64,000 nt of DNA from Pseudaquabacterium terrae (lineage in GTDB: Bacteria > Pseudomonadota > Gammaproteobacteria > Burkholderiales > Burkholderiaceae_C), in assembly GCF_013266755.1 (NCBI RefSeq), contig NZ_JABRWJ010000010.1, positions 62,001 through 126,000 on the forward strand, given 5' to 3'. How positions within the stretch are numbered: position 1 is the first letter of the stretch; each line of letters opens with the position of its first letter. A program made the translations under genes and the position numbers. This document shows positions 1-64,000 of this stretch, piece by piece. The notes beneath the pieces are model-generated. The model was given only the letters and a program-made list of their open reading frames with translations, had not been told where the DNA came from and did not search any database.

Positions 1-85
1 CGACCAGATCCTGGAAGTGCAGGCGGTGTTCGGGAAAGGTGTCGGTGTGGAAGCGCCGCAGTCGCGTCAGCAGCAGGTCGTCCAT
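1..85 (-). CDS. N-terminal fragment, possibly a beta-carbonic anhydrase
   Basis: Only the first 28 codons are in the window; the gene runs off the left edge. The visible protein starts MDDLLLTRLRRFHTDTF and continues with PEHRLHFQDLV. A short amphipathic start of the form RRF...F..HR..F..L is typical of beta-class carbonic anhydrases just before their CSDSR zinc motif, but that motif lies outside the window, so the family call is an inference. The ATG follows the prolyl isomerase stop by 9 bases on the same strand, so it is probably the last or a late member of the nar operon. A carbonic anhydrase would hydrate CO2 to bicarbonate in the cytoplasm. No strong ribosome binding site is visible, which fits translational coupling. 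Confidence 0.45.
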   Translation of the reverse strand, partial: MDDLLLTRLRRFHTDTFPEHRLHFQDLV

Positions 86-94
86 GGTCGCCGG

Positions 95-850
95 CTATTG
101 CACCAGCGGGCTGTCCGCGGCCTGCAGGTCGACGCCGTCGATCCTCGACTGGCCGGCGAGCAGCTGCAGGTACTGGCGCAAGGCATTCGCCCAGGCCTGC
201 TGGCGCAGCGTGGCTGCGATGCTGCGCTCCACCTCCTCGAAGCCCGCCTGCACGCCGGTCTCGCGTTGGCTGACCTCGACGATGTGGAAGCCGAAGCGGC
301 TGTGCACCAGGCGCGGCAGGATGCCCACCGTCTGCTGGCCGAAGACCTCGCGCGCGAACTCGCTCACGCAGTCGTCGCGCGTCACCCAGCCGAGATCGCC
401 GCCGTCGGCGCCGGTGGGGCAGTTCGACCAGCGCTTCGCGAGGGTCCGAAAGACGTCGCTGTCCGGGTCGGCACAGCGCAGCTCGAGCAGCAGGGCTTCG
501 GCGCGTTTGCGCAATGCGTTGACGTCGATGCCTTCGGTGACCGCGACCAGCACGTGCCGCAGCCGCAGCCGCTCGCCGCGCGCAAAGCGGGCCGGGTTGG
601 CGTCGAAGATGCGGCGGCAGGCCGCTTCGGTCGGCTCGGGGACCACCAGGGCCTGCTCGAGCAGCGACTCGATCGCGTGCTCGGTGGTTCCCGTCAGTCC
701 GCGGCGCGTGGCTTCCTGGCGCAGCAGCTCGGTGCACGCGCGTTGCCGCAACGCATCGGGGGACAGGCGCTCGCCGGGCTCGTGCAGCGCCACGCCGTTG
801 ACCGTGGCGATGGCGGCCGCTGGCGCTTCGATGTCGAGGACGTCGGGCAT
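95..850 (-). CDS. parvulin-type peptidylprolyl isomerase of the nar operon
   Basis: A 251-residue protein with a PpiC/rotamase domain at about residues 100-215. Visible signatures are LRHVLVAV, the acidic-to-glycine stretch GGDLGWV, and RFGFHIVEV near the end of the domain. There is no signal peptide, so it should act in the cytoplasm. Isomerases of this type often follow narI in beta- and gammaproteobacterial nitrate reductase operons, where a role in folding or cofactor assembly of NarGH is assumed rather than proven. The start is supported by AAGGAG upstream and by the 12-base gap after narI. The N-terminal 90 residues are helical and NifM-like in layout. The family is clear; the client protein is inferred from position. 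Confidence 0.85.
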   Translation of the reverse strand: MPDVLDIEAPAAAIATVNGVALHEPGERLSPDALRQRACTELLRQEATRRGLTGTTEHAIESLLEQALVVPEPTEAACRRIFDANPARFARGERLRLRHVLVAVTEGIDVNALRKRAEALLLELRCADPDSDVFRTLAKRWSNCPTGADGGDLGWVTRDDCVSEFAREVFGQQTVGILPRLVHSRFGFHIVEVSQRETGVQAGFEEVERSIAATLRQQAWANALRQYLQLLAGQSRIDGVDLQAADSPLVQ

Positions 851-862
851 GGTGACACTCCT

Positions 863-1684
863 TCAGGCTTGCGCGCGCTGGCCGACGGCCTGCTGCGCGC
901 GGGGCGGCGTCGCGCTGGACGCCGACGGGATCGGCGCCCCGTGTCCGGCGATATGACGCTGCGGCGCGAGGTGGCCCTGCGGCAGGTTCAGCCGCCGGCT
1001 GCGCACCATCTGGTACGGGCGGAAGACGTAGGCCAGCGTGCCGAAGCCGCTCCACACATGCACCAGCCGCGTGAAGGGGAAGACCAGGAAGAGGCTCATG
1101 CCGAGCACCATGTGGGCCTTGAACACCCAGCCGGCATCGGCCAGCAGCTCGACGCCGCCGGCGCGGAAGGTCACGATGCGCTGCGCCCATTCGGCCAGCT
1201 TCATCATCATGCCGCCGTCCAGGTGGCTCGCCGACAGCGGGATCGTCGCCAGGCCGAGCGCGAACTGCGCCCACAGCAGCAGCAGCAGCACGATGTCGCT
1301 GGTCTTCGACGTGGCGCGGATGCGCGGGTCGGTGAGGCGCCGGTGCAGCAGGATGCTCAGACCCACGAAGCCGAGCACGCCGAAGAGGCCGCCGGAGATC
1401 ATCGCCACCAGCTGTTTCGTGCCGGCGCCGATGAAGGGCTCGTACACGACGTGCGGCGTCAGCATGCCGACGGTGTGCCCGACCATCAGGAACAGGATGC
1501 CGACATGGAAGAGGTTGCTGCCCCAGCGCAGGCTGCCGGAACGCAGCAGCTGCGACGAGTCGCTCTTCCAGGTGTACTGGTCGCGGTCGAAGCGGATCAG
1601 GCTGCCGAGTAAAAAGATGGTCAGGCAGATGTACGGGTAGACGCCGAACAGCAGCGTATCGAGCCAGGGCGTGGCGGCGTTCAT
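863..1684 (-). CDS. narI: respiratory nitrate reductase gamma subunit (cytochrome b)
   Basis: The 273-residue membrane subunit takes electrons from quinol and passes them through two b haems to NarH. Five membrane helices are predicted between about residues 12 and 215. Candidate haem ligands are H60 and H70 in FHVGILFLMVGH and the two His in KAHMVLGMSLFLVFPFTRLVH. The start overlaps the narJ stop by four bases (ATGA), so translation is coupled. The protein is about 40 residues longer than usual at the C-terminus: after the last helix comes a Pro/Ala/Arg-rich tail (NLPQGHLAPQ...QRAQA) with no recognisable fold. The tail is probably cytoplasmic and dispensable, but this is inference. Confidence 0.96.
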   Translation of the reverse strand: MNAATPWLDTLLFGVYPYICLTIFLLGSLIRFDRDQYTWKSDSSQLLRSGSLRWGSNLFHVGILFLMVGHTVGMLTPHVVYEPFIGAGTKQLVAMISGGLFGVLGFVGLSILLHRRLTDPRIRATSKTSDIVLLLLLWAQFALGLATIPLSASHLDGGMMMKLAEWAQRIVTFRAGGVELLADAGWVFKAHMVLGMSLFLVFPFTRLVHVWSGFGTLAYVFRPYQMVRSRRLNLPQGHLAPQRHIAGHGAPIPSASSATPPRAQQAVGQRAQA

Positions 1685-2373
1685 GCCGATGCTCCTTGCG
1701 AAGTGGTGGTATTGGCCTTCGTCGAACGGACGATCTGGATCGGTTGCGGCGTTCCGGGACTGGCCTGGCCGCGCGAGCTGCAGCCGTCGAAGGCCGGGGG
1801 CTCGGCCCAGGCCTGGTCCATGTCCTCGTCGGGTACCACCGGCACCGCCTGCACCTTCTGGCCGGCCAGCTCCAGCACCGCGGCGATCACCGACGCGTAC
1901 GGGTTCTCGCGCTCGCGCAGCGCGCTGAACACGGCGTTCAGGATGTGCGCCATCTCGCCGAGGAACTCGCGCGCCACGCGCTCGGGCTGGGTCGATGCGA
2001 ACTCCAGCACCACCGACAGGTGATCGGGCAGCTCGTCGCCGCCGAGCAGCAGGCCGGCGCGCTCGTACATCTGCCCGAGGTCGACCATCGCCGGGCCGCG
2101 ATCGCGCGAGTCGCCGTGCACATGCTCGAAGACGTGCAGCGAGGTCGCGCGCCCGCGGTCGAAGGTGTCGACGAAGCGCGATTCGGCCTCGAACGGGTCC
2201 ATCGCCTGCAGCTGGCGCAGCAGCGCGTCGAGCTCGGCCAGGCGCGGCCTCGGCAGGCCGCCTTCGGCCGCCAGCGCGGCGCGCAGATCGGGGATGGCGG
2301 CGCGGAAGTCGGCGTCGGGATAACGCAGCAGCGCGGCCAGCACGCGTTTCGTCAGTCGCTTGGCATTGCTCAT
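1681..2373 (-). CDS. narJ: nitrate reductase delta subunit, assembly chaperone
   Basis: A 230-residue TorD/NarJ-family chaperone that holds apo-NarGH in the cytoplasm for molybdenum cofactor insertion and membrane docking. It is mostly helical, with the family pattern LLRYPDADF near the N-terminus and DHLSVVLEFAS in the centre. The ATG at 2373 was chosen because AAGGAG precedes it by the right distance and family members begin close to this point; a longer open frame upstream would read back into narH. narH ends 10 bases before, and narI starts within the narJ stop. It is expected to be co-transcribed with narGHI. Confidence 0.95.
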   Translation of the reverse strand: MSNAKRLTKRVLAALLRYPDADFRAAIPDLRAALAAEGGLPRPRLAELDALLRQLQAMDPFEAESRFVDTFDRGRATSLHVFEHVHGDSRDRGPAMVDLGQMYERAGLLLGGDELPDHLSVVLEFASTQPERVAREFLGEMAHILNAVFSALRERENPYASVIAAVLELAGQKVQAVPVVPDEDMDQAWAEPPAFDGCSSRGQASPGTPQPIQIVRSTKANTTTSQGASA

Positions 2374-2383
2374 CGTGCGCTCC

Positions 2384-3907
2384 TTACACCGTCGCCTTGA
2401 TCGGAATCGTGCGGCGCTTCTTGCCGCCGAACAGCGACGTCTCGCCGGCACCGTCCGAGCAGCCGTTGCCGAACGAGAAACCGCAGCCGCCGCGCAGATC
2501 GAAGGCATCCTCGGCGTACTCGCGGTGCGTCGACGGGATCACGAAGCGGTCCTCGTAGTTGGCGATGGCCATGATCTGGTACATGTCCTCGACCTGGTCG
2601 ACGGTCAGGCCGCTCTGCTTCAGAGCGGCGAGGTTCTCGGTGCCCTCCACGTGCTTCGAGCGTTGGAACGCGCGCATCGCGAGCATGCGTTCAAGCGCCC
2701 GGATGACGGGCTGCGTGTCGCCGGCGGTCAGCAGGTTGGCCAGGTACTGCACCGGGATGCGCAGGCTCGAGACATCCGGGATCTCGCCATTGATGCCGAC
2801 GTGGCCGGCATTGGCCGCCGCGGTGATCGGCGACAGCGGCGGGATGTACCAGACCATCGGCAGCGTGCGGTACTCGGGGTGCAGCGGCAGGGCGACCTTC
2901 CAGTCCATCGCCATCTTCCACACCGGGCTCTTGCGGGCCGCGGCGAGCCAGGCTTCCGGAATGCCGTCGGCGCGCGCCTGCTCGATGACCTTCGGGTCGT
3001 TCGGGTCGAGGAAGATGTCGCACTGCGCCTGGTACAGGTCGCGGTCGCGTTCGGTGCTCGCCGCCTGCTGGATCCGATCGGCGTCGTAGAGCAGCACGCC
3101 GAGGTAGCGGATGCGGCCGACGCAGGTTTCCGAGCACACGGTCGGCTGGCCCGCTTCGATGCGCGGGTAGCAGAAGATGCACTTCTCGGCCTTGCCGGTC
3201 TGCCAGTTGTAGTAGATCTTCTTGTACGGGCAGCCCGACACGCACATGCGCCAGCCGCGGCACTTGTCCTGGTCGATCAGGACGATGCCGTCCTCTTCGC
3301 GCTTGTAGATCGAGCCCGACGGGCACGATGCGACGCAGGCCGGATTCAGGCAGTGCTCGCACAGGCGCGGCAGGTACATCATGAAGGTGTTCTCGAACTC
3401 GCCGTACATGTCCTTTTGGACATCATCGAAGTTCTTGTCCTTCGAGCGCTTCGAGAATTCACCGCCCAGGATCTCTTCCCAGTTCGGGCCCCATTCGATC
3501 TTCTCCATCCGCTTGCCGGTGATCAGGCTGCGCGGGCGCGCCGTGGGCGAGGCCTTCGATTCCGGGGCCGACTGCAGGTGGTCGTAGTCGAAGGTGAAGG
3601 GCTCGTAGTAGTCGTCGATCTGCGGCAGGTTCGGATTCGCGAAGATGCGCATCAGCAGCTTCCACTTGCCGCCCTGCTTGGGTTCGATCGAGCCGTCGGC
3701 GTTGCGGATCCAGCCGCCGTTCCACTTGTCCTGGTTCTCCCAATCCTTCGGGTAGCCGATGCCGGGCTTGGTCTCGACGTTGTTGAACCAGGCGTACTCC
3801 ATGCCGGGCCGGTTGGTCCACACGTTCTTGCAGGTGACCGAGCAGGTGTGGCAGCCGATGCACTTGTCGAGGTTCAGCACCATGCCGATCTGGGCGCGGA
3901 CTTTCAT
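2384..3907 (-). CDS. narH: respiratory nitrate reductase beta subunit (Fe-S)
   Basis: A 507-residue electron-transfer subunit linking NarI haems to NarG. Four clusters are visible. The first Cys group is C16, C19, C22 and C26 (CIGCHTCSVTCK). CEHCLNPACVASCP follows, then CRGWRMCVSGCP, where Trp replaces a Cys as in the 3Fe-4S site of E. coli NarH. The last group is CIFCYPR...CSETC. Length matches the family (about 510). It has no signal peptide and acts on the cytoplasmic face. Its start overlaps the narG stop by four bases (ATGA). Confidence 0.97.
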   Translation of the reverse strand: MKVRAQIGMVLNLDKCIGCHTCSVTCKNVWTNRPGMEYAWFNNVETKPGIGYPKDWENQDKWNGGWIRNADGSIEPKQGGKWKLLMRIFANPNLPQIDDYYEPFTFDYDHLQSAPESKASPTARPRSLITGKRMEKIEWGPNWEEILGGEFSKRSKDKNFDDVQKDMYGEFENTFMMYLPRLCEHCLNPACVASCPSGSIYKREEDGIVLIDQDKCRGWRMCVSGCPYKKIYYNWQTGKAEKCIFCYPRIEAGQPTVCSETCVGRIRYLGVLLYDADRIQQAASTERDRDLYQAQCDIFLDPNDPKVIEQARADGIPEAWLAAARKSPVWKMAMDWKVALPLHPEYRTLPMVWYIPPLSPITAAANAGHVGINGEIPDVSSLRIPVQYLANLLTAGDTQPVIRALERMLAMRAFQRSKHVEGTENLAALKQSGLTVDQVEDMYQIMAIANYEDRFVIPSTHREYAEDAFDLRGGCGFSFGNGCSDGAGETSLFGGKKRRTIPIKATV

Positions 3908-6900
3908 GCTTGCTCTCCAGGGTGATTGGCCCCCAAGACGCCTGCGGCGTCGGCCCCCCGAGGGGGCGCGTCCGCCTTGGGGCGGCCCGGCGGCGGACTG
4001 CTTTCACCGTCGAGCCAATCGATCTTGCGCATCTTGCGCACCACCACGAACTCGTCGCGGTTGGTGCCGATCGTTCCGTAGTAGTTGAAGCCGTAGCTCA
4101 GCTGCGCGTAGCCGCCGATCATGTGGGTCGGCTTGGTCACGATGCGAGTCACCGAGTTGTGGATGCCGCCGCGCTGGCCGGTGATCTCCGAGCCGGGCGT
4201 GTTGATGATCTTTTCCTGCGCGTGGTACATCAGCGTCATGCCCTTGTTGACACGCTGGCTCACCACCGCGCGCGCGGCGATCGCGCCGTTGGCATTGAAG
4301 AGCTCGATCCAGTCGTTGTCGACGATGCCGGCTTCCTTCGCGTCGTCCTCCGACAGCCACACCACCGGGCCGCCCCGATTGAGCGTCAGCATCATCAGGT
4401 TGTCGCTGTAGGTCGAGTGGATGCCCCACTTCTGGTGCGGCGTGATGAAGTTGAGCGCGATCTCCTTGTGGCCGTTGGACTTGATGTCCTTCGCACCGAG
4501 GATCGCCTTCATGTCCACCGGCGGCCGATAACTCGTGAACTCCTCGCCGAAGGCGCGCATCCACTTGTGGTCCTGGTAGAACTGCTGGCGACCGGTGAGG
4601 GTGCGCCAGGGAATCAGCTCGTGCACGTTGGTGTAGCCGGCGTTGTACGAGACCTTCTCGCTCTCCAGCCCGCTCCAGGTCGGCGACGAGATGATCTTGC
4701 GCGGCTGCGCCTGAACGTCGCGGAAGCGGATCTTCTCGTCCTCGCGGTGCAGCGCCAGGTGCGCATGCTCGCGGCCGGTGATCTTCGACAGCGCTTCCCA
4801 GGCCTTCACCGCGACGTGGCCGTTGGTCTCCGGCGCGAGCATCAGGATGACCTCGGTCGCATCGATGTCGGTGTCGATCTTGGGCATGCCCTTGGTCGGG
4901 CCGGCCTCATGCACCTTGCCGTTGAGCTCGGCGAGCTGGCGCACCTCGTCGACCGTGTTCCACCCGATGCCCTTGCCGCCGTTGCCGATCTTCTCGAGCA
5001 GCGGCCCGAGCGCGGTGAAGCGGGCATAGGTGGCGGGGTAGTCGCGTTCGACGACGGTGAATTGCGGTCCGGTCTTGCCGGGAATCAGGTCGACCTCGCC
5101 GCGTTTCCAGTCGTGCACGTCGAGCGCCTGCGCGAGCTCGGCCGGCGTGTCGTGCATCAGGGGGGTCATCACCACTTCCTTCTCGACGCCGAGGTGGCCG
5201 ACGCAGAGCTCGCTGAAGGCCTTCGCGAAGCCCTTGTAGATCTCCCAGTCGCTGCGCGCCTGCCAGGCCGGGTCCACCGCGCAGGACAGCGGGTGGATGA
5301 ACGGATGCATGTCGCTCGTGTTGAGGTCGTTCTTCTCGTACCAGGTGGCGGTCGGCAGCACGATGTCGGAGTACAGGCAGGTCGTGCTCATGCGGAAGTC
5401 CAGCGTCACCAGCAGGTCGAGCTTGCCTTCGGGAGCCTGGTCGTGCCAGCGCACTTCCTGCGGCTTCGCGTCGCCCGGTCCGAGGTCCTTGCCTTGGACG
5501 CCGTGCGAGGTGCCGAGCAGGTGCTTCAGGAAATACTCGTGGCCCTTGCCCGACGAGCCGAGGATGTTCGAGCGCCACACGAACATGTTGCGCGGCCAGT
5601 TGTCCGGGTGATCGGGGTCCTCGCAGCTCAGCTGCAGCGAACCGTCCTTCAGGCTGTCGACGACGTGGCGCACCGTGTCCTTGCCGTGACTGGCGGCCGC
5701 CTTCACGACGTCCAGCGAGTTGGTCTTGAACTGCGGGTACGACGGCAGCCAGCCCATGCGCTCGGCGCGCACGTTGTAGTCGATCAGGCTGCCGCCGAAT
5801 TCGCTCTTGTCGGCCAGCGGCGAGAGCACCTCGTCGACGCCGAGCCGTTCGTAGCGCCACTGGTCGGTGTGGCTGTAGAAGAAGCTGGTGGAATTCTGCT
5901 GGCGCGGCGGGCGCACCCAGTCGAGCGCGAAGGCCAGCGCGGTCCAGCCGGTCTGCGGGCGCAGCTTTTCCTGGCCCACATAGTGCGCCCAGCCGCCGCC
6001 GGACTGGCCGATGCAGCCGCACAGCATCAGCATGTTGATGATGCCGCGGTAGTTCATGTCGCAGTGGTACCAGTGGTTCATCGCCGCGCCGATGATGACC
6101 ATCGACTTGCCGTGCGTCTTGTCGGCGTTGTCGGCGAACTGGCGTGCCACGGTGAGCACCTGCTGGCGCGGCACGCCGGTGATGTGCTCGGCCCAGGCCG
6201 GCGTGTACGGCACGTTCTCGTCGTAGCTCTTGGCACCGTCGCCGAAGCCGCGGTCGATGCCGTAGTGCGCGGCCATCAGGTCGAAGACGGTCGCGACGAT
6301 CACGGGGTGGTCTTCACCGGGCTCCTTGCACAGGTTGATGCGCTGCACCGGCACCTTGCGCACCAGCACGTCGCCGCCCTGGGCATTGGCCGTGAAGTGC
6401 GGCGTCTCGATGCCGGCGAAATACGGGAACGCGGTGTCGGCGAGCTCGTGCTCGGCACCCTCGGTGGCCGACAGGCGCAGCGTCACGTCGCGGGCATTGC
6501 GCGCTTCCTTGTTCTCGAGGTTCCACTTGCCGGCGTCGTCGCGGTCCTTCGCGCCCCAGCGGAAGCCGATCGAGCCGTTCGGCAGCACGACCTTGCCGTC
6601 CTGGTCGATGGCGACCGTCTTCCATTCCGGGTTGTTGTCCTGGCCGAGGCGGCCATGGAAGTCGCTGGCCCGCAGGTAACGCTTGCTGGCGAGCACCTTG
6701 CGGCCGTCGGCCAGCGTCTTCTCCTCCAGCAGCACCAGCATCGGCAGGTCGGTCAGGCGCCGCGCATAGTCGTCAAAGTAAGTGCTGCGCTTGTCGAAGT
6801 AGAACTCCTTGAGGATCACGTGGCCCATGGCCATCGCGAGTGCCGCGTCGGTGCCCTGCTTCGGGTGCATCCACAGGTCGGCGAGCTTGCTGACCTCGGC

Positions 6901-7755
6901 GTAGTCGGGCGTCACCGCGACGGTCTTCGCGCCCTTGTAGCGAACCTCGGTGAAGAAGTGGGCGTCGGGCGTGCGCGTCTGGGGCACGTTGGAGCCCCAG
7001 GCGATGATGAAGGTCGAGTTGTACCAGTCGGCCGATTCCGGCACGTCGGTCTGCTCGCCCCAGGTCTGCGGGCTCGACGACGGCAGGTCGCAGTACCAGT
7101 CGTAGAAGCTCATGCAGACGCCGCCGATCAGCGACAGGTAGCGCGAGCCGGCCGCGTAGCTGACCATGCTCATCGCCGGAATCGGCGAGAAGCCGATGAT
7201 GCGGTCGGGGCCGTGCTTCTTGGCGGTGTAGATGTTGGCCGACGCGATGATCTGGTTGACCTCGTCCCAGGTCGAGCGCACGAAGCCGCCGAGGCCGCGC
7301 TGCCGGGTCCATTCGTCGCGCGCACCCTGGTTCTCGACGATGCTGGCCCACGCGTCGACCGGGCTCCTGGCCACCGCCAGCGCGGCGCGCCAGTGCTTCA
7401 GGAGCCGGCCGCGCACCATCGGGTACTTCACGCGGTTGGCGCTGTACAGGTACCACGAGTACGACGCGCCGCGGGCGCAGCCGCGCGGCTCGTGGTTTGG
7501 CAGGTCGGGGCGCGTGCGCGGGTAGTCGGTCTGCTGCGTCTCCCAGGTGACGATGCCGCCCTTGACGTAGACCTTCCACGAGCACGAGCCGGTGCAGTTG
7601 GTGCCGTGCGTGCTGCGCACGATCTTGTCGTGCTGCCAGCGGCTGCGGTAGGCGTCCTCCCAGGTGCGGTCTTCGCCGGTGACCACGCCGTGGCCGTCGG
7701 AGAAGTCCTCCCTCGGCTGCGAGAAGTGGGTCAGTCGGTCGAGGAAGTGGCTCAT
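3904..7755 (-). CDS. narG: respiratory nitrate reductase alpha subunit (Mo-bisMGD)
   Basis: The 1283-residue catalytic subunit reduces nitrate to nitrite at a molybdenum cofactor facing the cytoplasm. The FS0 cluster ligands are H50, C54, C58 and C93 (HGTNCTGSC, then RGC), and the Mo-ligand Asp lies in SFYDWYCDLP. The protein is 40-50 residues longer than usual. After the natural-looking end RKIDWLDGE the frame continues for about 30 residues (PPPGRPKADAPPRGAD...) because a GC-rich palindromic repeat has landed over the old stop region. narG is the first gene of narGHJI; 154 bases separate it from narK2 upstream. No clear FNR box was found there, so it may be read through from narK. Confidence 0.97.
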   Translation of the reverse strand: MSHFLDRLTHFSQPREDFSDGHGVVTGEDRTWEDAYRSRWQHDKIVRSTHGTNCTGSCSWKVYVKGGIVTWETQQTDYPRTRPDLPNHEPRGCARGASYSWYLYSANRVKYPMVRGRLLKHWRAALAVARSPVDAWASIVENQGARDEWTRQRGLGGFVRSTWDEVNQIIASANIYTAKKHGPDRIIGFSPIPAMSMVSYAAGSRYLSLIGGVCMSFYDWYCDLPSSSPQTWGEQTDVPESADWYNSTFIIAWGSNVPQTRTPDAHFFTEVRYKGAKTVAVTPDYAEVSKLADLWMHPKQGTDAALAMAMGHVILKEFYFDKRSTYFDDYARRLTDLPMLVLLEEKTLADGRKVLASKRYLRASDFHGRLGQDNNPEWKTVAIDQDGKVVLPNGSIGFRWGAKDRDDAGKWNLENKEARNARDVTLRLSATEGAEHELADTAFPYFAGIETPHFTANAQGGDVLVRKVPVQRINLCKEPGEDHPVIVATVFDLMAAHYGIDRGFGDGAKSYDENVPYTPAWAEHITGVPRQQVLTVARQFADNADKTHGKSMVIIGAAMNHWYHCDMNYRGIINMLMLCGCIGQSGGGWAHYVGQEKLRPQTGWTALAFALDWVRPPRQQNSTSFFYSHTDQWRYERLGVDEVLSPLADKSEFGGSLIDYNVRAERMGWLPSYPQFKTNSLDVVKAAASHGKDTVRHVVDSLKDGSLQLSCEDPDHPDNWPRNMFVWRSNILGSSGKGHEYFLKHLLGTSHGVQGKDLGPGDAKPQEVRWHDQAPEGKLDLLVTLDFRMSTTCLYSDIVLPTATWYEKNDLNTSDMHPFIHPLSCAVDPAWQARSDWEIYKGFAKAFSELCVGHLGVEKEVVMTPLMHDTPAELAQALDVHDWKRGEVDLIPGKTGPQFTVVERDYPATYARFTALGPLLEKIGNGGKGIGWNTVDEVRQLAELNGKVHEAGPTKGMPKIDTDIDATEVILMLAPETNGHVAVKAWEALSKITGREHAHLALHREDEKIRFRDVQAQPRKIISSPTWSGLESEKVSYNAGYTNVHELIPWRTLTGRQQFYQDHKWMRAFGEEFTSYRPPVDMKAILGAKDIKSNGHKEIALNFITPHQKWGIHSTYSDNLMMLTLNRGGPVVWLSEDDAKEAGIVDNDWIELFNANGAIAARAVVSQRVNKGMTLMYHAQEKIINTPGSEITGQRGGIHNSVTRIVTKPTHMIGGYAQLSYGFNYYGTIGTNRDEFVVVRKMRKIDWLDGESSPPPGRPKADAPPRGADAAGVLGANHPGEQA
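3928..3988. repeat. GC-rich palindromic repeat at the narG-narH junction
   Basis: This stretch is built from nested inverted repeats. The outer arms are GGCC/CCCAAG against CTTGGG/GCGGCC, an inner hairpin is ACGCC-TGC-GGCGT, and a third is CCCCC-CGA-GGGGG. It lies inside the last codons of narG and gives that protein a Pro/Ala/Gly-rich tail. The composition and symmetry resemble dispersed REP-like elements of Burkholderiales. The similar CCCCCTCGAGGGGG element in ccmH at 47345 supports a repeat family, though the two copies are not identical. Confidence 0.6.
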
Positions 7756-7882
7756 CGAGGGCTCCTGGAAGGCAAGGGGGCTCGGATCGCTGCGCAGTGT
7801 GTGGAGCGCGCAGCAATGCCGTGCGAATCGGGGGTGTGGGCGCGTAACGTTGCGTGAATGGCGTGTGTCATTTCGGTATCGG

Positions 7883-7915
7883 CACGATCAGCATGCGATC
7901 AGCACGCGATCAGCA
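7883..7915. repeat. three tandem 11-bp repeats at the narK2 stop codon
   Basis: Three direct copies of an 11-base unit ending CGATCAGCA follow one another (7883-7893, 7894-7904, 7905-7915), differing only in the first two bases. The narK2 stop codon at 7910-7912 falls in the last copy. This looks like replication slippage in the 3' end of narK2 and its trailer. The rest of the narK2-narG gap (7756-7882) shows no FNR-type palindrome and no clear terminator. Confidence 0.6.
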
Positions 7916-9328
7916 CGGCGAGGGCGCATTGCGGCGCGCGTAGTACCACCAGGTGATCGCAATGCACACCAGGTAGAAGGAGAAGAAGACGTAGAGCGCG
8001 GCCTCCGGGCCACCGGTCATCGCGATCGACGTGCCGTAGCTCTTCGGGATGAAGAAGCCGCCGTAGGCCGCCATCGCGCCGGTGAAGCCCAGCGTCGCGG
8101 CACCTTCGGTGTTGCCTTCGCGCGTGGCCTGCGCCACGGCCTGTGCGTTCGACGGGTCGACATCGCGCAGCTTCAGGTTCAGGAAGATCACCGGGATCAT
8201 CCGGAAGGTCGAGCCATTGCCGATGCCGGTGGTCATGAAGAGCACCAGGAACATCAGGAAGAAGCCGGTGAAGTTGCCGCCCTGGCCACCCGTTGGCAGG
8301 AAGGTCACGACGCCGAGCACCGCGAGCGCCATCACGACGAAGTTCCACAGCGTCACGCGGGCGCCGCCGAACTTGTCGGCCAGCCAGCCGCCGAAGGGGC
8401 GGATCACCGCGCCGACCAGGGGCCCAAGCCACGCATAGGCCAGCGGATTGACGCCCGGGAACTGGCTCTTGATCAGCAGCGGGAAGCCGGCGGCATAGCC
8501 GATGAACGAGCCGAAGGTGCCGAGGTACAGCACGCACATCAGCCAGTTGTCCTTGCGGCCGAAGATCGTGGCCTGCGTGGCGAACGAGGCCTTCGCGTCG
8601 GCGATGTCGTTCATGCCGAACCAGGCGATGACGGACGCGAGCAGGATCCACGGCACCCAGATGAAGGCCGCGTTCTGCGTCCACACCTGCAGCTGCTGGT
8701 TGTTCTTGATGATGGTCTGCGCATCGCCGCCGAACACGCCGAAGATGCCGGCCGTGACCACCAGCGGGCTCAGGAACTGGACCACTGAGACGCCGAGGTT
8801 GCCCAGGCCCGCGTTCACGCCAAGCGCCGAGCCCTTGCGCTCCTTCGGGAAGAAGAAGCTGATGTTGGCCATGCTCGAGCTGAAGTTGCCGCCGCCCAGG
8901 CCGCACAGCAGCGCGAGCATCAGCATCGTCGGGTAGCTCGTCGTGTTGTCCTGCACCGCGAAGCCGATGCCGATGGCGGGGATCAGCAGAGTCGCCGTCG
9001 AGATCGCGGTCCAGCGCCGGCCGCCGACCAGCGGCACGATGAACGAGTAGAAGATGCGCAGCGTCGCGCCCGACAGCGCGGGTGCCGCGGCCAGCCAGAA
9101 CAGCTGGTTCGTCGAGTACTTGAAGCCCAGCGCCGGCAGGCCGACGGCGACCACGCTCCAGACCTGCCAGATGGCGAAGGCCAGGAACAGCGCGGGCACC
9201 GAGATCCACAGATTGAGCTTGGCGATGGCCTCGCCTTCGCGGGTCCAGAAGGCCTTGTCCTCCGGGGTCCAGATGTGCAGGACGCGGCCGGGCTTCGCGG
9301 GTCGTGCCGCGTGGGTGACGCTTGTCAT
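7910..9328 (-). CDS. narK2: nitrate/nitrite transporter, MFS family (NarK2-type)
   Basis: A 472-residue polytopic membrane protein with 12 predicted helices. The NarK nitrate signature is seen in helix 5 (GGNFSSSMANISFFFP) and again in helix 11 (MTTGIGNGSTFRMIP). The first 45 residues form a hydrophilic cytoplasmic start. In denitrifiers this second NarK is usually a nitrate/nitrite antiporter that removes nitrite made by NarG; that role is taken from the family. It starts 19 bases after narK1 and is followed by narGHJI on the same strand, so it is probably transcribed with both. Confidence 0.93.
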   Translation of the reverse strand: MTSVTHAARPAKPGRVLHIWTPEDKAFWTREGEAIAKLNLWISVPALFLAFAIWQVWSVVAVGLPALGFKYSTNQLFWLAAAPALSGATLRIFYSFIVPLVGGRRWTAISTATLLIPAIGIGFAVQDNTTSYPTMLMLALLCGLGGGNFSSSMANISFFFPKERKGSALGVNAGLGNLGVSVVQFLSPLVVTAGIFGVFGGDAQTIIKNNQQLQVWTQNAAFIWVPWILLASVIAWFGMNDIADAKASFATQATIFGRKDNWLMCVLYLGTFGSFIGYAAGFPLLIKSQFPGVNPLAYAWLGPLVGAVIRPFGGWLADKFGGARVTLWNFVVMALAVLGVVTFLPTGGQGGNFTGFFLMFLVLFMTTGIGNGSTFRMIPVIFLNLKLRDVDPSNAQAVAQATREGNTEGAATLGFTGAMAAYGGFFIPKSYGTSIAMTGGPEAALYVFFSFYLVCIAITWWYYARRNAPSPC

Positions 9329-9347
9329 GTTGATTCCTTCTTTCGCG

Positions 9348-10655
9348 TCAGGCGCGAACAGGTGTTGCCGCGAGGGACATCGGGTCGCCCAGCAGCGGTG
9401 CGCGGCGCACTTCGGTGAAGTACATCCAGATCAGCGAGACCCAGACCACGCCGTACATCAGCATGAAGGCCGACGAGCGCACGGCGGTCAGGTCGAGCAG
9501 CGCGCCGAACAGGATCGGCAGCACGAAGCCGCCCAGGCCGCCGGCCAGGCCGACGATGCCGCTGATGGCGCCGATGTTCTTCGGGTAGTCGTCGCTGATG
9601 TACTTGAAGACGCTGGCCTTGCCGAAGGCCCAGGCGATGCCGAGGATGAACATCAGGCCGGTGAAGCCGTAGACGTTCAGGCCGATGTGGAAGGTCGTCA
9701 CGCCGTGGATGGTCTGCACGGTCAGGCTGGTCTGCGGATACGACAGCAGGAACAGGCAGATCCAGCTGACCCACATGACCCACCAGGTGATCGAATGCGC
9801 GCCGTACTTGTCCGCCAGCCAGCCACCGACCGCGCGCAGCACGCCGCCCGGCAGCGAGAAGCAGGCGGCCAGCAGCGCGGCGATGCGCACGTCGAGCCCG
9901 TATTCGCCGACGTAGTACTGCACCATCCACAGCGACAGCGCGACGTAGCCGCCGAACACGATGCTGTAGTACTGGCAGTACTTCAGCACCTTCGGGTCCT
10001 TCAGCGCCTTCAGCTGGTCGCTGAACTTCAGCGTGCTCGGCGCCAGGTGCGCGGGGTCACTGGCGCTGAACATCCAGAACAGCGCCAGCACACCCAGCAT
10101 CACCGCGGCGTAGACCTGCGGCACCACCGCCCAGCCGAACGCGACCATCAGCACCGGTGCGATGAACTTGTTGACCGCGGCGCCGGAGTTGCCCGCGCCG
10201 TAGACCCCCATCGCGAAGCCTTGTTGGTTCTTCGGGAACCAGCGCGCGACATACGGCGTGCCGACCGAGAAGCTGCCGCCGGCCAGGCCGACGAACAGGC
10301 CGATGACCAGGAAGTGCCAGTACGCGGTCGCGTAGGCCATCAGGTAGATGGCCGGAATCGTCGCGGCCATCAGCGCGGCCATGACGATGCGCCCGCCGAA
10401 GCGGTCGGTCCAGATGCCCAGCGGCACGCGGATCAGCGAACCCGTGAGCACCGGCATCGCGGTGAGCAGCCCGAACTGGGTGGCGTTGAGGTTCAGTGCC
10501 TTCTTGATCGGGATGCCGATGACGCCGAACATCATCCAGACCATGAAGCAGGCCGTGAAGGCCAGCGTGCTGACGATCAGCACCGACAGGCGTTTGCTGC
10601 GGGTGCCCGACGAAGGTAACGAGGCCGGAACGGCGGTGGCGGTGGCGATGGCCAT
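9348..10655 (-). CDS. narK1: nitrate transporter, MFS family (NarK1-type, proton symport)
   Basis: A 435-residue, 12-helix major facilitator that takes up nitrate. Signatures include GVIGIPIKKALNLNATQFGLL near the start, the loop RVPLGIWTDRFGGR between helices 2 and 3, and the nitrate motif GLAGGSFSVGTPYVARWFP. The ATG at 10655 was chosen because CAAGGAG stands nine bases upstream; an upstream start would add unconserved residues. NarK1-type proteins typically act as nitrate/proton symporters that start respiration before nitrite is available. It is first of the narK1-narK2 pair, 119 bases downstream of narL. Confidence 0.93.
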   Translation of the reverse strand: MAIATATAVPASLPSSGTRSKRLSVLIVSTLAFTACFMVWMMFGVIGIPIKKALNLNATQFGLLTAMPVLTGSLIRVPLGIWTDRFGGRIVMAALMAATIPAIYLMAYATAYWHFLVIGLFVGLAGGSFSVGTPYVARWFPKNQQGFAMGVYGAGNSGAAVNKFIAPVLMVAFGWAVVPQVYAAVMLGVLALFWMFSASDPAHLAPSTLKFSDQLKALKDPKVLKYCQYYSIVFGGYVALSLWMVQYYVGEYGLDVRIAALLAACFSLPGGVLRAVGGWLADKYGAHSITWWVMWVSWICLFLLSYPQTSLTVQTIHGVTTFHIGLNVYGFTGLMFILGIAWAFGKASVFKYISDDYPKNIGAISGIVGLAGGLGGFVLPILFGALLDLTAVRSSAFMLMYGVVWVSLIWMYFTEVRRAPLLGDPMSLAATPVRA

Positions 10656-10737
10656 GGTGGCTCCTTGGATACGTGGACTGTCGGCCGGATGCGCCCGCGG
10701 CAACATCCACTGATAGGCTGCGGAGTGAGCGGCAGTG

Positions 10738-10767
10738 GAACTAGGCCGCCGGAGCGCGACCTAGTTC
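10738..10767. other. stem-loop between narL and narK1
   Basis: An inverted repeat GAACTAGGCCGC / GCGACCTAGTTC (12-base arms, one G-T type mismatch) with a six-base loop. On the minus strand it lies 8 bases after the narL stop and about 80 bases before narK1. No run of T follows on either strand, so it is not a classical intrinsic terminator. It may mark partial termination, mRNA processing, or an operator for narK1. Confidence 0.5.
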
Positions 10768-10774
10768 GAAAGGA

Positions 10775-11449
10775 CTACTCCGGCTGAGAGGACAGGCCAT
10801 GCTCGCTGGCGAAGACCGCCGCCTGCACGCGCGAGCCGAGGTTCAGCTTGCGCAGGATGTGCTGCACATGGATCTTCACGGTCGCCTCGGCGATGTCGAG
10901 GCTGCGGGCGATTTCCTTGTTGCTTGCGCCGCGCGCGATCTCGCGCAGCGTGTCGCGCTCGCGCGGCGACAACGCGGACATCGCATTGCGCTGCGCCGGC
11001 TCGGGGACGGGCGGGCGCGTCGTGCTCTGGAACGCCGAGACGAGCTTGGCCGTCATGCCCGGGCTGATCACCGATTCGCCGCTGACGCTGCGCCGGATCG
11101 CCGCCAGCAGCGCATCGCCTTCGATGGTCTTCAGCAGGTAGCCGTGCGCACCCTGGCGCAGAGCAGCGGCCAGGTCGTCCTCGTCTTCGCTGACGGTGAG
11201 CATCAGCACGCGCGAGCGCGGCGCCGCCTCGCGCAGCCCCGGCAGCGCATCGACGCCGCGCACGCCGGGCAGGTGGTTGTCGAGCAGGATCACGTCCGGC
11301 TGCAGCTCGCGCGCGCGGCGCTGCGCCTCGCCGGCGTCGGCGGCCTCGCCGACGACCTTCAGCTCGCCGTGCAGGGCCAGCAGCATCGTCAGGCCGCGGC
11401 GGAAGAGGGTGTGGTCGTCAACGACCAGCAGGCGAATCGGCGGGGACAT
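10775..11449 (-). CDS. narL: nitrate/nitrite response regulator, LuxR-type output
   Basis: A 224-residue two-component regulator. The receiver domain spans residues 5-120 with the acidic pocket D11/D12, phosphoacceptor D57 (VILLDNHLPG), a Thr in MLTVSED and Lys in YLLK. A Q/P-rich linker precedes a LuxR helix-turn-helix at about 155-215 (LSPRERDTLREIARGASNKEI). The ATG at 11449 has AAGAGG upstream and overlaps the end of narX by 32 bases; a TTG 18 bases earlier is possible but less likely. It is phosphorylated by NarX and should control nar genes in this cluster. Confidence 0.95.
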   Translation of the reverse strand: MSPPIRLLVVDDHTLFRRGLTMLLALHGELKVVGEAADAGEAQRRARELQPDVILLDNHLPGVRGVDALPGLREAAPRSRVLMLTVSEDEDDLAAALRQGAHGYLLKTIEGDALLAAIRRSVSGESVISPGMTAKLVSAFQSTTRPPVPEPAQRNAMSALSPRERDTLREIARGASNKEIARSLDIAEATVKIHVQHILRKLNLGSRVQAAVFASEHGLSSQPE

Positions 11450-13319
11450 GGTCGGCCTCTTGATCAACGTCGTGCACGGGTTGCTGCGGCGAGGGCAGCG
11501 ACAGCGCGACGGTCGTGCCCGACCCCCGCCCGGACTTCACCGACAGGCGGGCGCCGATGCGTGCGGCGCGTTCGGCCATGATGCGCAGCCCGACGTGGTT
11601 GTCGTCGCGCGACGATGCGGTGTCGAAGCCGGCACCGTTGTCGATGACCTCGAAGGTCCAGGCGGGAGCCTGCACCACACGCAGCTTCACCGCCGTGGCG
11701 TGGCCGTGCTTGCGGACGTTCGACAGCGCCTCCTGCACGATGTGCAGCACCTGGATCTGCACGTCGTTGGGCAGCGCGACACCGTGCCCGATGACGTCGA
11801 TGTCGGCCGAGGTGCCGGTCTGCAGCTGGAACTTGCGCAGCGTGGTGCGCAATGCCGGCTCGATGTCTTCGGTGTCGGCACGCGTGCGGAAGTGGATCAG
11901 CAGCTCCCGCACGTCGCCATAACTCTCGAGCACGCCGGCCTCGATCTCGCCGACCGTGCGGGCCACGGTGTCGGTTTCGCCGCGGGCCAGCGCATTGCGC
12001 AGCAGCTGCACCTGGATCTTCAGGAAGGCCAGCGACTGCGCGATCGAGTCGTGCAGCTCCTGCGCGATCATCGAGCGCTCGGTCGACACGGCGGCTTCCT
12101 TGTCGGCGGCGGCAGCGCGCAGGCCTTCCATGCCCCCCGCCAGGTGGCTCGCCAGCAGCTCGATCAGCGACCGGTCGGATTCGGAAGGCAGCGTCGACGT
12201 GCGATAGAACAGGTCCACCTCGCCGAGGATCTGGTGGTGCAGGCTGATCGGCACCGTCAGCAGCGTCGAGAAGCCGGCCTTGCGGCAGTGACCCTGGGTG
12301 TGGTCATCACTGCGGATCGGGATGACGCGCGAGCCGGCGGGCTGCGCGGCCTGCCCGCAATGGCATTTGCCGGCCTGCAGGCACTGCTCTTCGGCCGCAA
12401 AGCTCGGCGGCAGGCCTTGCTGGGCGAGCAGCAGGTAGCGTTGGTTGCCGGCATCCGACCACCGCAGCGCGATGGCATCCGCGCGGGCGGCCAGGCGCAC
12501 CTGGCCGACGAAGCCGCGGGCCATCTCGTCGAGCGTCTCGGCTCGCGCGATCAGCGCGCTGACTTCGTACAACGCGGCCAGCCGCTGCTGCTGCGCCTGC
12601 AGGTCGGCCGTCTTCGAGCGCACGGCGTGCTCCAGCTCGGCGTACTGGCACTCGAGCCGCCCGGCCATCGCGTTGAAGCCTTCGGCGAGATCACGGAACT
12701 CGCTGGTCGACGGTGCCTGCACGCGCGCCTTCAGGTCGCCCTGCCGAAGCGATGCGATCGCCGCGCCCACGCGCCGCAGCGGCTCGAGCACCAGCACGTG
12801 GCTGGTGTACAGCAGCAGCATCGCGCCGACCACCGCGAGCGCGACCATCGCCAGCTGGAACGTGCGCAGCGCCGCCGTCCAGTACGCCAGGCGGTGCTCG
12901 ATCGCTCCGACCAGCTTGTCGATGCTGCGCACGAGGACGGCGGGATCGATCGTCGAACGCGGCGCGGACACCTCGGCGAAGAAGCTCGTCCAGTGCTCGC
13001 GCACGCGCGCCAGCTCGTCACGCGTCTCGTCCGAGCCGGGCACGAACAGCGGCCGCGACGGGTCGCCGTCTCGCAACAGTCCGAGGGTCGCTTCGAAAGC
13101 CGCGGCATGTGCGGGCAGGAGCTCGCGTCGACCCTCGCGCGCCTCCAGCGCCATCCGGTAGGTCATCATGCGCAGCCGCCCGGCTTCGTTGACCGCGGCG
13201 GCACCGCCTTCGAGCTGCCACGTGACCCACAGGCTGACGGTGATCGAAGCGAGCGCCGCGGCCAGGAAGGCGACGCCGGTGATGACCAGGCGGAGCGCGA
13301 GCGAACGGGGCGGAACCAT
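11418..13319 (-). CDS. narX: nitrate/nitrite sensor histidine kinase
   Basis: A 633-residue membrane sensor. TM1 is at about 10-35, a periplasmic helical bundle carries the P-box-like ligand motif (NEAGRLRMMTYRMAL, about 40-54), and TM2 is at 160-185. HAMP (185-240), a coiled coil and a GAF-like module with the Cys cluster CLQAGKCHCG...C typical of NarX follow. The HisKA_3 motif is MIAQELHDSIAQSL with the phosphorylated His, and an HATPase_c domain closes the protein (VIDNGAGF...GLRIMAERA). It precedes and overlaps narL. An FNR-type box and a TAGAGT -10 hexamer lie directly upstream, and the predicted mRNA would start at about the ATG itself, with no Shine-Dalgarno. Confidence 0.95.
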   Translation of the reverse strand: MVPPRSLALRLVITGVAFLAAALASITVSLWVTWQLEGGAAAVNEAGRLRMMTYRMALEAREGRRELLPAHAAAFEATLGLLRDGDPSRPLFVPGSDETRDELARVREHWTSFFAEVSAPRSTIDPAVLVRSIDKLVGAIEHRLAYWTAALRTFQLAMVALAVVGAMLLLYTSHVLVLEPLRRVGAAIASLRQGDLKARVQAPSTSEFRDLAEGFNAMAGRLECQYAELEHAVRSKTADLQAQQQRLAALYEVSALIARAETLDEMARGFVGQVRLAARADAIALRWSDAGNQRYLLLAQQGLPPSFAAEEQCLQAGKCHCGQAAQPAGSRVIPIRSDDHTQGHCRKAGFSTLLTVPISLHHQILGEVDLFYRTSTLPSESDRSLIELLASHLAGGMEGLRAAAADKEAAVSTERSMIAQELHDSIAQSLAFLKIQVQLLRNALARGETDTVARTVGEIEAGVLESYGDVRELLIHFRTRADTEDIEPALRTTLRKFQLQTGTSADIDVIGHGVALPNDVQIQVLHIVQEALSNVRKHGHATAVKLRVVQAPAWTFEVIDNGAGFDTASSRDDNHVGLRIMAERAARIGARLSVKSGRGSGTTVALSLPSPQQPVHDVDQEADHVPADSPAGR

Positions 13320-13354
13320 GGCGCCAACTCTAGGTACCGCGCACCCCCAGGGCC

Positions 13355-13368
13355 TTGAGCTTCGTCAA
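13355..13368. promoter_or_regulatory. FNR-type box shared by divergent narX and hemerythrin genes
   Basis: TTGA-GCTTCG-TCAA is a palindrome of the FNR/ANR/DNR class (TTGA-N6-TCAA). It sits almost exactly in the middle of the 83-base gap. For narX, TAGAGT on the minus strand (13332-13327) occupies -12 to -7 if transcription starts 41.5 bases from the box centre. For hemerythrin, TATCCT (13392-13397) lies at the matching place on the plus strand. Either direction would give a leaderless or nearly leaderless mRNA. Confidence 0.75.
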
Positions 13369-13402
13369 GGACGCAACGGCGGCCCGCGGACTATCCTGTC
13401 GC

Positions 13403-13948
13403 ATGCCGCAACCGCTTCCCGGGTTCGAATCCCTCGCCGCCACGTTCGAGCAGCCGTTCGAGATGCTGTCGGCGTGCCACGACCGCGTGCGGCGTTCGCT
13501 GCAACTGCTGGTGCGCCTGCAGGACCATCTGCTGGCGCACGGTGCGGACGATCAGGCACGACAGGCGGCCGAGGACATCGTGCGCTACTTCGGTCTCGCT
13601 GCGCCGGCGCATCACGAGGACGAGGAGCGCCACGTCGTGCCGATCCTGCAGATTGCCGACGACGTGAAGCTGCGCAAGGCGGCGCAGCAGATGCTGCAGG
13701 ACCACGCCTTGATTCGCAGCGCATGGCTTGAGCTGGCTCCGTTCCTGCAGCAGATCGGGACCGGATCCGCGCCCCAGCGCACCGGCTTCGCCGAGGCCGT
13801 CGATCGGTTCGTTCGTCTGCACGACGACCACCTGAGACTGGAGGACGAGCTCGGATTTCCCGAGGCGCGTGCCCGCCACGAGGCCCAGGGGCCGGCGGCC
13901 ATCGCCGCCATCGGCGGCGAGATGGCGCGGCGGCGCAGGGCACGTTGA
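13403..13948 (+). CDS. hemerythrin HHE-domain protein
   Basis: A 181-residue cytoplasmic four-helix protein. Likely di-iron ligands are H26 (ACHDRV), H70/H71 and E74/E75 (AHHEDEERH), H101 (DHALIR), and H140, H143 and E147 (LHDDHLRLEDE). Such proteins bind O2 or NO and in denitrification clusters are linked to nitrosative stress defence or repair of Fe-S proteins. The start keeps the family N-terminus (PGFESLAATFEQPFEML). It is divergent from narX and shares its FNR-type box; the next gene starts within its stop codon. Induction under low oxygen is inferred from the box. Confidence 0.88.
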   Translation: MPQPLPGFESLAATFEQPFEMLSACHDRVRRSLQLLVRLQDHLLAHGADDQARQAAEDIVRYFGLAAPAHHEDEERHVVPILQIADDVKLRKAAQQMLQDHALIRSAWLELAPFLQQIGTGSAPQRTGFAEAVDRFVRLHDDHLRLEDELGFPEARARHEAQGPAAIAAIGGEMARRRRAR

Positions 13949-14553
13949 TGGCCGGACCGTCACACAGCGTCGTCGACGACCTGCAGGCCGGCGCGACGGC
14001 CGTCATCTTCGCTTCGCTCGGGCTCGCGCTGCTGAACAGCGCCGGGCTGATGACCGGCGGCACGCCGGGGCTCGGCTTCCTGCTGAGTTATGCCACCGGC
14101 ATGCCGCTGGGCGTCGCGCTCTTCCTGGTCAACCTGCCGTTCTACGTGCTGGGCTGGAAGGGCATGGGCGCGCGCTTCACGCTGAAGACGCTGGCCGCGG
14201 TGACCGGGTTGTCGCTCGGCGTGGAGGCCGTGCGCCACGTGCTGGCGGTGCAGGCATCGCCGATGTACGCGGCGCTCGCGGGCGGCGTGCTGATCGGCAC
14301 CGGCCTGCTCGTGATGTTCCGGCACCAGGCCAGCTTCGGCGGCATCAACATCCTCGCGCTCTACCTTCAGAAGCGCGCCGGCTGGCCCGCCGGCAAGGTC
14401 CAGATGGCCATCGACCTCGGCATCCTGGCGGGTGCGTTCTTCGTGCTGGATGTGCAGCGCGTCGGCTGGTCGGTGCTGGGCTCGCTCGCAGTGAATGCCG
14501 TGCTCGTCTGGAACCATCGCCCCGGCCGCTATTCGCCGGCGAACCCGGCGTGA
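13948..14553 (+). CDS. YitT-family integral membrane protein
   Basis: A 201-residue membrane protein with five or six predicted helices and the family motifs TGGTPGLGFLLSY in helix 2 and FGGINILALYLQ in the second half. The ATG at 13948 overlaps the hemerythrin TGA by one base (TGATG), so it is translationally coupled. YitT/DUF161 proteins have no settled function; transport has been suggested for relatives. Its place behind an FNR-controlled hemerythrin suggests a role in anaerobic or NO metabolism, but nothing in the sequence shows a substrate. Confidence 0.8.
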   Translation: MAGPSHSVVDDLQAGATAVIFASLGLALLNSAGLMTGGTPGLGFLLSYATGMPLGVALFLVNLPFYVLGWKGMGARFTLKTLAAVTGLSLGVEAVRHVLAVQASPMYAALAGGVLIGTGLLVMFRHQASFGGINILALYLQKRAGWPAGKVQMAIDLGILAGAFFVLDVQRVGWSVLGSLAVNAVLVWNHRPGRYSPANPA

Positions 14554-14648
14554 TCACTTTCACACTCGATTCCGAACGGCTTGCGGCGAGCCCCACGGAA
14601 TTGAGCCTGCTCAAGCCCCTGCTTGCCGAGGTCTGACCCAATGGCCCG

Positions 14649-15377
14649 ATGGAACTGCCCGACTTCTTCGACCAGGTTCCGAAACTTCGCGTGCGCGACC
14701 CGCTGGCGGAGCTGCTCGGTTGTGCCACGGCGGGTGAGCTGGAGTACAGCTATGCAGACGCGGTTCGGTTGACGGGCCATTCGTGCCCGACCGTCGCTGC
14801 TGCCTACTGGTTGACCTGGCTGTCGCTGGCGCATCTCTATCCCGACGCACTGCCGGAGCGCGGCGCCATCCGCGTCGAGTTCCAGGAGGGTGCCCGCTCC
14901 GGCAGCACCGGCGTGGTGGCGGCAGTCGTCCAGCAGCTCACGGGTGCGGCGGGAAGCACCGGCTTCAAGGGCCTGGGCGGACGGTTCAATCGCGCCGGCC
15001 TGATCCGCTTCTCCCCCGATCTGCCGCTGTCGCTGCGGTTCACGCGCATCGACACCGGCCAGGCCGTGGATGCGGCTGCCGACCTGTCGCTGGTGCCTTC
15101 GGATCCGGTGCTCGAGCTGCTGCTCGCCCGCTGCGCGCAAGGGCAGGGCTCGGCGAGCGAGCTGCGTCTGCTGGGCGAACTGTGGCAGGGGCGCGTGCGG
15201 ATGCTGCTGCTCGACCTGGCCGATGACCCCGGCGTGTTCAAGGTGCGGCCGGTCGAGAAGCGCGGTGCCAGGCCGGTCGTTCGATCGCCGCTGGAGCGGC
15301 GCGAATCGGCCCGTGCCGGGATGCACGTCGTTCAGTTGCCGATCAGAGAGACAGCAATCCTGCGGGATGCTTCGTGA
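14649..15377 (+). CDS. FmdE-like domain protein
   Basis: A 242-residue soluble protein. At residues 38-50 it carries GHSCPTVAAAYW, which matches the metal-site motif of FmdE-type proteins (GH-x-CP/GY). FmdE was first described as formylmethanofuran dehydrogenase subunit E, but most bacterial members have unknown function and are seen near denitrification or anaerobic genes. The rest has an alpha/beta pattern and ends in an Arg-rich tail. It is third in the hemerythrin-yitT run, 95 bases after yitT. A 28-codon frame starting GTG at 14550 fills part of that gap. Its last 35 bases overlap, tail to tail, with the SirB2-like gene. Confidence 0.65.
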   Translation: MELPDFFDQVPKLRVRDPLAELLGCATAGELEYSYADAVRLTGHSCPTVAAAYWLTWLSLAHLYPDALPERGAIRVEFQEGARSGSTGVVAAVVQQLTGAAGSTGFKGLGGRFNRAGLIRFSPDLPLSLRFTRIDTGQAVDAAADLSLVPSDPVLELLLARCAQGQGSASELRLLGELWQGRVRMLLLDLADDPGVFKVRPVEKRGARPVVRSPLERRESARAGMHVVQLPIRETAILRDAS

Positions 15378-15735
15378 CGGCCACCGACACGATCCACGCG
15401 GCGGTCATCAGGGCCGCCAGCCACGCAGCCGCCCTGACGGGCTTGGTGAACGAGGGCCGCAACGCCACCACGCCGAGGCCGATGTAGGCGATCAGGCCGA
15501 TGATCTTGGCCGTTATCCATGGCGCGTTGCCCGGCGTCAGCTTCAGCATCCAGGCGAGCGCCAGCGCCGACAGCAGCAGCACCGTGTCGACGATGTGCGG
15601 CAGCGTCTTCGCGGCGCGTGAAGTCGCCCACTCGGCACCGAGCAGTGCGCCGGCGCCGCGCGCGAAGAATCCGACGAGCGAGATCACGACGGCGAGCTGG
15701 TGTATCGTCTTGAGGGTCGCGTAGTCCATGGTCAT
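15343..15735 (-). CDS. SirB2-like membrane protein
   Basis: A 130-residue protein with four predicted helices: a start MDYATLKTIHQLAVVISLVG, then RTLPH-like IVDTVLLLSALAL, and WITAKIIGLIAYIGLG. This fits the SirB/SirB2 family, small inner-membrane proteins with conserved His of unknown function that often stand near NnrS or cytochrome genes. The ATG at 15735 forms ATGA with the nnrS stop, which decides the start. It is the last gene of the norB-nsrR-nnrS operon and runs into the FmdE-like gene from the opposite side. Confidence 0.8.
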   Translation of the reverse strand: MTMDYATLKTIHQLAVVISLVGFFARGAGALLGAEWATSRAAKTLPHIVDTVLLLSALALAWMLKLTPGNAPWITAKIIGLIAYIGLGVVALRPSFTKPVRAAAWLAALMTAAWIVSVAVTKHPAGLLSL

Positions 15736-16921
15736 CCAGGGCGCCCATCGAGCCGCGGGCGGATGAGGAACGACCAGTAGCGCAGCGCGTAGAGCGCAAA
15801 GCCGGCCGACCAGAGCGCGGCCGAAGCCAGCAGGGCCTCGGTGATCAGCCGGGGCACGGCCCACGGCAGCAGCACGCGCACGATGCCTGCCAGCAGCACC
15901 AGCACGTAGCAGGCGGTGTCGAAGCCGTCCGCGCGCAAGGGCCGCGCGGTGTGGCCGCGCGCGGTGCGGGTCATCATGCCGATGATCAGCCCGCCGATGG
16001 CCCCGACCGCCAGCGCATGGCTGGCCGTCGAGCTCGAGACCCAACCGACGCTGGCCAGCGCACGCAGCACCAGGTGGACCGGAATCCACAGGTAGGCCAC
16101 GTGCAGGACCCATACCAGCGGCACGCGGGTCGTCCGCCAGGGCTGCCACAGGGCCCAGCGGGCGGCATGGGCACGGCGGCCGCCGCGGCGATGACTGCCA
16201 GCGCGATGCCGTGGATGCCGAGCACATCGGCCGCCAGCAGCGCCAGCACCCCCCCGAGCGCGGCTTTCTCGAGCAGGGGCTTGCGCACCGCGGTCGCGCC
16301 CGGCACGCCGTTGTTCGTGAACATCGGAATGACGCGGCCACCCATCACGACGACGATGAACAGCACGATGTCGAGCGCGAGCTGGATGCCGGCCCAGGCC
16401 GGCGCCGCGATGAGGCCGAGCCGGCCGGCGTGAATGAACGCGGCGGCGATGGCCAGCAGCACCAGCAGGCCGACGAAGAAGTAGTTGCGCCGGGTCCTGG
16501 CACGCAGGAACGGAATGCCCAGCGCGATGGCCGCCGCCAGCGGAAACGCGATGTTGGCTGCCGCGGCGGCCCAGCCCCACGGTGTCAGCACGAGCACGCG
16601 CGCGGCGACCCAGAGTGCCGCCAGCGCCGCGAGCGGCACGCCGGTGGGCGTCGGCAGGTTGCTCCAGTTGCTTCCTGCGGTGAGCAGGAAGCCGACCACC
16701 ACCGCCAGCGTGAAGCCGAACACCATCTCGTGCGCATGCCACAGCGGGCCGTCGAGGTAGGTGCGCCCGAGCAGGCCGGAGAACTGCAGCGCCCACAGGG
16801 CGATGGACAGCGCGGCGAACCCGCTGGCGAGCAGGTAGAACGGCCGGAACGCCAAGTCCCAGAGCGCGAAGCGCTTCGGGGGTGGCTGCGGCGGCTCCTC
16901 AATGGCGAACAGGGTGCTCAT
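15732..16921 (-). pseudogene. nnrS: nnrS, interrupted by a one-base frameshift
   Basis: The NnrS family of haem/copper membrane proteins (12 helices, about 400 residues) helps cells resist nitric oxide. Here the first part (MSTLFAIEEPPQPPPK to about residue 245) is in one frame. The rest, from HAARWALWQPWRTTR through HALAVGAIGGLIIGMMTRTARGH to the stop, is in another. The switch lies at about 16166-16175 (plus-strand context CATGGGCAC) and is what one missing base would cause. Restoring a base gives a full-length, otherwise intact NnrS of about 396 residues. Either the gene is recently inactivated or the sequence has an error in a very GC-rich run; I cannot tell which. It overlaps both neighbours, as expected for a working operon member. 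Confidence 0.8.
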
Positions 16922-18002
16922 GATGGGGTCGATCGATGGACGAGTACTTGATGCGCCAGGCCAGCGCCGACCCCGCGACGGTCAGCACGAAGAGGCCGAT
17001 GGCGGCGGCGTTGATCGCCGAGCCGGTGCGAGCATAGTCGGGAGCCAGCGGCGCCAGGAAGAGCCGCCAGGCCAGCGAGACATGCAACAGCGCCAGCGGC
17101 GCGTAGAACGCCGCGCTGAAGTGCAGCTTCACCCGCGCCACCGCGGGCAGGATGACCGGCGCGTGCCCGAAGATCATGCTGAACACGAAGCCGAGGGCCA
17201 GCGCGTGCAGCGCGGCGTCGCGCCACGGCAGGCCGAGGGACGTGGCCGCCCAGGCCAGACCGCTGAGCGCCAGCCAGCCATGACCCAGCAGCAGGCAGAT
17301 CGCCATGTAGCGGCTCAGTCCGCGCGCAACCACCGTGCGCCGCGCGATGTCGAAGGTGAGCAGCCACAGCGCGAGACCGAACAGGCCCGCGCCGTAGGTG
17401 ACGCCGCCCCAGCCCGAGACCGACGACAGGATGGCGCCGCCGAGCATCACCGCCAGCGCCGCATACAGCGCCACGCCAGCACGCGCGCTGCGCCGCATCA
17501 GGCGTGCCATCTCGAGGCGCTCCGCGGCGATGGTCAGCACCAGGAAGGCCAGCCACAGCGGCACGACGGCCGCGCGAAGCAGGTCGAGCGCGTGGCCCAG
17601 GTTGGCGGCCAGCCAGACCAACGCGGCCATCAGCAGCAGCCCGGTGTGCGAGGCGCGCTGGCGCGCCACGACGATCACGTTGACGAGCACGAAGACCGCC
17701 GCGGCGAAGACCGCCAGCGCCGCGGCCGCTGCGGAATGGCCCGCCAGTGCCAGCACGCCGGCCCCTCCCGATGCTGCCGGCGCCGCGAATGACCAGGCCC
17801 GCTTGACGGCCACCGCGCGTTCGATGCCGATGACCGTGCCGAGGAAGCCGCACACCATCAGGAAAGCGTGCGCGACGACGGCTTGCGTCAGCCAGGCGCT
17901 CGCTTCGATCGGAAGTGGCCAGCCGGCGCGAACCAGGCCTCCGACGATGCCGGCCAGCAGCGATGCAGCCACGACCAGGCCGAACAGCACGCGGACGACC
18001 AT
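16899..18002 (-). CDS. NnrS-like polytopic membrane protein
   Basis: A 367-residue protein with about 12 predicted helices and very little outside the membrane. Motifs include LVRAGWPLP, HAFLMVCGFLGTVIGIERAVAV, and HALALGFVFSMIFGHAPVILPAV. Buried His in the last resembles the HALTVG...GMM pattern of NnrS, hence the name. The ATG at 18002 lies five bases after the preceding gene and the 3' end overlaps nnrS by 23 bases. It probably works with NnrS in NO tolerance or in membrane haem/copper handling; this rests on position and weak similarity only. Confidence 0.75.
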   Translation of the reverse strand: MVVRVLFGLVVAASLLAGIVGGLVRAGWPLPIEASAWLTQAVVAHAFLMVCGFLGTVIGIERAVAVKRAWSFAAPAASGGAGVLALAGHSAAAAALAVFAAAVFVLVNVIVVARQRASHTGLLLMAALVWLAANLGHALDLLRAAVVPLWLAFLVLTIAAERLEMARLMRRSARAGVALYAALAVMLGGAILSSVSGWGGVTYGAGLFGLALWLLTFDIARRTVVARGLSRYMAICLLLGHGWLALSGLAWAATSLGLPWRDAALHALALGFVFSMIFGHAPVILPAVARVKLHFSAAFYAPLALLHVSLAWRLFLAPLAPDYARTGSAINAAAIGLFVLTVAGSALAWRIKYSSIDRPHHEHPVRH

Positions 18003-18007
18003 GAGCG

Positions 18008-18352
18008 TTACCAGCCCATGAAGGCCTTGGCGCGCGGGCTCATGCGGTCGGGGCTCCAGGCGGGCTCCCAGACCAGCTCGACGGCAATCTCGAAACCTTC
18101 GGGTGCCACCCGGTCGAGCGCCGTCTCGACGTCCTCGAGGATCAGGTCCGTCACCGGGCAAGCGGCCGAGGTCATCGTGATCACCGCATGGAGCCGGCCG
18201 TCCGCGACGGTGACGCCGTAGACGAGGCCGACGTCGACGATCGACAGTGCCACTTCCGGGTCGACCACGCGCATCAGGGCCTGCTCGATCGGCATGCGCA
18301 TCAGCGCGGGTCCGATGTAGGGGTACGGCGATGCGGAAGTCCGGTCGTTCAT
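18008..18352 (-). CDS. DUF59/MIP18-type metal-sulfur cluster assembly factor
   Basis: A 114-residue cytoplasmic protein of the PaaD/SufT/YitW group. The domain covers residues 20-105: ALMRVVDPEVALSIVDVGLVYGV, then MTSAACPVTDLI with the conserved Cys, and VWEPAWSPDRMSPRAK. Family members help mature Fe-S proteins. Lying between nsrR and the NnrS genes, it may repair clusters damaged by nitric oxide; that part is inference. The start overlaps the nsrR stop by four bases (ATGA). Confidence 0.88.
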   Translation of the reverse strand: MNDRTSASPYPYIGPALMRMPIEQALMRVVDPEVALSIVDVGLVYGVTVADGRLHAVITMTSAACPVTDLILEDVETALDRVAPEGFEIAVELVWEPAWSPDRMSPRAKAFMGW

Positions 18353-18792
18353 CGTGGTCTGCCGATGTTCAGCACGCTGACGAGCGACGGCTGATCGCGC
18401 ACCAGGTCGGCCAGCGTGCAGCGGTCGAGCGTGGCGTAGAAGGCCTGCACGGCGTCGGCCAGCACGCCGCGCAGGCGGCAGCAGCCGGCGATCGCGCAAT
18501 GGCCGCCGCCGGCCTCGAAGCATTCGGCCGGCAGCGCGGCGCCTTCGGTGTCGCGCACGACCTGGCCGATCGACACCGCGTCGCTCGGCCGCGCGAGCGC
18601 CATGCCGCCGCCTTTGCCTCGGATCGTCGTCAACCAGCCTTGTTTGCCGAGGAAGTGGACGATCTTCGTCAGGTGGTTCTCCGACATGTCGAAGGCGGCG
18701 GCAATCTCGGCGATCGTCGCGCGCCGGCCGGGTTCGGCCGCCAGGAAGATGAGCACGCGCAGGCTGTAGTCGGTGAATGCGGTCAGCTTCAT
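18349..18792 (-). CDS. nsrR: nitric oxide-sensing repressor, Rrf2 family
   Basis: A 147-residue winged-helix regulator that binds an Fe-S cluster and loses DNA affinity when NO attacks it. The N-terminus MKLTAFTDYSLRVL and the wing GKGGGMAL are typical of NsrR. Cluster ligands are C91, C99 and C104 or C105 (ECFEAGGGHC...GCC); the first spacing is a little wider than in E. coli NsrR (C91, C96, C102). It starts 16 bases after norB and so sits inside the operon it should control. A matching operator stands upstream of norB at 21228. Confidence 0.92.
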   Translation of the reverse strand: MKLTAFTDYSLRVLIFLAAEPGRRATIAEIAAAFDMSENHLTKIVHFLGKQGWLTTIRGKGGGMALARPSDAVSIGQVVRDTEGAALPAECFEAGGGHCAIAGCCRLRGVLADAVQAFYATLDRCTLADLVRDQPSLVSVLNIGRPR

Positions 18793-18808
18793 GGCGGTGG
18801 CATCCGGG

Positions 18809-21088
18809 TCAATGCTTGAATGCGGTACTGGCCACCGCGCCGAGCGCGGGCTGCCGCGCCACCGCGCCGCGGCGCAGCAGCTTCAGCGCGTACAGCGCCA
18901 GGAACACGCTGCCGACGGCGAACACGATGTCGCCGGGCACGCGCAGCCACACCAGCGTTTCCATCACCGGCGAATGCATGATCTCCGGCGAGCGCGCGTA
19001 CCACAGGCCCTTCGAGAGGCTGGCCCAGGCCTGGTAGATGCCGGCCGGCAGCAGCGACATGAAGACCATCATCGCGAGGCCAATGTTCAGGCTCCAGAAC
19101 GCGGGCGTCAGGAACTTGTCCGCATGCAGGTTTCGTTCGTACAGCCCGCGCAGGCAGAACAGCATCAGGCCGATGCCCAGCATGCCGTAGACGCCGAACA
19201 GCGCCGCGTGGCCGTGGGCCGCCGTCATGTTCAGGCCTTGCACGTAGTAAAGCGACGCCGGCGGGTTGATCGCGAAGCCGAGCAGGCCCGCGCCCACCGT
19301 GTTCCAGAAGCCGACCGCGACGAACGACAGGATGACCCACTTGTACGCGCCGAGCCACGCCACGTTGCGCGACCGGCGCCAGGTCTGCAGCGCCTCCAGG
19401 CCGATCAGCGTCAGCGGCACGACCTCGAGCGCCGAGAACACCGAGCCCACCGCGATCACCGAGGTCGGCGTGCCGGTCCAGTACAGGTGGTGCAGCGTGC
19501 CGAGGATGCCGCCGAACAGGAACACGATGGTCTCGGCGACGATCGCGCGGTTCGCGCTCGCCGCGCGCACGAGGCCGAGGTTGGTGAAGATCAGCGCGAC
19601 CACGGCGGTGGCGAAGACCTCGAAGAAGCCTTCCACCCACAGGTGCACCAGCCACCAGCGCCAGTACTCGATCATCGAGTAGTGCGTGTGCTGGCCCCAG
19701 GTGAGCGACGTGGCATAGAAGCCGCCGATGCAGCTGGCCGACAGGAAGACCATCGCGATCAGGCCGCGCGTCTCCGAAGGCTTCTTCAATGCCGGCCAAA
19801 GTGCGCGGCCGAGCAGGAAGACCCAGAACAGCAGGCCGGCGAACAGCAGCAGCTGCCAGACGCGGCCCATGCTGGTGAACTCGAGGCCCTGGTTGCCGAG
19901 CCAGAAGGCGAAGTGAATGCCGCGGTGCTGCAGCGTGCCGAGCCAGCCGGTGATGGTCGAGCCCAGCACGACGACGATCAGCGCCCAGAACAGCGCATCG
20001 ACGCCGAGCTTCTGCAGCTTCGGCTCCTTGCCCGACAGCAGCGGCGCGACATAGAGGCCGGTGGCGAGCCACGCGGTGGCGATCCAGAAGATGCCGACCT
20101 GCGTGTGGATGGTGCGGCTCGTGACGTACGGCAGCACCTCGGCCAGCGGCAGGCCGAAGAACGACTGGCCCTCGACCGCGTAATGCGCGGTGATGACGCC
20201 CATCGCGATCTGCAGCAGCATCAGCCCGATGACGGCGAAGAAGTACTTGCGCGTGGCCTTCATCGACGGTGTCGCCTTCGCGCCCGCCAGCGGATCGGCC
20301 TTCGGCACCTGCGCTTCTTCCTCGTGCTCGCCGCGGCCCTGCAGCCACAGCATCGCGGCGATGCCGGCCAGCAGCAGGATGATGCTGGCCATCGACCACA
20401 TCGCCGCCGACGTCGACAGCGTATTGCCGACCAGCGGCTCGTGCGGCCAGTTGCTGGTGTACGAGAGATCCGTTTCCCCGGGCCGGTTCGTCACCGCCGC
20501 CCAGGCCGACCAGAAGAAGAACGCGGCCAGGGCCCGGCGCTCGGCGGGGTCGGGCAGCGCGCCGTCGGTCATCGCGTACTGCTCGCGCAGCTTGGCGAGC
20601 GCGGGGTCGCTGCCGAACAGGCTTTCGTAGTGCGCGGCGACCTGCCTGATCGCCCGTGCGCGCTCGGCGGACACCTTCACGGTGCCGTCGATGTCGTCGT
20701 AGGTGTTGCGGCGCATCTCGTCGCGCACGCGGGCGTTCACGGCCGCCCGGTCCGCTTCGGACAGGCTGCCGCCGCGCGGCTGTTCGGCAGCGCGAATGGC
20801 CTGCAGCGCGACCGCCTCGCGGTGCAGCCAGTCGGCCGACCAGTCGGGGGCCACGTAGCTGCCGTGTCCCCACACCGTGCCGAGCTGCTGGCCGCCCGCG
20901 GACAACCAGGCCTGCTGGCCCAGCTGGACCTGCTCGCCGGTGAAGAGGACGTCGCCGTCCGTCGACACGACGGCCTTCGGGATCGGCGGCGCCGATAGAT
21001 AGATCTCCCATCCGAGGTACCCGAGTGCCCCGAACGAGAGAACGCAGATGAGGCCGAGCCATCGCCACAGCCTGCTGGTGCTCTTCAT
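18809..21088 (-). CDS. norB: quinol-dependent nitric oxide reductase (qNor)
   Basis: A 759-residue single-subunit enzyme that reduces NO to N2O using quinol. TM1 is at residues 8-28. An extracytoplasmic domain follows that replaces NorC but lacks a haem c motif (WGHGSYVAPDWSADWLHRE). Then come 12 helices of the NorB core with His-rich helices (HTHYSMIEYW, AHGHAALFGVYG, HHLYWTG) and VEGFFE near the non-haem iron. Length fits qNor (about 760) rather than cNor (about 460). AGGA precedes the ATG. Upstream are an FNR-type box, a NsrR operator and a 41-codon ORF whose stop overlaps the norB ATG. Confidence 0.96.
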   Translation of the reverse strand: MKSTSRLWRWLGLICVLSFGALGYLGWEIYLSAPPIPKAVVSTDGDVLFTGEQVQLGQQAWLSAGGQQLGTVWGHGSYVAPDWSADWLHREAVALQAIRAAEQPRGGSLSEADRAAVNARVRDEMRRNTYDDIDGTVKVSAERARAIRQVAAHYESLFGSDPALAKLREQYAMTDGALPDPAERRALAAFFFWSAWAAVTNRPGETDLSYTSNWPHEPLVGNTLSTSAAMWSMASIILLLAGIAAMLWLQGRGEHEEEAQVPKADPLAGAKATPSMKATRKYFFAVIGLMLLQIAMGVITAHYAVEGQSFFGLPLAEVLPYVTSRTIHTQVGIFWIATAWLATGLYVAPLLSGKEPKLQKLGVDALFWALIVVVLGSTITGWLGTLQHRGIHFAFWLGNQGLEFTSMGRVWQLLLFAGLLFWVFLLGRALWPALKKPSETRGLIAMVFLSASCIGGFYATSLTWGQHTHYSMIEYWRWWLVHLWVEGFFEVFATAVVALIFTNLGLVRAASANRAIVAETIVFLFGGILGTLHHLYWTGTPTSVIAVGSVFSALEVVPLTLIGLEALQTWRRSRNVAWLGAYKWVILSFVAVGFWNTVGAGLLGFAINPPASLYYVQGLNMTAAHGHAALFGVYGMLGIGLMLFCLRGLYERNLHADKFLTPAFWSLNIGLAMMVFMSLLPAGIYQAWASLSKGLWYARSPEIMHSPVMETLVWLRVPGDIVFAVGSVFLALYALKLLRRGAVARQPALGAVASTAFKH

Positions 21089-21210
21089 GTCTGGTCCTGT
21101 TGAACGTTGGAGTGAGTCGTTGCGCGTATCAAGCGCCGCCGCAGGTGGCGGTCGCGCGGTGCAACTGGCCGCACATCAACCGTCGCCGCGATGGGAACAC
21201 TCACGCTCAT
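21085..21210 (-). CDS. possible 41-residue leader ORF upstream of norB
   Basis: Starts MSVSVPIAATVDVRPV and ends NVQQDQT. GGAG stands about nine bases before the ATG and the stop codon overlaps the norB ATG as ATGA, which would couple the two. The predicted norB transcript (start near 21243) would carry it. The peptide is Arg-rich in the middle and has no known domain. It may be a true small protein, a translational coupling device, or chance. Confidence 0.4.
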   Translation of the reverse strand: MSVSVPIAATVDVRPVAPRDRHLRRRLIRATTHSNVQQDQT

Positions 21211-21227
21211 GGTTCGCTCCGTTATCG

Positions 21228-21250
21228 AAGGTGCATTCGAGATGCATCTA
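21228..21250. promoter_or_regulatory. NsrR operator of the norB promoter
   Basis: Two 11-base half sites, AAGGTGCATTC and AGATGCATCTA, separated by one G, match the known NsrR consensus (AAGATGYATTT-N-AAATRCATCTT) at 9 of 11 positions each. It covers about -7 to +16 of the transcript predicted from the FNR-type box, so bound NsrR would block transcription. nsrR is the second full gene of the operon, giving a feedback loop. Confidence 0.75.
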
Positions 21251-21277
21251 TCGTAGGGAGCGCCCCCTGGCGCGAGC

Positions 21278-21291
21278 TTGCGCCACGTCAA
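21278..21291. promoter_or_regulatory. FNR-type box of the norB promoter
   Basis: TTGC-GCCACG-TCAA, one mismatch to TTGA-N6-TCAA. A start 41.5 bases downstream on the minus strand (about 21243) puts TACGAT (21255-21250) exactly at -12 to -7. The box is therefore well placed to activate norB. The remaining parts of the 320-base gap between norB and the arsR-type gene (21292-21408) show no gene or clear signal. Confidence 0.65.
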
Positions 21292-21408
21292 AGAGGGGGC
21301 AGATCTTGCCAGCGGCGCAGGCTGCTTCGAGCAGCCGCGCCTTCGCGACGCCGAAGGCGCGCACGCGGGAGGAGCGCTGCTTCGGTTGACGCGAATCGAT
21401 CGGCGCCG

Positions 21409-21816
21409 TCAGGTCCGGCGCGCCCTGGCCTTGGGCGCTGCCGGCGCCGTGCGGGCGAACACCGCGCGGCCGCTGGCGCGGCGTTCGAGCTGGCGCGCGA
21501 TGTTGCCGCACACCAGGTCGCACAGCGCGTAGACGTTCGGGTCGACGATGCGGTAGTAGCCGCTGGTGCCGCGGCTTTCGCGCTCCACCAGTCCCTGCTG
21601 CGTCAGGAACGCCAGGTGGCGCGAGATGTTGGCCGAGGTGTAGCCGCACAGCTGCGCCAGCTCGCCGACGCTGCGTTCGCCGCTGCGCAGCAGGTTCAGG
21701 ATCTGCAGGCGCGTCGGCTCCGACAGCGCCTGGAAATACGCCGCCACCTGTTCCAGGGCCTCGGGGGGCAAACCTTCCATGCTGATGCCGAGCGGGGGTG
21801 GTTGTCGAACCGACAT
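21409..21816 (-). CDS. ArsR/SmtB-family repressor
   Basis: A 135-residue winged-helix regulator. The fold covers residues 20-105: LEQVAAYFQALSEPTRLQILNLL, recognition helix SVGELAQLCGYTSANISRHLAFL, wing GLVERESRGTSGYYRI. Cys in QLCGY and in ALCDLVCGN could form a metal or redox sensing site, but the classical ArsR CVC motif in the recognition helix is absent. The C-terminus is Arg/Ala-rich. It is divergent from the RND efflux genes, and two TACGTA-centred palindromes lie in the shared promoter region, so it probably represses the pump and itself. Confidence 0.85.
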   Translation of the reverse strand: MSVRQPPPLGISMEGLPPEALEQVAAYFQALSEPTRLQILNLLRSGERSVGELAQLCGYTSANISRHLAFLTQQGLVERESRGTSGYYRIVDPNVYALCDLVCGNIARQLERRASGRAVFARTAPAAPKARARRT

Positions 21817-21857
21817 GATGCCTCAGCGCCGCATGCTGCTCCGATGGTTTGACTAAA

Positions 21858-21892
21858 TACGTACTTGACTATTTAACTACGTAGCTAATAAT
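21858..21892 (+). promoter_or_regulatory. efflux operon promoter with ArsR-type operator
   Basis: TTGACT (21865-21870), a 16-base spacer and AATAAT (21887-21892) form a good sigma-70 promoter for the efflux genes. In the spacer is a near-perfect palindrome, TTAACTACGTAGCTAA (21873-21888), and a second TACGTA core at 21858 is centred 20 bases upstream. The AT-rich block stands out against the GC-rich surroundings. A repressor bound here would cover both promoter hexamers. Confidence 0.65.
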
Positions 21893-21947
21893 ACACGTCA
21901 AGCCCGACCCCATCCGCCTCCTTCACCACCACCCTTCCGCAAACGCC

Positions 21948-23009
21948 ATGGCATTCGATGCAAGCCGAACCCTCCTGGGCGCCGTGTGGCTGGCGCTGGC
22001 GCTGGGCGCGTCGGCCGGCAGCCCGCCGGCGCCACCCACCGCGCCAACGCCCGCGCTGCCGACCGCGCCGGTCACGTCCAGCGGCGCCGCGGACGTCAGC
22101 GGCTTCGATGGCGTGGTGCAGGCCGTTCGCCAGACCGTGGTGGCGGCGCAGGTGCCCGGCGCCGTCGTGGCGCTGGACGTGAAGGCGGGCGACGCGGTGC
22201 GTGCCGGCCAGGTGCTGCTGCGGCTGGATGCGCGCGCGGCCGAGCAGACCGCCGCCGCCGGCGCGGCACAGGTGCAGGCCGCCCGCGCCGCGCAGGACGC
22301 GGCCAGCAAGGACTTCGAGCGGCAGCAGCAGCTGTTCCAGCAGAACTACATCAGCCGGGCGGCGCTGGACCGCGCCGAGGCGCAATACAAGGCGACGCAG
22401 GCGCAGGCCTCCGCGCAGCTGGCCGCCGCCGGCGCCGCGCGCACGCAGTCGGGCTTCTACGTGGTGAAGGCACCCTACGACGGCGTGGTGTCGGATGTGG
22501 CGGTGGTGCTGGGCGACATGGCGATGCCCGGCCGCGCGCTGCTCACGCTGCACGACCCGCGTCTCTTGCGCGTCAGCGTCGCCGTGCCGCAGAGGGTGGC
22601 GGCGCGCCTGGCGCCGGGGCAGCCGCTGCAGGTGGAGCTGCCCGGCCTGGCCGCCGGGCGCATCACGCCGCTGAAGACGCAGCTGCTGCCGACGGTGGAC
22701 CCCGCCACGCACACGCTCGAGCTGCGGCTGGACCTGCCCGCCGGCCTGCGCGGCGCCACGCCCGGCCTGTTCGCCCGCGCGTGGCTGCCGGTGGCAGGCG
22801 GCGCCGAGGCGCGGCTCTACGTGCCGGCGCGCGCGGTGGTGCGCCGCGCCGAGCTCACTGCCGTCTACGTCATCGGCAACGAGGGGCGGCCGCTGCTGCG
22901 CCAGGTGCGGCTCGGCCGCATCCAGGGCGATGGGGTGGAGGTGCTGGCCGGCGTGTCGGCCGGCGAGCAGGTGGTGCTCGAGCCGCAGGCGGCCGCCCGC
23001 CTGCCTTGA
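21948..23009 (+). CDS. RND efflux periplasmic adaptor (membrane fusion protein)
   Basis: A 353-residue exported protein with a signal peptide at residues 1-24 (LLGAVWLALALGASAG) followed by a Pro/Thr-rich linker. The biotinyl-lipoyl-like halves are VPGAVVALDVKAGDAVRAGQVLLRLD (about 68-93) and FYVVKAPYDGVVSDVAV (about 168-184), separated by a coiled-coil hairpin. A beta-barrel and membrane-proximal domain complete it. It bridges the RND pump to an outer membrane channel, which is not encoded nearby. No lipobox is seen. It stands 14 bases before the pump gene and under the ArsR-type promoter. Confidence 0.92.
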   Translation: MAFDASRTLLGAVWLALALGASAGSPPAPPTAPTPALPTAPVTSSGAADVSGFDGVVQAVRQTVVAAQVPGAVVALDVKAGDAVRAGQVLLRLDARAAEQTAAAGAAQVQAARAAQDAASKDFERQQQLFQQNYISRAALDRAEAQYKATQAQASAQLAAAGAARTQSGFYVVKAPYDGVVSDVAVVLGDMAMPGRALLTLHDPRLLRVSVAVPQRVAARLAPGQPLQVELPGLAAGRITPLKTQLLPTVDPATHTLELRLDLPAGLRGATPGLFARAWLPVAGGAEARLYVPARAVVRRAELTAVYVIGNEGRPLLRQVRLGRIQGDGVEVLAGVSAGEQVVLEPQAAARLP

Positions 23010-23022
23010 AGGGACGCCCGGC

Positions 23023-26000
23023 ATGAACACGTCCCTGGGCATCTCCGGCCGCATCGCCGCGTTCTTCCAGTCGGCGCAGATCACGCCGCTGCTGGCGCTG
23101 GTGGCGCTGCTGCTCGGCGCCTTCGCGGTGATGGTCACGCCGCGCGAGGAAGAGCCGCAGATCAACGTGACCATGGCCAACGTGATGATCCCGTTCCCCG
23201 GCGCGTCGGTACGCGACGTGGAGCAGATGGTGGCCACGCCGGCCGAGCAGGTGCTGTCGCAGATCGCCGGCATCGAGCACGTGATGTCGGTCTCGCGCCC
23301 GGGATTGGCCGTGATCACGGTGCAGTTCAAGGTCGGCGTTCCGCGCACCGAGGCCCTGGTGCGGTTGTACGACACCGTCAATGCCAATGCCGACTGGCTG
23401 CCGCGTGGCTTGGGCGTGGGCGAGCCGCTGATCAAGCCCAAGGGCATCGATGACGTGCCCATCGTCACGCTCACGCTCTTCACGAAGAACGAGGCCAGCG
23501 GCGCCTTCGACCTGGAGCGGGTGGCCCACAGCGTGGAGGCCGACCTGAAGCGCGTGCCCGGCACGCGCGAGGTGGCGACCCTCGGCGGCCCGGGCCGCGC
23601 GGTGCTGATCGAGATCGATCCCGCCCGCCTGGCCGGCGCCGGCACCACCGTGGCCGATCTGCGCAACGCGCTGCAGTCGGCCAATCTCGGCATGCCGGTG
23701 GGCGAGCTGCTGGGCGGCAACCGCTCGGTGGCGCTGGAAGCCGGGCCCTTCCTGCGCGATGCGCGCGAGGTGGGCGAGCTGGTGGTCGGCGTGCATGCCG
23801 GCAAGCCGGTGTTCCTGCAGGACGTGGCCACCGTGCGCGATGGTGCGCTGCCCGCGCAGCGCTACGTGTGGCACGGCATCGCCGGCGCGAAGGGCGAGGA
23901 CAAGGGCGGCGAGTTTCCGGCAGTCACGCTGGCGATCACCAAGAAGCCGGGCGAGAACGCCATCGATGTCGCCGACGCGGTGATGCGCCGCATCGCGGGA
24001 CTGCGCAACACCGTGATCCCGCACGGCGTCGAGGTGGCCGAGACGCGCAACTACGGCGCCACCGCCAACGACAAGGCGCGCAAGCTGATCCAGAAGCTGC
24101 TGTTCGCCACCGCCTCGGTGGTGGCGCTGGTCTTCGTCGCGCTCGGCCGCCGCGAGGCCGCGATCGTCGGCGCGGCCGTGATCCTGACGCTCACCGTGAC
24201 GCTGTTTGCCTCCTGGGCCTGGGGCTTCACGCTCAACCGGGTGTCGCTGTTCGCGCTGATCTTCTCGATCGGCATCCTGGTGGACGACGCGATCGTGGTG
24301 GTGGAGAACATCCACCGCCACCAGGCGCTGCATCCGGACCGCACGCTGGCCCAGCTGATCCCCGGCGCGGTCGACGAGGTCGGCGGCCCGACCATCCTGG
24401 CCACCTTGACGGTGATCGCCGCGCTGCTGCCGATGGCCTTCGTCTCCGGGCTGATGGGGCCCTACATGAGCCCGATCCCGATCAACGCCAGCATGGGCAT
24501 GCTGCTGTCGCTGGCCATCGCCTTCATCGTCACGCCGTGGCTGGCGCGGCTGTGGATGAAGCACGCGCCCGCAGGGCGCCACGACACGAAGACGGGGGCG
24601 CACGCCGCCGCTGCGCCCGGTGCGCAGCAGCCCGTCGCACATCACGGTCTGGCGGCCCGCCTCGGCCCGCTCTTCGCGGCGGTGTTCCGCCCGCTGCTGG
24701 ACGAGCGCCGCGGCGCGCGCAACCGCGCCCTGCTGGGCGCCGGCGTGGCCGCGCTGATCGCCGTGTCGCTGGCGCTGCCGGCACTCGGCCTGGTGGTGCT
24801 GAAGATGCTGCCCTTCGACAACAAGTCGGAGCTGCAGGTCATCGTCGACATGCCGGCCGGCACGCCGGTGGAGCAGACAGCCGCGGTGCTGCGCGAGCTG
24901 GCCGCTCACCTCGCGCGTCAGCCCGAGGTGACCGACTACCAGGCCTACGCCGGCACCGCCGCGCCCATCAACTTCAACGGCCTGGTGCGGCAGTACTACC
25001 TGCGCTCGGGCGGCGAGGTCGGCGACCTGCAGGTGAACCTGGTCGACAAGCACGCGCGCAGCGAGCAGAGCCACGCCATCGCGATGCGCCTGCGCCCGCA
25101 GCTGCAGAAGATCGGCCGGCGCTTCGGCGCGAACGTGAAAGTGGTGGAAGTGCCGCCGGGCCCGCCGGTGCTGGCGCCGATCGTCGCCGAGGTCTACGGC
25201 CCCGACGCCGATGGGCGGCGCCAGGTCGCCCAGGCGGTGCGCGCGGTGTTCGAGAAGACACCCGGCATCGTCGACGTCGACGACAGCAGCATCGCCGCCG
25301 CGCCGCGCAAGCTGCTGCTGGTGGACCGCCGCAAGGCGGCGATGCTGGGCGTGCCGCAGAGCGCCATCGTCAGCACGCTGCGCGCGGGGCTGGCCGGCGA
25401 GGCCGCGGCCTGGCTGCACGATCAAAGCAAGTACCCGGCGGCGGCCCTGCTGCAGCTGCCCGCCGCGGCGCAGGGCGAGCTGGACCTGCTGCTGCAGCTG
25501 GCAGTGCGCGGCGCGGCCGGCCAGCTGGTACCGATCCGCGAGCTGGTCACGGTGAGCGACACGCAGCGCGAGCAGCCGGTGCACCACAAGGACCTGCTAC
25601 CGGTGAACTTCGTCGTCGCCGACATGGCCGGCGCGCTGGACAGCCCGCTGTACGGCATGTTCAGGATGCGCGGCGCGCTGCAGGCCATCGCGACGCCGGA
25701 CGGCGGCCGCCTGGCCGAGTACTTCATCCGCCAGCCCGACGATGCCTGGCGCGGCTACGCCATCAAGTGGGACGGCGAGTGGCAGATCACCTACGAGACC
25801 TTCCGCGACATGGGCGCGGCCTACGCGGTCGGGCTGATCCTGATCTACCTGCTGGTGGTGGCGCAGTTCGGTTCGTACCTGACGCCGCTGATCATCATGG
25901 CGCCGATCCCGCTGACCATCGTCGGCGTGATGCCGGGCCACGCGCTGCTGGGCGCGCAGTTCACCGCCACCAGCATGATCGGCATGATCGCACTGGCCGG

Positions 26001-26322
26001 CATCATCGTGCGCAACTCGATCCTGCTGGTCGACTTCATCGGCCTGCAGCGCGCGCAGGGCGTGGCGCTGAAGGACGCGGTGGTGCGATCGGCCGCCACG
26101 CGCGCGCAGCCCATCGCGCTGACCGGCCTGGCCGCGATGCTGGGCGCCTTGTTCATCCTCGACGACCCGATCTTCAACGGCTTGGGCGTCTCGCTGATCT
26201 TCGGCATCCTGGTCAGCACGGTGCTGACGCTGGTGGTGATCCCGCTGCTCTATTTCGTCGCGTACCGCCGGGCCCCGGCGGACGTGCCCGCCGTGTCCAC
26301 CCCTGAAGGAGCCCCCACATGA
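23023..26322 (+). CDS. RND-family efflux pump, inner-membrane transporter
   Basis: A 1099-residue proton-driven pump with 12 helices and two large periplasmic loops. Signatures are the start [40 protein letters not shown], and the proton-relay helix GILVDDAIVVVENIHRHQ. The mirrored C-terminal half has GMIALAGIIVRNSILLVDF. AAGGGA upstream fixes the ATG at 23023. A hydrophilic insert at about residues 515-550 (HDTKTGAHAAAAPGAQQ) links the halves. The substrate is unknown; control by an ArsR-type repressor with Cys suggests a metal or thiol-reactive compound. Confidence 0.93.
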   Translation: MNTSLGISGRIAAFFQSAQITPLLALVALLLGAFAVMVTPREEEPQINVTMANVMIPFPGASVRDVEQMVATPAEQVLSQIAGIEHVMSVSRPGLAVITVQFKVGVPRTEALVRLYDTVNANADWLPRGLGVGEPLIKPKGIDDVPIVTLTLFTKNEASGAFDLERVAHSVEADLKRVPGTREVATLGGPGRAVLIEIDPARLAGAGTTVADLRNALQSANLGMPVGELLGGNRSVALEAGPFLRDAREVGELVVGVHAGKPVFLQDVATVRDGALPAQRYVWHGIAGAKGEDKGGEFPAVTLAITKKPGENAIDVADAVMRRIAGLRNTVIPHGVEVAETRNYGATANDKARKLIQKLLFATASVVALVFVALGRREAAIVGAAVILTLTVTLFASWAWGFTLNRVSLFALIFSIGILVDDAIVVVENIHRHQALHPDRTLAQLIPGAVDEVGGPTILATLTVIAALLPMAFVSGLMGPYMSPIPINASMGMLLSLAIAFIVTPWLARLWMKHAPAGRHDTKTGAHAAAAPGAQQPVAHHGLAARLGPLFAAVFRPLLDERRGARNRALLGAGVAALIAVSLALPALGLVVLKMLPFDNKSELQVIVDMPAGTPVEQTAAVLRELAAHLARQPEVTDYQAYAGTAAPINFNGLVRQYYLRSGGEVGDLQVNLVDKHARSEQSHAIAMRLRPQLQKIGRRFGANVKVVEVPPGPPVLAPIVAEVYGPDADGRRQVAQAVRAVFEKTPGIVDVDDSSIAAAPRKLLLVDRRKAAMLGVPQSAIVSTLRAGLAGEAAAWLHDQSKYPAAALLQLPAAAQGELDLLLQLAVRGAAGQLVPIRELVTVSDTQREQPVHHKDLLPVNFVVADMAGALDSPLYGMFRMRGALQAIATPDGGRLAEYFIRQPDDAWRGYAIKWDGEWQITYETFRDMGAAYAVGLILIYLLVVAQFGSYLTPLIIMAPIPLTIVGVMPGHALLGAQFTATSMIGMIALAGIIVRNSILLVDFIGLQRAQGVALKDAVVRSAATRAQPIALTGLAAMLGALFILDDPIFNGLGVSLIFGILVSTVLTLVVIPLLYFVAYRRAPADVPAVSTPEGAPT

Positions 26323-26528
26323 CTTCCTGGCAAATCGTTCGCCTGTTCGCAGGCACGTTCATCCTCGTCTCGCTCGCGCTCGGCGTGCCGGGCAGCCCGC
26401 TCTTCGTGAGCCCCTGGTGGCTGGCGTTCACCGCCTTCGTCGGCGCCAACCTGCTGCAGAGCGCGCTCACCCGCTGGTGCCCGCTGGAGATCATCCTGCG
26501 CAAGCTCGGCGTTCGAGCCGGCTGCTGA
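26319..26528 (+). CDS. DUF2892 (YgaP-like) small membrane protein
   Basis: A 69-residue protein with two helices: MTSWQIVRLFAGTFILVSLAL, then WWLAFTAFVGANLLQSAL, and a final segment TRWCPLEIILRKLGV. The CPLE motif after helix 2 is conserved in DUF2892, the membrane-anchor half of YgaP rhodaneses. Its start overlaps the pump stop (ATGA), so it belongs to the efflux operon. Sulfur- or thiol-linked stress is a reasonable guess from the YgaP connection. Confidence 0.85.
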   Translation: MTSWQIVRLFAGTFILVSLALGVPGSPLFVSPWWLAFTAFVGANLLQSALTRWCPLEIILRKLGVRAGC

Positions 26529-26547
26529 CGGTGGACCGATGCCATCG

Positions 26548-27606
26548 TCACTGCTTGCGCAGCAGGTGCCAGACGGCGATGAACATGGCCGCGACGGCCG
26601 GCCCCACGACGAAGCCGTTGATGCCGAGCAGCGCCATGCCGCCGAGTGTCGTGATCATCACCAGGTAGTCGGGCATCCGGGTGTCCTTGCCGATGAGCAC
26701 CGGCCGCAGCAGGTTGTCCACGACGCCTATCACCAGCACGCCGTAGGCGATCAGCCCGACGCCCTGCCAGAGGGCCCCCGTCAGGAGCAGGTAGCCGGCG
26801 ACCGGCAGCCACACCAGCGCGGGGCCGACGGCGGGCAGCAGCGACAGGAAGGCCATCAGCACGGCCCACAGCAGGGCACCGTGCACATCGAGGTACCAGA
26901 AGGCGATGCCGCCCAGTGCGCCCTGAACGGCCGCGACGACCAGGGTGCCCTTGACCGTCGCGCGCACGACGGCGCTGAAGGTGTCCAGTAGCTCCTGCTT
27001 GTGGGCTGGTGCGAGCGGGACCGCGTCCCTCAGCGTACGCACGATGTCCTCGCCGTCGCGGATCAGGAAGAAGGCGAGGTACAGCATGACGAACAGGCCG
27101 ACGACGAATTCGAAAGTGTCCTGCCCGATGTTCAGCGCCTGGGTCGCGAGGAAGCGGCTCGCCTGCGTCAATGCAGTGGTCAAGCGCTGCTGCAGGGCAT
27201 CGAAGTCGGCGAGCCCGACGCGATCGAGCAGCGCTGTCATCCACGCCGGCAGCGCCTCGAATGCGCCGCGCAGCGAGGCAGCGACATTCACCTCGCCCGA
27301 CTGCACGCGCTGGACCACTCCCGCCGCTTCGCGCGCCAGCGACGTTGCGACGATGGCCGACGGAATGACCACGATCAGCAGCGCCAGCAGCAGTGTCACC
27401 AGCGCCGCCGGCGTTCGGCGGCGTCCGAGCCGGGCCAGCAGGCGACGATGCACGGGTTCGAACAGCAGCGCCACGATCGCGGCCCACAGGATGGCGCCGT
27501 AGAAGGGCAGCAGGATCCATCCAAGACCGACGGACACGGCGATGACCAGCACCCAGAGTGTCCGGTTCTCGCGGGTGGCGGAGGTGCTGGGGTCGGATGG
27601 CTTCAT
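26548..27606 (-). CDS. AI-2E family (PerM/TqsA-type) membrane permease
   Basis: A 352-residue protein with about eight helices and the family layout: paired N-terminal helices (LWVLVIAVSVGLGWILLPF), a cytoplasmic domain around residues 100-160, and a conserved C-terminal block. Family motifs seen are FFLIRDGEDI, LPAVGPALVWLP, and DNLLRPVLIG...GMALLGINGFVVGP. Members export autoinducer-2 or act in Na+/H+ antiport; the substrate here is unknown. It is convergent with the efflux operon (19-base gap) and stands alone. Confidence 0.9.
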   Translation of the reverse strand: MKPSDPSTSATRENRTLWVLVIAVSVGLGWILLPFYGAILWAAIVALLFEPVHRRLLARLGRRRTPAALVTLLLALLIVVIPSAIVATSLAREAAGVVQRVQSGEVNVAASLRGAFEALPAWMTALLDRVGLADFDALQQRLTTALTQASRFLATQALNIGQDTFEFVVGLFVMLYLAFFLIRDGEDIVRTLRDAVPLAPAHKQELLDTFSAVVRATVKGTLVVAAVQGALGGIAFWYLDVHGALLWAVLMAFLSLLPAVGPALVWLPVAGYLLLTGALWQGVGLIAYGVLVIGVVDNLLRPVLIGKDTRMPDYLVMITTLGGMALLGINGFVVGPAVAAMFIAVWHLLRKQ

Positions 27607-27690
27607 CGAAGTTCACTGGAGCAAGTCGTCCTCCCGGCCACCGCCTCCGCGGCCCGGCCCGATCGCCAGGACGCCGCCAACGCGCGCGGC

Positions 27691-28641
27691 CTAGAACCGC
27701 ATCTTCATGCCCAGGCCCAGCGCCCACACCGCCTGGCGCCGGGCGGCAGCATCCGGACGGGCCCAGAAGCGGCCGACGATCAGCTCGCCGTGCAGCCAGC
27801 TGCGGTGCAGGGGCTGCTGCCAGCGAGTCTGCACGCCCCATTCGCGCACCGCCACGCCCGAGCCGGTGAGGCCGTTGACGATGCCCTCCACCGAGCCCCG
27901 GCGTTCCGAGCCGAAATCCTTGATCAGCCCGAGGTCGCTGGACCAGTCGAATTCCTTGCTGCGCTGCGTGATCGTGGCGGCGCTCAACCAGCGCAACGCC
28001 AATGTCCGCGAGAACGGTCGCTCGTAGGACAGCGCGGTGGTGGATCCGAGGTGATCGGCCAGGGTCCAGAACAGCGTCTCCCGAAATTCGACCAGTCCGC
28101 GCTGCCCCACTGGCCAGCGCTGGTGGAAGCGGGCCTGGGCATAGGGCTTGAGCCCGCCGCGCAGGCCGAGCCGGAAATCCACGTTCTCGCGCCAGTCGTA
28201 GCCCAGGCCGGCGAAGAAGCTGCGCTCCGCGCGTCGTTCGGATTGCAGCCGGTCCTGCCGGGTGAAGGCCGCGGGCGTGTCGGTCACCAGTTCGCGCTCG
28301 TCGTCGCGGCCCAGGAACAGATACGTGCTGCGCTCGACGTTCGGCAGCCGGAACCGGGCGTTGAAGCGCAGGCTGAACTCGGTGCCCTCGTCGCGGCGAT
28401 GCAGCAGGTTCAGGACCACGCGGCCGTCGGTCACCTTGCCGCCTTCCTCGAAAGGCCGGTCGCCGAACCAGCTGTCCACGCTGCGCGCCAGCCACTCGGC
28501 GGTGGAGCGGACGCTGTCGCGGGCGGCATCGAACACGTCCGGCCCGGTCGCGGCGGGGGCGGTTGGCGACTGCGCCGCCACGGGCGGCGGCCAGGCCGCG
28601 ACCAGGCACAGCGGCAAGAGGAGCAACCGAGACTTCTGCAT
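27691..28641 (-). CDS. exported beta-rich protein of unknown function
   Basis: A 316-residue protein with a signal peptide (MQKSRLLLLPLCLVAAWPPPVAAQ). The mature part starts with a helical stretch (DVFDAARDSVRSTAEWLARSVDSWFGD) and then shows alternating strands such as EFSLRFNARFRLPN, YLFLGRDD and FRLGLRGGLKPYAQARFHQR. It ends LGLGMKMRF with a terminal Phe, all features of outer-membrane beta-barrels. I do not recognise a named family. It lies on the same strand as, and 67 bases after, the metallothionein-like gene. Confidence 0.75.
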   Translation of the reverse strand: MQKSRLLLLPLCLVAAWPPPVAAQSPTAPAATGPDVFDAARDSVRSTAEWLARSVDSWFGDRPFEEGGKVTDGRVVLNLLHRRDEGTEFSLRFNARFRLPNVERSTYLFLGRDDERELVTDTPAAFTRQDRLQSERRAERSFFAGLGYDWRENVDFRLGLRGGLKPYAQARFHQRWPVGQRGLVEFRETLFWTLADHLGSTTALSYERPFSRTLALRWLSAATITQRSKEFDWSSDLGLIKDFGSERRGSVEGIVNGLTGSGVAVREWGVQTRWQQPLHRSWLHGELIVGRFWARPDAAARRQAVWALGLGMKMRF

Positions 28642-28684
28642 GCGCAATGCTCGCGCACTTTTGGGTTGCGCGGGCGGAGGCACG

Positions 28685-28701
28685 CGGCGCTTTCAGCGCC
28701 G
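28685..28701. terminator. hairpin after the metallothionein-like gene
   Basis: CGGCGCT-TTC-AGCGCCG, seven-base perfect arms, begins 8 bases after the stop of the Cys-rich peptide gene on the minus strand. No T-run follows, so termination is uncertain. Confidence 0.3.
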
Positions 28702-28708
28702 GTTGTGC

Positions 28709-28894
28709 TCAGGACTGCAGCGGACCGCACAGGCAGCCCTGTTCCGCGGCGTCGCAGCCGCAGCGCGGGCCGCAGGCGCACGACGGGCTCGCGGCCACGG
28801 CCGGCGGCGCGGTTTGCGCGTGCTGGCAGCCGCAACGGCAGCTGGCGCCGGGGCAGTCGATGCATTGGCACGAAGGGGTGGCGGCAACATTCAT
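28709..28894 (-). CDS. metallothionein-like Cys-rich peptide
   Basis: A 61-residue peptide with 12 Cys (9, 11, 14, 19, 21, 23, 39, 41, 45, 47, 54, 56) arranged as CQCIDC, CRCGC, CACGPRCGC and CLC, with a Pro/Ala-rich spacer between two clusters. C-x-C and C-x2-C spacing with one His (residue 25) and no aromatic residues is what metallothioneins look like; such proteins bind Zn, Cd or Cu in the cytoplasm. AGGAG stands just before the ATG, so it is surely translated. It is divergent from an AraC gene with a His-rich N-terminus, a likely regulator. The layout of the Cys differs from cyanobacterial SmtA, so it may be a separate family. Confidence 0.75.
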   Translation of the reverse strand: MNVAATPSCQCIDCPGASCRCGCQHAQTAPPAVAASPSCACGPRCGCDAAEQGCLCGPLQS

Positions 28895-29023
28895 GAGGAT
28901 CTCCTGAGGGGTTGAAACATCGAATCCGGCGGATCCGTGAGTTGAATTCTGGTCATCCGGCCCGTTCGCGACTTGAACGAAACGGCTGTTCTCATAGACT
29001 TCGCCGCGAAGGGCAGACGACGC

Positions 29024-29824
29024 ATGGACATGCACCCGCCGATCGAGACCGGCGCCACGGCGTCGCGTCGCCCTGTGGCGGGCGTCGGCCGCGTGCTTCT
29101 GTGGAGCGGCGGCAGCCTGTGGATCGGCCGCCAGGCGGGGCGCGTGGAGCGGCATGCGCACCACGCGGTGCAGATCACGCTGGCGCTCGATGCCAGCTTT
29201 CGCATGCGCGGCGACGCGGCCGATTGGCACGAGCACCACGGCGCCATCGTGATGCCGCACCACGCGCACCAGTTCGACGGTTGCGGCCACGCGGTGGTGC
29301 ACCTGTTCGTCGAGCCGGAGGCAGCGCCGGGCAGGGTGCTGCTGCAGCGCCACGCTTCGACCGCCATCGCCGACCTGCCTCGGGACATCGTCGACGCACT
29401 GGTGCGTCCGCTGCGCCACGCGCACGCGCAGCGCGCCCACGACGAGACGCTGGTGGCGCTGGCCAGGCAGGCCATTGCCGAGCTCGCCGGGCCGGCGCCC
29501 GCGCCGGGCAGCGTCGATCCGCGCATCGGCCGCAGCATCGCGTGGGTGCGCCAGCGGCTCGATGCGCCGTTGTCACTCGCCGATGCTGCCGCCGTCGCCC
29601 ACCTGTCGCCGAGCCGCTTCCGGCACCTGTTCGTCGCGCAGACCGGCATCTCGTTTCGCGCCTACCTGCTGTGGGCACGCGTGGAGACGGCGGTGGCGGC
29701 CGCGATGGCCGGGCAATCGTGGACGGCGGCGGCGCAGCATGCCGGCTTCGCCGACTCCGCGCACCTGAGCCGAACCTGCCGGCGCATGTTCGGCATCGCG
29801 CCGGCCACCCTGGTGCGCGAGTAA
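29024..29824 (+). CDS. AraC-family regulator with His-rich cupin domain
   Basis: A 266-residue regulator. The N-terminal half is a cupin-like sensor with many His (VERHAHHAVQITL, DWHEHHGAIVMPHHAHQF, CGHAVVHLF). The C-terminal 100 residues carry two helix-turn-helix units (LSLADAAAVAHLSPSRFRHLF and SWTAAAQHAGFADSAHLSRTCRRMFG). The ATG at 29024 was chosen over an upstream TTG at 28973. It is divergent from the Cys-rich peptide gene, with 129 bases between. The His could bind a metal or simply form the cupin pocket; metal control is inferred. Confidence 0.85.
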   Translation: MDMHPPIETGATASRRPVAGVGRVLLWSGGSLWIGRQAGRVERHAHHAVQITLALDASFRMRGDAADWHEHHGAIVMPHHAHQFDGCGHAVVHLFVEPEAAPGRVLLQRHASTAIADLPRDIVDALVRPLRHAHAQRAHDETLVALARQAIAELAGPAPAPGSVDPRIGRSIAWVRQRLDAPLSLADAAAVAHLSPSRFRHLFVAQTGISFRAYLLWARVETAVAAAMAGQSWTAAAQHAGFADSAHLSRTCRRMFGIAPATLVRE

Positions 29825-29846
29825 GCCGCGCGCCGATGGGCCGGTC

Positions 29847-32459
29847 TCAAGCGCCGAGCACGTGCAGCGCAGCCCGCACGATGCTCGACGCATCGACTTC
29901 GAAGAAGCTGCGCAGGGCCGCACGCGTATCGCTGCGCCCGAATCCATCGGTCCCCAGCGTCAGATAGCGCCGGCCTTCGGGCAACCAGGCGCGTACGCTC
30001 TCCGCAACGGCTCGCACGTAGTCCGTCGCCGCGACGATGGGCGCATGGCCCGCGCCCAGCTGTCTGGCGATGAACGGCACGGTGACCGGTTCACCGCGCT
30101 GCGCGGCAGCGCTGCATGCCGCGCCATCGCGCGCCAGCTCGCTCCAGCTCGTGACGCTGAAGACTTCGGCCGCAATGCCCTGCGCCCCCAGTTGCTGCGC
30201 AGCGCGCACCACCTCAGTGAGGATTGCGCCCGAGCCCAGCAGCGTGACTTGCGGCGTGCGACTGTCGGCCGGGAACACGCCAAGGCGATAACAACCGCGC
30301 AGCACGTCGTCCGTCACGCCCGGCGGCAGGCTGGGCTGCGCGTAGTTCTCGTTCATCAGCGTGACGTAGTAGAAGACGTCCTTCTGCTCGACCATCATCT
30401 CCCGGATGCCGGCATCGACGATCACCGCCATCTCGCCGGCAAACGCCGGGTCGTAGGCCTTGCAGTTCGGGATCGTCGCGGCCACGAGATGGCTGGTGCC
30501 GTCCTGGTGCTGCAGGCCCTCGCCGCCGAGCGTCGTGCGACCCGAGGTGGCGCCGAGGAGGAAGCCGCGCGCGCGCTGGTCGGCGGCGGCCCAGATCTGG
30601 TCGCCCACGCGTTGAAAGCCGAACATCGAGTAGTAGATGTAGAACGGCAGCATGGCCAGCCCGTGCACGCTGTAGCTGGTGGCCGCCGCGGTCCAGCTGG
30701 CGATGGCGCCGGCCTCGCTGATGCCTTCCTCGAGGATCTGGCCGTCGGTGGCCTCGCGGTAGCTGAGGATCGTGTCGATGTCCTCCGGCGCATAACGCTG
30801 GCCGACGCTCGAGTAGATGCCGACCTGCTTGAACAGGTTCGCCATGCCGAAGGTGCGCGCCTCGTCGGCGACGATGGGCACGACGCGAGGACCGAGCACC
30901 GCGTCCTTCAGCAGTGCGCCGAGCAGGCGCACGAACGCCATCGTCGTGCTCATCTCCTTGCCGTCGGCAGCCAGCGCGAACTGCGCGTAGGCGGCGATGT
31001 CGGGCTTGGGCACCACGGCACAGTCCGCTGCTCGCCGCGGCATCGAGCCGCCGAGTTCGTGGCGCCGCGCCTGGAGGTACTGCATCTCCGGGCTGGTGTC
31101 GCCCGGCCTGAAGAAGGTGAGCGACGTGGCCTCCTCGTCGCTGAGCGGCAGATTGAAGCGATTGCGGAAGCCGATCAGGTCGGCATCCTCGAACTTCTTG
31201 TGCGAGTGCGTGGTCATCCTGCCTTGCCCCGCGCCCATGCCGTAGCCCTTCTTCGTGTGGGCCAGGATCACGGTGGGCTGTCCCCTGTGAGCGGCGGCCG
31301 CGGCATAGGCGGCGTGGATCTTCACGATGTCGTGACCGCCGCGCTTCAGGCGGTCGATCTGCTCGTCGGTCATGCCCTGGACGAGTTGGCGCAGCGCTTC
31401 GTTCCGGCCGAAGAAGTTGTCCCGATTGAAACGTCCGTCCTTCGCGGCGAAGGTCTGCATCTGGCCATCGACGGTGTCGGCGAGCGCGTGCACCAACGCG
31501 CCGCTGGTGTCGCGGGCGAACAGGCCGTCCCAGTCGCTGCCCCACAGCAGCTTGACGACGTTCCAGCCGGCACCGGCGAAGAGTTGCTCGAGCTCGTCGA
31601 TGATGCGGCCGTTGCCGCGAACCGGCCCGTCCAGGCGCTGCAGATTGCAGTTCACGACCCAGACCAGGTTGTCCAGCTTCTCGCGCGCGGCGAGCGTCAG
31701 CGCGCTCATCGACTCGGGTTCGTCCATCTCGCCATCGCCGAACACGCCCCACACCTTGCGCGCGCTGCAATCGAGCAGCCGGCGATCCGTGAGATAGCGC
31801 ATGAAGCGAGCGTGGTAGATCGAGCTGATCGGGCCGATGCCCATCGAGCCGGTCGGAAACTGCCAGAAGTCCGGCATCAGCCAGGGATGCGGATAGCTGC
31901 TCAGGCCGCGTGCGCCTTCGCCCTCGCTGAAGGACGGGGCGCTCAGTTCCTGCCGGTAGTGCTTCAGGTCGTCTTCGCTCAGCCGGCCTTCGAGGAAGGC
32001 GCGCGCGTACACGCCGGGCGCGCTGTGCGGCTGGAAGAAGACGAGATCGCCGCCGTGATGCGCGCAGCGCGCATGGAAGAAGTGGTTGAAGCCGGTCTCG
32101 AAGAGATCGGCGGCGCTCGCGTAGCTGGCGATGTGGCCGCCGAGCTCACCGTAGGAGTGGTTGGCGCGGACCACCATGGCCAGCGCGTTCCACCGCATCA
32201 GCGAAGCCAGCCGCTCTTCGATCGCCAGGTCGCCGGGAAAGGGCGCTTGGGCCTCGACGGCGATCGTGTTCACATAGGGCGTCACCAGCTCGGGTTGCCA
32301 GCCGATGCGTTGCTGCCGCGCGAGGCGCGCCAGTTGATCGAGCATCCATCGAGCACGCTGGGGGCCATGGGCGGCGATCAGCGCCTGGAACGCATCGCGC
32401 CATTCGGCGGTCTCGCCGGGATCGGCATCGTGCGTGTCGTCGAGCGGATCAGGGTTCAT
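29847..32459 (-). CDS. AceE-type 2-oxoacid dehydrogenase E1 (homodimeric)
   Basis: An 870-residue thiamine diphosphate enzyme of the pyruvate dehydrogenase E1 family (E. coli AceE, 887). Motifs are HANHSYG-like VRANHSYGELGGHIASYAS, the ThDP-binding GDGEMDEPE with NCNLQRLDGPVRGN, and GEGLQHQDGTSHL. It decarboxylates a 2-oxoacid and hands the acyl group to an E2 lipoyl protein. No E2 or E3 gene is nearby, so it must share those of another complex. It stands with a Bug protein and a threonine synthase-like enzyme, so 2-oxobutanoate (as for P. putida MdeB) is as likely a substrate as pyruvate; this is inferred from context. Confidence 0.88.
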   Translation of the reverse strand: MNPDPLDDTHDADPGETAEWRDAFQALIAAHGPQRARWMLDQLARLARQQRIGWQPELVTPYVNTIAVEAQAPFPGDLAIEERLASLMRWNALAMVVRANHSYGELGGHIASYASAADLFETGFNHFFHARCAHHGGDLVFFQPHSAPGVYARAFLEGRLSEDDLKHYRQELSAPSFSEGEGARGLSSYPHPWLMPDFWQFPTGSMGIGPISSIYHARFMRYLTDRRLLDCSARKVWGVFGDGEMDEPESMSALTLAAREKLDNLVWVVNCNLQRLDGPVRGNGRIIDELEQLFAGAGWNVVKLLWGSDWDGLFARDTSGALVHALADTVDGQMQTFAAKDGRFNRDNFFGRNEALRQLVQGMTDEQIDRLKRGGHDIVKIHAAYAAAAAHRGQPTVILAHTKKGYGMGAGQGRMTTHSHKKFEDADLIGFRNRFNLPLSDEEATSLTFFRPGDTSPEMQYLQARRHELGGSMPRRAADCAVVPKPDIAAYAQFALAADGKEMSTTMAFVRLLGALLKDAVLGPRVVPIVADEARTFGMANLFKQVGIYSSVGQRYAPEDIDTILSYREATDGQILEEGISEAGAIASWTAAATSYSVHGLAMLPFYIYYSMFGFQRVGDQIWAAADQRARGFLLGATSGRTTLGGEGLQHQDGTSHLVAATIPNCKAYDPAFAGEMAVIVDAGIREMMVEQKDVFYYVTLMNENYAQPSLPPGVTDDVLRGCYRLGVFPADSRTPQVTLLGSGAILTEVVRAAQQLGAQGIAAEVFSVTSWSELARDGAACSAAAQRGEPVTVPFIARQLGAGHAPIVAATDYVRAVAESVRAWLPEGRRYLTLGTDGFGRSDTRAALRSFFEVDASSIVRAALHVLGA

Positions 32460-32468
32460 TCGGTTTCG

Positions 32469-33434
32469 TCACTCCGGATTGATTCCAGCCTTGCGCACGA
32501 CGTCAGCCCACTGCGTGACTTCGCTGCGCATGAACGTGCGCAGCTCGTCGGGGGTCGATGCTCTCACCTCGATGCCCAGCGTGGTGAGTCGCTCGCGCGT
32601 GGCCGGATGGGCCAGCGCTGCGGCCACCTCGCGGTTGAGTCGTTGAACGATCTCGGTCGGCGTCGTTGCCGGTGCCACCAGCGCCCACCATTGGCTGAAC
32701 ACCATGCCGGGAATCCCGGCCTCCGAAGCGGTGGGCACGTTGGGCAGCGCCGCGACGCGGGATGGCCCCGTCACCATCAGCGCCGATATCTTTCCCGCGC
32801 CGAGCAGCGGCGCACCGCTGGCCAGCGTCGAGAAATGGCTCGACACCAGGCCCGCGGCGACATCGACCAGGGCTGGCGCAGAACCGCGGTACGGAATGGG
32901 ATTGATCTTCACGCGCGTCGCTGCGGCGAACAGCTCGCCCGCGAGATGGCTGACGGTGCCGTTGCCGCTGTGCGCCAGCGGCAGCGGCGTGGCGCTGGCC
33001 CGTCCGTCCTTGAGGAATTCCTGGATGCCACCGCTGCGGTATTGCGATGCGTTGACGAACAGCAGCAGTGGCGACGTGCCGAGCATCGAGACCGGCGTGA
33101 AGTCGCGCAGCAGGTCGTACGGCATCTTGATGAACACCGCGGGCGCGATCGCGTGGGGCAATTCGACGATGGCAATCGTGTGGCCATCGGGTGCCGACCG
33201 GGCAGCCGCCTCGGTGCCGATGCGCCCGGAGCCGCCCGAGCGGTTGTCCACCACGACGCTCTGGCCCATGGTTTCGCTCATGTGCTGCGCGACGGCCCGG
33301 GCGACGGCGTCGGTGCTGCCGCCGGCCGCCCAGGGCACGATCAGGCGGATGGGTCGGTCGGGGTAAGCGGCTTGAGCGTTGAAAGCGAACAATGAGCCGG
33401 CGATAAGCAAGGCCTGGAGCGGGCGGATCGGCAT
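32469..33434 (-). CDS. Bug-type periplasmic solute-binding protein (TTT family)
   Basis: A 321-residue exported receptor with a signal peptide at residues 1-22 (LQALLIAGSLFAFNAQA). It then starts YPDRPIRLIVPWAAGGSTDAV, the hallmark of tripartite tricarboxylate transporter (Bug) receptors. VVDNRSGGSGRIGTEA and IPYRGSAPALVDVAAG follow. No membrane subunits (TctA/TctB) are nearby, which is common in Burkholderiales. The substrate is probably a carboxylate or amino acid fed to the two neighbouring enzymes. It ends 9 bases before the AceE-like gene. Confidence 0.9.
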   Translation of the reverse strand: MPIRPLQALLIAGSLFAFNAQAAYPDRPIRLIVPWAAGGSTDAVARAVAQHMSETMGQSVVVDNRSGGSGRIGTEAAARSAPDGHTIAIVELPHAIAPAVFIKMPYDLLRDFTPVSMLGTSPLLLFVNASQYRSGGIQEFLKDGRASATPLPLAHSGNGTVSHLAGELFAAATRVKINPIPYRGSAPALVDVAAGLVSSHFSTLASGAPLLGAGKISALMVTGPSRVAALPNVPTASEAGIPGMVFSQWWALVAPATTPTEIVQRLNREVAAALAHPATRERLTTLGIEVRASTPDELRTFMRSEVTQWADVVRKAGINPE

Positions 33435-33469
33435 TGACGGTTCCTGGTGGCGGGAATGGGATGGATGGG

Positions 33470-34663
33470 CTACTGCGCGACATGAAAGCTGTCGCGATCG
33501 CCTCGGGCAGTCAGCAGCAGCAGGGCATGGTCCGACGGCGCGATGTCGCCTTGCCTGCGCAGGCTCGCCAGTGCGCCGACACCCGCGCCGGCGCACAGCT
33601 CGACCCACAAGCCCTGGGCTGCCAGCTGAGAGACACCCTTGGCGGCTTCCGCGTCATTGACGACGACGGCGCCACCGCCGGATTGGCGGACCGCAAGCTC
33701 CTGCTGCAGCGTGACGGTGCTGCCGGCAATCGAGGACTGGGCCGTCAGCCCTTCGAACTCCGATTGAAGCGGAGCACCGGCCAGCACGCGGCTCAAGCGC
33801 GGAAAGGGTTCGACCGCCCAGAGCTTCGGCATGTGCGGGATGAGGCCCGCCGCCAGCAAGTCGCGCAGGCCGCTGTGCAGGCCCCAGAGCAGGTCGCCTC
33901 GTGCGGTAGGAACGATGATGTGGTCTGGCAGGCAAGCGTCGGCCGCGCACTCGAGCGCCACGGCGCGGTAGGCCTCGACGCAGAAGACCGAGCTGCCAAT
34001 GGCGGGTACGTGGTAGTTCGTGAGGGCAAATGCGCCCTCGCTTTCGACCTGCCGGCGCACATGTTCCCATCGGTCGCGGCTTCGATCGAATAGCACGCGC
34101 TTTGCTCCGAAGCGGGAGAGCGCCCGCACATAGGGCTCGGGCATCTGGCGATACGTCGCGACCTCGCAGCGAAGGCCCGCAACCGCGCAATAGACGGCCG
34201 CTGAAACGGCGGCATTGCCGCTCGACGCCAGCACGACGGTGCGCGCGCCGACATCCAGCGCCCGGTTGATGCCCTGTGCCGACATGCGGTCCTTGTGCGA
34301 GCCGGTCGGGTTCATCGCCTCGACCTTGGCACTCAGCTGCCGCACGCCCAGCTCGCGCGCCAGCCGCGGAAGGTCCATGCAGGGCGTGTTGCCTTCGGCC
34401 AGCGAGATGCCCTGCGTGTACGGCAGCCATGCCCCCCACCTATAACCTGAGCTGGCGGGCTGAAGGGTCTTCGGCAGTGCGCCGTACACGACCTCCAGAC
34501 TGGCGGGGGTGCCTCGGCCGGCGCATTCCGGGCAGCCCGTGGGCATGTCCTGCAACGGATATCGGCGCGTGCAGCCCATGCAGCGCAGGCCGGCCATCGC
34601 ATTGCGTCTGATCGAAGCCGGCCTCGCCGCGCTGTCGTCCACAGTCAAGAAGCGCTGATTCAT
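33470..34663 (-). CDS. threonine synthase-like PLP enzyme with zinc ribbon
   Basis: A 397-residue fold type II PLP enzyme. An N-terminal CMGC...CPEC zinc ribbon lies at about residues 28-48. The PLP lysine is in NPTGSHKDRMS at about residue 123, SSGNAA binds the cofactor phosphate or substrate, and the C-terminal glycine-rich region is ELCAGAGVGALASL. Zinc-ribbon members of this group include threonine synthases and threonine dehydratase-like enzymes. Because it sits with an AceE-like E1, one route is amino acid to 2-oxobutanoate, then oxidative decarboxylation; this is inference. It is divergent from a LysR gene, with a perfect LysR box between. Confidence 0.85.
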   Translation of the reverse strand: MNQRFLTVDDSAARPASIRRNAMAGLRCMGCTRRYPLQDMPTGCPECAGRGTPASLEVVYGALPKTLQPASSGYRWGAWLPYTQGISLAEGNTPCMDLPRLARELGVRQLSAKVEAMNPTGSHKDRMSAQGINRALDVGARTVVLASSGNAAVSAAVYCAVAGLRCEVATYRQMPEPYVRALSRFGAKRVLFDRSRDRWEHVRRQVESEGAFALTNYHVPAIGSSVFCVEAYRAVALECAADACLPDHIIVPTARGDLLWGLHSGLRDLLAAGLIPHMPKLWAVEPFPRLSRVLAGAPLQSEFEGLTAQSSIAGSTVTLQQELAVRQSGGGAVVVNDAEAAKGVSQLAAQGLWVELCAGAGVGALASLRRQGDIAPSDHALLLLTARGDRDSFHVAQ

Positions 34664-34719
34664 GAGCAGATGGTAGGAACGATCGGCCCTCCTGTGGTCT
34701 CGACTCTTCCAACTCTAGA

Positions 34720-34734
34720 ATAAGTGAAACTTAT
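34720..34734. promoter_or_regulatory. LysR box between thrC-like and lysR genes
   Basis: ATAAGT-GAA-ACTTAT is a perfect inverted repeat of the T-N11-A type used by LysR regulators. It stands 14 bases before the LysR ATG and just upstream of TAGAGT (34717-34712, minus), a likely -10 for the threonine synthase-like gene. The regulator probably controls both directions from here. Confidence 0.7.
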
Positions 34735-34748
34735 GCGAGGGCACGCTG

Positions 34749-35678
34749 ATGCAGGATCCCAAAGAGGTCAGCGCACGTCAGATCGAAGTCTTTCGCATGG
34801 TCATGCGGCTGGGCACGGCCAACCGTGCCGCCGCTGCGCTGCACGTCAGCCAGCCGGCCGTGACACAGATCCTTCAACAGTTCGAAGGCCGATCCGGCCT
34901 CAAGCTGTTCGAGCGCCGCAAGGGCAAGCTGGTGCCGACGCCGGAGGCGCATGCCTTGATGGAGGAGGTGGAGCGGGTCTACGAGGGGCTCGATGCGGTG
35001 CAGCGCAAGATCCTTGCACTGCAGACGCATGCCGAGACCGTGCTGCGAATCGGCTCACTGCATGCCCTGGCGGCCAGTGTCATGCCGTGGGCGTTGACCG
35101 AGTTCCAGCGCAGTTATCCGCGGACCCGATGCCAGTTGCTGGTGGACAGCTCGAGGGGCTTGCGAGAGAGCTTGCTTCAAGGCGCGGTCGACATGGCGTT
35201 TCTTGGCGACGAGGCGGACACCAGCGGCCTGATCTCCTCGCTCTTCTACGAGGTAGCGGCCGTGTGCGTCCTGCCTGCGGCCCACCCGATGGCGCGCAGG
35301 GCTTCGCTGCAGATTCAGGACCTGCGAGAGGTGCCGCTGGTGGCGCTGTCGCCGCTGGATCCTGCGCAGCGGCGCCTGGAAGCGGCCTTTGCGCAGCAGG
35401 GCATCGAACCGCGCTTCGTGATCGAAACCCCCTTCAGCGCGACGCAGTGTGCGCTGGTGCTGGCAGGCGCCGGACTGGCCGTGACGAATCCGCTGGTGGC
35501 GCGAGAGTTCGTCGCGCTCGGCCTGCGCTGCATTCCGCTGGCGTTCGAACTGCACTTTCGTGCGCTGCTGGCTTTCAATCCCCGCCTGCCCCAGTCACGC
35601 GCGGCGCAGGAGTTCGTCAGCCTGTGCCGCCGAGAGGTCACCCTGCGCGTCCGACCCGCGTGGAGCATGGTGGGCTGA
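34749..35678 (+). CDS. LysR-type transcriptional regulator
   Basis: A 309-residue regulator. The helix-turn-helix is at about residues 10-65 (SARQIEVFRMVMRLGTANRAA, HVSQPAVTQILQQFE), and the two-lobed effector domain occupies residues 95-300. It is divergent from the threonine synthase-like gene, with an 85-base gap and a perfect T-N11-A box, so it most likely activates that operon in response to the transported compound. The next gene on its strand begins 168 bases later behind a separate promoter. Confidence 0.92.
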   Translation: MQDPKEVSARQIEVFRMVMRLGTANRAAAALHVSQPAVTQILQQFEGRSGLKLFERRKGKLVPTPEAHALMEEVERVYEGLDAVQRKILALQTHAETVLRIGSLHALAASVMPWALTEFQRSYPRTRCQLLVDSSRGLRESLLQGAVDMAFLGDEADTSGLISSLFYEVAAVCVLPAAHPMARRASLQIQDLREVPLVALSPLDPAQRRLEAAFAQQGIEPRFVIETPFSATQCALVLAGAGLAVTNPLVAREFVALGLRCIPLAFELHFRALLAFNPRLPQSRAAQEFVSLCRREVTLRVRPAWSMVG

Positions 35679-35741
35679 CGACCTGACTCGCCGTCGTTCG
35701 GTGAGATCGGCCGCGTGTGCGGTCGCGCCGCTTGATTGACT

Positions 35742-35756
35742 TTTGCTCAATCGAAG
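35742..35756 (+). promoter_or_regulatory. shared 15-bp promoter motif, copy A
   Basis: TTTGCTCAATCGAAG lies 91 bases before the DUF35 gene start. Copy B at 41636 (TTTGCTCAAGCGAAG) differs in one base and stands 92 bases before another gene; after each comes a related CCGCRAAYTCG or CCGCRAAYCTCG stretch. Equal spacing suggests an activator site. TTGATTGA just upstream adds an inverted match to TCAATC. The rest of the 168-base gap shows nothing else clear. Confidence 0.5.
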
Positions 35757-35846
35757 TCGCCGCAAATCTCGTTTGTGAATCGAGCTGCTGGAAACAAGAC
35801 TAGCAGCACGCCACCGATTCACCCCCGCAACGAGAGACCCCGCCCC

Positions 35847-36200
35847 ATGCCCGAACTGTCCTATCCCCTGTGGAGCACCGGACCCGAAGCCGCGCTGCTC
35901 GCCTCGCGCGATGTCGCCACCGGCGAGATCGTGTTCCCTGCGTTGCCTGCCGAGGCACCACTGGCGCATCGGCACGAGACCGTGCCCGTCGCCGACATCG
36001 GCTGCGTCTACAGCTACACGGTGATCCACCCCGGTGCGAAGACCGGCCTGGCGCCTTACGCGCTCGGCTTCGTCGACTTCCCCGGGCCGGTGCGCATCTT
36101 CGGCCGCCTGGTCGGTGCGGCGCGCCCGGTGATCGGCGCGCGCTACCGAGCGCGTCCCGACGCGAGCTTCGGCTACGTCTTCACCACTGTCGGCTCCTGA
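35847..36200 (+). CDS. DUF35 OB-fold protein lacking zinc-ribbon cysteines
   Basis: A 117-residue acyl-CoA-associated OB-fold protein. The DUF35 core is clear (GCVYSYTVIHPGA...YALGFVDFPGPVRIFGRLVG). The N-terminal segment keeps the zinc-ribbon outline (SRDVATGEIVFPALPAEAP) but the four usual Cys are missing. DUF35 proteins partner with SCP-x/Ltp2 type thiolases and bind acyl-CoA; the thiolase is the next gene, 31 bases on. The ATG at 35847 was chosen because the upstream frame is non-coding in character and carries the promoter motif. Confidence 0.85.
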   Translation: MPELSYPLWSTGPEAALLASRDVATGEIVFPALPAEAPLAHRHETVPVADIGCVYSYTVIHPGAKTGLAPYALGFVDFPGPVRIFGRLVGAARPVIGARYRARPDASFGYVFTTVGS

Positions 36201-36231
36201 GCCTCGCCACTCACCCCACCGGAAGACATCC

Positions 36232-37380
36232 ATGCAAGACATCCACATCACCGGCGGCGCCATGACGCGCTTCGGCCGCCACCCCGGCGTGTTGGCGCCC
36301 GAGCTCGCGCAGCAGGCGATCCTGAAGGCCCTGGCCGACGCCGGCGTCGGCGTGGGCGACGTGCAGGCGATCTACTGCGCCAACGTGCTCGGCGGCATGA
36401 TCCTCGGCCAACTCGTGGTGCGCGACCTCGGCTTCCGCGGCATCCCGGTCTACAACGTCGAGAACGCCTGCGCCAGCGGCGCCACCGCGGTGCACCTGGC
36501 GCGCCACGCGCTGATGGCCGGGCAATACGACACGGTGCTGGTGTTCGGCATCGAGCAACTGACCGCGCTCGGCGGCGGCACCATCCCGCTGCAGCGCAAC
36601 GACCACAAGACCGAGCTCTATGCCCGCGCCGGCATGGTGCTGCCGGCCGTCTACGCGATGCGCGGAACGCGCTTCCTGCACGAGCGCGATGCGCAGCCGG
36701 CCGACCTGGCGGCCGTGGCGGTGAAGAACCGGCACCACGGCTCGCTGAACGAATACGCGCAGCAGCGCAGCGAGACCACGATCGACGAGGTGCTGGCCTC
36801 GCGAATGATCGCCGACCCGCTGACGCTGTTGCAGTGCTGCCCGTCGCAGGTCGATGGTGCCGCCGCCGTCGTGCTCAGCACGCGCACCGATCGCGTGGCG
36901 ACGCGGCCGGTGAAGCTGCTGTCGTCGGTGGTCGTCTCGGGCCTGCGCGAGCGCGCCGACGACGACATCCTCGATGCCGAGATCACCGCGCGTGCGGCAG
37001 CCCAGGCCTACGAACAGGCCGGCGTCGCGCCGTCGGATGTCGATGTCGTCGAGCTGCACGACGCCTTCACGATCGCCGAGCTGCTGTACTACGAGGCGCT
37101 GCAGCTCGCGCCGCGCGGCGACGCGGTGGCGCTGCTGAAGTCGGGCGCAACCCGGCTCGGCGGCCGCGTGCCGGTGAACCCCAGCGGCGGGCTGCTGGCC
37201 AAGGGGCATCCGCTGGGGGCCACCGGCGTCGCGCAAATGGTCGAGGTGATGTGGCACCTGCAGGGCCGCGCCGGTACGCGCCAGGTCGCGGGCGCGCGCA
37301 TCGGGCTGACGCAATGCACCGGCGGCGGCATCGCCGGCGTCGACCACGCCGCGTCTTCGGTCCACCTGCTGGGAGTCTGA
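36232..37380 (+). CDS. SCP-x/lipid-transfer-type thiolase
   Basis: A 382-residue thiolase-fold enzyme. The nucleophile Cys lies in YNVENACASGATAV (about residue 83), catalytic His in ELHDAFTIAE and GGLLAKGHPLGATG, and a second Cys in LTQCTGGGIAG. This class lacks the long loop domain of classical degradative thiolases and pairs with DUF35 proteins for thiolysis or retro-aldol cleavage of branched or cyclic acyl-CoAs. It stands between the DUF35 and SDR genes, so it probably cleaves the chain in the pathway of this operon. Confidence 0.9.
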   Translation: MQDIHITGGAMTRFGRHPGVLAPELAQQAILKALADAGVGVGDVQAIYCANVLGGMILGQLVVRDLGFRGIPVYNVENACASGATAVHLARHALMAGQYDTVLVFGIEQLTALGGGTIPLQRNDHKTELYARAGMVLPAVYAMRGTRFLHERDAQPADLAAVAVKNRHHGSLNEYAQQRSETTIDEVLASRMIADPLTLLQCCPSQVDGAAAVVLSTRTDRVATRPVKLLSSVVVSGLRERADDDILDAEITARAAAQAYEQAGVAPSDVDVVELHDAFTIAELLYYEALQLAPRGDAVALLKSGATRLGGRVPVNPSGGLLAKGHPLGATGVAQMVEVMWHLQGRAGTRQVAGARIGLTQCTGGGIAGVDHAASSVHLLGV

Positions 37381-37382
37381 GC

Positions 37383-38153
37383 ATGAGCACGCAGAACCAA
37401 CGATTCAACGCCGGCGAAGTCGCCGTGGTGACCGGCGCCGCGCGCGGCATCGGCCTGGGCATCGCCCAGCGCCTCGCGCAGGAAGGCCTCACCGTCGCGC
37501 TGCTGGACCGCGATGCCGCGGCGCTCGACGAGGCCGTTGCCGCGCTGCAGGCCGACGGCCACCGCGCGCTCGGCGTCACGGTCGACCTGACCGACGCCAC
37601 GGGTGTCAACGATGCGATCGCCCAGGTGCTGCAGCAGGCCGGCCGCATCGACCACCTGGTCAACAACGCCGGCGCGGTGCGCGACAAGCGCTTCCTGAGC
37701 ATGACAGACGAGGACTGGGACCTGGTGATCAACACCAATCTGCGCTCGCAGTTCCTGTGCTGCCGCGCGGTGCTGCCCGGCATGGTCGAGCGGCAGTCCG
37801 GACGCATCGTCAACATCTCGTCGCGCGCCTGGCTGGGCGGTTTCGGCCAGGCCAACTACGCGTCCGCCAAGGGCGGCGTGGTGAGCCTGACGCGCTCGCT
37901 CGCGATCGAGTTCGCCGCCAAGGGCGTGACGGTCAACGCCGTGGCGCCCGGCATCGTCGACACGCCGCTGTTCCGCAACTTCGCGCCCGAGGTGCAGGCC
38001 CGGCTCAAGGACTCGGTGCCGGTGCGGCGCATCGGCAGCGCCGACGACATCGCCAACGCGGTGGTCTTCTTCCTCGACCCGATGGCCTCGTACGTCACCG
38101 GCCAGACGCTGTACGTCTGCGGTGGCCGCAGCCTGTCGTCGCCGAGCGTGTGA
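37383..38153 (+). CDS. short-chain dehydrogenase/reductase
   Basis: A 256-residue NAD(P)-dependent oxidoreductase. The Rossmann motif is VVTGAARGIGLGIA (about 15-28), NNAG is at about 91, the catalytic Ser lies in NISSRAW and Tyr/Lys in YASAKGG. Asp in LLDRDAAA after strand 2 favours NAD. The expected role is 3-hydroxyacyl-CoA oxidation, judged by the flanking thiolase and enoyl-CoA hydratase. It starts two bases after the thiolase stop. Confidence 0.92.
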   Translation: MSTQNQRFNAGEVAVVTGAARGIGLGIAQRLAQEGLTVALLDRDAAALDEAVAALQADGHRALGVTVDLTDATGVNDAIAQVLQQAGRIDHLVNNAGAVRDKRFLSMTDEDWDLVINTNLRSQFLCCRAVLPGMVERQSGRIVNISSRAWLGGFGQANYASAKGGVVSLTRSLAIEFAAKGVTVNAVAPGIVDTPLFRNFAPEVQARLKDSVPVRRIGSADDIANAVVFFLDPMASYVTGQTLYVCGGRSLSSPSV

Positions 38154-38164
38154 GGGGAGGTCGA

Positions 38165-38974
38165 ATGATGAACTCCATCCGATTCGACGCGCAGGACGGC
38201 GTCGGGATCATCACGATCGACCGGCCCGATGCGATGAATGCACTCGGCATCGAGACGCTGCGCGCGCTGCGGGCCGCGCTGGTCGAGCTGCGCGACCGCA
38301 GTGACCTGCGCGTCGCCGTGCTCACCGGCGCCGGCACGCGCGCGTTCTGCGCCGGCGCCGACCTCAAGGGCACGCGCGCTTCGCCCGCCTCGTATGCCGA
38401 AGCCGTGTTCCGCAGCACCGAGGCCGCGGCGGACCTCGGCCTGTACATCCGGCTGATGGACCTGGCCGAGCTGGGCCTGAACAAGCCGATGATCGCGGCG
38501 ATCAACGGCCACTGCCTCGGCGCGGGCCTGGAGCTGGCGCTGCAGTGCGACCTGCGCATCGCGTCGGCCACTGCGCAGTTCGGCTTGCCGGAAGCACGCG
38601 TCGGTTCGATCCCGGCCGTCGGCGGCCTGCATCGGCTGCTGAGGGCGGTGCCGCCGGCGCATGCGATGCAGATGGCCCTGACCGGCGAACGCATCGGCGC
38701 CGCGCACGCGCAGCACATCGGCCTGGTCAGCGAGGTGGTCGAGCCGGCAGCGCTGCTCGACCGTGCGCTCGCGCTCGCCGCCGCCATCGCGGCCAACGCG
38801 CCGCTGGCGGTGCAGGCGATCAAGCGGCTGTCGCGGCAGACGCTGCATTTGAGTGATAGCGATGCACAGCAGCTCACCGAGCTGACCTGGGGCGCGCTGC
38901 GGGATACGCAGGACCGGATCGAAGGGCGCCAGGCCTTCGCCGACAAGCGGGCGCCGGTGTTCGCCGGACGCTGA
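38165..38974 (+). CDS. enoyl-CoA hydratase/isomerase family protein
   Basis: A 269-residue crotonase-fold enzyme. The oxyanion-hole segments are AFCAGADLKG (about 61-70) and GHCLGAGLELALQCDLRIA (about 119-137). The glycine/glutamate region PEARVGSIPAVGG suggests hydratase chemistry with one acidic residue. GGGGAGG upstream supports the ATG at 38165 (a second ATG follows at once). It should hydrate an enoyl-CoA made earlier in the pathway, and lies 11 bases after the SDR gene. Confidence 0.92.
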   Translation: MMNSIRFDAQDGVGIITIDRPDAMNALGIETLRALRAALVELRDRSDLRVAVLTGAGTRAFCAGADLKGTRASPASYAEAVFRSTEAAADLGLYIRLMDLAELGLNKPMIAAINGHCLGAGLELALQCDLRIASATAQFGLPEARVGSIPAVGGLHRLLRAVPPAHAMQMALTGERIGAAHAQHIGLVSEVVEPAALLDRALALAAAIAANAPLAVQAIKRLSRQTLHLSDSDAQQLTELTWGALRDTQDRIEGRQAFADKRAPVFAGR

Positions 38975-39001
38975 ATCGATCATTGCCTTCGAAGGATCAC
39001 C

Positions 39002-39994
39002 ATGAACTCTCTCCGACTCCCGCGACGGAACGTCGTGCTTGCCGCGGCCCTGCTGGCTGGCGTCGCCGCCGCACCGGCGCTCGGCCAGTCCACCTTTGCG
39101 CAACAGAAGCCGATCACGCTCGTCGTGCCGTTCGCCCCCGGCGGCGGCAACGACATCCTGGCCCGGGCCCTTGCGCCGCGCATGGCGCAGCTGCTGGGCC
39201 AGACCATCGTCATCGAGAACAAGCCCGGGGCCGGCGGCAACATCGGCGCCGACCAGGTGGCCCGCGCGGCACCCGACGGCCACACGCTGGTCATCGCGTC
39301 GAGCCAGGTGACGATGAATCCGTTCCTCGACATGAAGGTGCCCTTCCGCATCGAGCACGACTTCGAGCCGGTCGGGCTGATCGCGTCGGTGCCGCTGCTG
39401 CTGGTGGCCCATCCGCAGCAGCCCTACAAGACCTTGCCGGAGTTCCTGGCCTACACCCGCTCCAACCCCGGCAAGTTGAGCTACAGCAGCCCCGGCAACG
39501 GCACGCCGCAGCATCTGGCCGGCGAGGTGTTCGCCAAGCTCGCCAAGGCCGAGATGCTGCACGTGCCGTACCGCGGCACCGGCCCGTCGATCTCGGACCT
39601 GGTGGCCGGACAGGTGCAGATCTCGTTCGCGACCTATGCGTCTGCGGCGCCCTTCGTGCAATCGGGCAAGCTGCGCGCGATCGGTGTGGCCGGCCAGAAG
39701 CGCTCGGCGCTGATGCCCGAGCTGCTGACCTTCGGCGACGCGGGCATGAAGAACTACGAAGCCAGCCTCTGGTACAGCCTGCTGGCCCCGGCGAAGACGC
39801 CGAAAGCGGTGGTCGACAAGCTCAACACGGCGATGGTCTCAGCACTCCAGGATCCGGCGGTGAGCCGGCAGCTCGCGCAACAGGGTTTCGAGACGCAGAG
39901 CTCGACGCCGGCAGCGCTCAAGACCTTCATCGCCAGCGAACTGCAGCGTTGGGAACGCGTCATCAAGGACCACCAGATCAAGGTGGCGCCATGA
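39002..39994 (+). CDS. Bug-type periplasmic solute-binding protein (TTT family)
   Basis: A 330-residue receptor with a signal peptide at residues 1-28 (RRNVVLAAALLAGVAAAPALG). The Bug pattern follows: KPITLVVPFAPGGGNDILAR, VIENKPGAGGNIGADQVARA, VPYRGTGPSISDLVAGQ. It very probably binds the acid that the surrounding CoA enzymes degrade. No transporter membrane genes are in the operon. The thioesterase start overlaps its stop by four bases. Confidence 0.92.
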   Translation: MNSLRLPRRNVVLAAALLAGVAAAPALGQSTFAQQKPITLVVPFAPGGGNDILARALAPRMAQLLGQTIVIENKPGAGGNIGADQVARAAPDGHTLVIASSQVTMNPFLDMKVPFRIEHDFEPVGLIASVPLLLVAHPQQPYKTLPEFLAYTRSNPGKLSYSSPGNGTPQHLAGEVFAKLAKAEMLHVPYRGTGPSISDLVAGQVQISFATYASAAPFVQSGKLRAIGVAGQKRSALMPELLTFGDAGMKNYEASLWYSLLAPAKTPKAVVDKLNTAMVSALQDPAVSRQLAQQGFETQSSTPAALKTFIASELQRWERVIKDHQIKVAP

Positions 39995-40425
39995 GTGCCG
40001 CGCTGCTGGATGGTGTCGCCGATGTCGCTGCAGCGGCCGACAACCCGCTGCTGCAGCACCTGGCGATCCGGCTCGTCGATATCGCCGCCGGACGGGCGAG
40101 CTTCGAGCTCGACGTGCAGCCGCGCCACCTGAACCGCCAGCGCAAGCTGCAAGGCGGCGTGGTCGCGACCTTGCTCGACGCGGCCTGCGGGTACGCCGGC
40201 CTGGTGGCAGCCGATGGCGACGCGCTCGGTCATGCGGTGACCGTGACGCTGAACATCAACTACCTCGCGAGCGCGGGCGTTGGCCGGCTGCGCGCCACGG
40301 GCCGCGTGACGCGCCGCGGCCGCTCGCTGTATTTCGCCAGCGGCGAATTGGTCGACTCGTCCGGCCAGCTGATTGCGACCGCGCAGGGCGCGTTCAAGCG
40401 CAGCGCCCATCCCACGGAGGCTTGA
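39991..40425 (+). CDS. PaaI-type hotdog-fold thioesterase
   Basis: A 144-residue hotdog protein. The signature NRQRKLQGGVVATLLDAACGYAG (about residues 45-67) holds the conserved HGG-like turn, here QGG, and the Asp/Cys of the central helix. VTVTLNINYLASAG and GRVTRRGRSLYFASGEL form the sheet. Such enzymes free CoA from dead-end thioesters. Start fixed by ATGA overlap with the Bug gene. Confidence 0.88.
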   Translation: MSAALLDGVADVAAAADNPLLQHLAIRLVDIAAGRASFELDVQPRHLNRQRKLQGGVVATLLDAACGYAGLVAADGDALGHAVTVTLNINYLASAGVGRLRATGRVTRRGRSLYFASGELVDSSGQLIATAQGAFKRSAHPTEA

Positions 40426-40430
40426 ACACG

Positions 40431-41633
40431 ATGTTGCGCCACGCACTGGACGGCCTGACGGTCGTCGACTTCACGCAGATCGGGGCCGGCCCGACCTGCA
40501 CGATGCTGCTCGCCGACATGGGCGCGCGGGTCATCAAGATCGAGGCGCCCGAAGGTGAGCTTGGCCGCGGCCTCGGACCCGGCTGGATCGGCGACGACTC
40601 GGCGCTGTTCCATGCCTTCAACCGCAACAAGCTCGGCGTCGCGCTGGACCTGAAATCCGGTTCCGGGCTGGCGGCGGCGCGGCGGCTGATCGCCCAGGCC
40701 GACGTGCTGGTCGAGAGCATGCGGCCCGGCGTCATGGACCGCCTGGGCCTGGGCTTCGAGGCGCTGGTGGTCGAGCATCCGGCGCTGATCTACTGCTCGA
40801 TCTCGGCCTACGGGCAGCGTGGGCCATACGCCGGGCGCGCCGGGGTCGACGGCATCATCCAGGCCGACTCCGGACTGATGAGCCTGATCGGCACCGAAGG
40901 CGCCGAGCCGTGCAAGGTTCAGGCGCCCGTGGTCGACGTGATGACGGGTTATGTTGCCGTGATGGCGGTGCTGGCGAAGCTGGCGCAGCGTGCGCGCGAC
41001 GGGCAGGGAGGCCAACTGGACGTGAACCTGCTGAACAGCGCGCTGGCGCTGCAGCAGTCGTCGATCACCAGCTATTGCGCCGACGGCCGTCTGCCCGAGC
41101 GCACGGGCAGCGCCGCGCCGTACGCGGCGCCGAATCAGGCCTTCCGCACGAGCGATGGCTGGTTGATGATCGCTGCCTACATGCCCGAGCGCTGGGTCCG
41201 GCTGTGCGAGCTGCTCGGCCTGCCACACCTGGTGAGCGATCCCCGTTTCGCGAGCTCCCCGTCGCGGGTCGCCCATCGGCACGACATGGTGACGCTGCTG
41301 ACCGAGGTGCTGCAGACGCGGACGACCGACGAGTGGCTGCCGCTGCTGCGCGGCGCCGACATCCTGTGCGCGCGCGTCGCCGGCTACGACGACCTGCTCG
41401 AGCATCCGCAAGTGGCGGCCAACGCGATGCTGGCAGAGGTGAACCATCCGCAGCATGGCCGGCTGCGCATGCCGGGCTTTCCGGTCGACAGTGCGACGTC
41501 CAATGCGCAAGCCCATCGCCCGGCGCCGGCCTGCGGCGAACACACGCGAGAGGTCCTGCACGCGGCAGGCTTCGACGAGGACGAGATCCAGGTGCTGCAG
41601 CAGGCGCGAGCGGCTCATTGCACCGCAGCTTGA
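40431..41633 (+). CDS. CaiB/BaiF family CoA transferase
   Basis: A 400-residue family III CoA transferase. The N-terminal motif LDGLTVVDFTQIGAGPTCTMLLADMG and the catalytic Asp region GVDGIIQADSGLMSLIG (about residue 140-156) are present. It moves CoA from one acyl-CoA to the incoming acid, so it may start the pathway. The ATG at 40431 is preceded by GGAGG at usable distance; a TTG at 40422 is too close to it. Confidence 0.92.
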   Translation: MLRHALDGLTVVDFTQIGAGPTCTMLLADMGARVIKIEAPEGELGRGLGPGWIGDDSALFHAFNRNKLGVALDLKSGSGLAAARRLIAQADVLVESMRPGVMDRLGLGFEALVVEHPALIYCSISAYGQRGPYAGRAGVDGIIQADSGLMSLIGTEGAEPCKVQAPVVDVMTGYVAVMAVLAKLAQRARDGQGGQLDVNLLNSALALQQSSITSYCADGRLPERTGSAAPYAAPNQAFRTSDGWLMIAAYMPERWVRLCELLGLPHLVSDPRFASSPSRVAHRHDMVTLLTEVLQTRTTDEWLPLLRGADILCARVAGYDDLLEHPQVAANAMLAEVNHPQHGRLRMPGFPVDSATSNAQAHRPAPACGEHTREVLHAAGFDEDEIQVLQQARAAHCTAA

Positions 41634-41635
41634 GA

Positions 41636-41697
41636 TTTGCTCAAGCGAAGCGGGCCGCGAACTCGATTGAAGCGACGTCGGCGGCTGCCTAGAGTTG
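41636..41697 (+). promoter_or_regulatory. promoter of small gene 1 with motif copy B
   Basis: TTTGCTCAAGCGAAG (41636-41650) matches the motif at 35742. Downstream are TTGAAG (41667-41672) and TAGAGT (41690-41695) with a 17-base spacer, a good sigma-70 promoter. The segment CTGCCTAGAGTTG (41685-41697) recurs unchanged before the paralogous small gene at 42965. Confidence 0.6.
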
Positions 41698-41741
41698 AAC
41701 GCAAGGGCCAGCAGCGGCCCGGTTCAACCAGGAGCAGCACC

Positions 41742-41948
41742 ATGACCCGCGCCAGCACCGAACACACCTACGAACTGCGCTTCGATGACCTCTTCGTCGC
41801 CGGCCGCGGCTATGTCTTCCCCTGCGACGCGCAAGGCCGGGTCGACATGAACACGCTCAGCGATCGGGCACGCAACAACTACCTCTACGCGCGCGCCGTG
41901 GTCGGGCGGGCGACGGCACGGCCGGCGGTGCGTCAGGTCCTGAACTGA
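41742..41948 (+). CDS. small conserved protein of unknown function, copy 1
   Basis: A 68-residue protein (THTYELRFDDLF-like start, FPCDAQGRVDM, LSDRARNNYLYARAVVGR). It is a clear paralog of the 71-residue protein at 43012; about half of the positions agree, including YELRF, FPCDA-x-G-x-VDM and NNYL-x-AR. One Cys is conserved. No signal peptide or membrane helix. AGGAG precedes the ATG. I do not recognise a named family. The gene is convergent with, and overlaps by 16 bases, the LysR gene that separates the two copies. Confidence 0.78.
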   Translation: MTRASTEHTYELRFDDLFVAGRGYVFPCDAQGRVDMNTLSDRARNNYLYARAVVGRATARPAVRQVLN

Positions 41949-42823
41949 TCGAGCAGCCAGGTGCGGAAGGTCGCCATGTTGGCGCTCTCCTCGCGGTGGC
42001 TCGGTGTCAGCAGGTAGTACGTGAAGTCGCCCATGTCCACCGTCTTGCGAAACGGCTGCACGAGCCGGCCATCCTCCAGATCCTTGGCGACGAGAAAGAG
42101 CTGCGCGATCGCCAGCCCCTGGCCCTCGATGGCGGCGGCATACGCCATCGCCGAGCTCTCGTAGGTCATGCCGGCACGGGCATCGACGCTGTTGCCGGCG
42201 CCGGCGGCTTCCAGCCACGTGGCCCAGTCGTCCGGCCGGGCGATCGAGTGCAGCAGCGTGTGGCGGGCCAGGTCGGCCGGCTTCTTCAGCTTCGGGCCGG
42301 ACTGCAGCAGCGCCGGGCTGGCCACCGGAGACAGGATGTTCGGGACCAGCCGGTGGCTGTGTGCGCCGGCAAACCGGCCATCGCCGAGGCGGATCGCGCC
42401 GTCGATGTCTTCCTTGCGGAAATCCACCGGCTCGAGCGATGCCTTCAACAACACCTCGATGTCGCGATGCGCTGCATGGAAGCCCGACAGGCGCGGAATC
42501 AGCCAGCGCATCGCGAAGGTGGTGTAGGCGCGTATCTTCAATTGCTTGCGCTGCCGGGTCCGCGTCAGCTTGCGCGTTGCGTCGCGCATCAGGTCGAGCG
42601 CCGCGGTGATGCTGCGGTAGTAGTCGGCGCCTTTGCGAGTGAGTGTGATCTCCCGATGCCCACGCTCGAACAGCGGCAGGCCGAGCGCCTCTTCCAGGCT
42701 CTTGATCTGTCGGCTCACGGCGCCGGCGGTGACGTGCAGTTCGTCAGCGGCCAGCGTGATGCTCAGGTGCCGCGCAGCGGCTTCGAAGGCTCGCAGGGCG
42801 TTGAGCGGCGGGAGGCGGTCCAT
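41933..42823 (-). CDS. LysR-type regulator, GcvA-like
   Basis: A 296-residue regulator. The helix-turn-helix is at about residues 5-60 (PPLNALRAFEAAARHLSITLAA, HVTAGAVSRQIKSLEE); GcvA-like features include YYRSITAALDLMRDAT and LKIRAYTTFAMRWLIPRL. It lies between the two paralogous small genes, convergent with the first and divergent from the second. It is therefore the best candidate for binding the TTTGCTCAA motif and controlling the CoA-pathway operon, but this is inference. Confidence 0.92.
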   Translation of the reverse strand: MDRLPPLNALRAFEAAARHLSITLAADELHVTAGAVSRQIKSLEEALGLPLFERGHREITLTRKGADYYRSITAALDLMRDATRKLTRTRQRKQLKIRAYTTFAMRWLIPRLSGFHAAHRDIEVLLKASLEPVDFRKEDIDGAIRLGDGRFAGAHSHRLVPNILSPVASPALLQSGPKLKKPADLARHTLLHSIARPDDWATWLEAAGAGNSVDARAGMTYESSAMAYAAAIEGQGLAIAQLFLVAKDLEDGRLVQPFRKTVDMGDFTYYLLTPSHREESANMATFRTWLLDQFRT

Positions 42824-42964
42824 GCGACAACGTAGCGCTCGATCGACCGGGGTTCAATCGGGACAAGCCGCGAGCAGGCGCGCGGCGTTTGTCACGCGCG
42901 CGCTACACGGCGTTCACACGACGTTGCGCGATGACAAGCTGGGTTGCGGGAGCAGTTGCACAGC

Positions 42965-42977
42965 CTGCCTAGAGTTG
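42965..42977 (+). promoter_or_regulatory. probable -10 region of small gene 2
   Basis: CTGCCTAGAGTTG is identical to the element at 41685. TAGAGT is the likely -10 hexamer; no -35 with ideal spacing is visible (TTGCGG at 42944 gives 20 bases). The remaining 188-base gap holds TTCAATCGGGAC but no other clear site. Confidence 0.45.
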
Positions 42978-43011
42978 TCTCCATCGAAGCACGAACGCAC
43001 CGGAGACCAAC

Positions 43012-43227
43012 ATGCCGACCATCTCGACGACGAGCGCGCAGACCGGCTACGAGCTGCGTTTCCAGTCGCTGTTCCAGGCCGGACGCGCTCTCGCGTTCCC
43101 GTGCGATGCCGACGGCCACGTCGACATGGATGCGCTGAGCCGCCGCGCGCTGAACAACTACCTGTTCGCCCGCACGCTGATCGGCCGCGACTTCGGCTCG
43201 CCGATGGTCAGCCCGATCCTGCACTGA
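43012..43227 (+). CDS. small conserved protein of unknown function, copy 2
   Basis: A 71-residue soluble protein (GYELRFQSLFQAGRAL, FPCDADGHVDMDALS, NNYLFARTLIGR). It is paralogous to the protein at 41742, with the same promoter-proximal element and a LysR gene between. The order of conserved blocks suggests a compact alpha/beta fold. Function unknown; possibly a stress or substrate-linked accessory of the CoA pathway. Confidence 0.78.
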   Translation: MPTISTTSAQTGYELRFQSLFQAGRALAFPCDADGHVDMDALSRRALNNYLFARTLIGRDFGSPMVSPILH

Positions 43228-43264
43228 GACTGCTGCGGGGCCTTTCTGTTGCGGGGAAGGGGGG

Positions 43265-44809
43265 TCAGGCCGGCGGCGCGGTGGCGGCCAGGCGGGCACG
43301 CAACTCGGTCTTCAGCACCTTGCCGTAGTGGTTCTTCGGCAGCGCATCGACGAAGTGGTATTCCTTCGGCCGCTTGAAGCGGGCGATGTGCTGCTGACAC
43401 AGCGCGTCGAGCGCCGTGCTTTCCAGCACCGCCCCGGGCCGTGCGACGATGAAGGCGACGACGACCTCGCCCCACTCGGCATCACGCCGGCCGATCACCG
43501 AGACCTCGGCCACCGCCGGGTGGCGCAGCAGCACCTCCTCGACCTCGCGCGGGTAGATGTTCGAGCCGCCACTGATGATCACGTCCTTCGAACGATCGCG
43601 CAGCGTCAGGAAGCCGTCGCCGTCGAGGCTGCCGACGTCGCCGGTGTGCAGCCAGCCTTCGCGCAGCGCCTGCGCCGTGGCCGCCGCGTCGCGCCAGTAA
43701 CCCGCCATCACGCTGTCGCCGCGGACGATCACTTCGCCGGTGCTCTGCGGCGGCAGCGCGTGGCCGTCGCCATCGACGATGCGCACCTCGACCGCCGATT
43801 GCGCGACGCCGACCGACGCCAGCCGCTCCAGGTGCTGCGGATGTGCCGTGTCGCTGAAGTGCGCGCGTGCGAGCGCGGTGATCGTCATCGGGCTCTCGCC
43901 CTGGCCGTAGATCTGCACGAAGCGCGGGCCCAGCACCTGCAGCGCGCGCCGGATGTCCTCCAGGTACATCGGGCCGCCGCCGTAGACGATGGTCTTCAGC
44001 CCGGCGCCGTGCTCGCCGGCCGCGGCGGCGTGTTCGACCAGGCGGCGCACCATCGTCGGCGCGGCGAACATCGAGATGCCGCGCAGGCGTCGGCCCAGCG
44101 CCAGGATCTCCGCCGGGTCGAAGCCGCGCGACTCCGGCACCACATGCCGCGCCGCCGCCAGCACGTGCGGCAGGCAGTACAGGCCCGCGCCGTGCGACAT
44201 CGGCGCCGCGTACAGCGCGCTGTCCTGCGGCCGCACCGTGTCGACGTCGCTGAAGTAGCACAGCGTCATCGTCAGCAGGTTGCGGTGCGTGAGCATCACG
44301 CCCTTCGGGTGGCCGGTGGTGCCCGAGGTGTAGAACAGCCACGCCAGGTCGCCCGGGGCGCGCTCGAGCGGTGCGTCGATGCGCCCGGCCTGCAGCAGCG
44401 CCGCGTAGCCGGCCGAGTCGATGTCGATCAGCGCGCGCAGCTCGGGCAGCGGCAGCGCGGCATCGCCCAGCCCGCCGCCGATGTCGCCGCCGATGAAGGC
44501 GGCCGACGCGCCGCTGTGGGCGAGGATGTAGTGCGCCTCGCGCGGATGCAGCTTCGGATTGACCGGCACGACGGCCAGGCCCGCCCACCAGCAGCCGAAC
44601 AGGATCTCGAGCACCGCTGGATGGTTGTGCGTGAAGAGTCCGACCCGTTCGCCGGGCTGCAGCCCGAGGCGATCGCGCAAGGCGCCTGCCAGCGCGGCGG
44701 CGCGCTGCGCGAGGCCCGCGTAGTCGTGCAGCTGCGTGATGCCGAGCAGCACCGCGGGGCGCGCACCGGCGGTCTGCGCGGAGCGCAGCAGCAAGCGTGC
44801 GAGGTTCAC
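43265..44809 (-). CDS. acyl-CoA synthetase (AMP-forming)
   Basis: A 514-residue adenylate-forming ligase. Motifs are the P-loop-like WLFYTSGTTGHPKGVMLTH (about 166-184), YGQGESPM (A5), GWLHTGDVGSLDGDGFL (A7), RSKDVIISGGSNIYPREVEE (A8) and PKNHYGKVLK with the catalytic Lys (A10). It activates a carboxylic acid to its CoA ester, probably the substrate of the nearby operon. The start is GTG at 44809 with GAGG upstream. It is convergent with small gene 2 (37-base gap). Confidence 0.93.
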   Translation of the reverse strand: MNLARLLLRSAQTAGARPAVLLGITQLHDYAGLAQRAAALAGALRDRLGLQPGERVGLFTHNHPAVLEILFGCWWAGLAVVPVNPKLHPREAHYILAHSGASAAFIGGDIGGGLGDAALPLPELRALIDIDSAGYAALLQAGRIDAPLERAPGDLAWLFYTSGTTGHPKGVMLTHRNLLTMTLCYFSDVDTVRPQDSALYAAPMSHGAGLYCLPHVLAAARHVVPESRGFDPAEILALGRRLRGISMFAAPTMVRRLVEHAAAAGEHGAGLKTIVYGGGPMYLEDIRRALQVLGPRFVQIYGQGESPMTITALARAHFSDTAHPQHLERLASVGVAQSAVEVRIVDGDGHALPPQSTGEVIVRGDSVMAGYWRDAAATAQALREGWLHTGDVGSLDGDGFLTLRDRSKDVIISGGSNIYPREVEEVLLRHPAVAEVSVIGRRDAEWGEVVVAFIVARPGAVLESTALDALCQQHIARFKRPKEYHFVDALPKNHYGKVLKTELRARLAATAPPA

Positions 44810-44818
44810 CTCAAGGCC

Positions 44819-45830
44819 TCAGTGTCTGACAAAGTCCGAGGGTCCACCCAGCGCCGAGAAGGACGTAGACAGTGCATCAGCCTCCTCGCAGAAGTAACCA
44901 TTGCGGCCGCGTCGTTTGGCCTCGTAGAGTGCTACATCGGCGCGCCGAAGCAGCTCCGCGTCGTCAGTATCGCCCGCATTCCACAAGGCCACGCCAACGC
45001 TGGCCGTGATCTCGCAAAGCTTGCCCGCCAGCGCCGTCGGGGCTCCTAGCGTTTCCACCAGCTTTCCCGCCAGCGTCTTCGCGTTGGTCGCGCTGCGCAG
45101 GCCCTCCAGGATGATCGTGAACTGTTCCGGCCAGCCGTACCGCGCGGCCGTTGACGTCGCGCTCCACCACGCGCCAGCGGGCGTGCACCCACAACCAGTC
45201 TCCGAGGCGTTTGCGAATCCGGAATTCGGCGTGATACACCAGCACTTCGGCCTTCAGGGTTGCCTTCAGGCTCGCTCGCATCGCATCCAAGTCGTCGGGA
45301 TGCACAAACGACCGCCACTCTGCGGCTGATGCCGTGGTCTCCACTGCAGGCTCGTCTCGCATCGCCGACGCCTGCGCGTCGTGGTAGATGCGGTCGCCTG
45401 CGATGTCCCAGTCGAACAGGGCGAGTCCGGAGCCCTCCAACGCCAGGCTCAGTCGCGTTGGCTTGAATTCGTGCCGATCAATTCAGGGTGGCTGGATGCC
45501 ACGATCGTTCCGTGTGCATCCAGGACGGACACGGTGCGAACACCGGGCATCGCATCGCTCAGCAACTTGAGTCGGCCCGCGATGACCGCCTTGCCACCGC
45601 CGGGCCCAAGGCGTTCGATCTCATCACGGACGCCCGTGAGCGCCTTGTTCGCGCCCTCCAGTTGGCGGATCAGGTTCTGATCGACGACACGAGCCTGGGT
45701 CTGGAGGCGGTCACTCTCCTGCGCTCCCAGCGCGTCGCGTTGGCGCTTGAGCGAGACGGACAGGACAGCGCCGAGTAGCACCAGCAAGCCGCCCACGGCC
45801 AGCCGCTCGACCCGAAAGCGCCTGGTCCGG
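44819..45830 (-). pseudogene. degraded sensor diguanylate cyclase
   Basis: Three pieces of one signalling protein lie in different frames. First is an N-terminal membrane helix and extracellular sensor start (RLAVGGLLVLLGAVLSVSLKR to ELIGTNSSQRD). A PAS domain follows (LALFDWDIAGDRIYHD to WLWVHARWRVVERD). Last is the end of a GGDEF domain (ITASVGVALWNAGD to EAKRRGRNGYF). The middle of the sensor domain is missing near 45445. The linker and the GGDEF motif itself are missing near 45130, where VRLAGT joins a remnant of the form QFTIILEGL. It cannot make c-di-GMP. It lies at the 3' end of the ccm operon. Confidence 0.8.
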
Positions 45831-45833
45831 ATC

Positions 45834-46778
45834 TCAGCGCGCAGCGGCTGCACTGCCGGCGATCTCGGCGAGGCGCGCTTCGAGCCACTGCGCGTCGGCC
45901 GAACCGGGCGGCACCTGCGCCAGCAGGCGGCGCCAATGCTGGGCGGCGCGTGGCTTGTCACCGCGCTTGTAGGCCGCGGTCGCGGCGAGCGACAGCGCCA
46001 TGCCGTGGTCCGGGTCGATATCGAGCGCCGCGTGCACGAGCTTCAGCGGCTGGCCTTCGATGTCGCCTTGGGCCAGCGTGGCCAGCACATCGGCATAGGC
46101 GGCCAGCAGCGCCGGCTCGCGCTGCAGCGGCGCGCCGATGCGCTCGAACGCGGCCTTGGCCTGCGGCATGCGGCCGAGCGCGTGGTACGAGCGCGCCAGC
46201 ATCGCCCAGCCGGCGCTGTCGCCGGGGTTCTTCTCGAGCTTGGCGGCCAGGCCCGCGACCATGCGCTCGACGTCCGGCGTGCCGGTGGCAGCGGTGCTTT
46301 CGGGGCCGGTGGGGCTGGCGGGGCCGGCGGCCATGCCGCGGTGCGTGGCGTCGTCCGGCGCGCCGCGCGCCGCCAGCGCGGGCGGCGCCGCCTGGGCCAG
46401 CATCGCGGCCGGCGTGCCGAGCAGCGCGTAGAGGCCGCTCGCACCCAGCGGCAGTGCCAGCGCGAGCAGCAGCATGGTTGCCGCAGGCGTGCCGCGTGCC
46501 GCAGGCGTGCCGCGTGCCGCAGCCGCGGCGCCGGTCGCGCCGTTGTCGTCGAGCAGCCGGCGCTGCAATTCGTCGCGCGCTTCGCGCGCATCGGCCGGCG
46601 CCAGCACGCCGGCGGCGAGGTCGCGTTCGAGCTCGGCCAGCTGGTCGCGCACCACGGCGACGTTCAATGCCGCGGCGCTGGAGCGGCCGGTGCCGGCGCG
46701 TGCCGCCAGCCATGGCCGCAGCAACACCAGCAGCGTGATCGAGATCAGCCCGACCGCGGCAAACAGGAAGGTCCCCAT
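45834..46778 (-). CDS. ccmI: cytochrome c maturation protein CcmI (TPR)
   Basis: A 314-residue membrane protein that presents apocytochrome to the haem ligation complex. It has a TM helix at residues 3-22, a coiled coil with RDQLAELERDLAAGVL and EARDELQRRLLDD, TM2 at about 100-120, and TPR repeats at 170-310 (WAMLARSYHALGRMPQAKAAFERI). An 18-base tandem duplication adds the repeat RGTPAARGTPAA before TM2. The ATG overlaps the ccmH stop by one base (TGATG), with AGGAG upstream. Confidence 0.92.
   Translation of the reverse strand: MGTFLFAAVGLISITLLVLLRPWLAARAGTGRSSAAALNVAVVRDQLAELERDLAAGVLAPADAREARDELQRRLLDDNGATGAAAAARGTPAARGTPAATMLLLALALPLGASGLYALLGTPAAMLAQAAPPALAARGAPDDATHRGMAAGPASPTGPESTAATGTPDVERMVAGLAAKLEKNPGDSAGWAMLARSYHALGRMPQAKAAFERIGAPLQREPALLAAYADVLATLAQGDIEGQPLKLVHAALDIDPDHGMALSLAATAAYKRGDKPRAAQHWRRLLAQVPPGSADAQWLEARLAEIAGSAAAAR
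46480..46515. repeat. 18-bp tandem duplication inside ccmI
   Basis: Two perfect copies of an 18-base unit beginning GCCGCAGGCGTGCC (46480-46497, 46498-46515), plus a partial third. Length is a multiple of three, so the frame is kept; it encodes the repeated ARGTPA segment in a linker of CcmI. Confidence 0.7.
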
Positions 46779-47410
46779 CACGCATCTCCTCGCAGCAGCC
46801 GCGCGGCGCGGGCGCGGTCAACGTCGTTCAAGGGCGCCGGCCCGGTGTTTTCGCGGCGGCGCAGGATCGCCACCATCGCACCGGCGCCGATCACCAGCAG
46901 CAGCCCCGGTCCTCCCCACAGCAGCCAGGTGCTGGGTTTCAGTGGCGGGCGATAACGCACGAAATCCCCGTAGCGGGTGACGAGGAAGTCCATCACCTCG
47001 GCGTCGCTCTTGCCGGCCTTGATCAGCGTGCGGATCTCGCGCCGCAGGTCCTGCGCCAGCTCGGCGCGCGAGCCGGCGAGCGACTCGTTCTGGCACACCA
47101 GGCAGCGCAGCTCGTCGGCGATGCCGATCAGGCGCTGCTCGACGGCTTCGTCGTCGGCGAGCGGCTCGGCCGGCTTGGCCGATACGGCCAGTGCGCAGGC
47201 GGCCAGCAGCGCTGCGAGCCAAGCGGCCGCCGCGGATCCGGCTCTGCCGGTCCGCTGGCGTGCCTTGCAGGCCGCGCTGGTCCTTGCGGCCCAGCTCCTC
47301 GCCAGGCGCGAAAGGTCCACTGGACCTTTCGCGTCCGGGCTCGGCCCCCTCGAGGGGGAGAGGGCGAAGCCCGAGGGGGCATCGCCGAAGGCGCTTCGGG
47401 GGTGGGTCAT
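46778..47410 (-). CDS. ccmH: cytochrome c maturation protein CcmH
   Basis: A 210-residue membrane thiol protein that keeps apocytochrome Cys reduced for haem attachment. The active site is LRCLVCQNESLAGS with C103 and C106; a membrane helix follows at about 170-190 (STWLLWGGPGLLLVIGAGAMVAI). The gene starts at 47410 by ATGA overlap with ccmG. Between this start and the signal sequence (AAAWLAALLAACALAVSA, about 61-78) are some 55 extra residues (PSGFALSPSRGPSPDAKGPV...) encoded by an inserted palindromic repeat. The insert may weaken export or an internal start may be used. Confidence 0.92.
   Translation of the reverse strand: MTHPRSAFGDAPSGFALSPSRGPSPDAKGPVDLSRLARSWAARTSAACKARQRTGRAGSAAAAWLAALLAACALAVSAKPAEPLADDEAVEQRLIGIADELRCLVCQNESLAGSRAELAQDLRREIRTLIKAGKSDAEVMDFLVTRYGDFVRYRPPLKPSTWLLWGGPGLLLVIGAGAMVAILRRRENTGPAPLNDVDRARAARLLRGDA
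47307..47405. repeat. palindromic repeat inserted in the 5' end of ccmH
   Basis: It contains a 27-base near-perfect palindrome (CGCGAAAGGTCCA-C-TGGACCTTTCGCG, split here at its centre; 47307-47333), the palindrome CCCCCTCGAGGGGG (47345-47358), and GCGAAGCCCGAGGGGGC / GAAGGCGCTTCGGG. The pattern is typical of a dispersed intergenic element that has fallen into the coding start of ccmH while keeping the frame. Confidence 0.65.
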
Positions 47411-47931
47411 TTCCTTAGCTCCTTGACCAGCGGCATCAGCTTGTCGCGCAGCACCGCTTCGGTCAGCGGGCCGACCTGCTTGAAGCGGATGATGCCGTCG
47501 CGGTCGATCAGGTAGGTCTCGGGCACGCCGTAGACGCCGTAGTCCATGCCGGCGCGGCCGTCGCGGTCGACCGCCGACAAGCGGTAGGGATCGCCGTGTT
47601 GCGCCAGCAGGCGCTGCGCGTCGGCCGGCGCGTCCTTGTAGTCGAGGCCGACCAGCGGTACGTCGCCGCGCTTGGCCAGTGCCATCAGCACCGGATGCTC
47701 CTGGCGGCACGCGCCGCACCACGATGCCCAGACGTTGAGCAGCCAGACCTGGCCGCGCATCGAGGCCGGCGTGAACGATGCCGCGGTGGCCTGCAGCTGC
47801 GGCAGCTCGAACAGCGGCGCCTGGCGGCCGATCAGCGGCGAAGGCAGCTCGTGCGGGTCCCTCGTCAGGCCCCGGGCCAGGAAGCCGGCCAGCGCGAGGA
47901 ACAGCGCCAGCGGGATCAGGTAGCGCTTCAT
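47407..47931 (-). CDS. ccmG: thiol:disulfide interchange protein CcmG/DsbE
   Basis: A 174-residue membrane-anchored thioredoxin-fold protein of the periplasm. It has a TM anchor at residues 4-21, active site WASWCGACR (C72, C75), and the cis-Pro region YGVYGVPETYLIDRDG. It reduces CcmH or apocytochrome during haem attachment. Both ends overlap neighbours by four bases (ccmF and ccmH), so start and stop are well fixed. Confidence 0.95.
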   Translation of the reverse strand: MKRYLIPLALFLALAGFLARGLTRDPHELPSPLIGRQAPLFELPQLQATAASFTPASMRGQVWLLNVWASWCGACRQEHPVLMALAKRGDVPLVGLDYKDAPADAQRLLAQHGDPYRLSAVDRDGRAGMDYGVYGVPETYLIDRDGIIRFKQVGPLTEAVLRDKLMPLVKELRK

Positions 47932-49877
47932 GCGGTGACTCCTTGCGGGACGGCGGCCTCGCGTTGCAGCGTGCGCTTGAGTCGATAGCGCCGATCTGAC
48001 GCGGCCACCGCGCCGCCCAGCGCCATCAGCACGCAGCCGGCCCAGATCCACGAGACGAAGGGCTTGATGTAGGCCCGCACGCTCCACGCGCCGTGCTCGT
48101 CGAGCTTTTCGCCGAGCGAGACGTAGACGTCGCGCGTGAAGCCGCTGTCGATCGCGCTCTCGGTCATCGGCATCTGCGAGGACGCATAGGCGCGCTTCTC
48201 CGGCTGCAGCACGCGCAGCACGCGGCCGTCCTGCGCCAGCTCGAGCTCGCCGCGCTGCGCCGTGTAGTTGGGCCCCGGCACGCTCTGCACGCGCAGCATC
48301 TTCAGCGTGTAGCCGCCGATCGCCAGCGTGTCGCCGGGCGCCATCTTCACATCCTTCTCGATCTCGTAGCCCTTGACCAGCGTGATGCCGGCCACCAGCA
48401 CGGCCAGGCCGAGGTGCGCCAGGTGCATGCCCCAGAACGACGCCGGCGGCCGGCCGGCGCGCAGCCGCTCGCGCAGTTGCACCGCGGTGGAGGCGGCGAT
48501 CCACAAGGCGGCCAGCAGGCCCAGCCCGACCAGCGGCGTCCAGTGGCCCATCGCCACCGGGATGCCGATGGCACCGGCCACCGCCAGCAGCGCGGCCCAG
48601 CGCAGCCGGCGCGCCATGTCGCGAGCGTCGAGCCGCTTCCACTTGGCCAGCGGGCCCAGCGCCACCAGCGCCAGCAGCGGCAGCATGATCGGCAGCAGCA
48701 CGGTGTTGAAGTAGGGCGGGCCGACCGAGAGCTTGCCCAGCCCCAGCGCATCGATGAACAGCGGGTACAGCGTGCCCAGCAGCACCGAGCCGGCGGCCAC
48801 CAGCAGCAGCACGTTGTTGGCCAGCAGCAGCGTCTCGCGCGAGAGCAGCGCGAACACGCCGCCTGAGCCGACCTTCGGCGCGCGCCAGGCGAACAGCGCG
48901 AGCGAGCCGCCGACCACCGCGACCAGGAAGGCGAGGATGAAGACGCCGCGTTTCGGATCGCTGGCGAAGGCGTGCACCGAGGTCAGCACGCCGGAGCGCA
49001 CGAGGAAGGTGCCCAGCAGCGACAGCGAGAACGCGGTGATCGCCAGCAGCACGGTCCAGTTGCGGAAGACGCCGCGCTTCTCGGTGACGGCCAGCGAATG
49101 GATCAGCGCGGTGCCCACCAGCCAGGGCATCAGCGAGGCGTTTTCCACCGGGTCCCAGAACCACCAGCCGCCCCAGCCGAGCTCGTAGTAGGCCCACCAC
49201 GAGCCGAGGCCGATGCCCAGCGTCAGGTTGAGCCACGCCACTGTCGTCCATGGCCGTGACCAGCGCGCCCACGCGGCGTCCAGCCGGCCGGCCAGCAGCG
49301 CCGCGATCGCGAAGCCGAAGGCCACCGAGAAACCGACATACCCCATGTAGAGCATCGGCGGGTGGAACACGAGGCCCGGATCCTGCAGCAGCGGATTGAG
49401 GTCACGCCCGTCGGCCGCCGCCGGCAGCAGGCGCTCGAACGGGTTCGAGCTCAGCAGGATGAAGAGCAGGAAGCCGCTGGCCACCAGGCCGAGCACCCCG
49501 ATCACGCGCGCGACCATCTGATCGGGCAGCTGGCGCGACAGCAGGCTCAGGGCCAGCGTCCAGCCGTTGAGCATCAGCAGCCACAGCAGCAGCGAGCCCT
49601 CGTGGCCGCCCCACACGGCGGCGGCGCGGTACAGCGCGGGCAGCTGCGAGTTCGAGTGCTGCGCGACGTAGAGCACCGAGAAGTCGTTGGCCAGGAAGGC
49701 CAGCATCAGGCAGCCGAAGGCGAAGGCCACCAGCGCGGCCTGCGCCTGCGCGGCCGGCCGCGCGAGTGCAATCCAGCCGCCGACGCCGCGCTGCGCGCCG
49801 ACCAGCGGCAGCGTGCCCTGCACCAGCGCAACGAGCAGCGCGAGGATCAGGGCCAGGTGGCCGAGCTCGGTGGTCAT
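47928..49877 (-). CDS. ccmF: haem lyase subunit CcmF
   Basis: A 649-residue membrane protein with about 14-15 helices. The tryptophan-rich haem-handling motif is [20 protein letters not shown] (about residues 226-245), with conserved His in flanking helices and a large periplasmic loop near the C-terminus. It joins haem to CxxCH motifs with CcmH and CcmI. It is coupled by ATGA to ccmE and ccmG. The window encodes at least four multihaem cytochromes that depend on it. Confidence 0.96.
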
Positions 49878-50305
49878 GGACGGGCTCCCTTCTTGTGCGC
49901 CTGATCAACCGCGTGCTGCGCTTCCGGCGGCATGTAGTTCTCGTCGTGCTTGGCCAGCACCTCGCTGGCGGCGAAGCGGTCGCCAGCGAGGCGACCCTGC
50001 ACGACGGTGCCTTTGCCCTCGCGGAACAGGTCCGGCAGGATGCCGGTGTAGTGCACCGGGATCTCCTGGGCCGTGTCGGTGACGACGAAGTGCACCGTCA
50101 TCTGCTCGCGCCGGACGCTGCCCGGCTTGACCAGGCCGCCGACGCGGAACGCGCGGTCCTTCGGCGCCTCGCCGGCGCTGATCTGCGTCGGCGTGTAGAA
50201 GAAGGCGACGTTGCTGTTCAGCGCATTGAGCACCAGCGCCGACGCGGCGCTGACGCCGGCCAGGCCGCCGGCGATCAGGGCCAGCCGCAGGTGGCGCGGC
50301 TTCAT
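49874..50305 (-). CDS. ccmE: haem chaperone CcmE
   Basis: A 143-residue periplasmic haem carrier with one N-terminal anchor (residues 8-28) and an OB-like barrel. The covalent haem site is H120 with Y124 ([10 protein letters not shown]). It takes haem from CcmC and gives it to CcmF. The start is fixed by overlap with ccmD, the end by overlap with ccmF. Confidence 0.95.
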
Positions 50306-50478
50306 CGCGCGGCTCCGAGGCGGCGCTCGCGCTGCACGGCACGCAGCGCGGCGCGGCGGCGCTGCCGCAGCTGCCACGGCTCGATCAGCATCGCCAGCGC
50401 GCAGGCGCCGACGCTGCCCCAGACGTAGAAGGCGTAACCGCCCATCGCGAAGAAGTCGCCGACGCTAAGCCACTGCAT
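50302..50478 (-). CDS. ccmD: haem exporter protein CcmD
   Basis: A 58-residue single-helix protein: [20 protein letters not shown], then a helix [15 protein letters not shown] and a basic cytoplasmic tail rich in Arg/Gln. This matches CcmD, which helps release haem-loaded CcmE. It overlaps the ccmC end by 14 bases and the ccmE start by four. Confidence 0.9.
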
Positions 50479-51193
50479 GGTGCTGCACCCATTCGGTATG
50501 ACGCTCGCGCTCGAGGATGATGCTGCGCACCCGGGCCAGCGCGACGGCCACCGAGTACAGCCAGAAGGCCAGTGCCATCAGCAGCATGGCCCAGAGCATG
50601 GTCTGCGCCATCGACGGCGAGCGCGTCATCGACACCGACGCGCCCTGGTGCAGCGTGCTCCACCACTGCACCGAGAAATAGATGATCGGCACGTTGACCA
50701 CGCCGACGATCGCCAGGATCGCGCCGGCCTTGTCGGCGCGCCGCGGCTCGTCGATCGCCGACTGCAGCGCGAGGAAGCCGAGGTACAGGAACAACAGCAC
50801 CAGCTCCGAGGTCAGCCGCGCGTCCCACACCCACCAGGTGCCCCACATCGGCTTGCCCCACAGCGCGCCGGTCCACAGCGACAGCGCGGCGAACAGCGCG
50901 CCGGTGGGCGCCAGCGCCGAGGCCATCATCGACGCCAGCCGGATGTTGAACACCAGCCCCACCGCGGCCCAGAAGGCCATCGCCAGGTAGATGAACATCG
51001 ACAGCCAGCTCGCCGGCACGTGCACGAAGATGATGCGGTAGCCCTGGCCCTGCTGCGCATCGGTGGGCGCGACGAAGAAGCCGAGCCACAGGCCCGCGGC
51101 GGCGAGCACCAGCGCGGCCAGCGCGAACCACGGCTGCAGCCGGCCCGCCAGCGGGTAGAAGCTGCTCGGCGACGAGAAATGGTTGAGTCGCAT
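50465..51193 (-). CDS. ccmC: haem exporter/handling protein CcmC
   Basis: A 242-residue, six-helix membrane protein. The WWD motif GTWWVWDARLTSE is at about residues 117-130, with conserved His at VHVPASW and TLHQGAS. It loads haem on CcmE. It starts six bases after the ccmB stop. Confidence 0.96.
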   Translation of the reverse strand: MRLNHFSSPSSFYPLAGRLQPWFALAALVLAAAGLWLGFFVAPTDAQQGQGYRIIFVHVPASWLSMFIYLAMAFWAAVGLVFNIRLASMMASALAPTGALFAALSLWTGALWGKPMWGTWWVWDARLTSELVLLFLYLGFLALQSAIDEPRRADKAGAILAIVGVVNVPIIYFSVQWWSTLHQGASVSMTRSPSMAQTMLWAMLLMALAFWLYSVAVALARVRSIILERERHTEWVQHHAVA

Positions 51194-51199
51194 GCTTGC

Positions 51200-51865
51200 T
51201 CACTCCATCGCAATGCGCAGGGCGGCGGTGGTCGCCCAGGGCGCGAACATCGCGGCCAGCACCAGCATCGCGCCCAGCACCGACCAGTGGGCATTGACCT
51301 GCAAACCCGCGATGTACGCGTCCACCGAGCCGGCGCCGAACACCAGCGCCGGCACGAACAGCGGCAGCACCAGCAGCGACAGCACGACGGCCGCGCCGCG
51401 CACGCCCAGCGTCAGCGCCGCGCCGATCGCGCCGACCAGGCTCAACAGCGGCGTGCCGATCAGCAGCGAGGTCATCAGCACCAGCAGCTCGTCGCCGTGC
51501 AGGCCGAACTGCAGGCCCAGCAGCGGCGCCAGCAGCACCAGCGGCAGGCCGCAGGTGAGCCAGTGCGCCGCCACCTTGCCCAGCACCTGCATCGTGAACG
51601 GCTGCGAGGACAGGGCCATCTGCTCGAGCGTGCCGTCGGCATGGTCGGCCGCGAACAGGCGCGGCAGGCCGAGCAGCGTGGCCAGCAGCGCGGCGACCCA
51701 CAACACGCCGGGCGCGATGCGCCGCAGCTGCTCGGGCTCGGGCCCGATGCCGAGCGGGAACAGGCTGACGACGACGACGAAGAAGAACAGCGTCGTCAGC
51801 AGCTCGCTGCGCCGGCGCGTGGCGAGCAGCAGGTCGCGTTGCAGCGCGATCAACGCAGCGTTCAC
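51200..51865 (-). CDS. ccmB: haem exporter ABC permease CcmB
   Basis: A 221-residue membrane subunit with six helices (LFFFVVVVSLFPLGIGPEPEQL at the start, HADGTLEQMALSSQP in the first loop). It starts with GTG at 51865, overlapping the ccmA stop (GTGA), which fixes it. Works with CcmA and CcmC in releasing holo-CcmE. Confidence 0.94.
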   Translation of the reverse strand: MNAALIALQRDLLLATRRRSELLTTLFFFVVVVSLFPLGIGPEPEQLRRIAPGVLWVAALLATLLGLPRLFAADHADGTLEQMALSSQPFTMQVLGKVAAHWLTCGLPLVLLAPLLGLQFGLHGDELLVLMTSLLIGTPLLSLVGAIGAALTLGVRGAAVVLSLLVLPLFVPALVFGAGSVDAYIAGLQVNAHWSVLGAMLVLAAMFAPWATTAALRIAME

Positions 51866-52467
51866 AGTTGCAGCTCCCGGCCGTTCGGCAGCGCCACCGG
51901 CTGGTGGCTGGTCAGCACGACGATGCCGCCGCCGGCCAGCTGCTCGCCGATCAGACCGCACAGCAGCACGATGCCCTCGGCATCGAGCGCGGCGAAGGGC
52001 TCGTCGAGCAGCCAGAGCGCGGCCGGGCGCAGCAGCAGCCGCGCCAGCAGCACGCGGCGCTTCTGCCCGGCCGAAAGCTGGCGCACCGGCAGCGTCTCGC
52101 GGCCGCTCAAGCCGACGCGCCGCAGCGCGGTGACGAGCGCCATCTCGCCGGCGGCCATGCCGTCCAGCGACAGCGCGAGCGCCAGGTTCTCCAGCGCCGT
52201 CAGCTCGTCCTTCAGCGCCGCCGGATGACCGAGGTAGACCAGCGCGCGGCGATAAGCGGCGTTGTCCGGTCGCACCTCGTCGCCATACCAGCACACCACG
52301 CCGCGATCGGCCGGCGCCAGGCCGGCCAGCGTGCGCAGCAGCGTCGTCTTGCCGGCGCCGTTCTCACCCTTGACGTGCAGCCAGCCGCCGGCGCCGATCG
52401 TGAAGCTCAGGCTGTCGAACAACGGGCGTTCGCCGCGGCAGCAGACCAAGTCGGTGGCAGTCAGCAT
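51862..52467 (-). CDS. ccmA: haem exporter ATPase CcmA
   Basis: A 201-residue ABC ATPase: Walker A GENGAGKTT at residues 34-42, signature RQLSAGQKRRVLLARLLL, Walker B LWLLDEPFAALD. First gene of ccmABCDEFGHI. An FNR-type box lies 58 bases before the ATG with a plausible -10 (AATGAT, 52502-52497), giving a leader of about 23 bases. Confidence 0.95.
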   Translation of the reverse strand: MLTATDLVCCRGERPLFDSLSFTIGAGGWLHVKGENGAGKTTLLRTLAGLAPADRGVVCWYGDEVRPDNAAYRRALVYLGHPAALKDELTALENLALALSLDGMAAGEMALVTALRRVGLSGRETLPVRQLSAGQKRRVLLARLLLRPAALWLLDEPFAALDAEGIVLLCGLIGEQLAGGGIVVLTSHQPVALPNGRELQL

Positions 52468-52524
52468 GGTGGGCGTTGGGGTGATCCTTGGGACGCATCA
52501 TTTCGCCGCTGCGGGGCCGAAGGG

Positions 52525-52538
52525 TTGATCTCCGTCAA
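52525..52538. promoter_or_regulatory. FNR-type box of the ccm operon
   Basis: TTGA-TCTCCG-TCAA, a perfect TTGA-N6-TCAA. A minus-strand start 41.5 bases from its centre (about 52490) places AATGAT at -12 to -7. This would induce cytochrome c maturation when oxygen is low. Confidence 0.7.
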
Positions 52539-52572
52539 ATGCGGGTGGTCGATGTTTTCGGTGGCCGAGGCG

Positions 52573-52614
52573 GCAAAGCCGGGCGCGGGCTGCGCGGCCC
52601 GCACCCGGCTTTGC
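52573..52614. terminator. strong hairpin between frdD and ccmA
   Basis: GCAAAGCCGGG and CCCGGCTTTGC form perfect 11-base arms with an inner GCGGGC/GCCCGC stem. It follows frdD by about 60 bases and precedes the ccm FNR-type box. No T-run is present on either strand, so termination would have to be Rho-assisted or weak, but it likely separates the two operons. Confidence 0.5.
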
Positions 52615-52677
52615 AGAACCACCGAGGTGCGCGAAGGGCGTCAAGACCGCGGCGTGCGGCCGCAGCCGCACCAGCTT

Positions 52678-53037
52678 TCAGAACCCGATCGCCAGCAGCC
52701 ACGCCGCGGCGGCCAGCGTGATCGCCAGCGCTCCGCCGTAGCAGGCGAGCTTCGACAACACGCCAGTGCGGATCCCGACGTCGTGCAGGCTGTGGAAGAT
52801 GCGGTGCGCGGCATGCCACGCGAACAGCGCGATCAGCGCGAACAGCAGGCCCTTGCCGGCCCAGTGCTGTGCGAAGGCCAGCATGCGCGGGTAACTCATC
52901 AGCTCGCGCGGCAGCAGCCACCCGAGCGGCACCAGCACGCCGGTGATCAGCACCAGCACCGGCCCGAACAGCGCCGAGAGCATGCCGCCGGCGCCGAACA
53001 GCGCCCAGAAGATCGGGGCGTTGGAGCGTTTGCTCAT
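52678..53037 (-). CDS. frdD: fumarate reductase membrane anchor subunit D
   Basis: A 119-residue subunit with three helices (RSNAPIFWALFGAGGMLSALFGP, LLFALIALFAWHAAHRIFHSLHD). The HAAHRIFHSLHDVGI segment matches FrdD of the enterobacterial quinol:fumarate reductase. With FrdC it anchors FrdAB and forms the quinol site. ATGA overlap with frdC. Confidence 0.93.
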   Translation of the reverse strand: MSKRSNAPIFWALFGAGGMLSALFGPVLVLITGVLVPLGWLLPRELMSYPRMLAFAQHWAGKGLLFALIALFAWHAAHRIFHSLHDVGIRTGVLSKLACYGGALAITLAAAAWLLAIGF

Positions 53038-53426
53038 CGCGTTCCCCAGGCCAGCGCCAGCACCACCAGCGTGACCAGCAGCGCGGCGGCGAGGCCGGCG
53101 CGCGTGATCGTGCTCGCCGGCACGCGTTCGCCGCGCACGAACAGCAGCGGCATCGTCTTCGGCATGATCTGGAACCAGCTCAGCGTGTGGTAGGCCATGC
53201 CGAGCAGCAGCAGCAGGTGAAAGGCGATCGACCACGGGCTGCGCAGCCATTGCAGCCAGCCCTCGAACGCGGCCTGCCCCTGCGCCAGCCGCCAGACGCC
53301 GGCGAGCAGCACCAGCGCATAGGCCGCGACGCCGAGCGCCGTCGCTTCGCGCACCATGTAGCGCATGAAGAACGGATCGCGCCGCCACCAGCCGGCCATC
53401 GGCCGCACATAGGGCTTCGGCCTCAT
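53034..53426 (-). CDS. frdC: fumarate reductase membrane anchor subunit C
   Basis: A 130-residue, three-helix subunit beginning MRPKPYVRPMAGWWRRDPFF, almost the same as the KPYVRPM..WW start of E. coli FrdC. The glutamate and His-rich part AYHTLSWFQIMPKTMP lies between helices 2 and 3. Haem-less type D anchor pair with FrdD. It oxidises a low-potential quinol; rquA upstream suggests rhodoquinol. Confidence 0.94.
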   Translation of the reverse strand: MRPKPYVRPMAGWWRRDPFFMRYMVREATALGVAAYALVLLAGVWRLAQGQAAFEGWLQWLRSPWSIAFHLLLLLGMAYHTLSWFQIMPKTMPLLFVRGERVPASTITRAGLAAALLVTLVVLALAWGTR

Positions 53427-54172
53427 CGCGAGTCTCCGCGCGGCGCCACGAAGCGCAGGAAGTAGTCCTTCGCGCTGGCGACCTTGTTCTGGTTCACCGC
53501 GTTCGCCGGGTCGACCCCCTTGGGGCAGACCCCGCTGCAATAGCCCACCGCCGTGCAGCTCCAGACGCCTTCCTCGGCGTTGACGAGCGCCATGCGCTGC
53601 GGCCGCGCGCCATCGCGCGAGTCGGCGTTGTAGCGGTGCAGCAGCGCCATCGCCGCCGGGCCGATGAACTGGCTGTCCAGCCCGTACTGCGGGCAGGCGG
53701 AATAACACAGCAGGCAGTTGATGCACGAGCTGAACTGCTCGAACTGCGCCAGCTGCTGCGGCGTCTGCAGGTATTCGCCTTGATCCGGCGTGCGCGCTTC
53801 CTTCGGCACGATGTAGGGCGTGATGCTCTGCAGCTTGCCAATGAAGTCGCCGATGTCGACCACCAGGTCGCGCTGGATCGGAAAGTGCGCCAGCGGCTCG
53901 ATGCGCAGCGTGCCGGCGGCCGCGTAGTCGCGCAGGAAGGTCTGGCAGCCCAGGCGCGGCTTGCCGTTCACCATCACGCCGCAGCTGCCGCAGATCGCCA
54001 TCCGGCACGACCAGCGGAAGCTCAAGGAACCGTCGATGTCGTCCTTGATCGCCTGCAGCCCTTGCAGCACCGACATGTCGTCGGTCCAGGGCACGTCGAA
54101 GGCATCGAGGTGCGGGTGCGCGTCGCGCTCGGGGTTGTAGCGCAGCACTTCGATGCGGATCGTCGGTTTCAT
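53423..54172 (-). CDS. frdB: fumarate reductase iron-sulfur subunit
   Basis: A 249-residue protein with three clusters: 2Fe-2S (C56, C61, C64, C76; CRMAICGSCG), 4Fe-4S (C150, C153, C156, C160; CINCLLCYSACP) and 3Fe-4S (C206, C212, C216; CTAVGYCSGVCPKGVDP). Order and spacing match E. coli FrdB, including GYCS..CP. It passes electrons from the quinol site to FrdA. Overlaps both neighbours by four bases. Confidence 0.96.
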   Translation of the reverse strand: MKPTIRIEVLRYNPERDAHPHLDAFDVPWTDDMSVLQGLQAIKDDIDGSLSFRWSCRMAICGSCGVMVNGKPRLGCQTFLRDYAAAGTLRIEPLAHFPIQRDLVVDIGDFIGKLQSITPYIVPKEARTPDQGEYLQTPQQLAQFEQFSSCINCLLCYSACPQYGLDSQFIGPAAMALLHRYNADSRDGARPQRMALVNAEEGVWSCTAVGYCSGVCPKGVDPANAVNQNKVASAKDYFLRFVAPRGDSR

Positions 54173-55962
54173 CGTGCGGCCTCCGCGGCGTGGCGTTCGG
54201 CTTCGGCGCGCTCGCCGGCCGCACCGTAGGCGCGCGTGCCGGGCGGGCTGCGGGTGATGGTCACGTCGGCGTAGTCGATGCGCGGCGGTGCGTCCGCGCC
54301 GCTGTAGCGGGCGAGGGTGTGCTTCAGGAATTTCTGATCGTCGCGGGTCTCGAAGCCGTCGAGCCGCTGGTGCGAGCCGCGCGATTCGCGCCGCTCCAGG
54401 GCCGAGTGCGCCATCGACTGCGCGACGTCGAGCTGGAAGCCGAGCTCGATCGCCAGCAGCCACTCGGTGTTCCAGGCGCGCGAGCGGTCGTCGACGTGCA
54501 CGCGGCGATAGCGTTGCTTCAGATCGGCCAGCGTGTCGCAGGTGGCCTGCATCTCGGGCCCGCTGCGGTAGATGCCGCAGCCGTTCTCCATGCTGCGCGC
54601 CATCTCGCCGCGCAGCGCGGCGATGCGCTCGCTGCCGGCCTGGCCGACCAGCGCCAGCGCGCGCGCTTCGACATCGGCGGCTTGGGCTTCGAGCAGCGCG
54701 CTGTTCGGCACCGCAGCGCTGCGCGCGTAACGTGCGGCCTCGATGCCGGCCACTTTGCCGAAGACCAGCAGCTCGGTCAGCGAGTTCGAGCCGAGCCGGT
54801 TGGCACCGTGCAGGCCGACGCTGGAGCATTCGCCGGCCGAGTACAGCCCCGGCAGCGGCGACGCGGTGCGCGCATCGGCGGCGATGCCGCCCATCGTGTA
54901 GTGCACCGCCGGCAGCACGGGAATGGGCGCTTTCGCCGGGTCGATGCCGAGGTATTGCTCGGCCAGCTCGCAGATCTGCGGCAGCCGTTCGCGCAGCTTG
55001 CGGTGGCCGAGGTGGCGCAGGTCCAGGTGCACCGATTCGCCGTGCGGCCCGTGCACGGTGCGGCCCTTGCGCTTCTCGTGCCAGTAGGCCTGGCTCAGGC
55101 GGTCGCGCGGCCCGAGCTCCATCGCCTTGTTGCGCGGCGTCGGCTCGGCCGGCCCGAGGCCGTAGTCCTGCAGGTAGCGGTAGCCGTCCTTGTTGACCAG
55201 GAAGCCGCCTTCGCCGCGGCAGGCCTCGGTGAACAGCAGGCCGGTGCCCGGCATGCAGGTCGGGTGGTACTGCACGAACTCCATGTCGCGCAGCGGCACG
55301 CCGTGGCGGTAGGCCAGCGCCATGCCGTCGCCGGTGACAATGCCGCCGTTGGTGTTCTCGCGGAAGACGCGGCCGGCGCCGCCGGTGGCAATGATCACCG
55401 CCCGGGCCTCGATGCGCCGGAACTCGCCGCTGGCGATATCGATCGCGACGATGCCTTGCGCGCGGCCGTCGTCGACCAGCAGGTCGACGACGAAGTGCTC
55501 GTCCAGGCGCTCGATCCGCGGGTACTTGATCGAGGTCTGGAACAGCGTGTGCAGCATGTGGAAGCCGGTCTTGTCGGCGGCAAACCAGGTGCGCTCGATC
55601 TTCATGCCGCCGAAGGCCCGCACGTTGACGTGGCCGTCGTCGGTGCGGCTCCACGGGCAGCCCCAGTGCTCCATCTGCACCAGCTCGCGATGCGCCTCGG
55701 CGACGAACGTCTCCACGACGTCCTGGTCGCTGAGCCAGTCGCCGCCGGACACGGTGTCGTTGAAGTGGTGCTCGAGGCTGTCGTGCGCCTGCGTCACCGC
55801 CGCGGCGCCGCCTTCGGCCGCCACCGTGTGGCTGCGCATCGGGTAGACCTTGGAGACCAGCGTGATGCGCAGGCCGGCGTCGGCCTCGGCGACGGCGATC
55901 GCCGCGCGCAGGCCGGCACCGCCGGCGCCGACGATCACGACATCGCTGCGCAGGGTTTCCAT
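54169..55962 (-). CDS. frdA: fumarate reductase flavoprotein subunit
   Basis: A 597-residue catalytic subunit. The FAD dinucleotide fold is SDVVIVGAGGAGLRAAI (6-22), and flavin is linked to H45 in RSHTVAAEGG. Active-site regions are QYHPTCMPGTG, LFTEACRGEGG and VLPAVHYTMGGI. It reduces fumarate to succinate in the cytoplasm. The start METLRSD was chosen because it fits the family and lies directly after the last gap; upstream codons read through the inverted repeat. The enzyme could also run as succinate dehydrogenase, but FrdC/FrdD type and rquA favour fumarate reduction. Confidence 0.95.
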   Translation of the reverse strand: METLRSDVVIVGAGGAGLRAAIAVAEADAGLRITLVSKVYPMRSHTVAAEGGAAAVTQAHDSLEHHFNDTVSGGDWLSDQDVVETFVAEAHRELVQMEHWGCPWSRTDDGHVNVRAFGGMKIERTWFAADKTGFHMLHTLFQTSIKYPRIERLDEHFVVDLLVDDGRAQGIVAIDIASGEFRRIEARAVIIATGGAGRVFRENTNGGIVTGDGMALAYRHGVPLRDMEFVQYHPTCMPGTGLLFTEACRGEGGFLVNKDGYRYLQDYGLGPAEPTPRNKAMELGPRDRLSQAYWHEKRKGRTVHGPHGESVHLDLRHLGHRKLRERLPQICELAEQYLGIDPAKAPIPVLPAVHYTMGGIAADARTASPLPGLYSAGECSSVGLHGANRLGSNSLTELLVFGKVAGIEAARYARSAAVPNSALLEAQAADVEARALALVGQAGSERIAALRGEMARSMENGCGIYRSGPEMQATCDTLADLKQRYRRVHVDDRSRAWNTEWLLAIELGFQLDVAQSMAHSALERRESRGSHQRLDGFETRDDQKFLKHTLARYSGADAPPRIDYADVTITRSPPGTRAYGAAGERAEAERHAAEAAR

Positions 55963-56032
55963 TTCAGTTGCTCCAGCGCCGTACCGCGCATGCAGAGACC
56001 GAGCGAGCCAAGGCCACGGGGTACCCGCTGCC

Positions 56033-56222
56033 GCTCGTGTCCCCCGGTCGCTCCGCTCCCTCCTCCTCTTACCTCGCTGCAGCGGGCACCCCATGCCCTT
56101 GGCAAGCGCGATGCTGTGGCGTGCGAAGGATGAATACCAGAGACGTGCCGGATCAGGACGGCAGGGTGCCCTGTGGAGCGAGGTAAGAGGAGGAGGGAGC
56201 GGAGCGACCGGGGGACACGAGC
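56033..56222. repeat. 46-bp perfect inverted repeat pair between rquA and frdA
   Basis: Arm 56033-56078 (starts GCTCGTGTCCCCCGGTCG, ends TTACCTCGCT) is the exact reverse complement of 56177-56222, 46 of 46 bases, around a 98-base spacer. Imperfect pairing extends outside both arms (GGTACCCGCTG against AGGGCGCCC) and inside (GGCACCC against GGGTGCC). No transposase frame fits. The full gap 55963-56283 holds no gene that I can support. It resembles two head-to-head copies of a dispersed intergenic element. Confidence 0.75.
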
Positions 56223-56283
56223 GCAACAGGGCGCCCTGGCGGCCTGATCTCGCTGAGGCCTCAATCGCAATGGCAGCTTCATT

Positions 56284-57009
56284 TCAGCGCCGATAGACGA
56301 GCTGCTGGTACAGGCCGCCGAACCAGGTGCGCTTCGATTGCGGCTGCGGCGTGCCGGCCGGCAGGAAGGACTGCACGTCGTTGCGCCACAGGTCGATAGC
56401 ATACGGCTCGAGCTTGTCGAACACCAGCCGCATCAGCGGGCGCAGCGGATGCAGAGCGATCGGGCGGTGGTAGTCGACGATTACCAGCTTGCCGCCCGGC
56501 TTGAGCACGCGCATCGCTTCGCTCAAGGTAGCGCGGCGCACCGCCTCGGGTTGCTCGTGCAGCAGAAAGAACAGCAGCACCTGGTCGTAGCGGGCGTCGT
56601 CGCAGTCGAGCGACGACGAGTCGCCCTGCAGCAGCGCGACGCGCCGGTCGGCGGGCAGCTTCTGCGCCAGGTTGCTCAGCTGCACCGGCAGGATGTCGAC
56701 CACGTCGAGCGAGGCGTCGGGCGCCAGGCGCTGGCGCAGCTTGGGCGTCAGGTTGCCGTAGACGCAGGCCACCTGCAGGGTACGGCCGCTCACTTCATGG
56801 CCTATTGCGTCCAGCGCTGCGTCCCGCAGCCGGCCGTAGTGGTTGAACAGGATCAGGTTGACCAGCCACTCGCGCTCGAACACTTGCACCGCGTTGGGAT
56901 GCACGTAGGCCCACCAGTAGACCTGCTCGAGGTAGCGCGGGATGGGTTGCGTGCGCGGTGCGACGAGGCCCATCGGTTCGAGGGCGGCTTCGATCGGAGG
57001 AGGTGACAT
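56284..57009 (-). CDS. rquA: rhodoquinone biosynthesis protein RquA
   Basis: A 241-residue protein related to class I methyltransferases but with the SAM motif changed to LQVACVYGNLTPKL, a hallmark of RquA, which swaps a ubiquinone methoxy group for an amino group. Other features are YLEQVYWWAYVHPNAVQVFE near the start, LFFLLHEQPEAVRRATLSEAMRVLKPGGKLVIVDYH in the core, and NDVQSFLP near the end. The ATG at 57009 follows AAAGG and was preferred to a GTG at 57039. The product, rhodoquinone, donates electrons to fumarate reductase, encoded by the next genes. A perfect FNR palindrome stands 80 bases upstream. Confidence 0.9.
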   Translation of the reverse strand: MSPPPIEAALEPMGLVAPRTQPIPRYLEQVYWWAYVHPNAVQVFEREWLVNLILFNHYGRLRDAALDAIGHEVSGRTLQVACVYGNLTPKLRQRLAPDASLDVVDILPVQLSNLAQKLPADRRVALLQGDSSSLDCDDARYDQVLLFFLLHEQPEAVRRATLSEAMRVLKPGGKLVIVDYHRPIALHPLRPLMRLVFDKLEPYAIDLWRNDVQSFLPAGTPQPQSKRTWFGGLYQQLVYRR

Positions 57010-57089
57010 CGGACAACCTTTCCGGTGGTGGCGCTTCACGGCGCCGGCGTTGAAGTGACTGCAGCGTAGGCCGCGCGCTGCGGCGGCGG

Positions 57090-57103
57090 TTGATCGGCAT
57101 CAA
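57090..57103. promoter_or_regulatory. canonical FNR box of rquA-frdABCD
   Basis: TTGAT-CGGC-ATCAA is a perfect match to the FNR consensus. On the minus strand a start about 41 bases away (near 57055) allows TACGCT (57068-57063) as -10. It lies between rquA and the end of the MtrB-like gene. Confidence 0.8.
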
Positions 57104-57153
57104 CAAACGAACGCCGACCGCAGCACCTACCGCGCGCCGTCGACCGCGCGCAC

Positions 57154-59241
57154 TCAGAACCGATAGCGCAGCACCAGGCCCAGCAGGTGCACGGTGCCGC
57201 GCGGCGGCTGCTCGCCGAAAGCCAGCAGGTTCGGCACCGTGGCCGGCTGCACGCCGTCGAGCTGCCAGTCGCGCGCGGCGGTGCGCTCGTAGCGATAGCT
57301 GCCATGCAGGCTGAGCTGGTCATTGAAGCGCCACTGGGCGAACAGCTTCAGGCTGTCGAGCTCGGTGGTGGCGGCCGGGAAGGGCGGTGCCGAGGCGCCG
57401 GTGCGCACGATGGTTTCGCTGCGTGCGCGCGAGACCGCGAGGTTCGCGCCGAGCTCGAGCCGGCCCTTCAGCGCGCTGTACGTGACGCCCGCGCCAATGA
57501 GTGCGACGCGGTCTTTCACGCGACCCGTCCAGTCAGGGTTGCCGGCGCTCTGGCTGCCGGCCTGCACCGACTGCACCGCGTCGGCCTGCGCGAACAGGCT
57601 CAGCCGCGTCGCCTCGCTGACGGCATAGGCCAGGTCGGCCGAGACGTCGGCGCTGCGTGCATCGGTCAGGCCCACGGCCGAGCGGGTGTAGTCGTCGACC
57701 GCCACATCGACCGCAACGCCCAGCGCCAGGTTCTCGCCGAAGCTGAGATCGCTGCGCAGCGCGGCGCTGCTGCGCCGGCGGTCGGCCTGGTTGAACTTGC
57801 GCAGCAGCGGGTTCTCCGGCGGCTCGATGCCCTCGACCGGGCGGTAGTCGGACGCCTTGCGCTGGGCGTGCGCGAGCTTGAGCGTCATGCCCACGTTGTC
57901 GCGCACCTGCACGCTGCCGCGCAGCCACAGCGTGTCTTCACGCGTGATGCGCGCTGCCTGCAGCGTGCGCTCGATGCGCTCGTGCTCCAGGCCGCCGGCG
58001 AGCTTCAGGCTGCCGGGGCCGCGGTGGTCGGCGCCGAGCCTGAAGCGGTCGCGCGTGAAGCCGTGGGGCAGCGTGGTGCGGGTGCCGACGCCGCTGAAGA
58101 GGTCGGTCGCCACCAGCGGCATCGTCAGCGCCGGCGTGCGGTTGTCGCGCTGATTGCGCGTGACGCTGGCATGCACACGCAGCGCGGCCAGCGGCTGCGC
58201 GCTGACACGCAAGTTGGCGTCCAGCGTGTCGACGCGGCCGTGCAGCGAGGCCGCCGGTAGCGCGGGCACCGTCAGCGCAGGGTTCAGCGTCGCGGCGACG
58301 AAGGGTTCGTCCTGCGTCAAGCGGCCGAAGGCCAGGTCGCCGCTGAAGCGCAGGCTGCCGCCGGGCGACCAGGCCGCGGCGGCGATCAGCTGGTGCAGCT
58401 GGTTGTCCGGCGCCAGCGCGAGCTGGCCGGCCGGCGCGCTCAGCGTGCCCATGCTGAACGGGTTCGACCAGGTCAGCGCCGGCGTGTGACTGCGGAAGAT
58501 CGACGCGTGGTAACCGAGCGTGGCCTGCAGCGCGTGGCCGCTGTACGCCGCGGCGAGCTCGAGCCGGTCGGTCACCTGGTCGACCGGCAACACCAGCTGC
58601 GAGGTGGTCGAGAAGAACGAGCCGGCACCGCGCTGCGTGCCTTCGCGCCGCTCGTGGCGCAGGTCGGCGCGCCAGCTCCACGGCCCGGCCGTCGGCAGCG
58701 TGGCGCCGAGGTCGAGGATCTTGCGGTCGTAGCCGATGTCGACCGGCTGCAGCGTCGCGGCCAGCGGCATCGCGGCCGTCGTCGGCGCCGGGAAGCCGGC
58801 CGGCAGCGTCAACACGGCGCCGCCGTGGCCGAGGAAGGGTGTTGTGGCGCTATCCGTCAAATGACGCGGCAGCTGGCTGTAGCCGAAGCGCAATGCATAG
58901 CGGCCCTCGCGGCCTAGCTCGGCGGCGAGCGAGCGGCTGTCGAGCCCGAGATCGGCGGCCGCGAGGTCGGCGAAGAGGCCGTCGGCGCCGCGGTGGCGCA
59001 GCGTGCCGCCAAGCAGCACGTGGGCGCCGGAGCGGTCGTAGCCGCTGTAGTCGGCGAACTTTGCCGACTTGCCCGACTGCAGCGCGAGGCCGGCGTCGAT
59101 GCTGCCGCTCGAGCCGGCCTCGAACGGGCAGGTCTCGCACTTCCAGGCGGCGGTGTCGACGGCGAAGGCGGGTGCCGCCAGCGCGCCGAGCGCACCGAGC
59201 AGCCACAAGGGGGTGTGAGACTTCATCGCGCGCCCGTTCAT
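57154..59241 (-). CDS. mtrB: MtrB/PioB-family decaheme-associated outer-membrane barrel
   Basis: A 695-residue exported porin-like protein. After the signal peptide (PLWLLGALGALAAPAFA) comes the MtrB-type motif WKCETCPF (two Cys, C-x2-C), then repeated amphipathic strands (about 26-28) and a terminal Phe (LRYRF). Such proteins form a sheath around an MtrA-like cytochrome so electrons can cross the outer membrane. The start at 59241 makes ATGA with the mtrA stop; MKSHTP at 59226 is an alternative. The match to neighbours (decaheme cytochromes upstream) makes the assignment firm. Confidence 0.92.
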   Translation of the reverse strand: MNGRAMKSHTPLWLLGALGALAAPAFAVDTAAWKCETCPFEAGSSGSIDAGLALQSGKSAKFADYSGYDRSGAHVLLGGTLRHRGADGLFADLAAADLGLDSRSLAAELGREGRYALRFGYSQLPRHLTDSATTPFLGHGGAVLTLPAGFPAPTTAAMPLAATLQPVDIGYDRKILDLGATLPTAGPWSWRADLRHERREGTQRGAGSFFSTTSQLVLPVDQVTDRLELAAAYSGHALQATLGYHASIFRSHTPALTWSNPFSMGTLSAPAGQLALAPDNQLHQLIAAAAWSPGGSLRFSGDLAFGRLTQDEPFVAATLNPALTVPALPAASLHGRVDTLDANLRVSAQPLAALRVHASVTRNQRDNRTPALTMPLVATDLFSGVGTRTTLPHGFTRDRFRLGADHRGPGSLKLAGGLEHERIERTLQAARITREDTLWLRGSVQVRDNVGMTLKLAHAQRKASDYRPVEGIEPPENPLLRKFNQADRRRSSAALRSDLSFGENLALGVAVDVAVDDYTRSAVGLTDARSADVSADLAYAVSEATRLSLFAQADAVQSVQAGSQSAGNPDWTGRVKDRVALIGAGVTYSALKGRLELGANLAVSRARSETIVRTGASAPPFPAATTELDSLKLFAQWRFNDQLSLHGSYRYERTAARDWQLDGVQPATVPNLLAFGEQPPRGTVHLLGLVLRYRF

Positions 59242-60215
59242 CTCAGCAGCTTGGTGCCGGCAGGATGGTTCGAGCCGTGCACCTGCGAGTGGCAGTTGGT
59301 GCAGCTGCCGGCGAGCAGGAACACCGAGCCGCCGGCCGCGGTGCCGCCGCTGGCGGCGGGCAGCGCGGCGCCGGTGCGCGCCACCGCCGGATGCCCGGCG
59401 ACGCTGTGGCATTGCTGGCACAGCAGCGGCGGGCTCTTCGTCAGCAGCGCGTTGCGCACCGAGCCGTGGGCGTTGTGGCATTGGGTGCAGTCCTCGGCCG
59501 CCGGCGCGTGTTCCCATAGGAACGGGCCGCGCTTGTCGGCATGGCAGCTCTGGCAGGTCTGCGTCACGGTCGGCCGCTTCAGCATCGCGGTCGCGCTGCC
59601 GGCGTTGTGCGTGTCGTGGCAATCGGAGCAGGCCATGCGGCCGGCCTTGACCGGGTGCGCCGAGGTCTTGTGGAAGTCGGCGCGCTGCTGCTTGTGGCAG
59701 GTGAAGCAGACCTCGGGCTGGCTGGCTTTCGTGCGCACCGCGTCGTTGCCGGTGTGCAGCTTGTGGCAATCGGTGCAGGCGACGTCGCTGCGCGCGTGGG
59801 CGCCGGCGTGCCAGGCGCTGCGCTGTTCGCCCTGGTGGCAGGCGAGGCAGGCGGCATTGCGCTCGGCCACCGGCAGGAAGGAATCGGGCTTGAAGCTGTT
59901 GGTGGTCAGCTTCTTCTTGCTGCCGCCGGCCGAGTGGCGGCCGCCCGGGCCGTGGCAGGCCTCGCATTGCAGCCCACCGGGGCCGAAGGGCGCGTGCGCA
60001 TTGCCGCGCTGCGCGTGCTTGCCCTTGAAGATGGCGGCCGCGGTGAAGGTGTCGGTGTCGCTGTCGGCGTCGTGGCACTTCAGGCAGGTGTCGGCGCCCT
60101 TGGGGCTGTACTCGGTGTCGTGCCGGGTCCAGTCGGCAGCGTGAGCAGTGAGGCCGAGCGCGAGCAGCAGCAGCGTGATGAAGCGTCGAAGCAGGATCAT
60201 GGCGCGGCCGCTCAT
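59238..60215 (-). CDS. mtrA: MtrA/DmsE-type periplasmic decaheme cytochrome c
   Basis: A 325-residue exported cytochrome with a signal peptide (LLRRFITLLLLALGLTAHA) and ten CxxCH sites: CLKCH, CEACH, CLACH, CTDCH, CFTCH, CSDCH, CQSCH, CTQCH, CQQCH, CTNCH. Size and haem number match MtrA/MtoA/DmsE, which fill the MtrB barrel. The start ATG overlaps the upstream stop (ATGA); MILLRRF five codons later is an alternative. Direction of electron flow (Fe(III) reduction or Fe(II) oxidation) cannot be told from sequence. Confidence 0.94.
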   Translation of the reverse strand: MSGRAMILLRRFITLLLLALGLTAHAADWTRHDTEYSPKGADTCLKCHDADSDTDTFTAAAIFKGKHAQRGNAHAPFGPGGLQCEACHGPGGRHSAGGSKKKLTTNSFKPDSFLPVAERNAACLACHQGEQRSAWHAGAHARSDVACTDCHKLHTGNDAVRTKASQPEVCFTCHKQQRADFHKTSAHPVKAGRMACSDCHDTHNAGSATAMLKRPTVTQTCQSCHADKRGPFLWEHAPAAEDCTQCHNAHGSVRNALLTKSPPLLCQQCHSVAGHPAVARTGAALPAASGGTAAGGSVFLLAGSCTNCHSQVHGSNHPAGTKLLR

Positions 60216-62464
60216 TTCACGCGATGGACGGATTTGACATCGAAGACGCGGCCTTCGCCGTGGCACAGCACGCAGCCCTCCGGGTTGGCGGCGAGGGTCG
60301 CCGTCGTCGCGCCGAAGCTGCCGCCGTTGGCCGGGTCCTGCATGTGCAGCCGGGCGACCGCGCCGTCGTGGCAGGAGGCGCACACCGCCACCGTCGGCGA
60401 CGTGCGCAGGTTGTCCGCCGCATCGGTGCGCGAGGCGCCGGTCGAGCTGGTCGAGCCGAGGATGCCGGCCGCGGCCGGCGCGGTCCACGCACCGGTGAGG
60501 CGGTAGGTTTCGCCGACGTGGCAGGTTGCGCAGTCGCTGAGCCTGCCGGGGAAGTTGACGTGGCCGAAATCGTTGACGCTGCCGCCGAAGCCGTAGACCA
60601 CCAGGCCCTTGCTGCGGAAGCCGCCGGCGTGCAGCCCGTGGATCATCGTCTTGAAGTCGATCGACTCCTCGGCCTTGCCGTCGGCGCCGCCGCTCAACAC
60701 GCCGTTGCTCGACGGCCGCCGCGCCGCGTCGGTGGCGTTCGGGTTGTGGCAGACGGTGCAGGCGCCGATCTCGTTGCTGCGGTTGTTGCCGTGCAGGCTC
60801 AGGCTGTCATGGCAGACGTTGCACCGGGCGATGTCGACGACGCTGCGCCGCGCGACGACGCTGCCGCTGACCGCGGCGTCCCTGAACGCCGTCTTCACGG
60901 CGAGGCGGTCGGTGTACTGGCCGCGCGTCGTGACGTCACCGGCGGGGTGGCCTTCGAGCGTGACGCGCAAGGTCCCCGCCAGGCCCGCGGGCAGCGCGAC
61001 CGGCGACGTGACGGTGTAGGTGCCTGCGGCACCGGCCGGCACCGCGGCGGTCAACGCGTTGATCGTCACCGGCTGGCCGAAGGGCTGGCCGCTGCCGTCA
61101 TTGCCGAACTCGGCGGTGGTCCAGGCGATCTTGATCGCCAGCGTGCTGGCGCCGCCGGAGGCCGTGAAATGCGGGTCGGTCTTCAGGTCGTAGGGCGCGC
61201 CGCCGGCCGTCGGATCGGTCACCGAGAAATTCACGACCGGCTTCGCGCCCGGCGTGGTGCCGCTGACCGACACGATGTTCAGCTGGAAGCGCGCCGCGGC
61301 GGCCTTCAGCCGGGCCGGGAAGTCGTGCGCGATCGCGACGTCCTTCGCGTCCTTGAACTTGCCCGCGGCGTGGCACAGCACGCAGCCGGCGTTGTCGGTG
61401 GCGACGCCGCCCGGGTGTGCCTTGGTCTGGTAGGGCCTGGTGGGGTCGGGTGCGCTGCCGAAGTAGACGTTGTCGTGGCAGCTGCCGCAGGCTTCGATGC
61501 TGGGCTGGCTCTTCCAGTGGTCACCCTGCGGCGTCGCATTGGCGGCGCCCGGCGTGCCGTCGTGGCAACGCGTGCAGTTGCGCACGTCCTGCGTGAAACG
61601 CACGGAGGAGAAATCGGCACTGCCGACCTTGTACGGCACGCCCGCACGCACGCTGGGCAGCGCGGCGCCGGCGGCGTTGTAGTGGATGCGGTGCACCATC
61701 ACCTTGAAGTCGACGTTGGCGCCGCCCGCGGCCGAAGTGCCGCCGTTGTGGCAGGTCACGCACAGCTTCGTATCGGTGCGGTTGCCGTGCGCCTTCAGCA
61801 CGTTGTGGCAGGAATTGCAGGTGACGCTGGCGGCGATGTCGCGCTGCAGGTTCACCGCGCCTCCGGCGGGCACGAGGTCGAGCACGCCGGTGGCCTCCGG
61901 GTAGCTGCGGTTGGCCTGCTGCACCGTCACGCGGTGCGTCAGGCCGGCGTCGAAGCGCAGGTCGATCGGCTTGCCGTCGGCGCCGGTGCAGGGCGCCGGG
62001 CAGGCGTTGGCGGCGGGGCTCGTGATGTCGGTGGCAAACGTGTATTTGTAGCGGCCACTGCCCAGGCGTTCGAGCATGCCGAAGGCATAACCGTTGGCAA
62101 CGCGCTCCTGGCTGCCCTGCACCAGGCCGCCGCTCGAGCGGTTGATGTAGTTCTGCCAGCGCGCTGGCTCGCCATCGCCGATCGGCATCAACTTGGCGAT
62201 GTTGAAGCGCAGGTCGGCCGGCTGCAGGCCGGTCATGCCGGCGCCGGCGTGGTTGGTCACGGTGAATTCGATCACCGGCTTGCCGGCGAAGCGGGCGCTG
62301 TCGACGCGGATCGTGATCGACTCGGCGGCGGCGAGCGCGGCGGGGCCGGTGTCGATGGTCGGCGGCCGCACCGGGTCGGGCGGGGGCGTGCCGGCCGCCC
62401 CGCCGCCACCGCCGCAGGCCACGAGGGTGGCAGCCAGCCAGGCCGCTGACAACAGCCTAAGCAC
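60212..62464 (-). CDS. OmcA/MtrC-family decaheme surface lipoprotein
   Basis: A 750-residue lipoprotein. The lipobox LVAC is at residue 17, followed by GGGGG and a Pro-rich linker. Ten CxxCH sites fall in two groups of five (CNSCH, CVTCH, CTRCH, CGSCH, CVLCH at about 210-355; CNVCH, CTVCH, CATCH, CASCH, CVLCH at about 550-740), separated by beta domains, as in OmcA/MtrC. It should sit on the cell surface and exchange electrons with minerals or other acceptors. The start is GTG at 62464 and overlaps the HHH gene by 8 bases. Confidence 0.93.
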   Translation of the reverse strand: MLRLLSAAWLAATLVACGGGGGAAGTPPPDPVRPPTIDTGPAALAAAESITIRVDSARFAGKPVIEFTVTNHAGAGMTGLQPADLRFNIAKLMPIGDGEPARWQNYINRSSGGLVQGSQERVANGYAFGMLERLGSGRYKYTFATDITSPAANACPAPCTGADGKPIDLRFDAGLTHRVTVQQANRSYPEATGVLDLVPAGGAVNLQRDIAASVTCNSCHNVLKAHGNRTDTKLCVTCHNGGTSAAGGANVDFKVMVHRIHYNAAGAALPSVRAGVPYKVGSADFSSVRFTQDVRNCTRCHDGTPGAANATPQGDHWKSQPSIEACGSCHDNVYFGSAPDPTRPYQTKAHPGGVATDNAGCVLCHAAGKFKDAKDVAIAHDFPARLKAAAARFQLNIVSVSGTTPGAKPVVNFSVTDPTAGGAPYDLKTDPHFTASGGASTLAIKIAWTTAEFGNDGSGQPFGQPVTINALTAAVPAGAAGTYTVTSPVALPAGLAGTLRVTLEGHPAGDVTTRGQYTDRLAVKTAFRDAAVSGSVVARRSVVDIARCNVCHDSLSLHGNNRSNEIGACTVCHNPNATDAARRPSSNGVLSGGADGKAEESIDFKTMIHGLHAGGFRSKGLVVYGFGGSVNDFGHVNFPGRLSDCATCHVGETYRLTGAWTAPAAAGILGSTSSTGASRTDAADNLRTSPTVAVCASCHDGAVARLHMQDPANGGSFGATTATLAANPEGCVLCHGEGRVFDVKSVHRVK

Positions 62465-62759
62465 GCGGCTTTCCTTTCTGCCTGGCGATCACGCGACCCT
62501 TGATCTGCAGGTACACGCCCGCCGGCAGCGCCTTCGTCAGCACCAGGTCGGCCTTGGTCAGGTACGGCCGGTGCGCGACGATGCGCTCGGCCTCGGCGTC
62601 GCCGATGCCGGGCAACGTCTTCAGCTCGGCGCGGCCGGCGCTGTTGATGTCCACCAGCGCCGGGGCTGCCGGAAGCCTGGCCGCCGGCGCGGCGGCCAGG
62701 GCGCCGCCCGCGGCCAGCACCAGTGCGGCGAGCACAGCGCGAACGATCGTGCGTTGCAT
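62457..62759 (-). CDS. exported helix-hairpin-helix (ComEA-like) protein
   Basis: A 100-residue protein with a signal peptide (TIVRAVLAALVLAAGGALAAA). One ComEA-type helix-hairpin-helix follows: VDINSAGRAELKTLPGIGDAEAERIVAHRPY at about 36-66 (split: VDINSAGRAELKTLPGIG, then DAEAERIVAHRPY), and then a basic tail KGRVIARQKGKPRA. Such folds bind DNA in competence systems. It lies between two decaheme genes on the same strand, so here it may have a structural or binding role in the conduit; this is not known. Confidence 0.8.
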   Translation of the reverse strand: MQRTIVRAVLAALVLAAGGALAAAPAARLPAAPALVDINSAGRAELKTLPGIGDAEAERIVAHRPYLTKADLVLTKALPAGVYLQIKGRVIARQKGKPRA

Positions 62760-62766
62760 GGCTGCC

Positions 62767-64000
62767 TCACTTCTCGTGCATCACCTTGATGTCGGCGACC
62801 TTGCCTTGCGCGTGGCACAGCATGCACTGCTCGCCGCGGGCCAGCGCCTCGCTGCGCGGCGCGTAGAACGAGCCGCCGTTGGTGCGCATGTGCGAGATCG
62901 CGAGGCTCGAGTCGTGGCAGGCGACGCAGGCGGTGGCGATCGGCGAGTTCACCAGCGTCGTCGGTGCCGCCGCGGTGGTGGCGCCGGTGCCGACGTTGAA
63001 GCTGAAGCCGCCGCCGTAGGCGAAGTCCTTGGTGATGTACGGCGACATCGAGAACAGGCTCAGCGCCGATGCCGTCGAGCTGAACGTGCCGGTGGCCGCG
63101 CCGCGGTGCAGCCGGTTCGGCAGCGCATTGGCCGATGCCGTGGCACTGAAGTCGTAGGTGCCGGGCAGGTGGCAGCCCTCGCACTGCTTGAGCACGCCCG
63201 GGTACTTGATGTCGGCGAACGATTCGGTGGTGCTCAGCGCGTGCCAGGTGAAGGGCACCTCGCGCTTGTTGCCGCCGTGGATCGAATGCACGAAGCTCGT
63301 CGAATCGGCCGCCCAGCCGCTGCTGGTGCGGTTGGGCGTGTGGCACCACGAGCAGGTCGTGCCGTCGTTGCGCTGGCCGCCGTGGAAGGCCTCTTCGGTG
63401 AAAGTGCCGAGCTCCTGGTGGCAGTTGTTGCAGCGCTTGTCCTCGACCACCGCGCGCCGGCCGCTGAAGCCGTCCGCCACCTTCTGCGCATTGGGCGCGA
63501 TGACGATCAGGCCGCCGGTCTTGTTCGGCATCGCCGGGTTCAGGCCGCTGGTCGCGGTGGCCGCGGCGACCGGATAGTCCGCCAGGTTGGTCTGCGTCAG
63601 CGGCAGCGTGTTGATCACGCTGTACGAGTAGCCGAGGCCACCGGTCAGCATCACCGCGCTGGCGGGAATGGTCGCGCCGGTGAGCGTGGCGGTGTAGTAG
63701 CCGTCGGCATCGGGGCCGGCCAGCGTGCCCTTGGCGGTGCCGCTGGCGCTGCCGTTCCACAGGCTGCGCAGGTAGCTCGAGACGCTGGCGTTGAAGTCGG
63801 CCGGCGCCGCGACGCCGTCCTGCGGCACCGCGAAGACGAAGTACACGCTGGGCGCGCCCATGAAGTTGTCCCACAGCTCGGCCTTGGCGCCGGTGTTGAA
63901 GTCGGCGCGCGCGCCGTTCTGCAGCATGCGGAACACCATCACCGGATTGCGGCCCGCATTCAGCGCCACGCTCTTGATGTCGTAGCTGACCTTGATCGCG
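62767..64000 (-). CDS. OmcA/MtrC-family decaheme cytochrome, C-terminal part
   Basis: The gene enters from the right edge, so its start and lipobox are outside. The visible 411 residues hold a beta domain and five CxxCH sites (CNNCH, CSWCH, CEGCH, CVACH, CMLCH), the second pentahaem half of an OmcA/MtrC protein. MIHGLHAGG-like SFVHSIHGGNKREVPF is a further family mark. A second decaheme paralog follows downstream at 60212. The operon promoter must lie beyond position 64000. Confidence 0.88.
   Translation of the reverse strand, partial: AIKVSYDIKSVALNAGRNPVMVFRMLQNGARADFNTGAKAELWDNFMGAPSVYFVFAVPQDGVAAPADFNASVSSYLRSLWNGSASGTAKGTLAGPDADGYYTATLTGATIPASAVMLTGGLGYSYSVINTLPLTQTNLADYPVAAATATSGLNPAMPNKTGGLIVIAPNAQKVADGFSGRRAVVEDKRCNNCHQELGTFTEEAFHGGQRNDGTTCSWCHTPNRTSSGWAADSTSFVHSIHGGNKREVPFTWHALSTTESFADIKYPGVLKQCEGCHLPGTYDFSATASANALPNRLHRGAATGTFSSTASALSLFSMSPYITKDFAYGGGFSFNVGTGATTAAAPTTLVNSPIATACVACHDSSLAISHMRTNGGSFYAPRSEALARGEQCMLCHAQGKVADIKVMHEK

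Follow-up and report, generated by a model that had tools for sequence, protein, structure and literature searches.

Gene content and organization of the locus

The window analysed here comprises 64,000 nucleotides of a Pseudaquabacterium terrae contig, and the gene series of interest extends beyond its upper end. The features are listed in the order of the minus-strand genes; positions above 64,000 lie outside the window and continue its numbering.

Up to 71162, minus strand, outside the window: LutA-like and LutB-like genes and a LutC-like frame (Lut-like lactate oxidation)
68381-66591, minus strand, outside the window: lactate permease, upstream of the one-haem cytochrome
66554-66153, minus strand, outside the window: one-haem cytochrome, MtoD-like
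66145-65540, minus strand, outside the window: CymA/NapC-type tetrahaem protein, 4 CxxCH motifs
62767-64000 in the window, with the gene start at 65520 outside, minus strand: OmcA/MtrC-type decahaem cytochrome 1, 917 aa, 10 CxxCH motifs, lipobox-like ALIAGC
62457-62759, minus strand: small HhH protein, 100 aa, with a ComEA-like motif and a start resembling a signal peptide
60212-62464, minus strand: OmcA/MtrC-type decahaem cytochrome 2, 750 aa, 10 CxxCH motifs, lipobox-like ATLVAC
59238-60200, minus strand: MtrA-like decahaem cytochrome, 320 aa, 10 CxxCH motifs
57154-59226, minus strand: MtrB/PioB outer-membrane barrel, 690 aa, with a CETC motif close to the N terminus
57090-57103: perfect FNR-type box TTGAT-N4-ATCAA, located 80 bases upstream of the rquA start codon (ATG)
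56284-57009, minus strand: rquA, rhodoquinone biosynthesis
52678-55962, minus strand: frdABCD, fumarate reductase (A 54169-55962, B 53423-54172, C 53034-53426, D 52678-53037)
52525-52538: imperfect FNR-type box (one mismatch) upstream of ccmA
45834-52467, minus strand: cytochrome c maturation genes ccmA, ccmC, ccmF and ccmI, the four members tested, all of which matched family models

The original prediction of an MtrB-like barrel, an MtrA-like decahaem cytochrome and two OmcA/MtrC-type decahaem proteins in one run was borne out. The products exceeded the cut-offs of TIGR03509 (417.5 bits, cut-off 240.05), TIGR03508 (280.4 bits, cut-off 192.2) and, in profile searches, TIGR03507 (463.9 and 492.9 bits for cytochromes 1 and 2, cut-off 209.3), and mtrAB and the two OmcA/MtrC genes form one tight minus-strand run crossing the window edge. 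The family models thus recognize a barrel of the MtrB/PioB type, an MtrA-type decahaem cytochrome and an OmcA/MtrC-type decahaem partner, the components of an MtrCAB conduit. The expected minimum of 25 haem sites in the visible sequence also agreed with our count of 10 in the MtrA-like protein, 10 in the second OmcA/MtrC protein and 5, counted by eye, in the windowed part of the first. The MtrA-like and MtrB-like proteins matched chains A and B of structure 6r2q (E=8.9e-81 and E=2.8e-87, respectively), and the closest solved relative of cytochrome 2 was MtrF 3pmq. The run very probably encodes a conduit for extracellular electron transfer (EET) across the outer membrane, and both OmcA/MtrC-type cytochromes, which have lipobox-like starts, would be exposed at the surface. 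The small HhH protein matched PF12836 (41.1 bits, cut-off 27); its relatives were aligned, and a profile search gave 27.2 bits with TIGR01259 (cut-off 152).

Upstream, the tetrahaem protein combines a NapC/NirT domain (PF03264, 230 bits, cut-off 24.1) with four haem motifs and thus belongs to the CymA/NapC/NirT family, scoring below the NCBIfam cut-offs of napC_nirT (238.2 vs 310.6 bits) and NapC (218 vs 349 bits). The closest structure to the one-haem cytochrome was 4xxl (E=3.5e-27), which we take to be MtoD. The LutC-like frame overlaps the start of the lactate permease gene by four bases. These lactate genes heading the operon lay beyond the view of the original prediction.

Downstream of the conduit, RquA was identified by the curated model NF038261 (292 bits, cut-off 175), and rhodoquinone production is predicted for the cell. 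FrdA (TIGR01176, 951.8 bits, cut-off 932.7), FrdB (398.7 vs 333) and FrdD (135.1 vs 60) all exceeded curated cut-offs; FrdC remained under its own (98.5 vs 143 bits). A position of the conduit next to both fumarate and nitrate respiration genes had been proposed. This holds for frdABCD, located downstream beside rquA, but not for the nar genes (863-7755), since these, although NarG/H/I were confirmed, lie about 50 kb from mtrB. The perfect match to TTGAT-N4-ATCAA, the FNR-type consensus, is the only one in the window and sits between mtrB and rquA, so that rquA and frd may form a unit of their own. The promoter scan found no sigma-70-like promoter, terminator-like sites did not exceed chance level, and the window had no match to Rfam.

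Linkage of rquA to mtr genes in related bacteria

A set of 80 named rquA loci comprised the best 80 of 493 from an alignment led by the RquA of the window and is thus biased toward it. In 22 of these, mtrB was located no more than about 10 kb from rquA. The same was found for 7 of 20 loci in a sample of the own family. By chance about 0.4 and 0.1 such loci, respectively, would be expected even if every genome had one mtrB, with the loci taken as independent. The samples overlap, at least 6 named loci being assemblies also present in the family sample and L146 being the contig of G329, and many flanks were shortened by contig ends. Locus frames were read from stop to stop and searched with custom MtrB and RquA profiles. 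These comparisons support a recurrence of the block of mtr, rquA and frd in relatives. Aquabacterium humicola RJY3, a member of the same genus, shows the mtr-rquA-frd order of the window.

The gene frdA was found in the flanks of 32 of the 80 named loci and hence more commonly than mtrB. Neither mtr-type genes nor frdA were present in 34 flanks, which counts against a link of rhodoquinol to EET. There were 27 named loci that contained mtrB or an ORF with at least 8 haems, and the fetched flank lacked frdA in 14 of them, several flanks being cut by contig ends. A CymA-type gene was found near rquA in 8 of the 20 family loci, our own included, and the flanks of three of these (L197, L198 and L210) contained no mtrB and no frdA. 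In a sample of the order, mtr genes lay near just 3 of the 31 rquA rows over cut-off, and near 0 of 18 in a second RquA clade, and this too counts against the rhodoquinol reading. Linkage in this sample went with OmcA/MtrC, occurring in 3 of 5 genomes with such genes and in 0 of 28 without (p=0.002). Several linked named loci (e.g. L116, L117, L120, L129, L144 and L154) have no OmcA/MtrC-like ORF in the flank. The gene narG was nearly missing from rquA flanks (1 of 80 named and 0 of 20 family loci), which speaks against a general anaerobic island.

In a quick MtrB tree of 64 rows without bootstrap, 27 of them linked to rquA, the linked state changed 8 times, at least 7 times by starred branches, with gains and losses counted alike. 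The linked rows include four MtrB sequences from L120 and that of L042, located 14 kb from rquA; the linked MtrB of L127 was left out as too short. Genome G264 shares 71% identity with the window in RquA and 79% in FrdA, but only 25% in MtrB and 35% in MtrA, indicating one rquA-frd pair with two different conduits. The repeated position of rquA beside conduits in relatives suggests that rhodoquinone drives them.

Quinone genes and genome-wide co-occurrence

None of the 20 genomes holding rquA and mtr, our own included, had MenD over cut-off or a match to MqnA/D, while the controls matched. In our own genome MenD reached at best 68 bits (cut-off 244.2) and MqnA/D gave no match; the menaquinone genes of Shewanella-type EET, searched as MenD and MqnA/D, were thus not found. 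Of 20 genomes in which rquA lies close to mtr or cymA, 16 had FrdA over cut-off, and two further ones probably hold it (18). One assembly (G354, identical to G926; 98% complete) has two rquA loci and no FrdA over cut-off. Genomes G129 and G154 encode OmcA/MtrC-type conduits without RquA over cut-off or MenD.

Co-occurrence on the genome level was discarded as support. RquA over cut-off together with MtrB above 100 bits was found in 5 of 349 genomes of the order sample, with 2.8 expected (p=0.14). Of 13 genomes from outside the class that had a strong MtrB match in a phylum sample, 12 also hold RquA; in all 12 the assemblies are fragmented and the two genes sit on separate contigs. Clade membership confounds this result, since many genomes of the same families carry RquA without a listed MtrB match. 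Mutual exclusion of RquA and MenD among 57 MtrB genomes (17 with RquA, 11 with MenD, none with both; p=0.02) mixes clades, is weak and was likewise set aside. One genome with RquA (G399) had a PF02621 hit.

Proteins of about 690 aa with 8 haems, present at some loci, were rejected as MtrC, because phmmer searches with both OmcA/MtrC proteins gave no match; they were excluded from MtrC counts and included among ORFs with at least 8 haems. Of two such proteins tested, one matches PF22113 (45.2 bits, cut-off 30), and a b561 domain only below cut-off. All six matches to PF22113 in the genome of the window fall within the mtr cluster, and the CymA-type and MtrA proteins of the window are matched by this model as well.

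Proposed electron flow and alternative interpretations

The best-known models of outward EET use menaquinol. A quinol of low potential is required to move electrons outward to minerals, and many mtr-bearing Burkholderiales are without menaquinone genes. The repeated position of rquA beside mtr and cymA offers a concrete candidate answer to the question of what drives such conduits, and in which direction. We slightly favour a lactate-fed, outward (reductive) EET chain running on rhodoquinol in a bacterium without menaquinone genes. Judging from the genes, the permease would import lactate, and Lut-like proteins would oxidize it. Electrons would enter the quinone pool, in which RquA may convert part of the ubiquinone to rhodoquinone at low oxygen; at -63 mV rhodoquinone would be low enough for weak acceptors. 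The CymA/NapC-type tetrahaem protein would then oxidize rhodoquinol and pass electrons, perhaps via the MtoD-like cytochrome, to MtrA in the MtrB barrel. From there the two surface decahaem cytochromes might deliver them to Fe(III) or Mn(IV) oxides, humics or an electrode. FrdABCD would be a second consumer of the same low-potential quinol, and the ccm genes would provide haem attachment. For the individual parts, an outward direction of the conduit appears likely, and rhodoquinol is a reasonably probable physiological donor. Among the rquA loci compared, Lut-like genes adjoin rquA only in the genome of the window, which counts against this reading.

The chief alternative is that rquA serves fumarate reductase only, rquA-frd and mtr being neighbours in one anaerobic-respiration island with a conduit fed by ubiquinol. 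Fumarate reduction is known to run on rhodoquinone (PMC5953543), and the higher frequency of frdA than of mtrB at rquA loci, the presence of FrdA in 16 to 18 of the 20 linked genomes and the separate FNR-type box of rquA all agree with this interpretation. Ubiquinone-only conduits also seem to exist, as in G129 and G154. It is nevertheless rather unlikely: at many loci the fetched flank of rquA contains mtr or cymA but no frdA, which is located elsewhere in the genome, the linkage is repeated with different MtrB lineages, and the near absence of narG at rquA loci argues against a general anaerobic island.

Still less probable is an inward conduit, in which Fe(II) or Mn(II) would be oxidized via an MtoAB-like path with electrons entering the quinone pool. 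The similarity of the one-haem cytochrome to 4xxl and the CymA/MtoC-like gene are in line with this direction, as is Ramlibacter lithotrophicus, implicated in oxidative EET according to PMC8805035, at whose locus (L084) rquA adjoins mtr. Lactate genes heading the run, fumarate reductase and the FNR-type boxes argue otherwise, and rhodoquinone would be a poorer acceptor of Fe(II) electrons than ubiquinone (potentials from PMC11707229 and PMC9040806). The association of rquA linkage with OmcA/MtrC in the order sample also disfavours inward flow, although several linked named loci lack OmcA/MtrC-like ORFs. Iron or mineral respiration or Fe(II) oxidation had both been left open by the original prediction; the conduit stands as predicted from sequence, and of the two directions outward flow is the more likely. 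As a general statement, we give even chances to rhodoquinone being a second low-potential quinone for EET, with rquA having repeatedly become a neighbour of different MtrAB lineages and CymA-type quinol dehydrogenases in Burkholderiales without menaquinone genes, marking outward conduits.

Relation to known systems

The combination of EET, rhodoquinone and fumarate reductase had been suggested to be a new island. The block recurs in relatives, but mtrCAB with frd, ccm and HhH genes has been published: PMC8805035 describes Group 4 Burkholderiales in which mtrCAB neighbours frdABCD and ccmA-I and two mtrC genes flank an HhH gene. Our locus resembles Group 4 in mtrCAB, the CymA/MtoC- and MtoD-type genes, the HhH gene between mtrC genes and the frdABCD and ccm neighbours, a likeness of shared neighbours and not of tree position. 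It differs in the Lut-like and permease genes at the head of the operon, and that source assumes menaquinone for Group 4. The main text of PMC8805035 gave no hits for rhodoquin, rqu or methyltransferase, and we found no paper linking rquA to mtrCAB clusters.

The MtrA, MtrB and OmcA/MtrC families together with a NapC-type tetrahaem protein are shared with MtrCAB and CymA of Shewanella, a model whose menaquinol dependence is named in PMC8805035. In contrast to Shewanella, the genome of the window is without MenD over cut-off or MqnA/D, and rquA adjoins the conduit. The MtoD-like one-haem cytochrome and the CymA/MtoC-like gene recall MtoAB/MtoCD of Sideroxydans lithotrophicus, to which the window adds surface OmcA/MtrC cytochromes, rquA and lactate genes. 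As in the rquA-frd pairs described in PMC5953543, rquA is located near complex II-type genes; unlike in these pairs, a multihaem conduit or CymA-type gene adjoins rquA here and in relatives, at times without frd.

If the proposed role of rhodoquinol is true, rquA might serve as a genomic marker of direction, separating mineral reducers from Fe(II) oxidizers by genomes alone, and its linkage to mtr and cymA would be a starting point for engineering such chains into bacteria whose only quinone is ubiquinone. Both Ramlibacter lithotrophicus and Caenimonas koreensis occur among the rquA loci compared here and in the data set of PMC8805035.

Gene organization of the conduit

The conduit genes of the window (bases 62001-126000 of contig 2; genome size 8.04 Mb) belong to one minus-strand run that starts outside the window.

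Gene run, in order of transcription (all minus strand)
outside window: LutA-like, first in the run, CCG domain
outside window: LutB-like, LUD and 4Fe-4S (TIGR00273, 370.3 bits, under the cut-off of 444.8)
outside window: LutC-like frame, assigned by eye, without a match in NCBIfam
68381-66591: lactate permease
66554-66153: one-haem cytochrome, 1 haem motif
66145-65540: CymA/NapC-type tetrahaem protein, 4 haem motifs
65520-62767: first OmcA/MtrC, 10 haem motifs
62759-62457: HhH protein
62464-60212: second OmcA/MtrC, 10 haem motifs
60200-59238: MtrA, 10 haem motifs
59226-57154: MtrB
57009-56284: RquA
55962-52678: FrdABCD
52467-45834: Ccm

From the permease gene to mtrB, successive listed frames are at most 36 bases apart; if the one-haem cytochrome starts at its second Met, about 100 bases lie ahead of its frame. 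Haem motifs follow one another as 1 + 4 + 10 + 10 + 10. MtrA and MtrB match chains A (E=8.9e-81) and B (E=2.8e-87) of 6r2q, which we take to be Shewanella MtrCAB, and the best structural match of both OmcA/MtrC proteins is MtrF. The one-haem cytochrome best matches 4xxl, presumably MtoD. The predicted extracellular electron transfer conduit is supported by sequence, and its genes form a single tight run.

In the window, mtrB and rquA are separated by 144 bases, rquA and frdA by 321 bases. A perfect TTGAT-N4-ATCAA box at 57090-57103, between mtrB and rquA, is the sole perfect match in 64 kb, and a one-mismatch box is located ahead of ccmA (52525-52538); 0.27 matches with at most one mismatch are expected by chance in the window. 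When up to one mismatch is allowed, such a box occurs in the 330 bases ahead of rquA at 24 of 92 rquA loci, compared to 2.3 expected from the box density there. These loci comprise the window, genomes G264 and G329, 80 named loci and nine of the order sample, L146 being a duplicate of G329. Because of the box between mtrB and rquA, rquA-frd may form a separate transcription unit in the window. In G264, mtrB, rquA and frdA are likely on one transcript, since only 38 bases separate mtrB from rquA, frdA abuts rquA, and the box search of rquA loci found no box of this type.

The rquA-frdA gap of the window also contains a 73-base inverted repeat whose arms (56019-56091 and 56164-56236) are 88% complementary and 72 bases apart; it may represent a hairpin or a small mobile element. 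The gap with this repeat is absent from G264.

Known and possibly new features of the region

The window's conduit is a new member of a familiar class, and the frd, ccm and HhH genes around it are already known: mtrCAB of Group 4 Burkholderiales adjoins frdABCD, ccmA-I and an HhH gene, according to PMC8805035. The original prediction that the block may be a new functional island is partly supported. As far as our literature searches show, the repeated occurrence of rquA next to mtr and cymA, in genomes lacking both MenD over the cut-off and PF02621, has not been described. The main text of PMC8805035 lacks "rhodoquin", "rqu" and "methyltransferase". From the available parts of the other sources, rquA is located near respiratory genes, including cytochrome genes in general terms (PMC5953543), its distribution has been mapped without a tie to extracellular transfer in those parts (PMC11707229, PMC13386864), and RquA chemistry is the subject of PMC9814641. 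PMC4928248 contains the rhodoquinone term in its reference list only. Among the papers listed, mostly open-access literature without bioRxiv preprints or supplements, no title or abstract start connects rquA or rhodoquinone with extracellular electron transfer; such a link may have been published elsewhere.

Linkage of rquA to conduit genes

Of the 349 genomes in the order sample, 30 had RquA over the cut-off (31 rows) and 33 had MtrB above 100 bits, counted from the match listing. Both were present in five genomes: G000 (the window's own), G264, G329, G152 and G103. In two of these mtrB and rquA are neighbors, in G329 they lie 14 kb from each other, and in two they are distant or on other contigs. 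Apart from the window's row, neighborhoods were examined for the other 30 rows and for three borderline ones. With the window counted, 3 of 31 rows had mtr-type genes no more than about 15 kb from rquA. All three belong to the same RquA clade as the window (13 rows by a custom profile, one split); none of 18 rows of the second clade had such genes.

The family sample contained RquA in 19 of 299 genomes, corresponding to 20 loci including our own. The flank held mtrB in seven (G000, G264, L199, L202, L204, L205, L207), FrdA above 400 bits in eight, a CymA-type gene in eight and an 8-haem ORF in four (L045, L194, L196, L205); at L194, an HhH gene and a decahaem ORF also lie near rquA. Among the named loci (best 80 of 493), 22 had mtrB above 100 bits, 27 had either mtrB or an ORF with at least 8 haems, 32 had FrdA above 400 bits, 14 had mtr-type genes without FrdA, and 34 had neither. 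The controls narG, PFOR and ccmF occurred in 1, 2 and 5 of these best 80 of 493, and in 0, 0 and 2 of the 20 family loci.

At L197, L198 and L210, a one-haem cytochrome and a tetrahaem gene of CymA type adjoin rquA, while the flank lacks both mtrB and frdA; this may be another rhodoquinol user. The MAG loci L088 and L114, titled Gemmatimonadetes bacterium and Bordetella parapertussis (their RquA shares 72% and 66% identity with that of the window), are probably mis-binned or mis-named environmental contigs.

Quinones and the role of rquA

Menaquinone genes were searched as MenD and PF02621: neither MenD over the cut-off nor PF02621 was found in any of the 20 genomes with rquA and mtr genes, own included, while control genomes matched. 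For many Fe(III) minerals ubiquinol is thermodynamically a poor donor. Potentials are given as -63 mV for rhodoquinone (PMC11707229) and about +113 mV for ubiquinone (PMC9040806), rhodoquinone and menaquinone are seldom found together (PMC11707229), and a recipient of mtrCAB is said to require menaquinone genes (PMC8805035). Genomes G129 and G154 possess OmcA/MtrC with neither RquA over the cut-off nor MenD, which suggests that conduits running on ubiquinone only exist.

Outward electron flow is favored, because lactate genes head the run, the cytochromes are of OmcA/MtrC type, and the quinone would be of low potential. The main rival reading of the linkage is that rquA could serve fumarate reductase. 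Of the 20 genomes in which mtr or cymA lies near rquA, 16 have FrdA over the cut-off, and G370 (901.2 bits against a cut-off of 932.7) and G356 (a partial match of 434 bits) probably have it; it was absent, neither over the cut-off nor probable, from G354 (loci L092, L109) and G364 (3.4-Mb MAG). Two observations speak against fumarate reduction as the full explanation. Many linked loci have frdA outside the rquA flank, elsewhere in the genome. Furthermore, among 35 mtrB loci of the order sample whose flanks lack rquA there is a single FrdA-like match (L180, 441 bits), and thus frd is not a general neighbor of mtr. It may also be that rquA-frd and mtr share an island, rhodoquinol never reaching the CymA-type protein. 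That rquA recurs beside mtr and cymA where MenD over the cut-off and PF02621 are lacking opens the way to a clear experiment.

Origin of the linkage

On an MtrB tree of 64 rows (27 linked to rquA, 37 unlinked), the linked state requires 8 changes, at least 7 by starred branches; these counts do not distinguish gain from loss. Linked MtrB grouped as window and A. humicola; Ramlibacter, Caenimonas and G264; and Noviherbaspirillum and an Oxalobacteraceae MAG; Roseateles violae and Ramlibacter RYN_568 stood singly. G264 and the window share a closely similar rquA-frd (71% identity in RquA, 79% in FrdA), whereas the adjoining conduit of G264 is distant (25% in MtrB, 35% in MtrA). At L098, L099, L105 and L106, mtrB is opposite in orientation to rquA. 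Within the window's genus, RquA is present in its own genome and G871 and absent from G748, G953 and G1022. The 20.7-kb locus L120 (Herbaspirillum sp. ST 5-3) carries four MtrB frames of different lineages around rquA (2229-19900), alongside four MtrA-size decahaem frames.

HhH and octahaem proteins

A small HhH (ComEA-like) protein is encoded next to OmcA/MtrC genes at 11 different loci: the window (62457-62759), L042, L076, L079, L082, L092, L098, L105, L127, L157 and L173. Most have a signal-peptide-like start, putatively placing a DNA-binding motif outside the cytoplasm, next to surface cytochromes. Octahaem proteins, about 690 aa long and hydrophobic in their C-terminal half, occur at mtr or rquA loci (L045, 12555-14627; L074, 6310-8367; L080, L086, L161, L194, L196, L205). 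The two that were searched gave no NCBIfam match. These proteins are possibly another quinol-cytochrome oxidoreductase replacing CymA.
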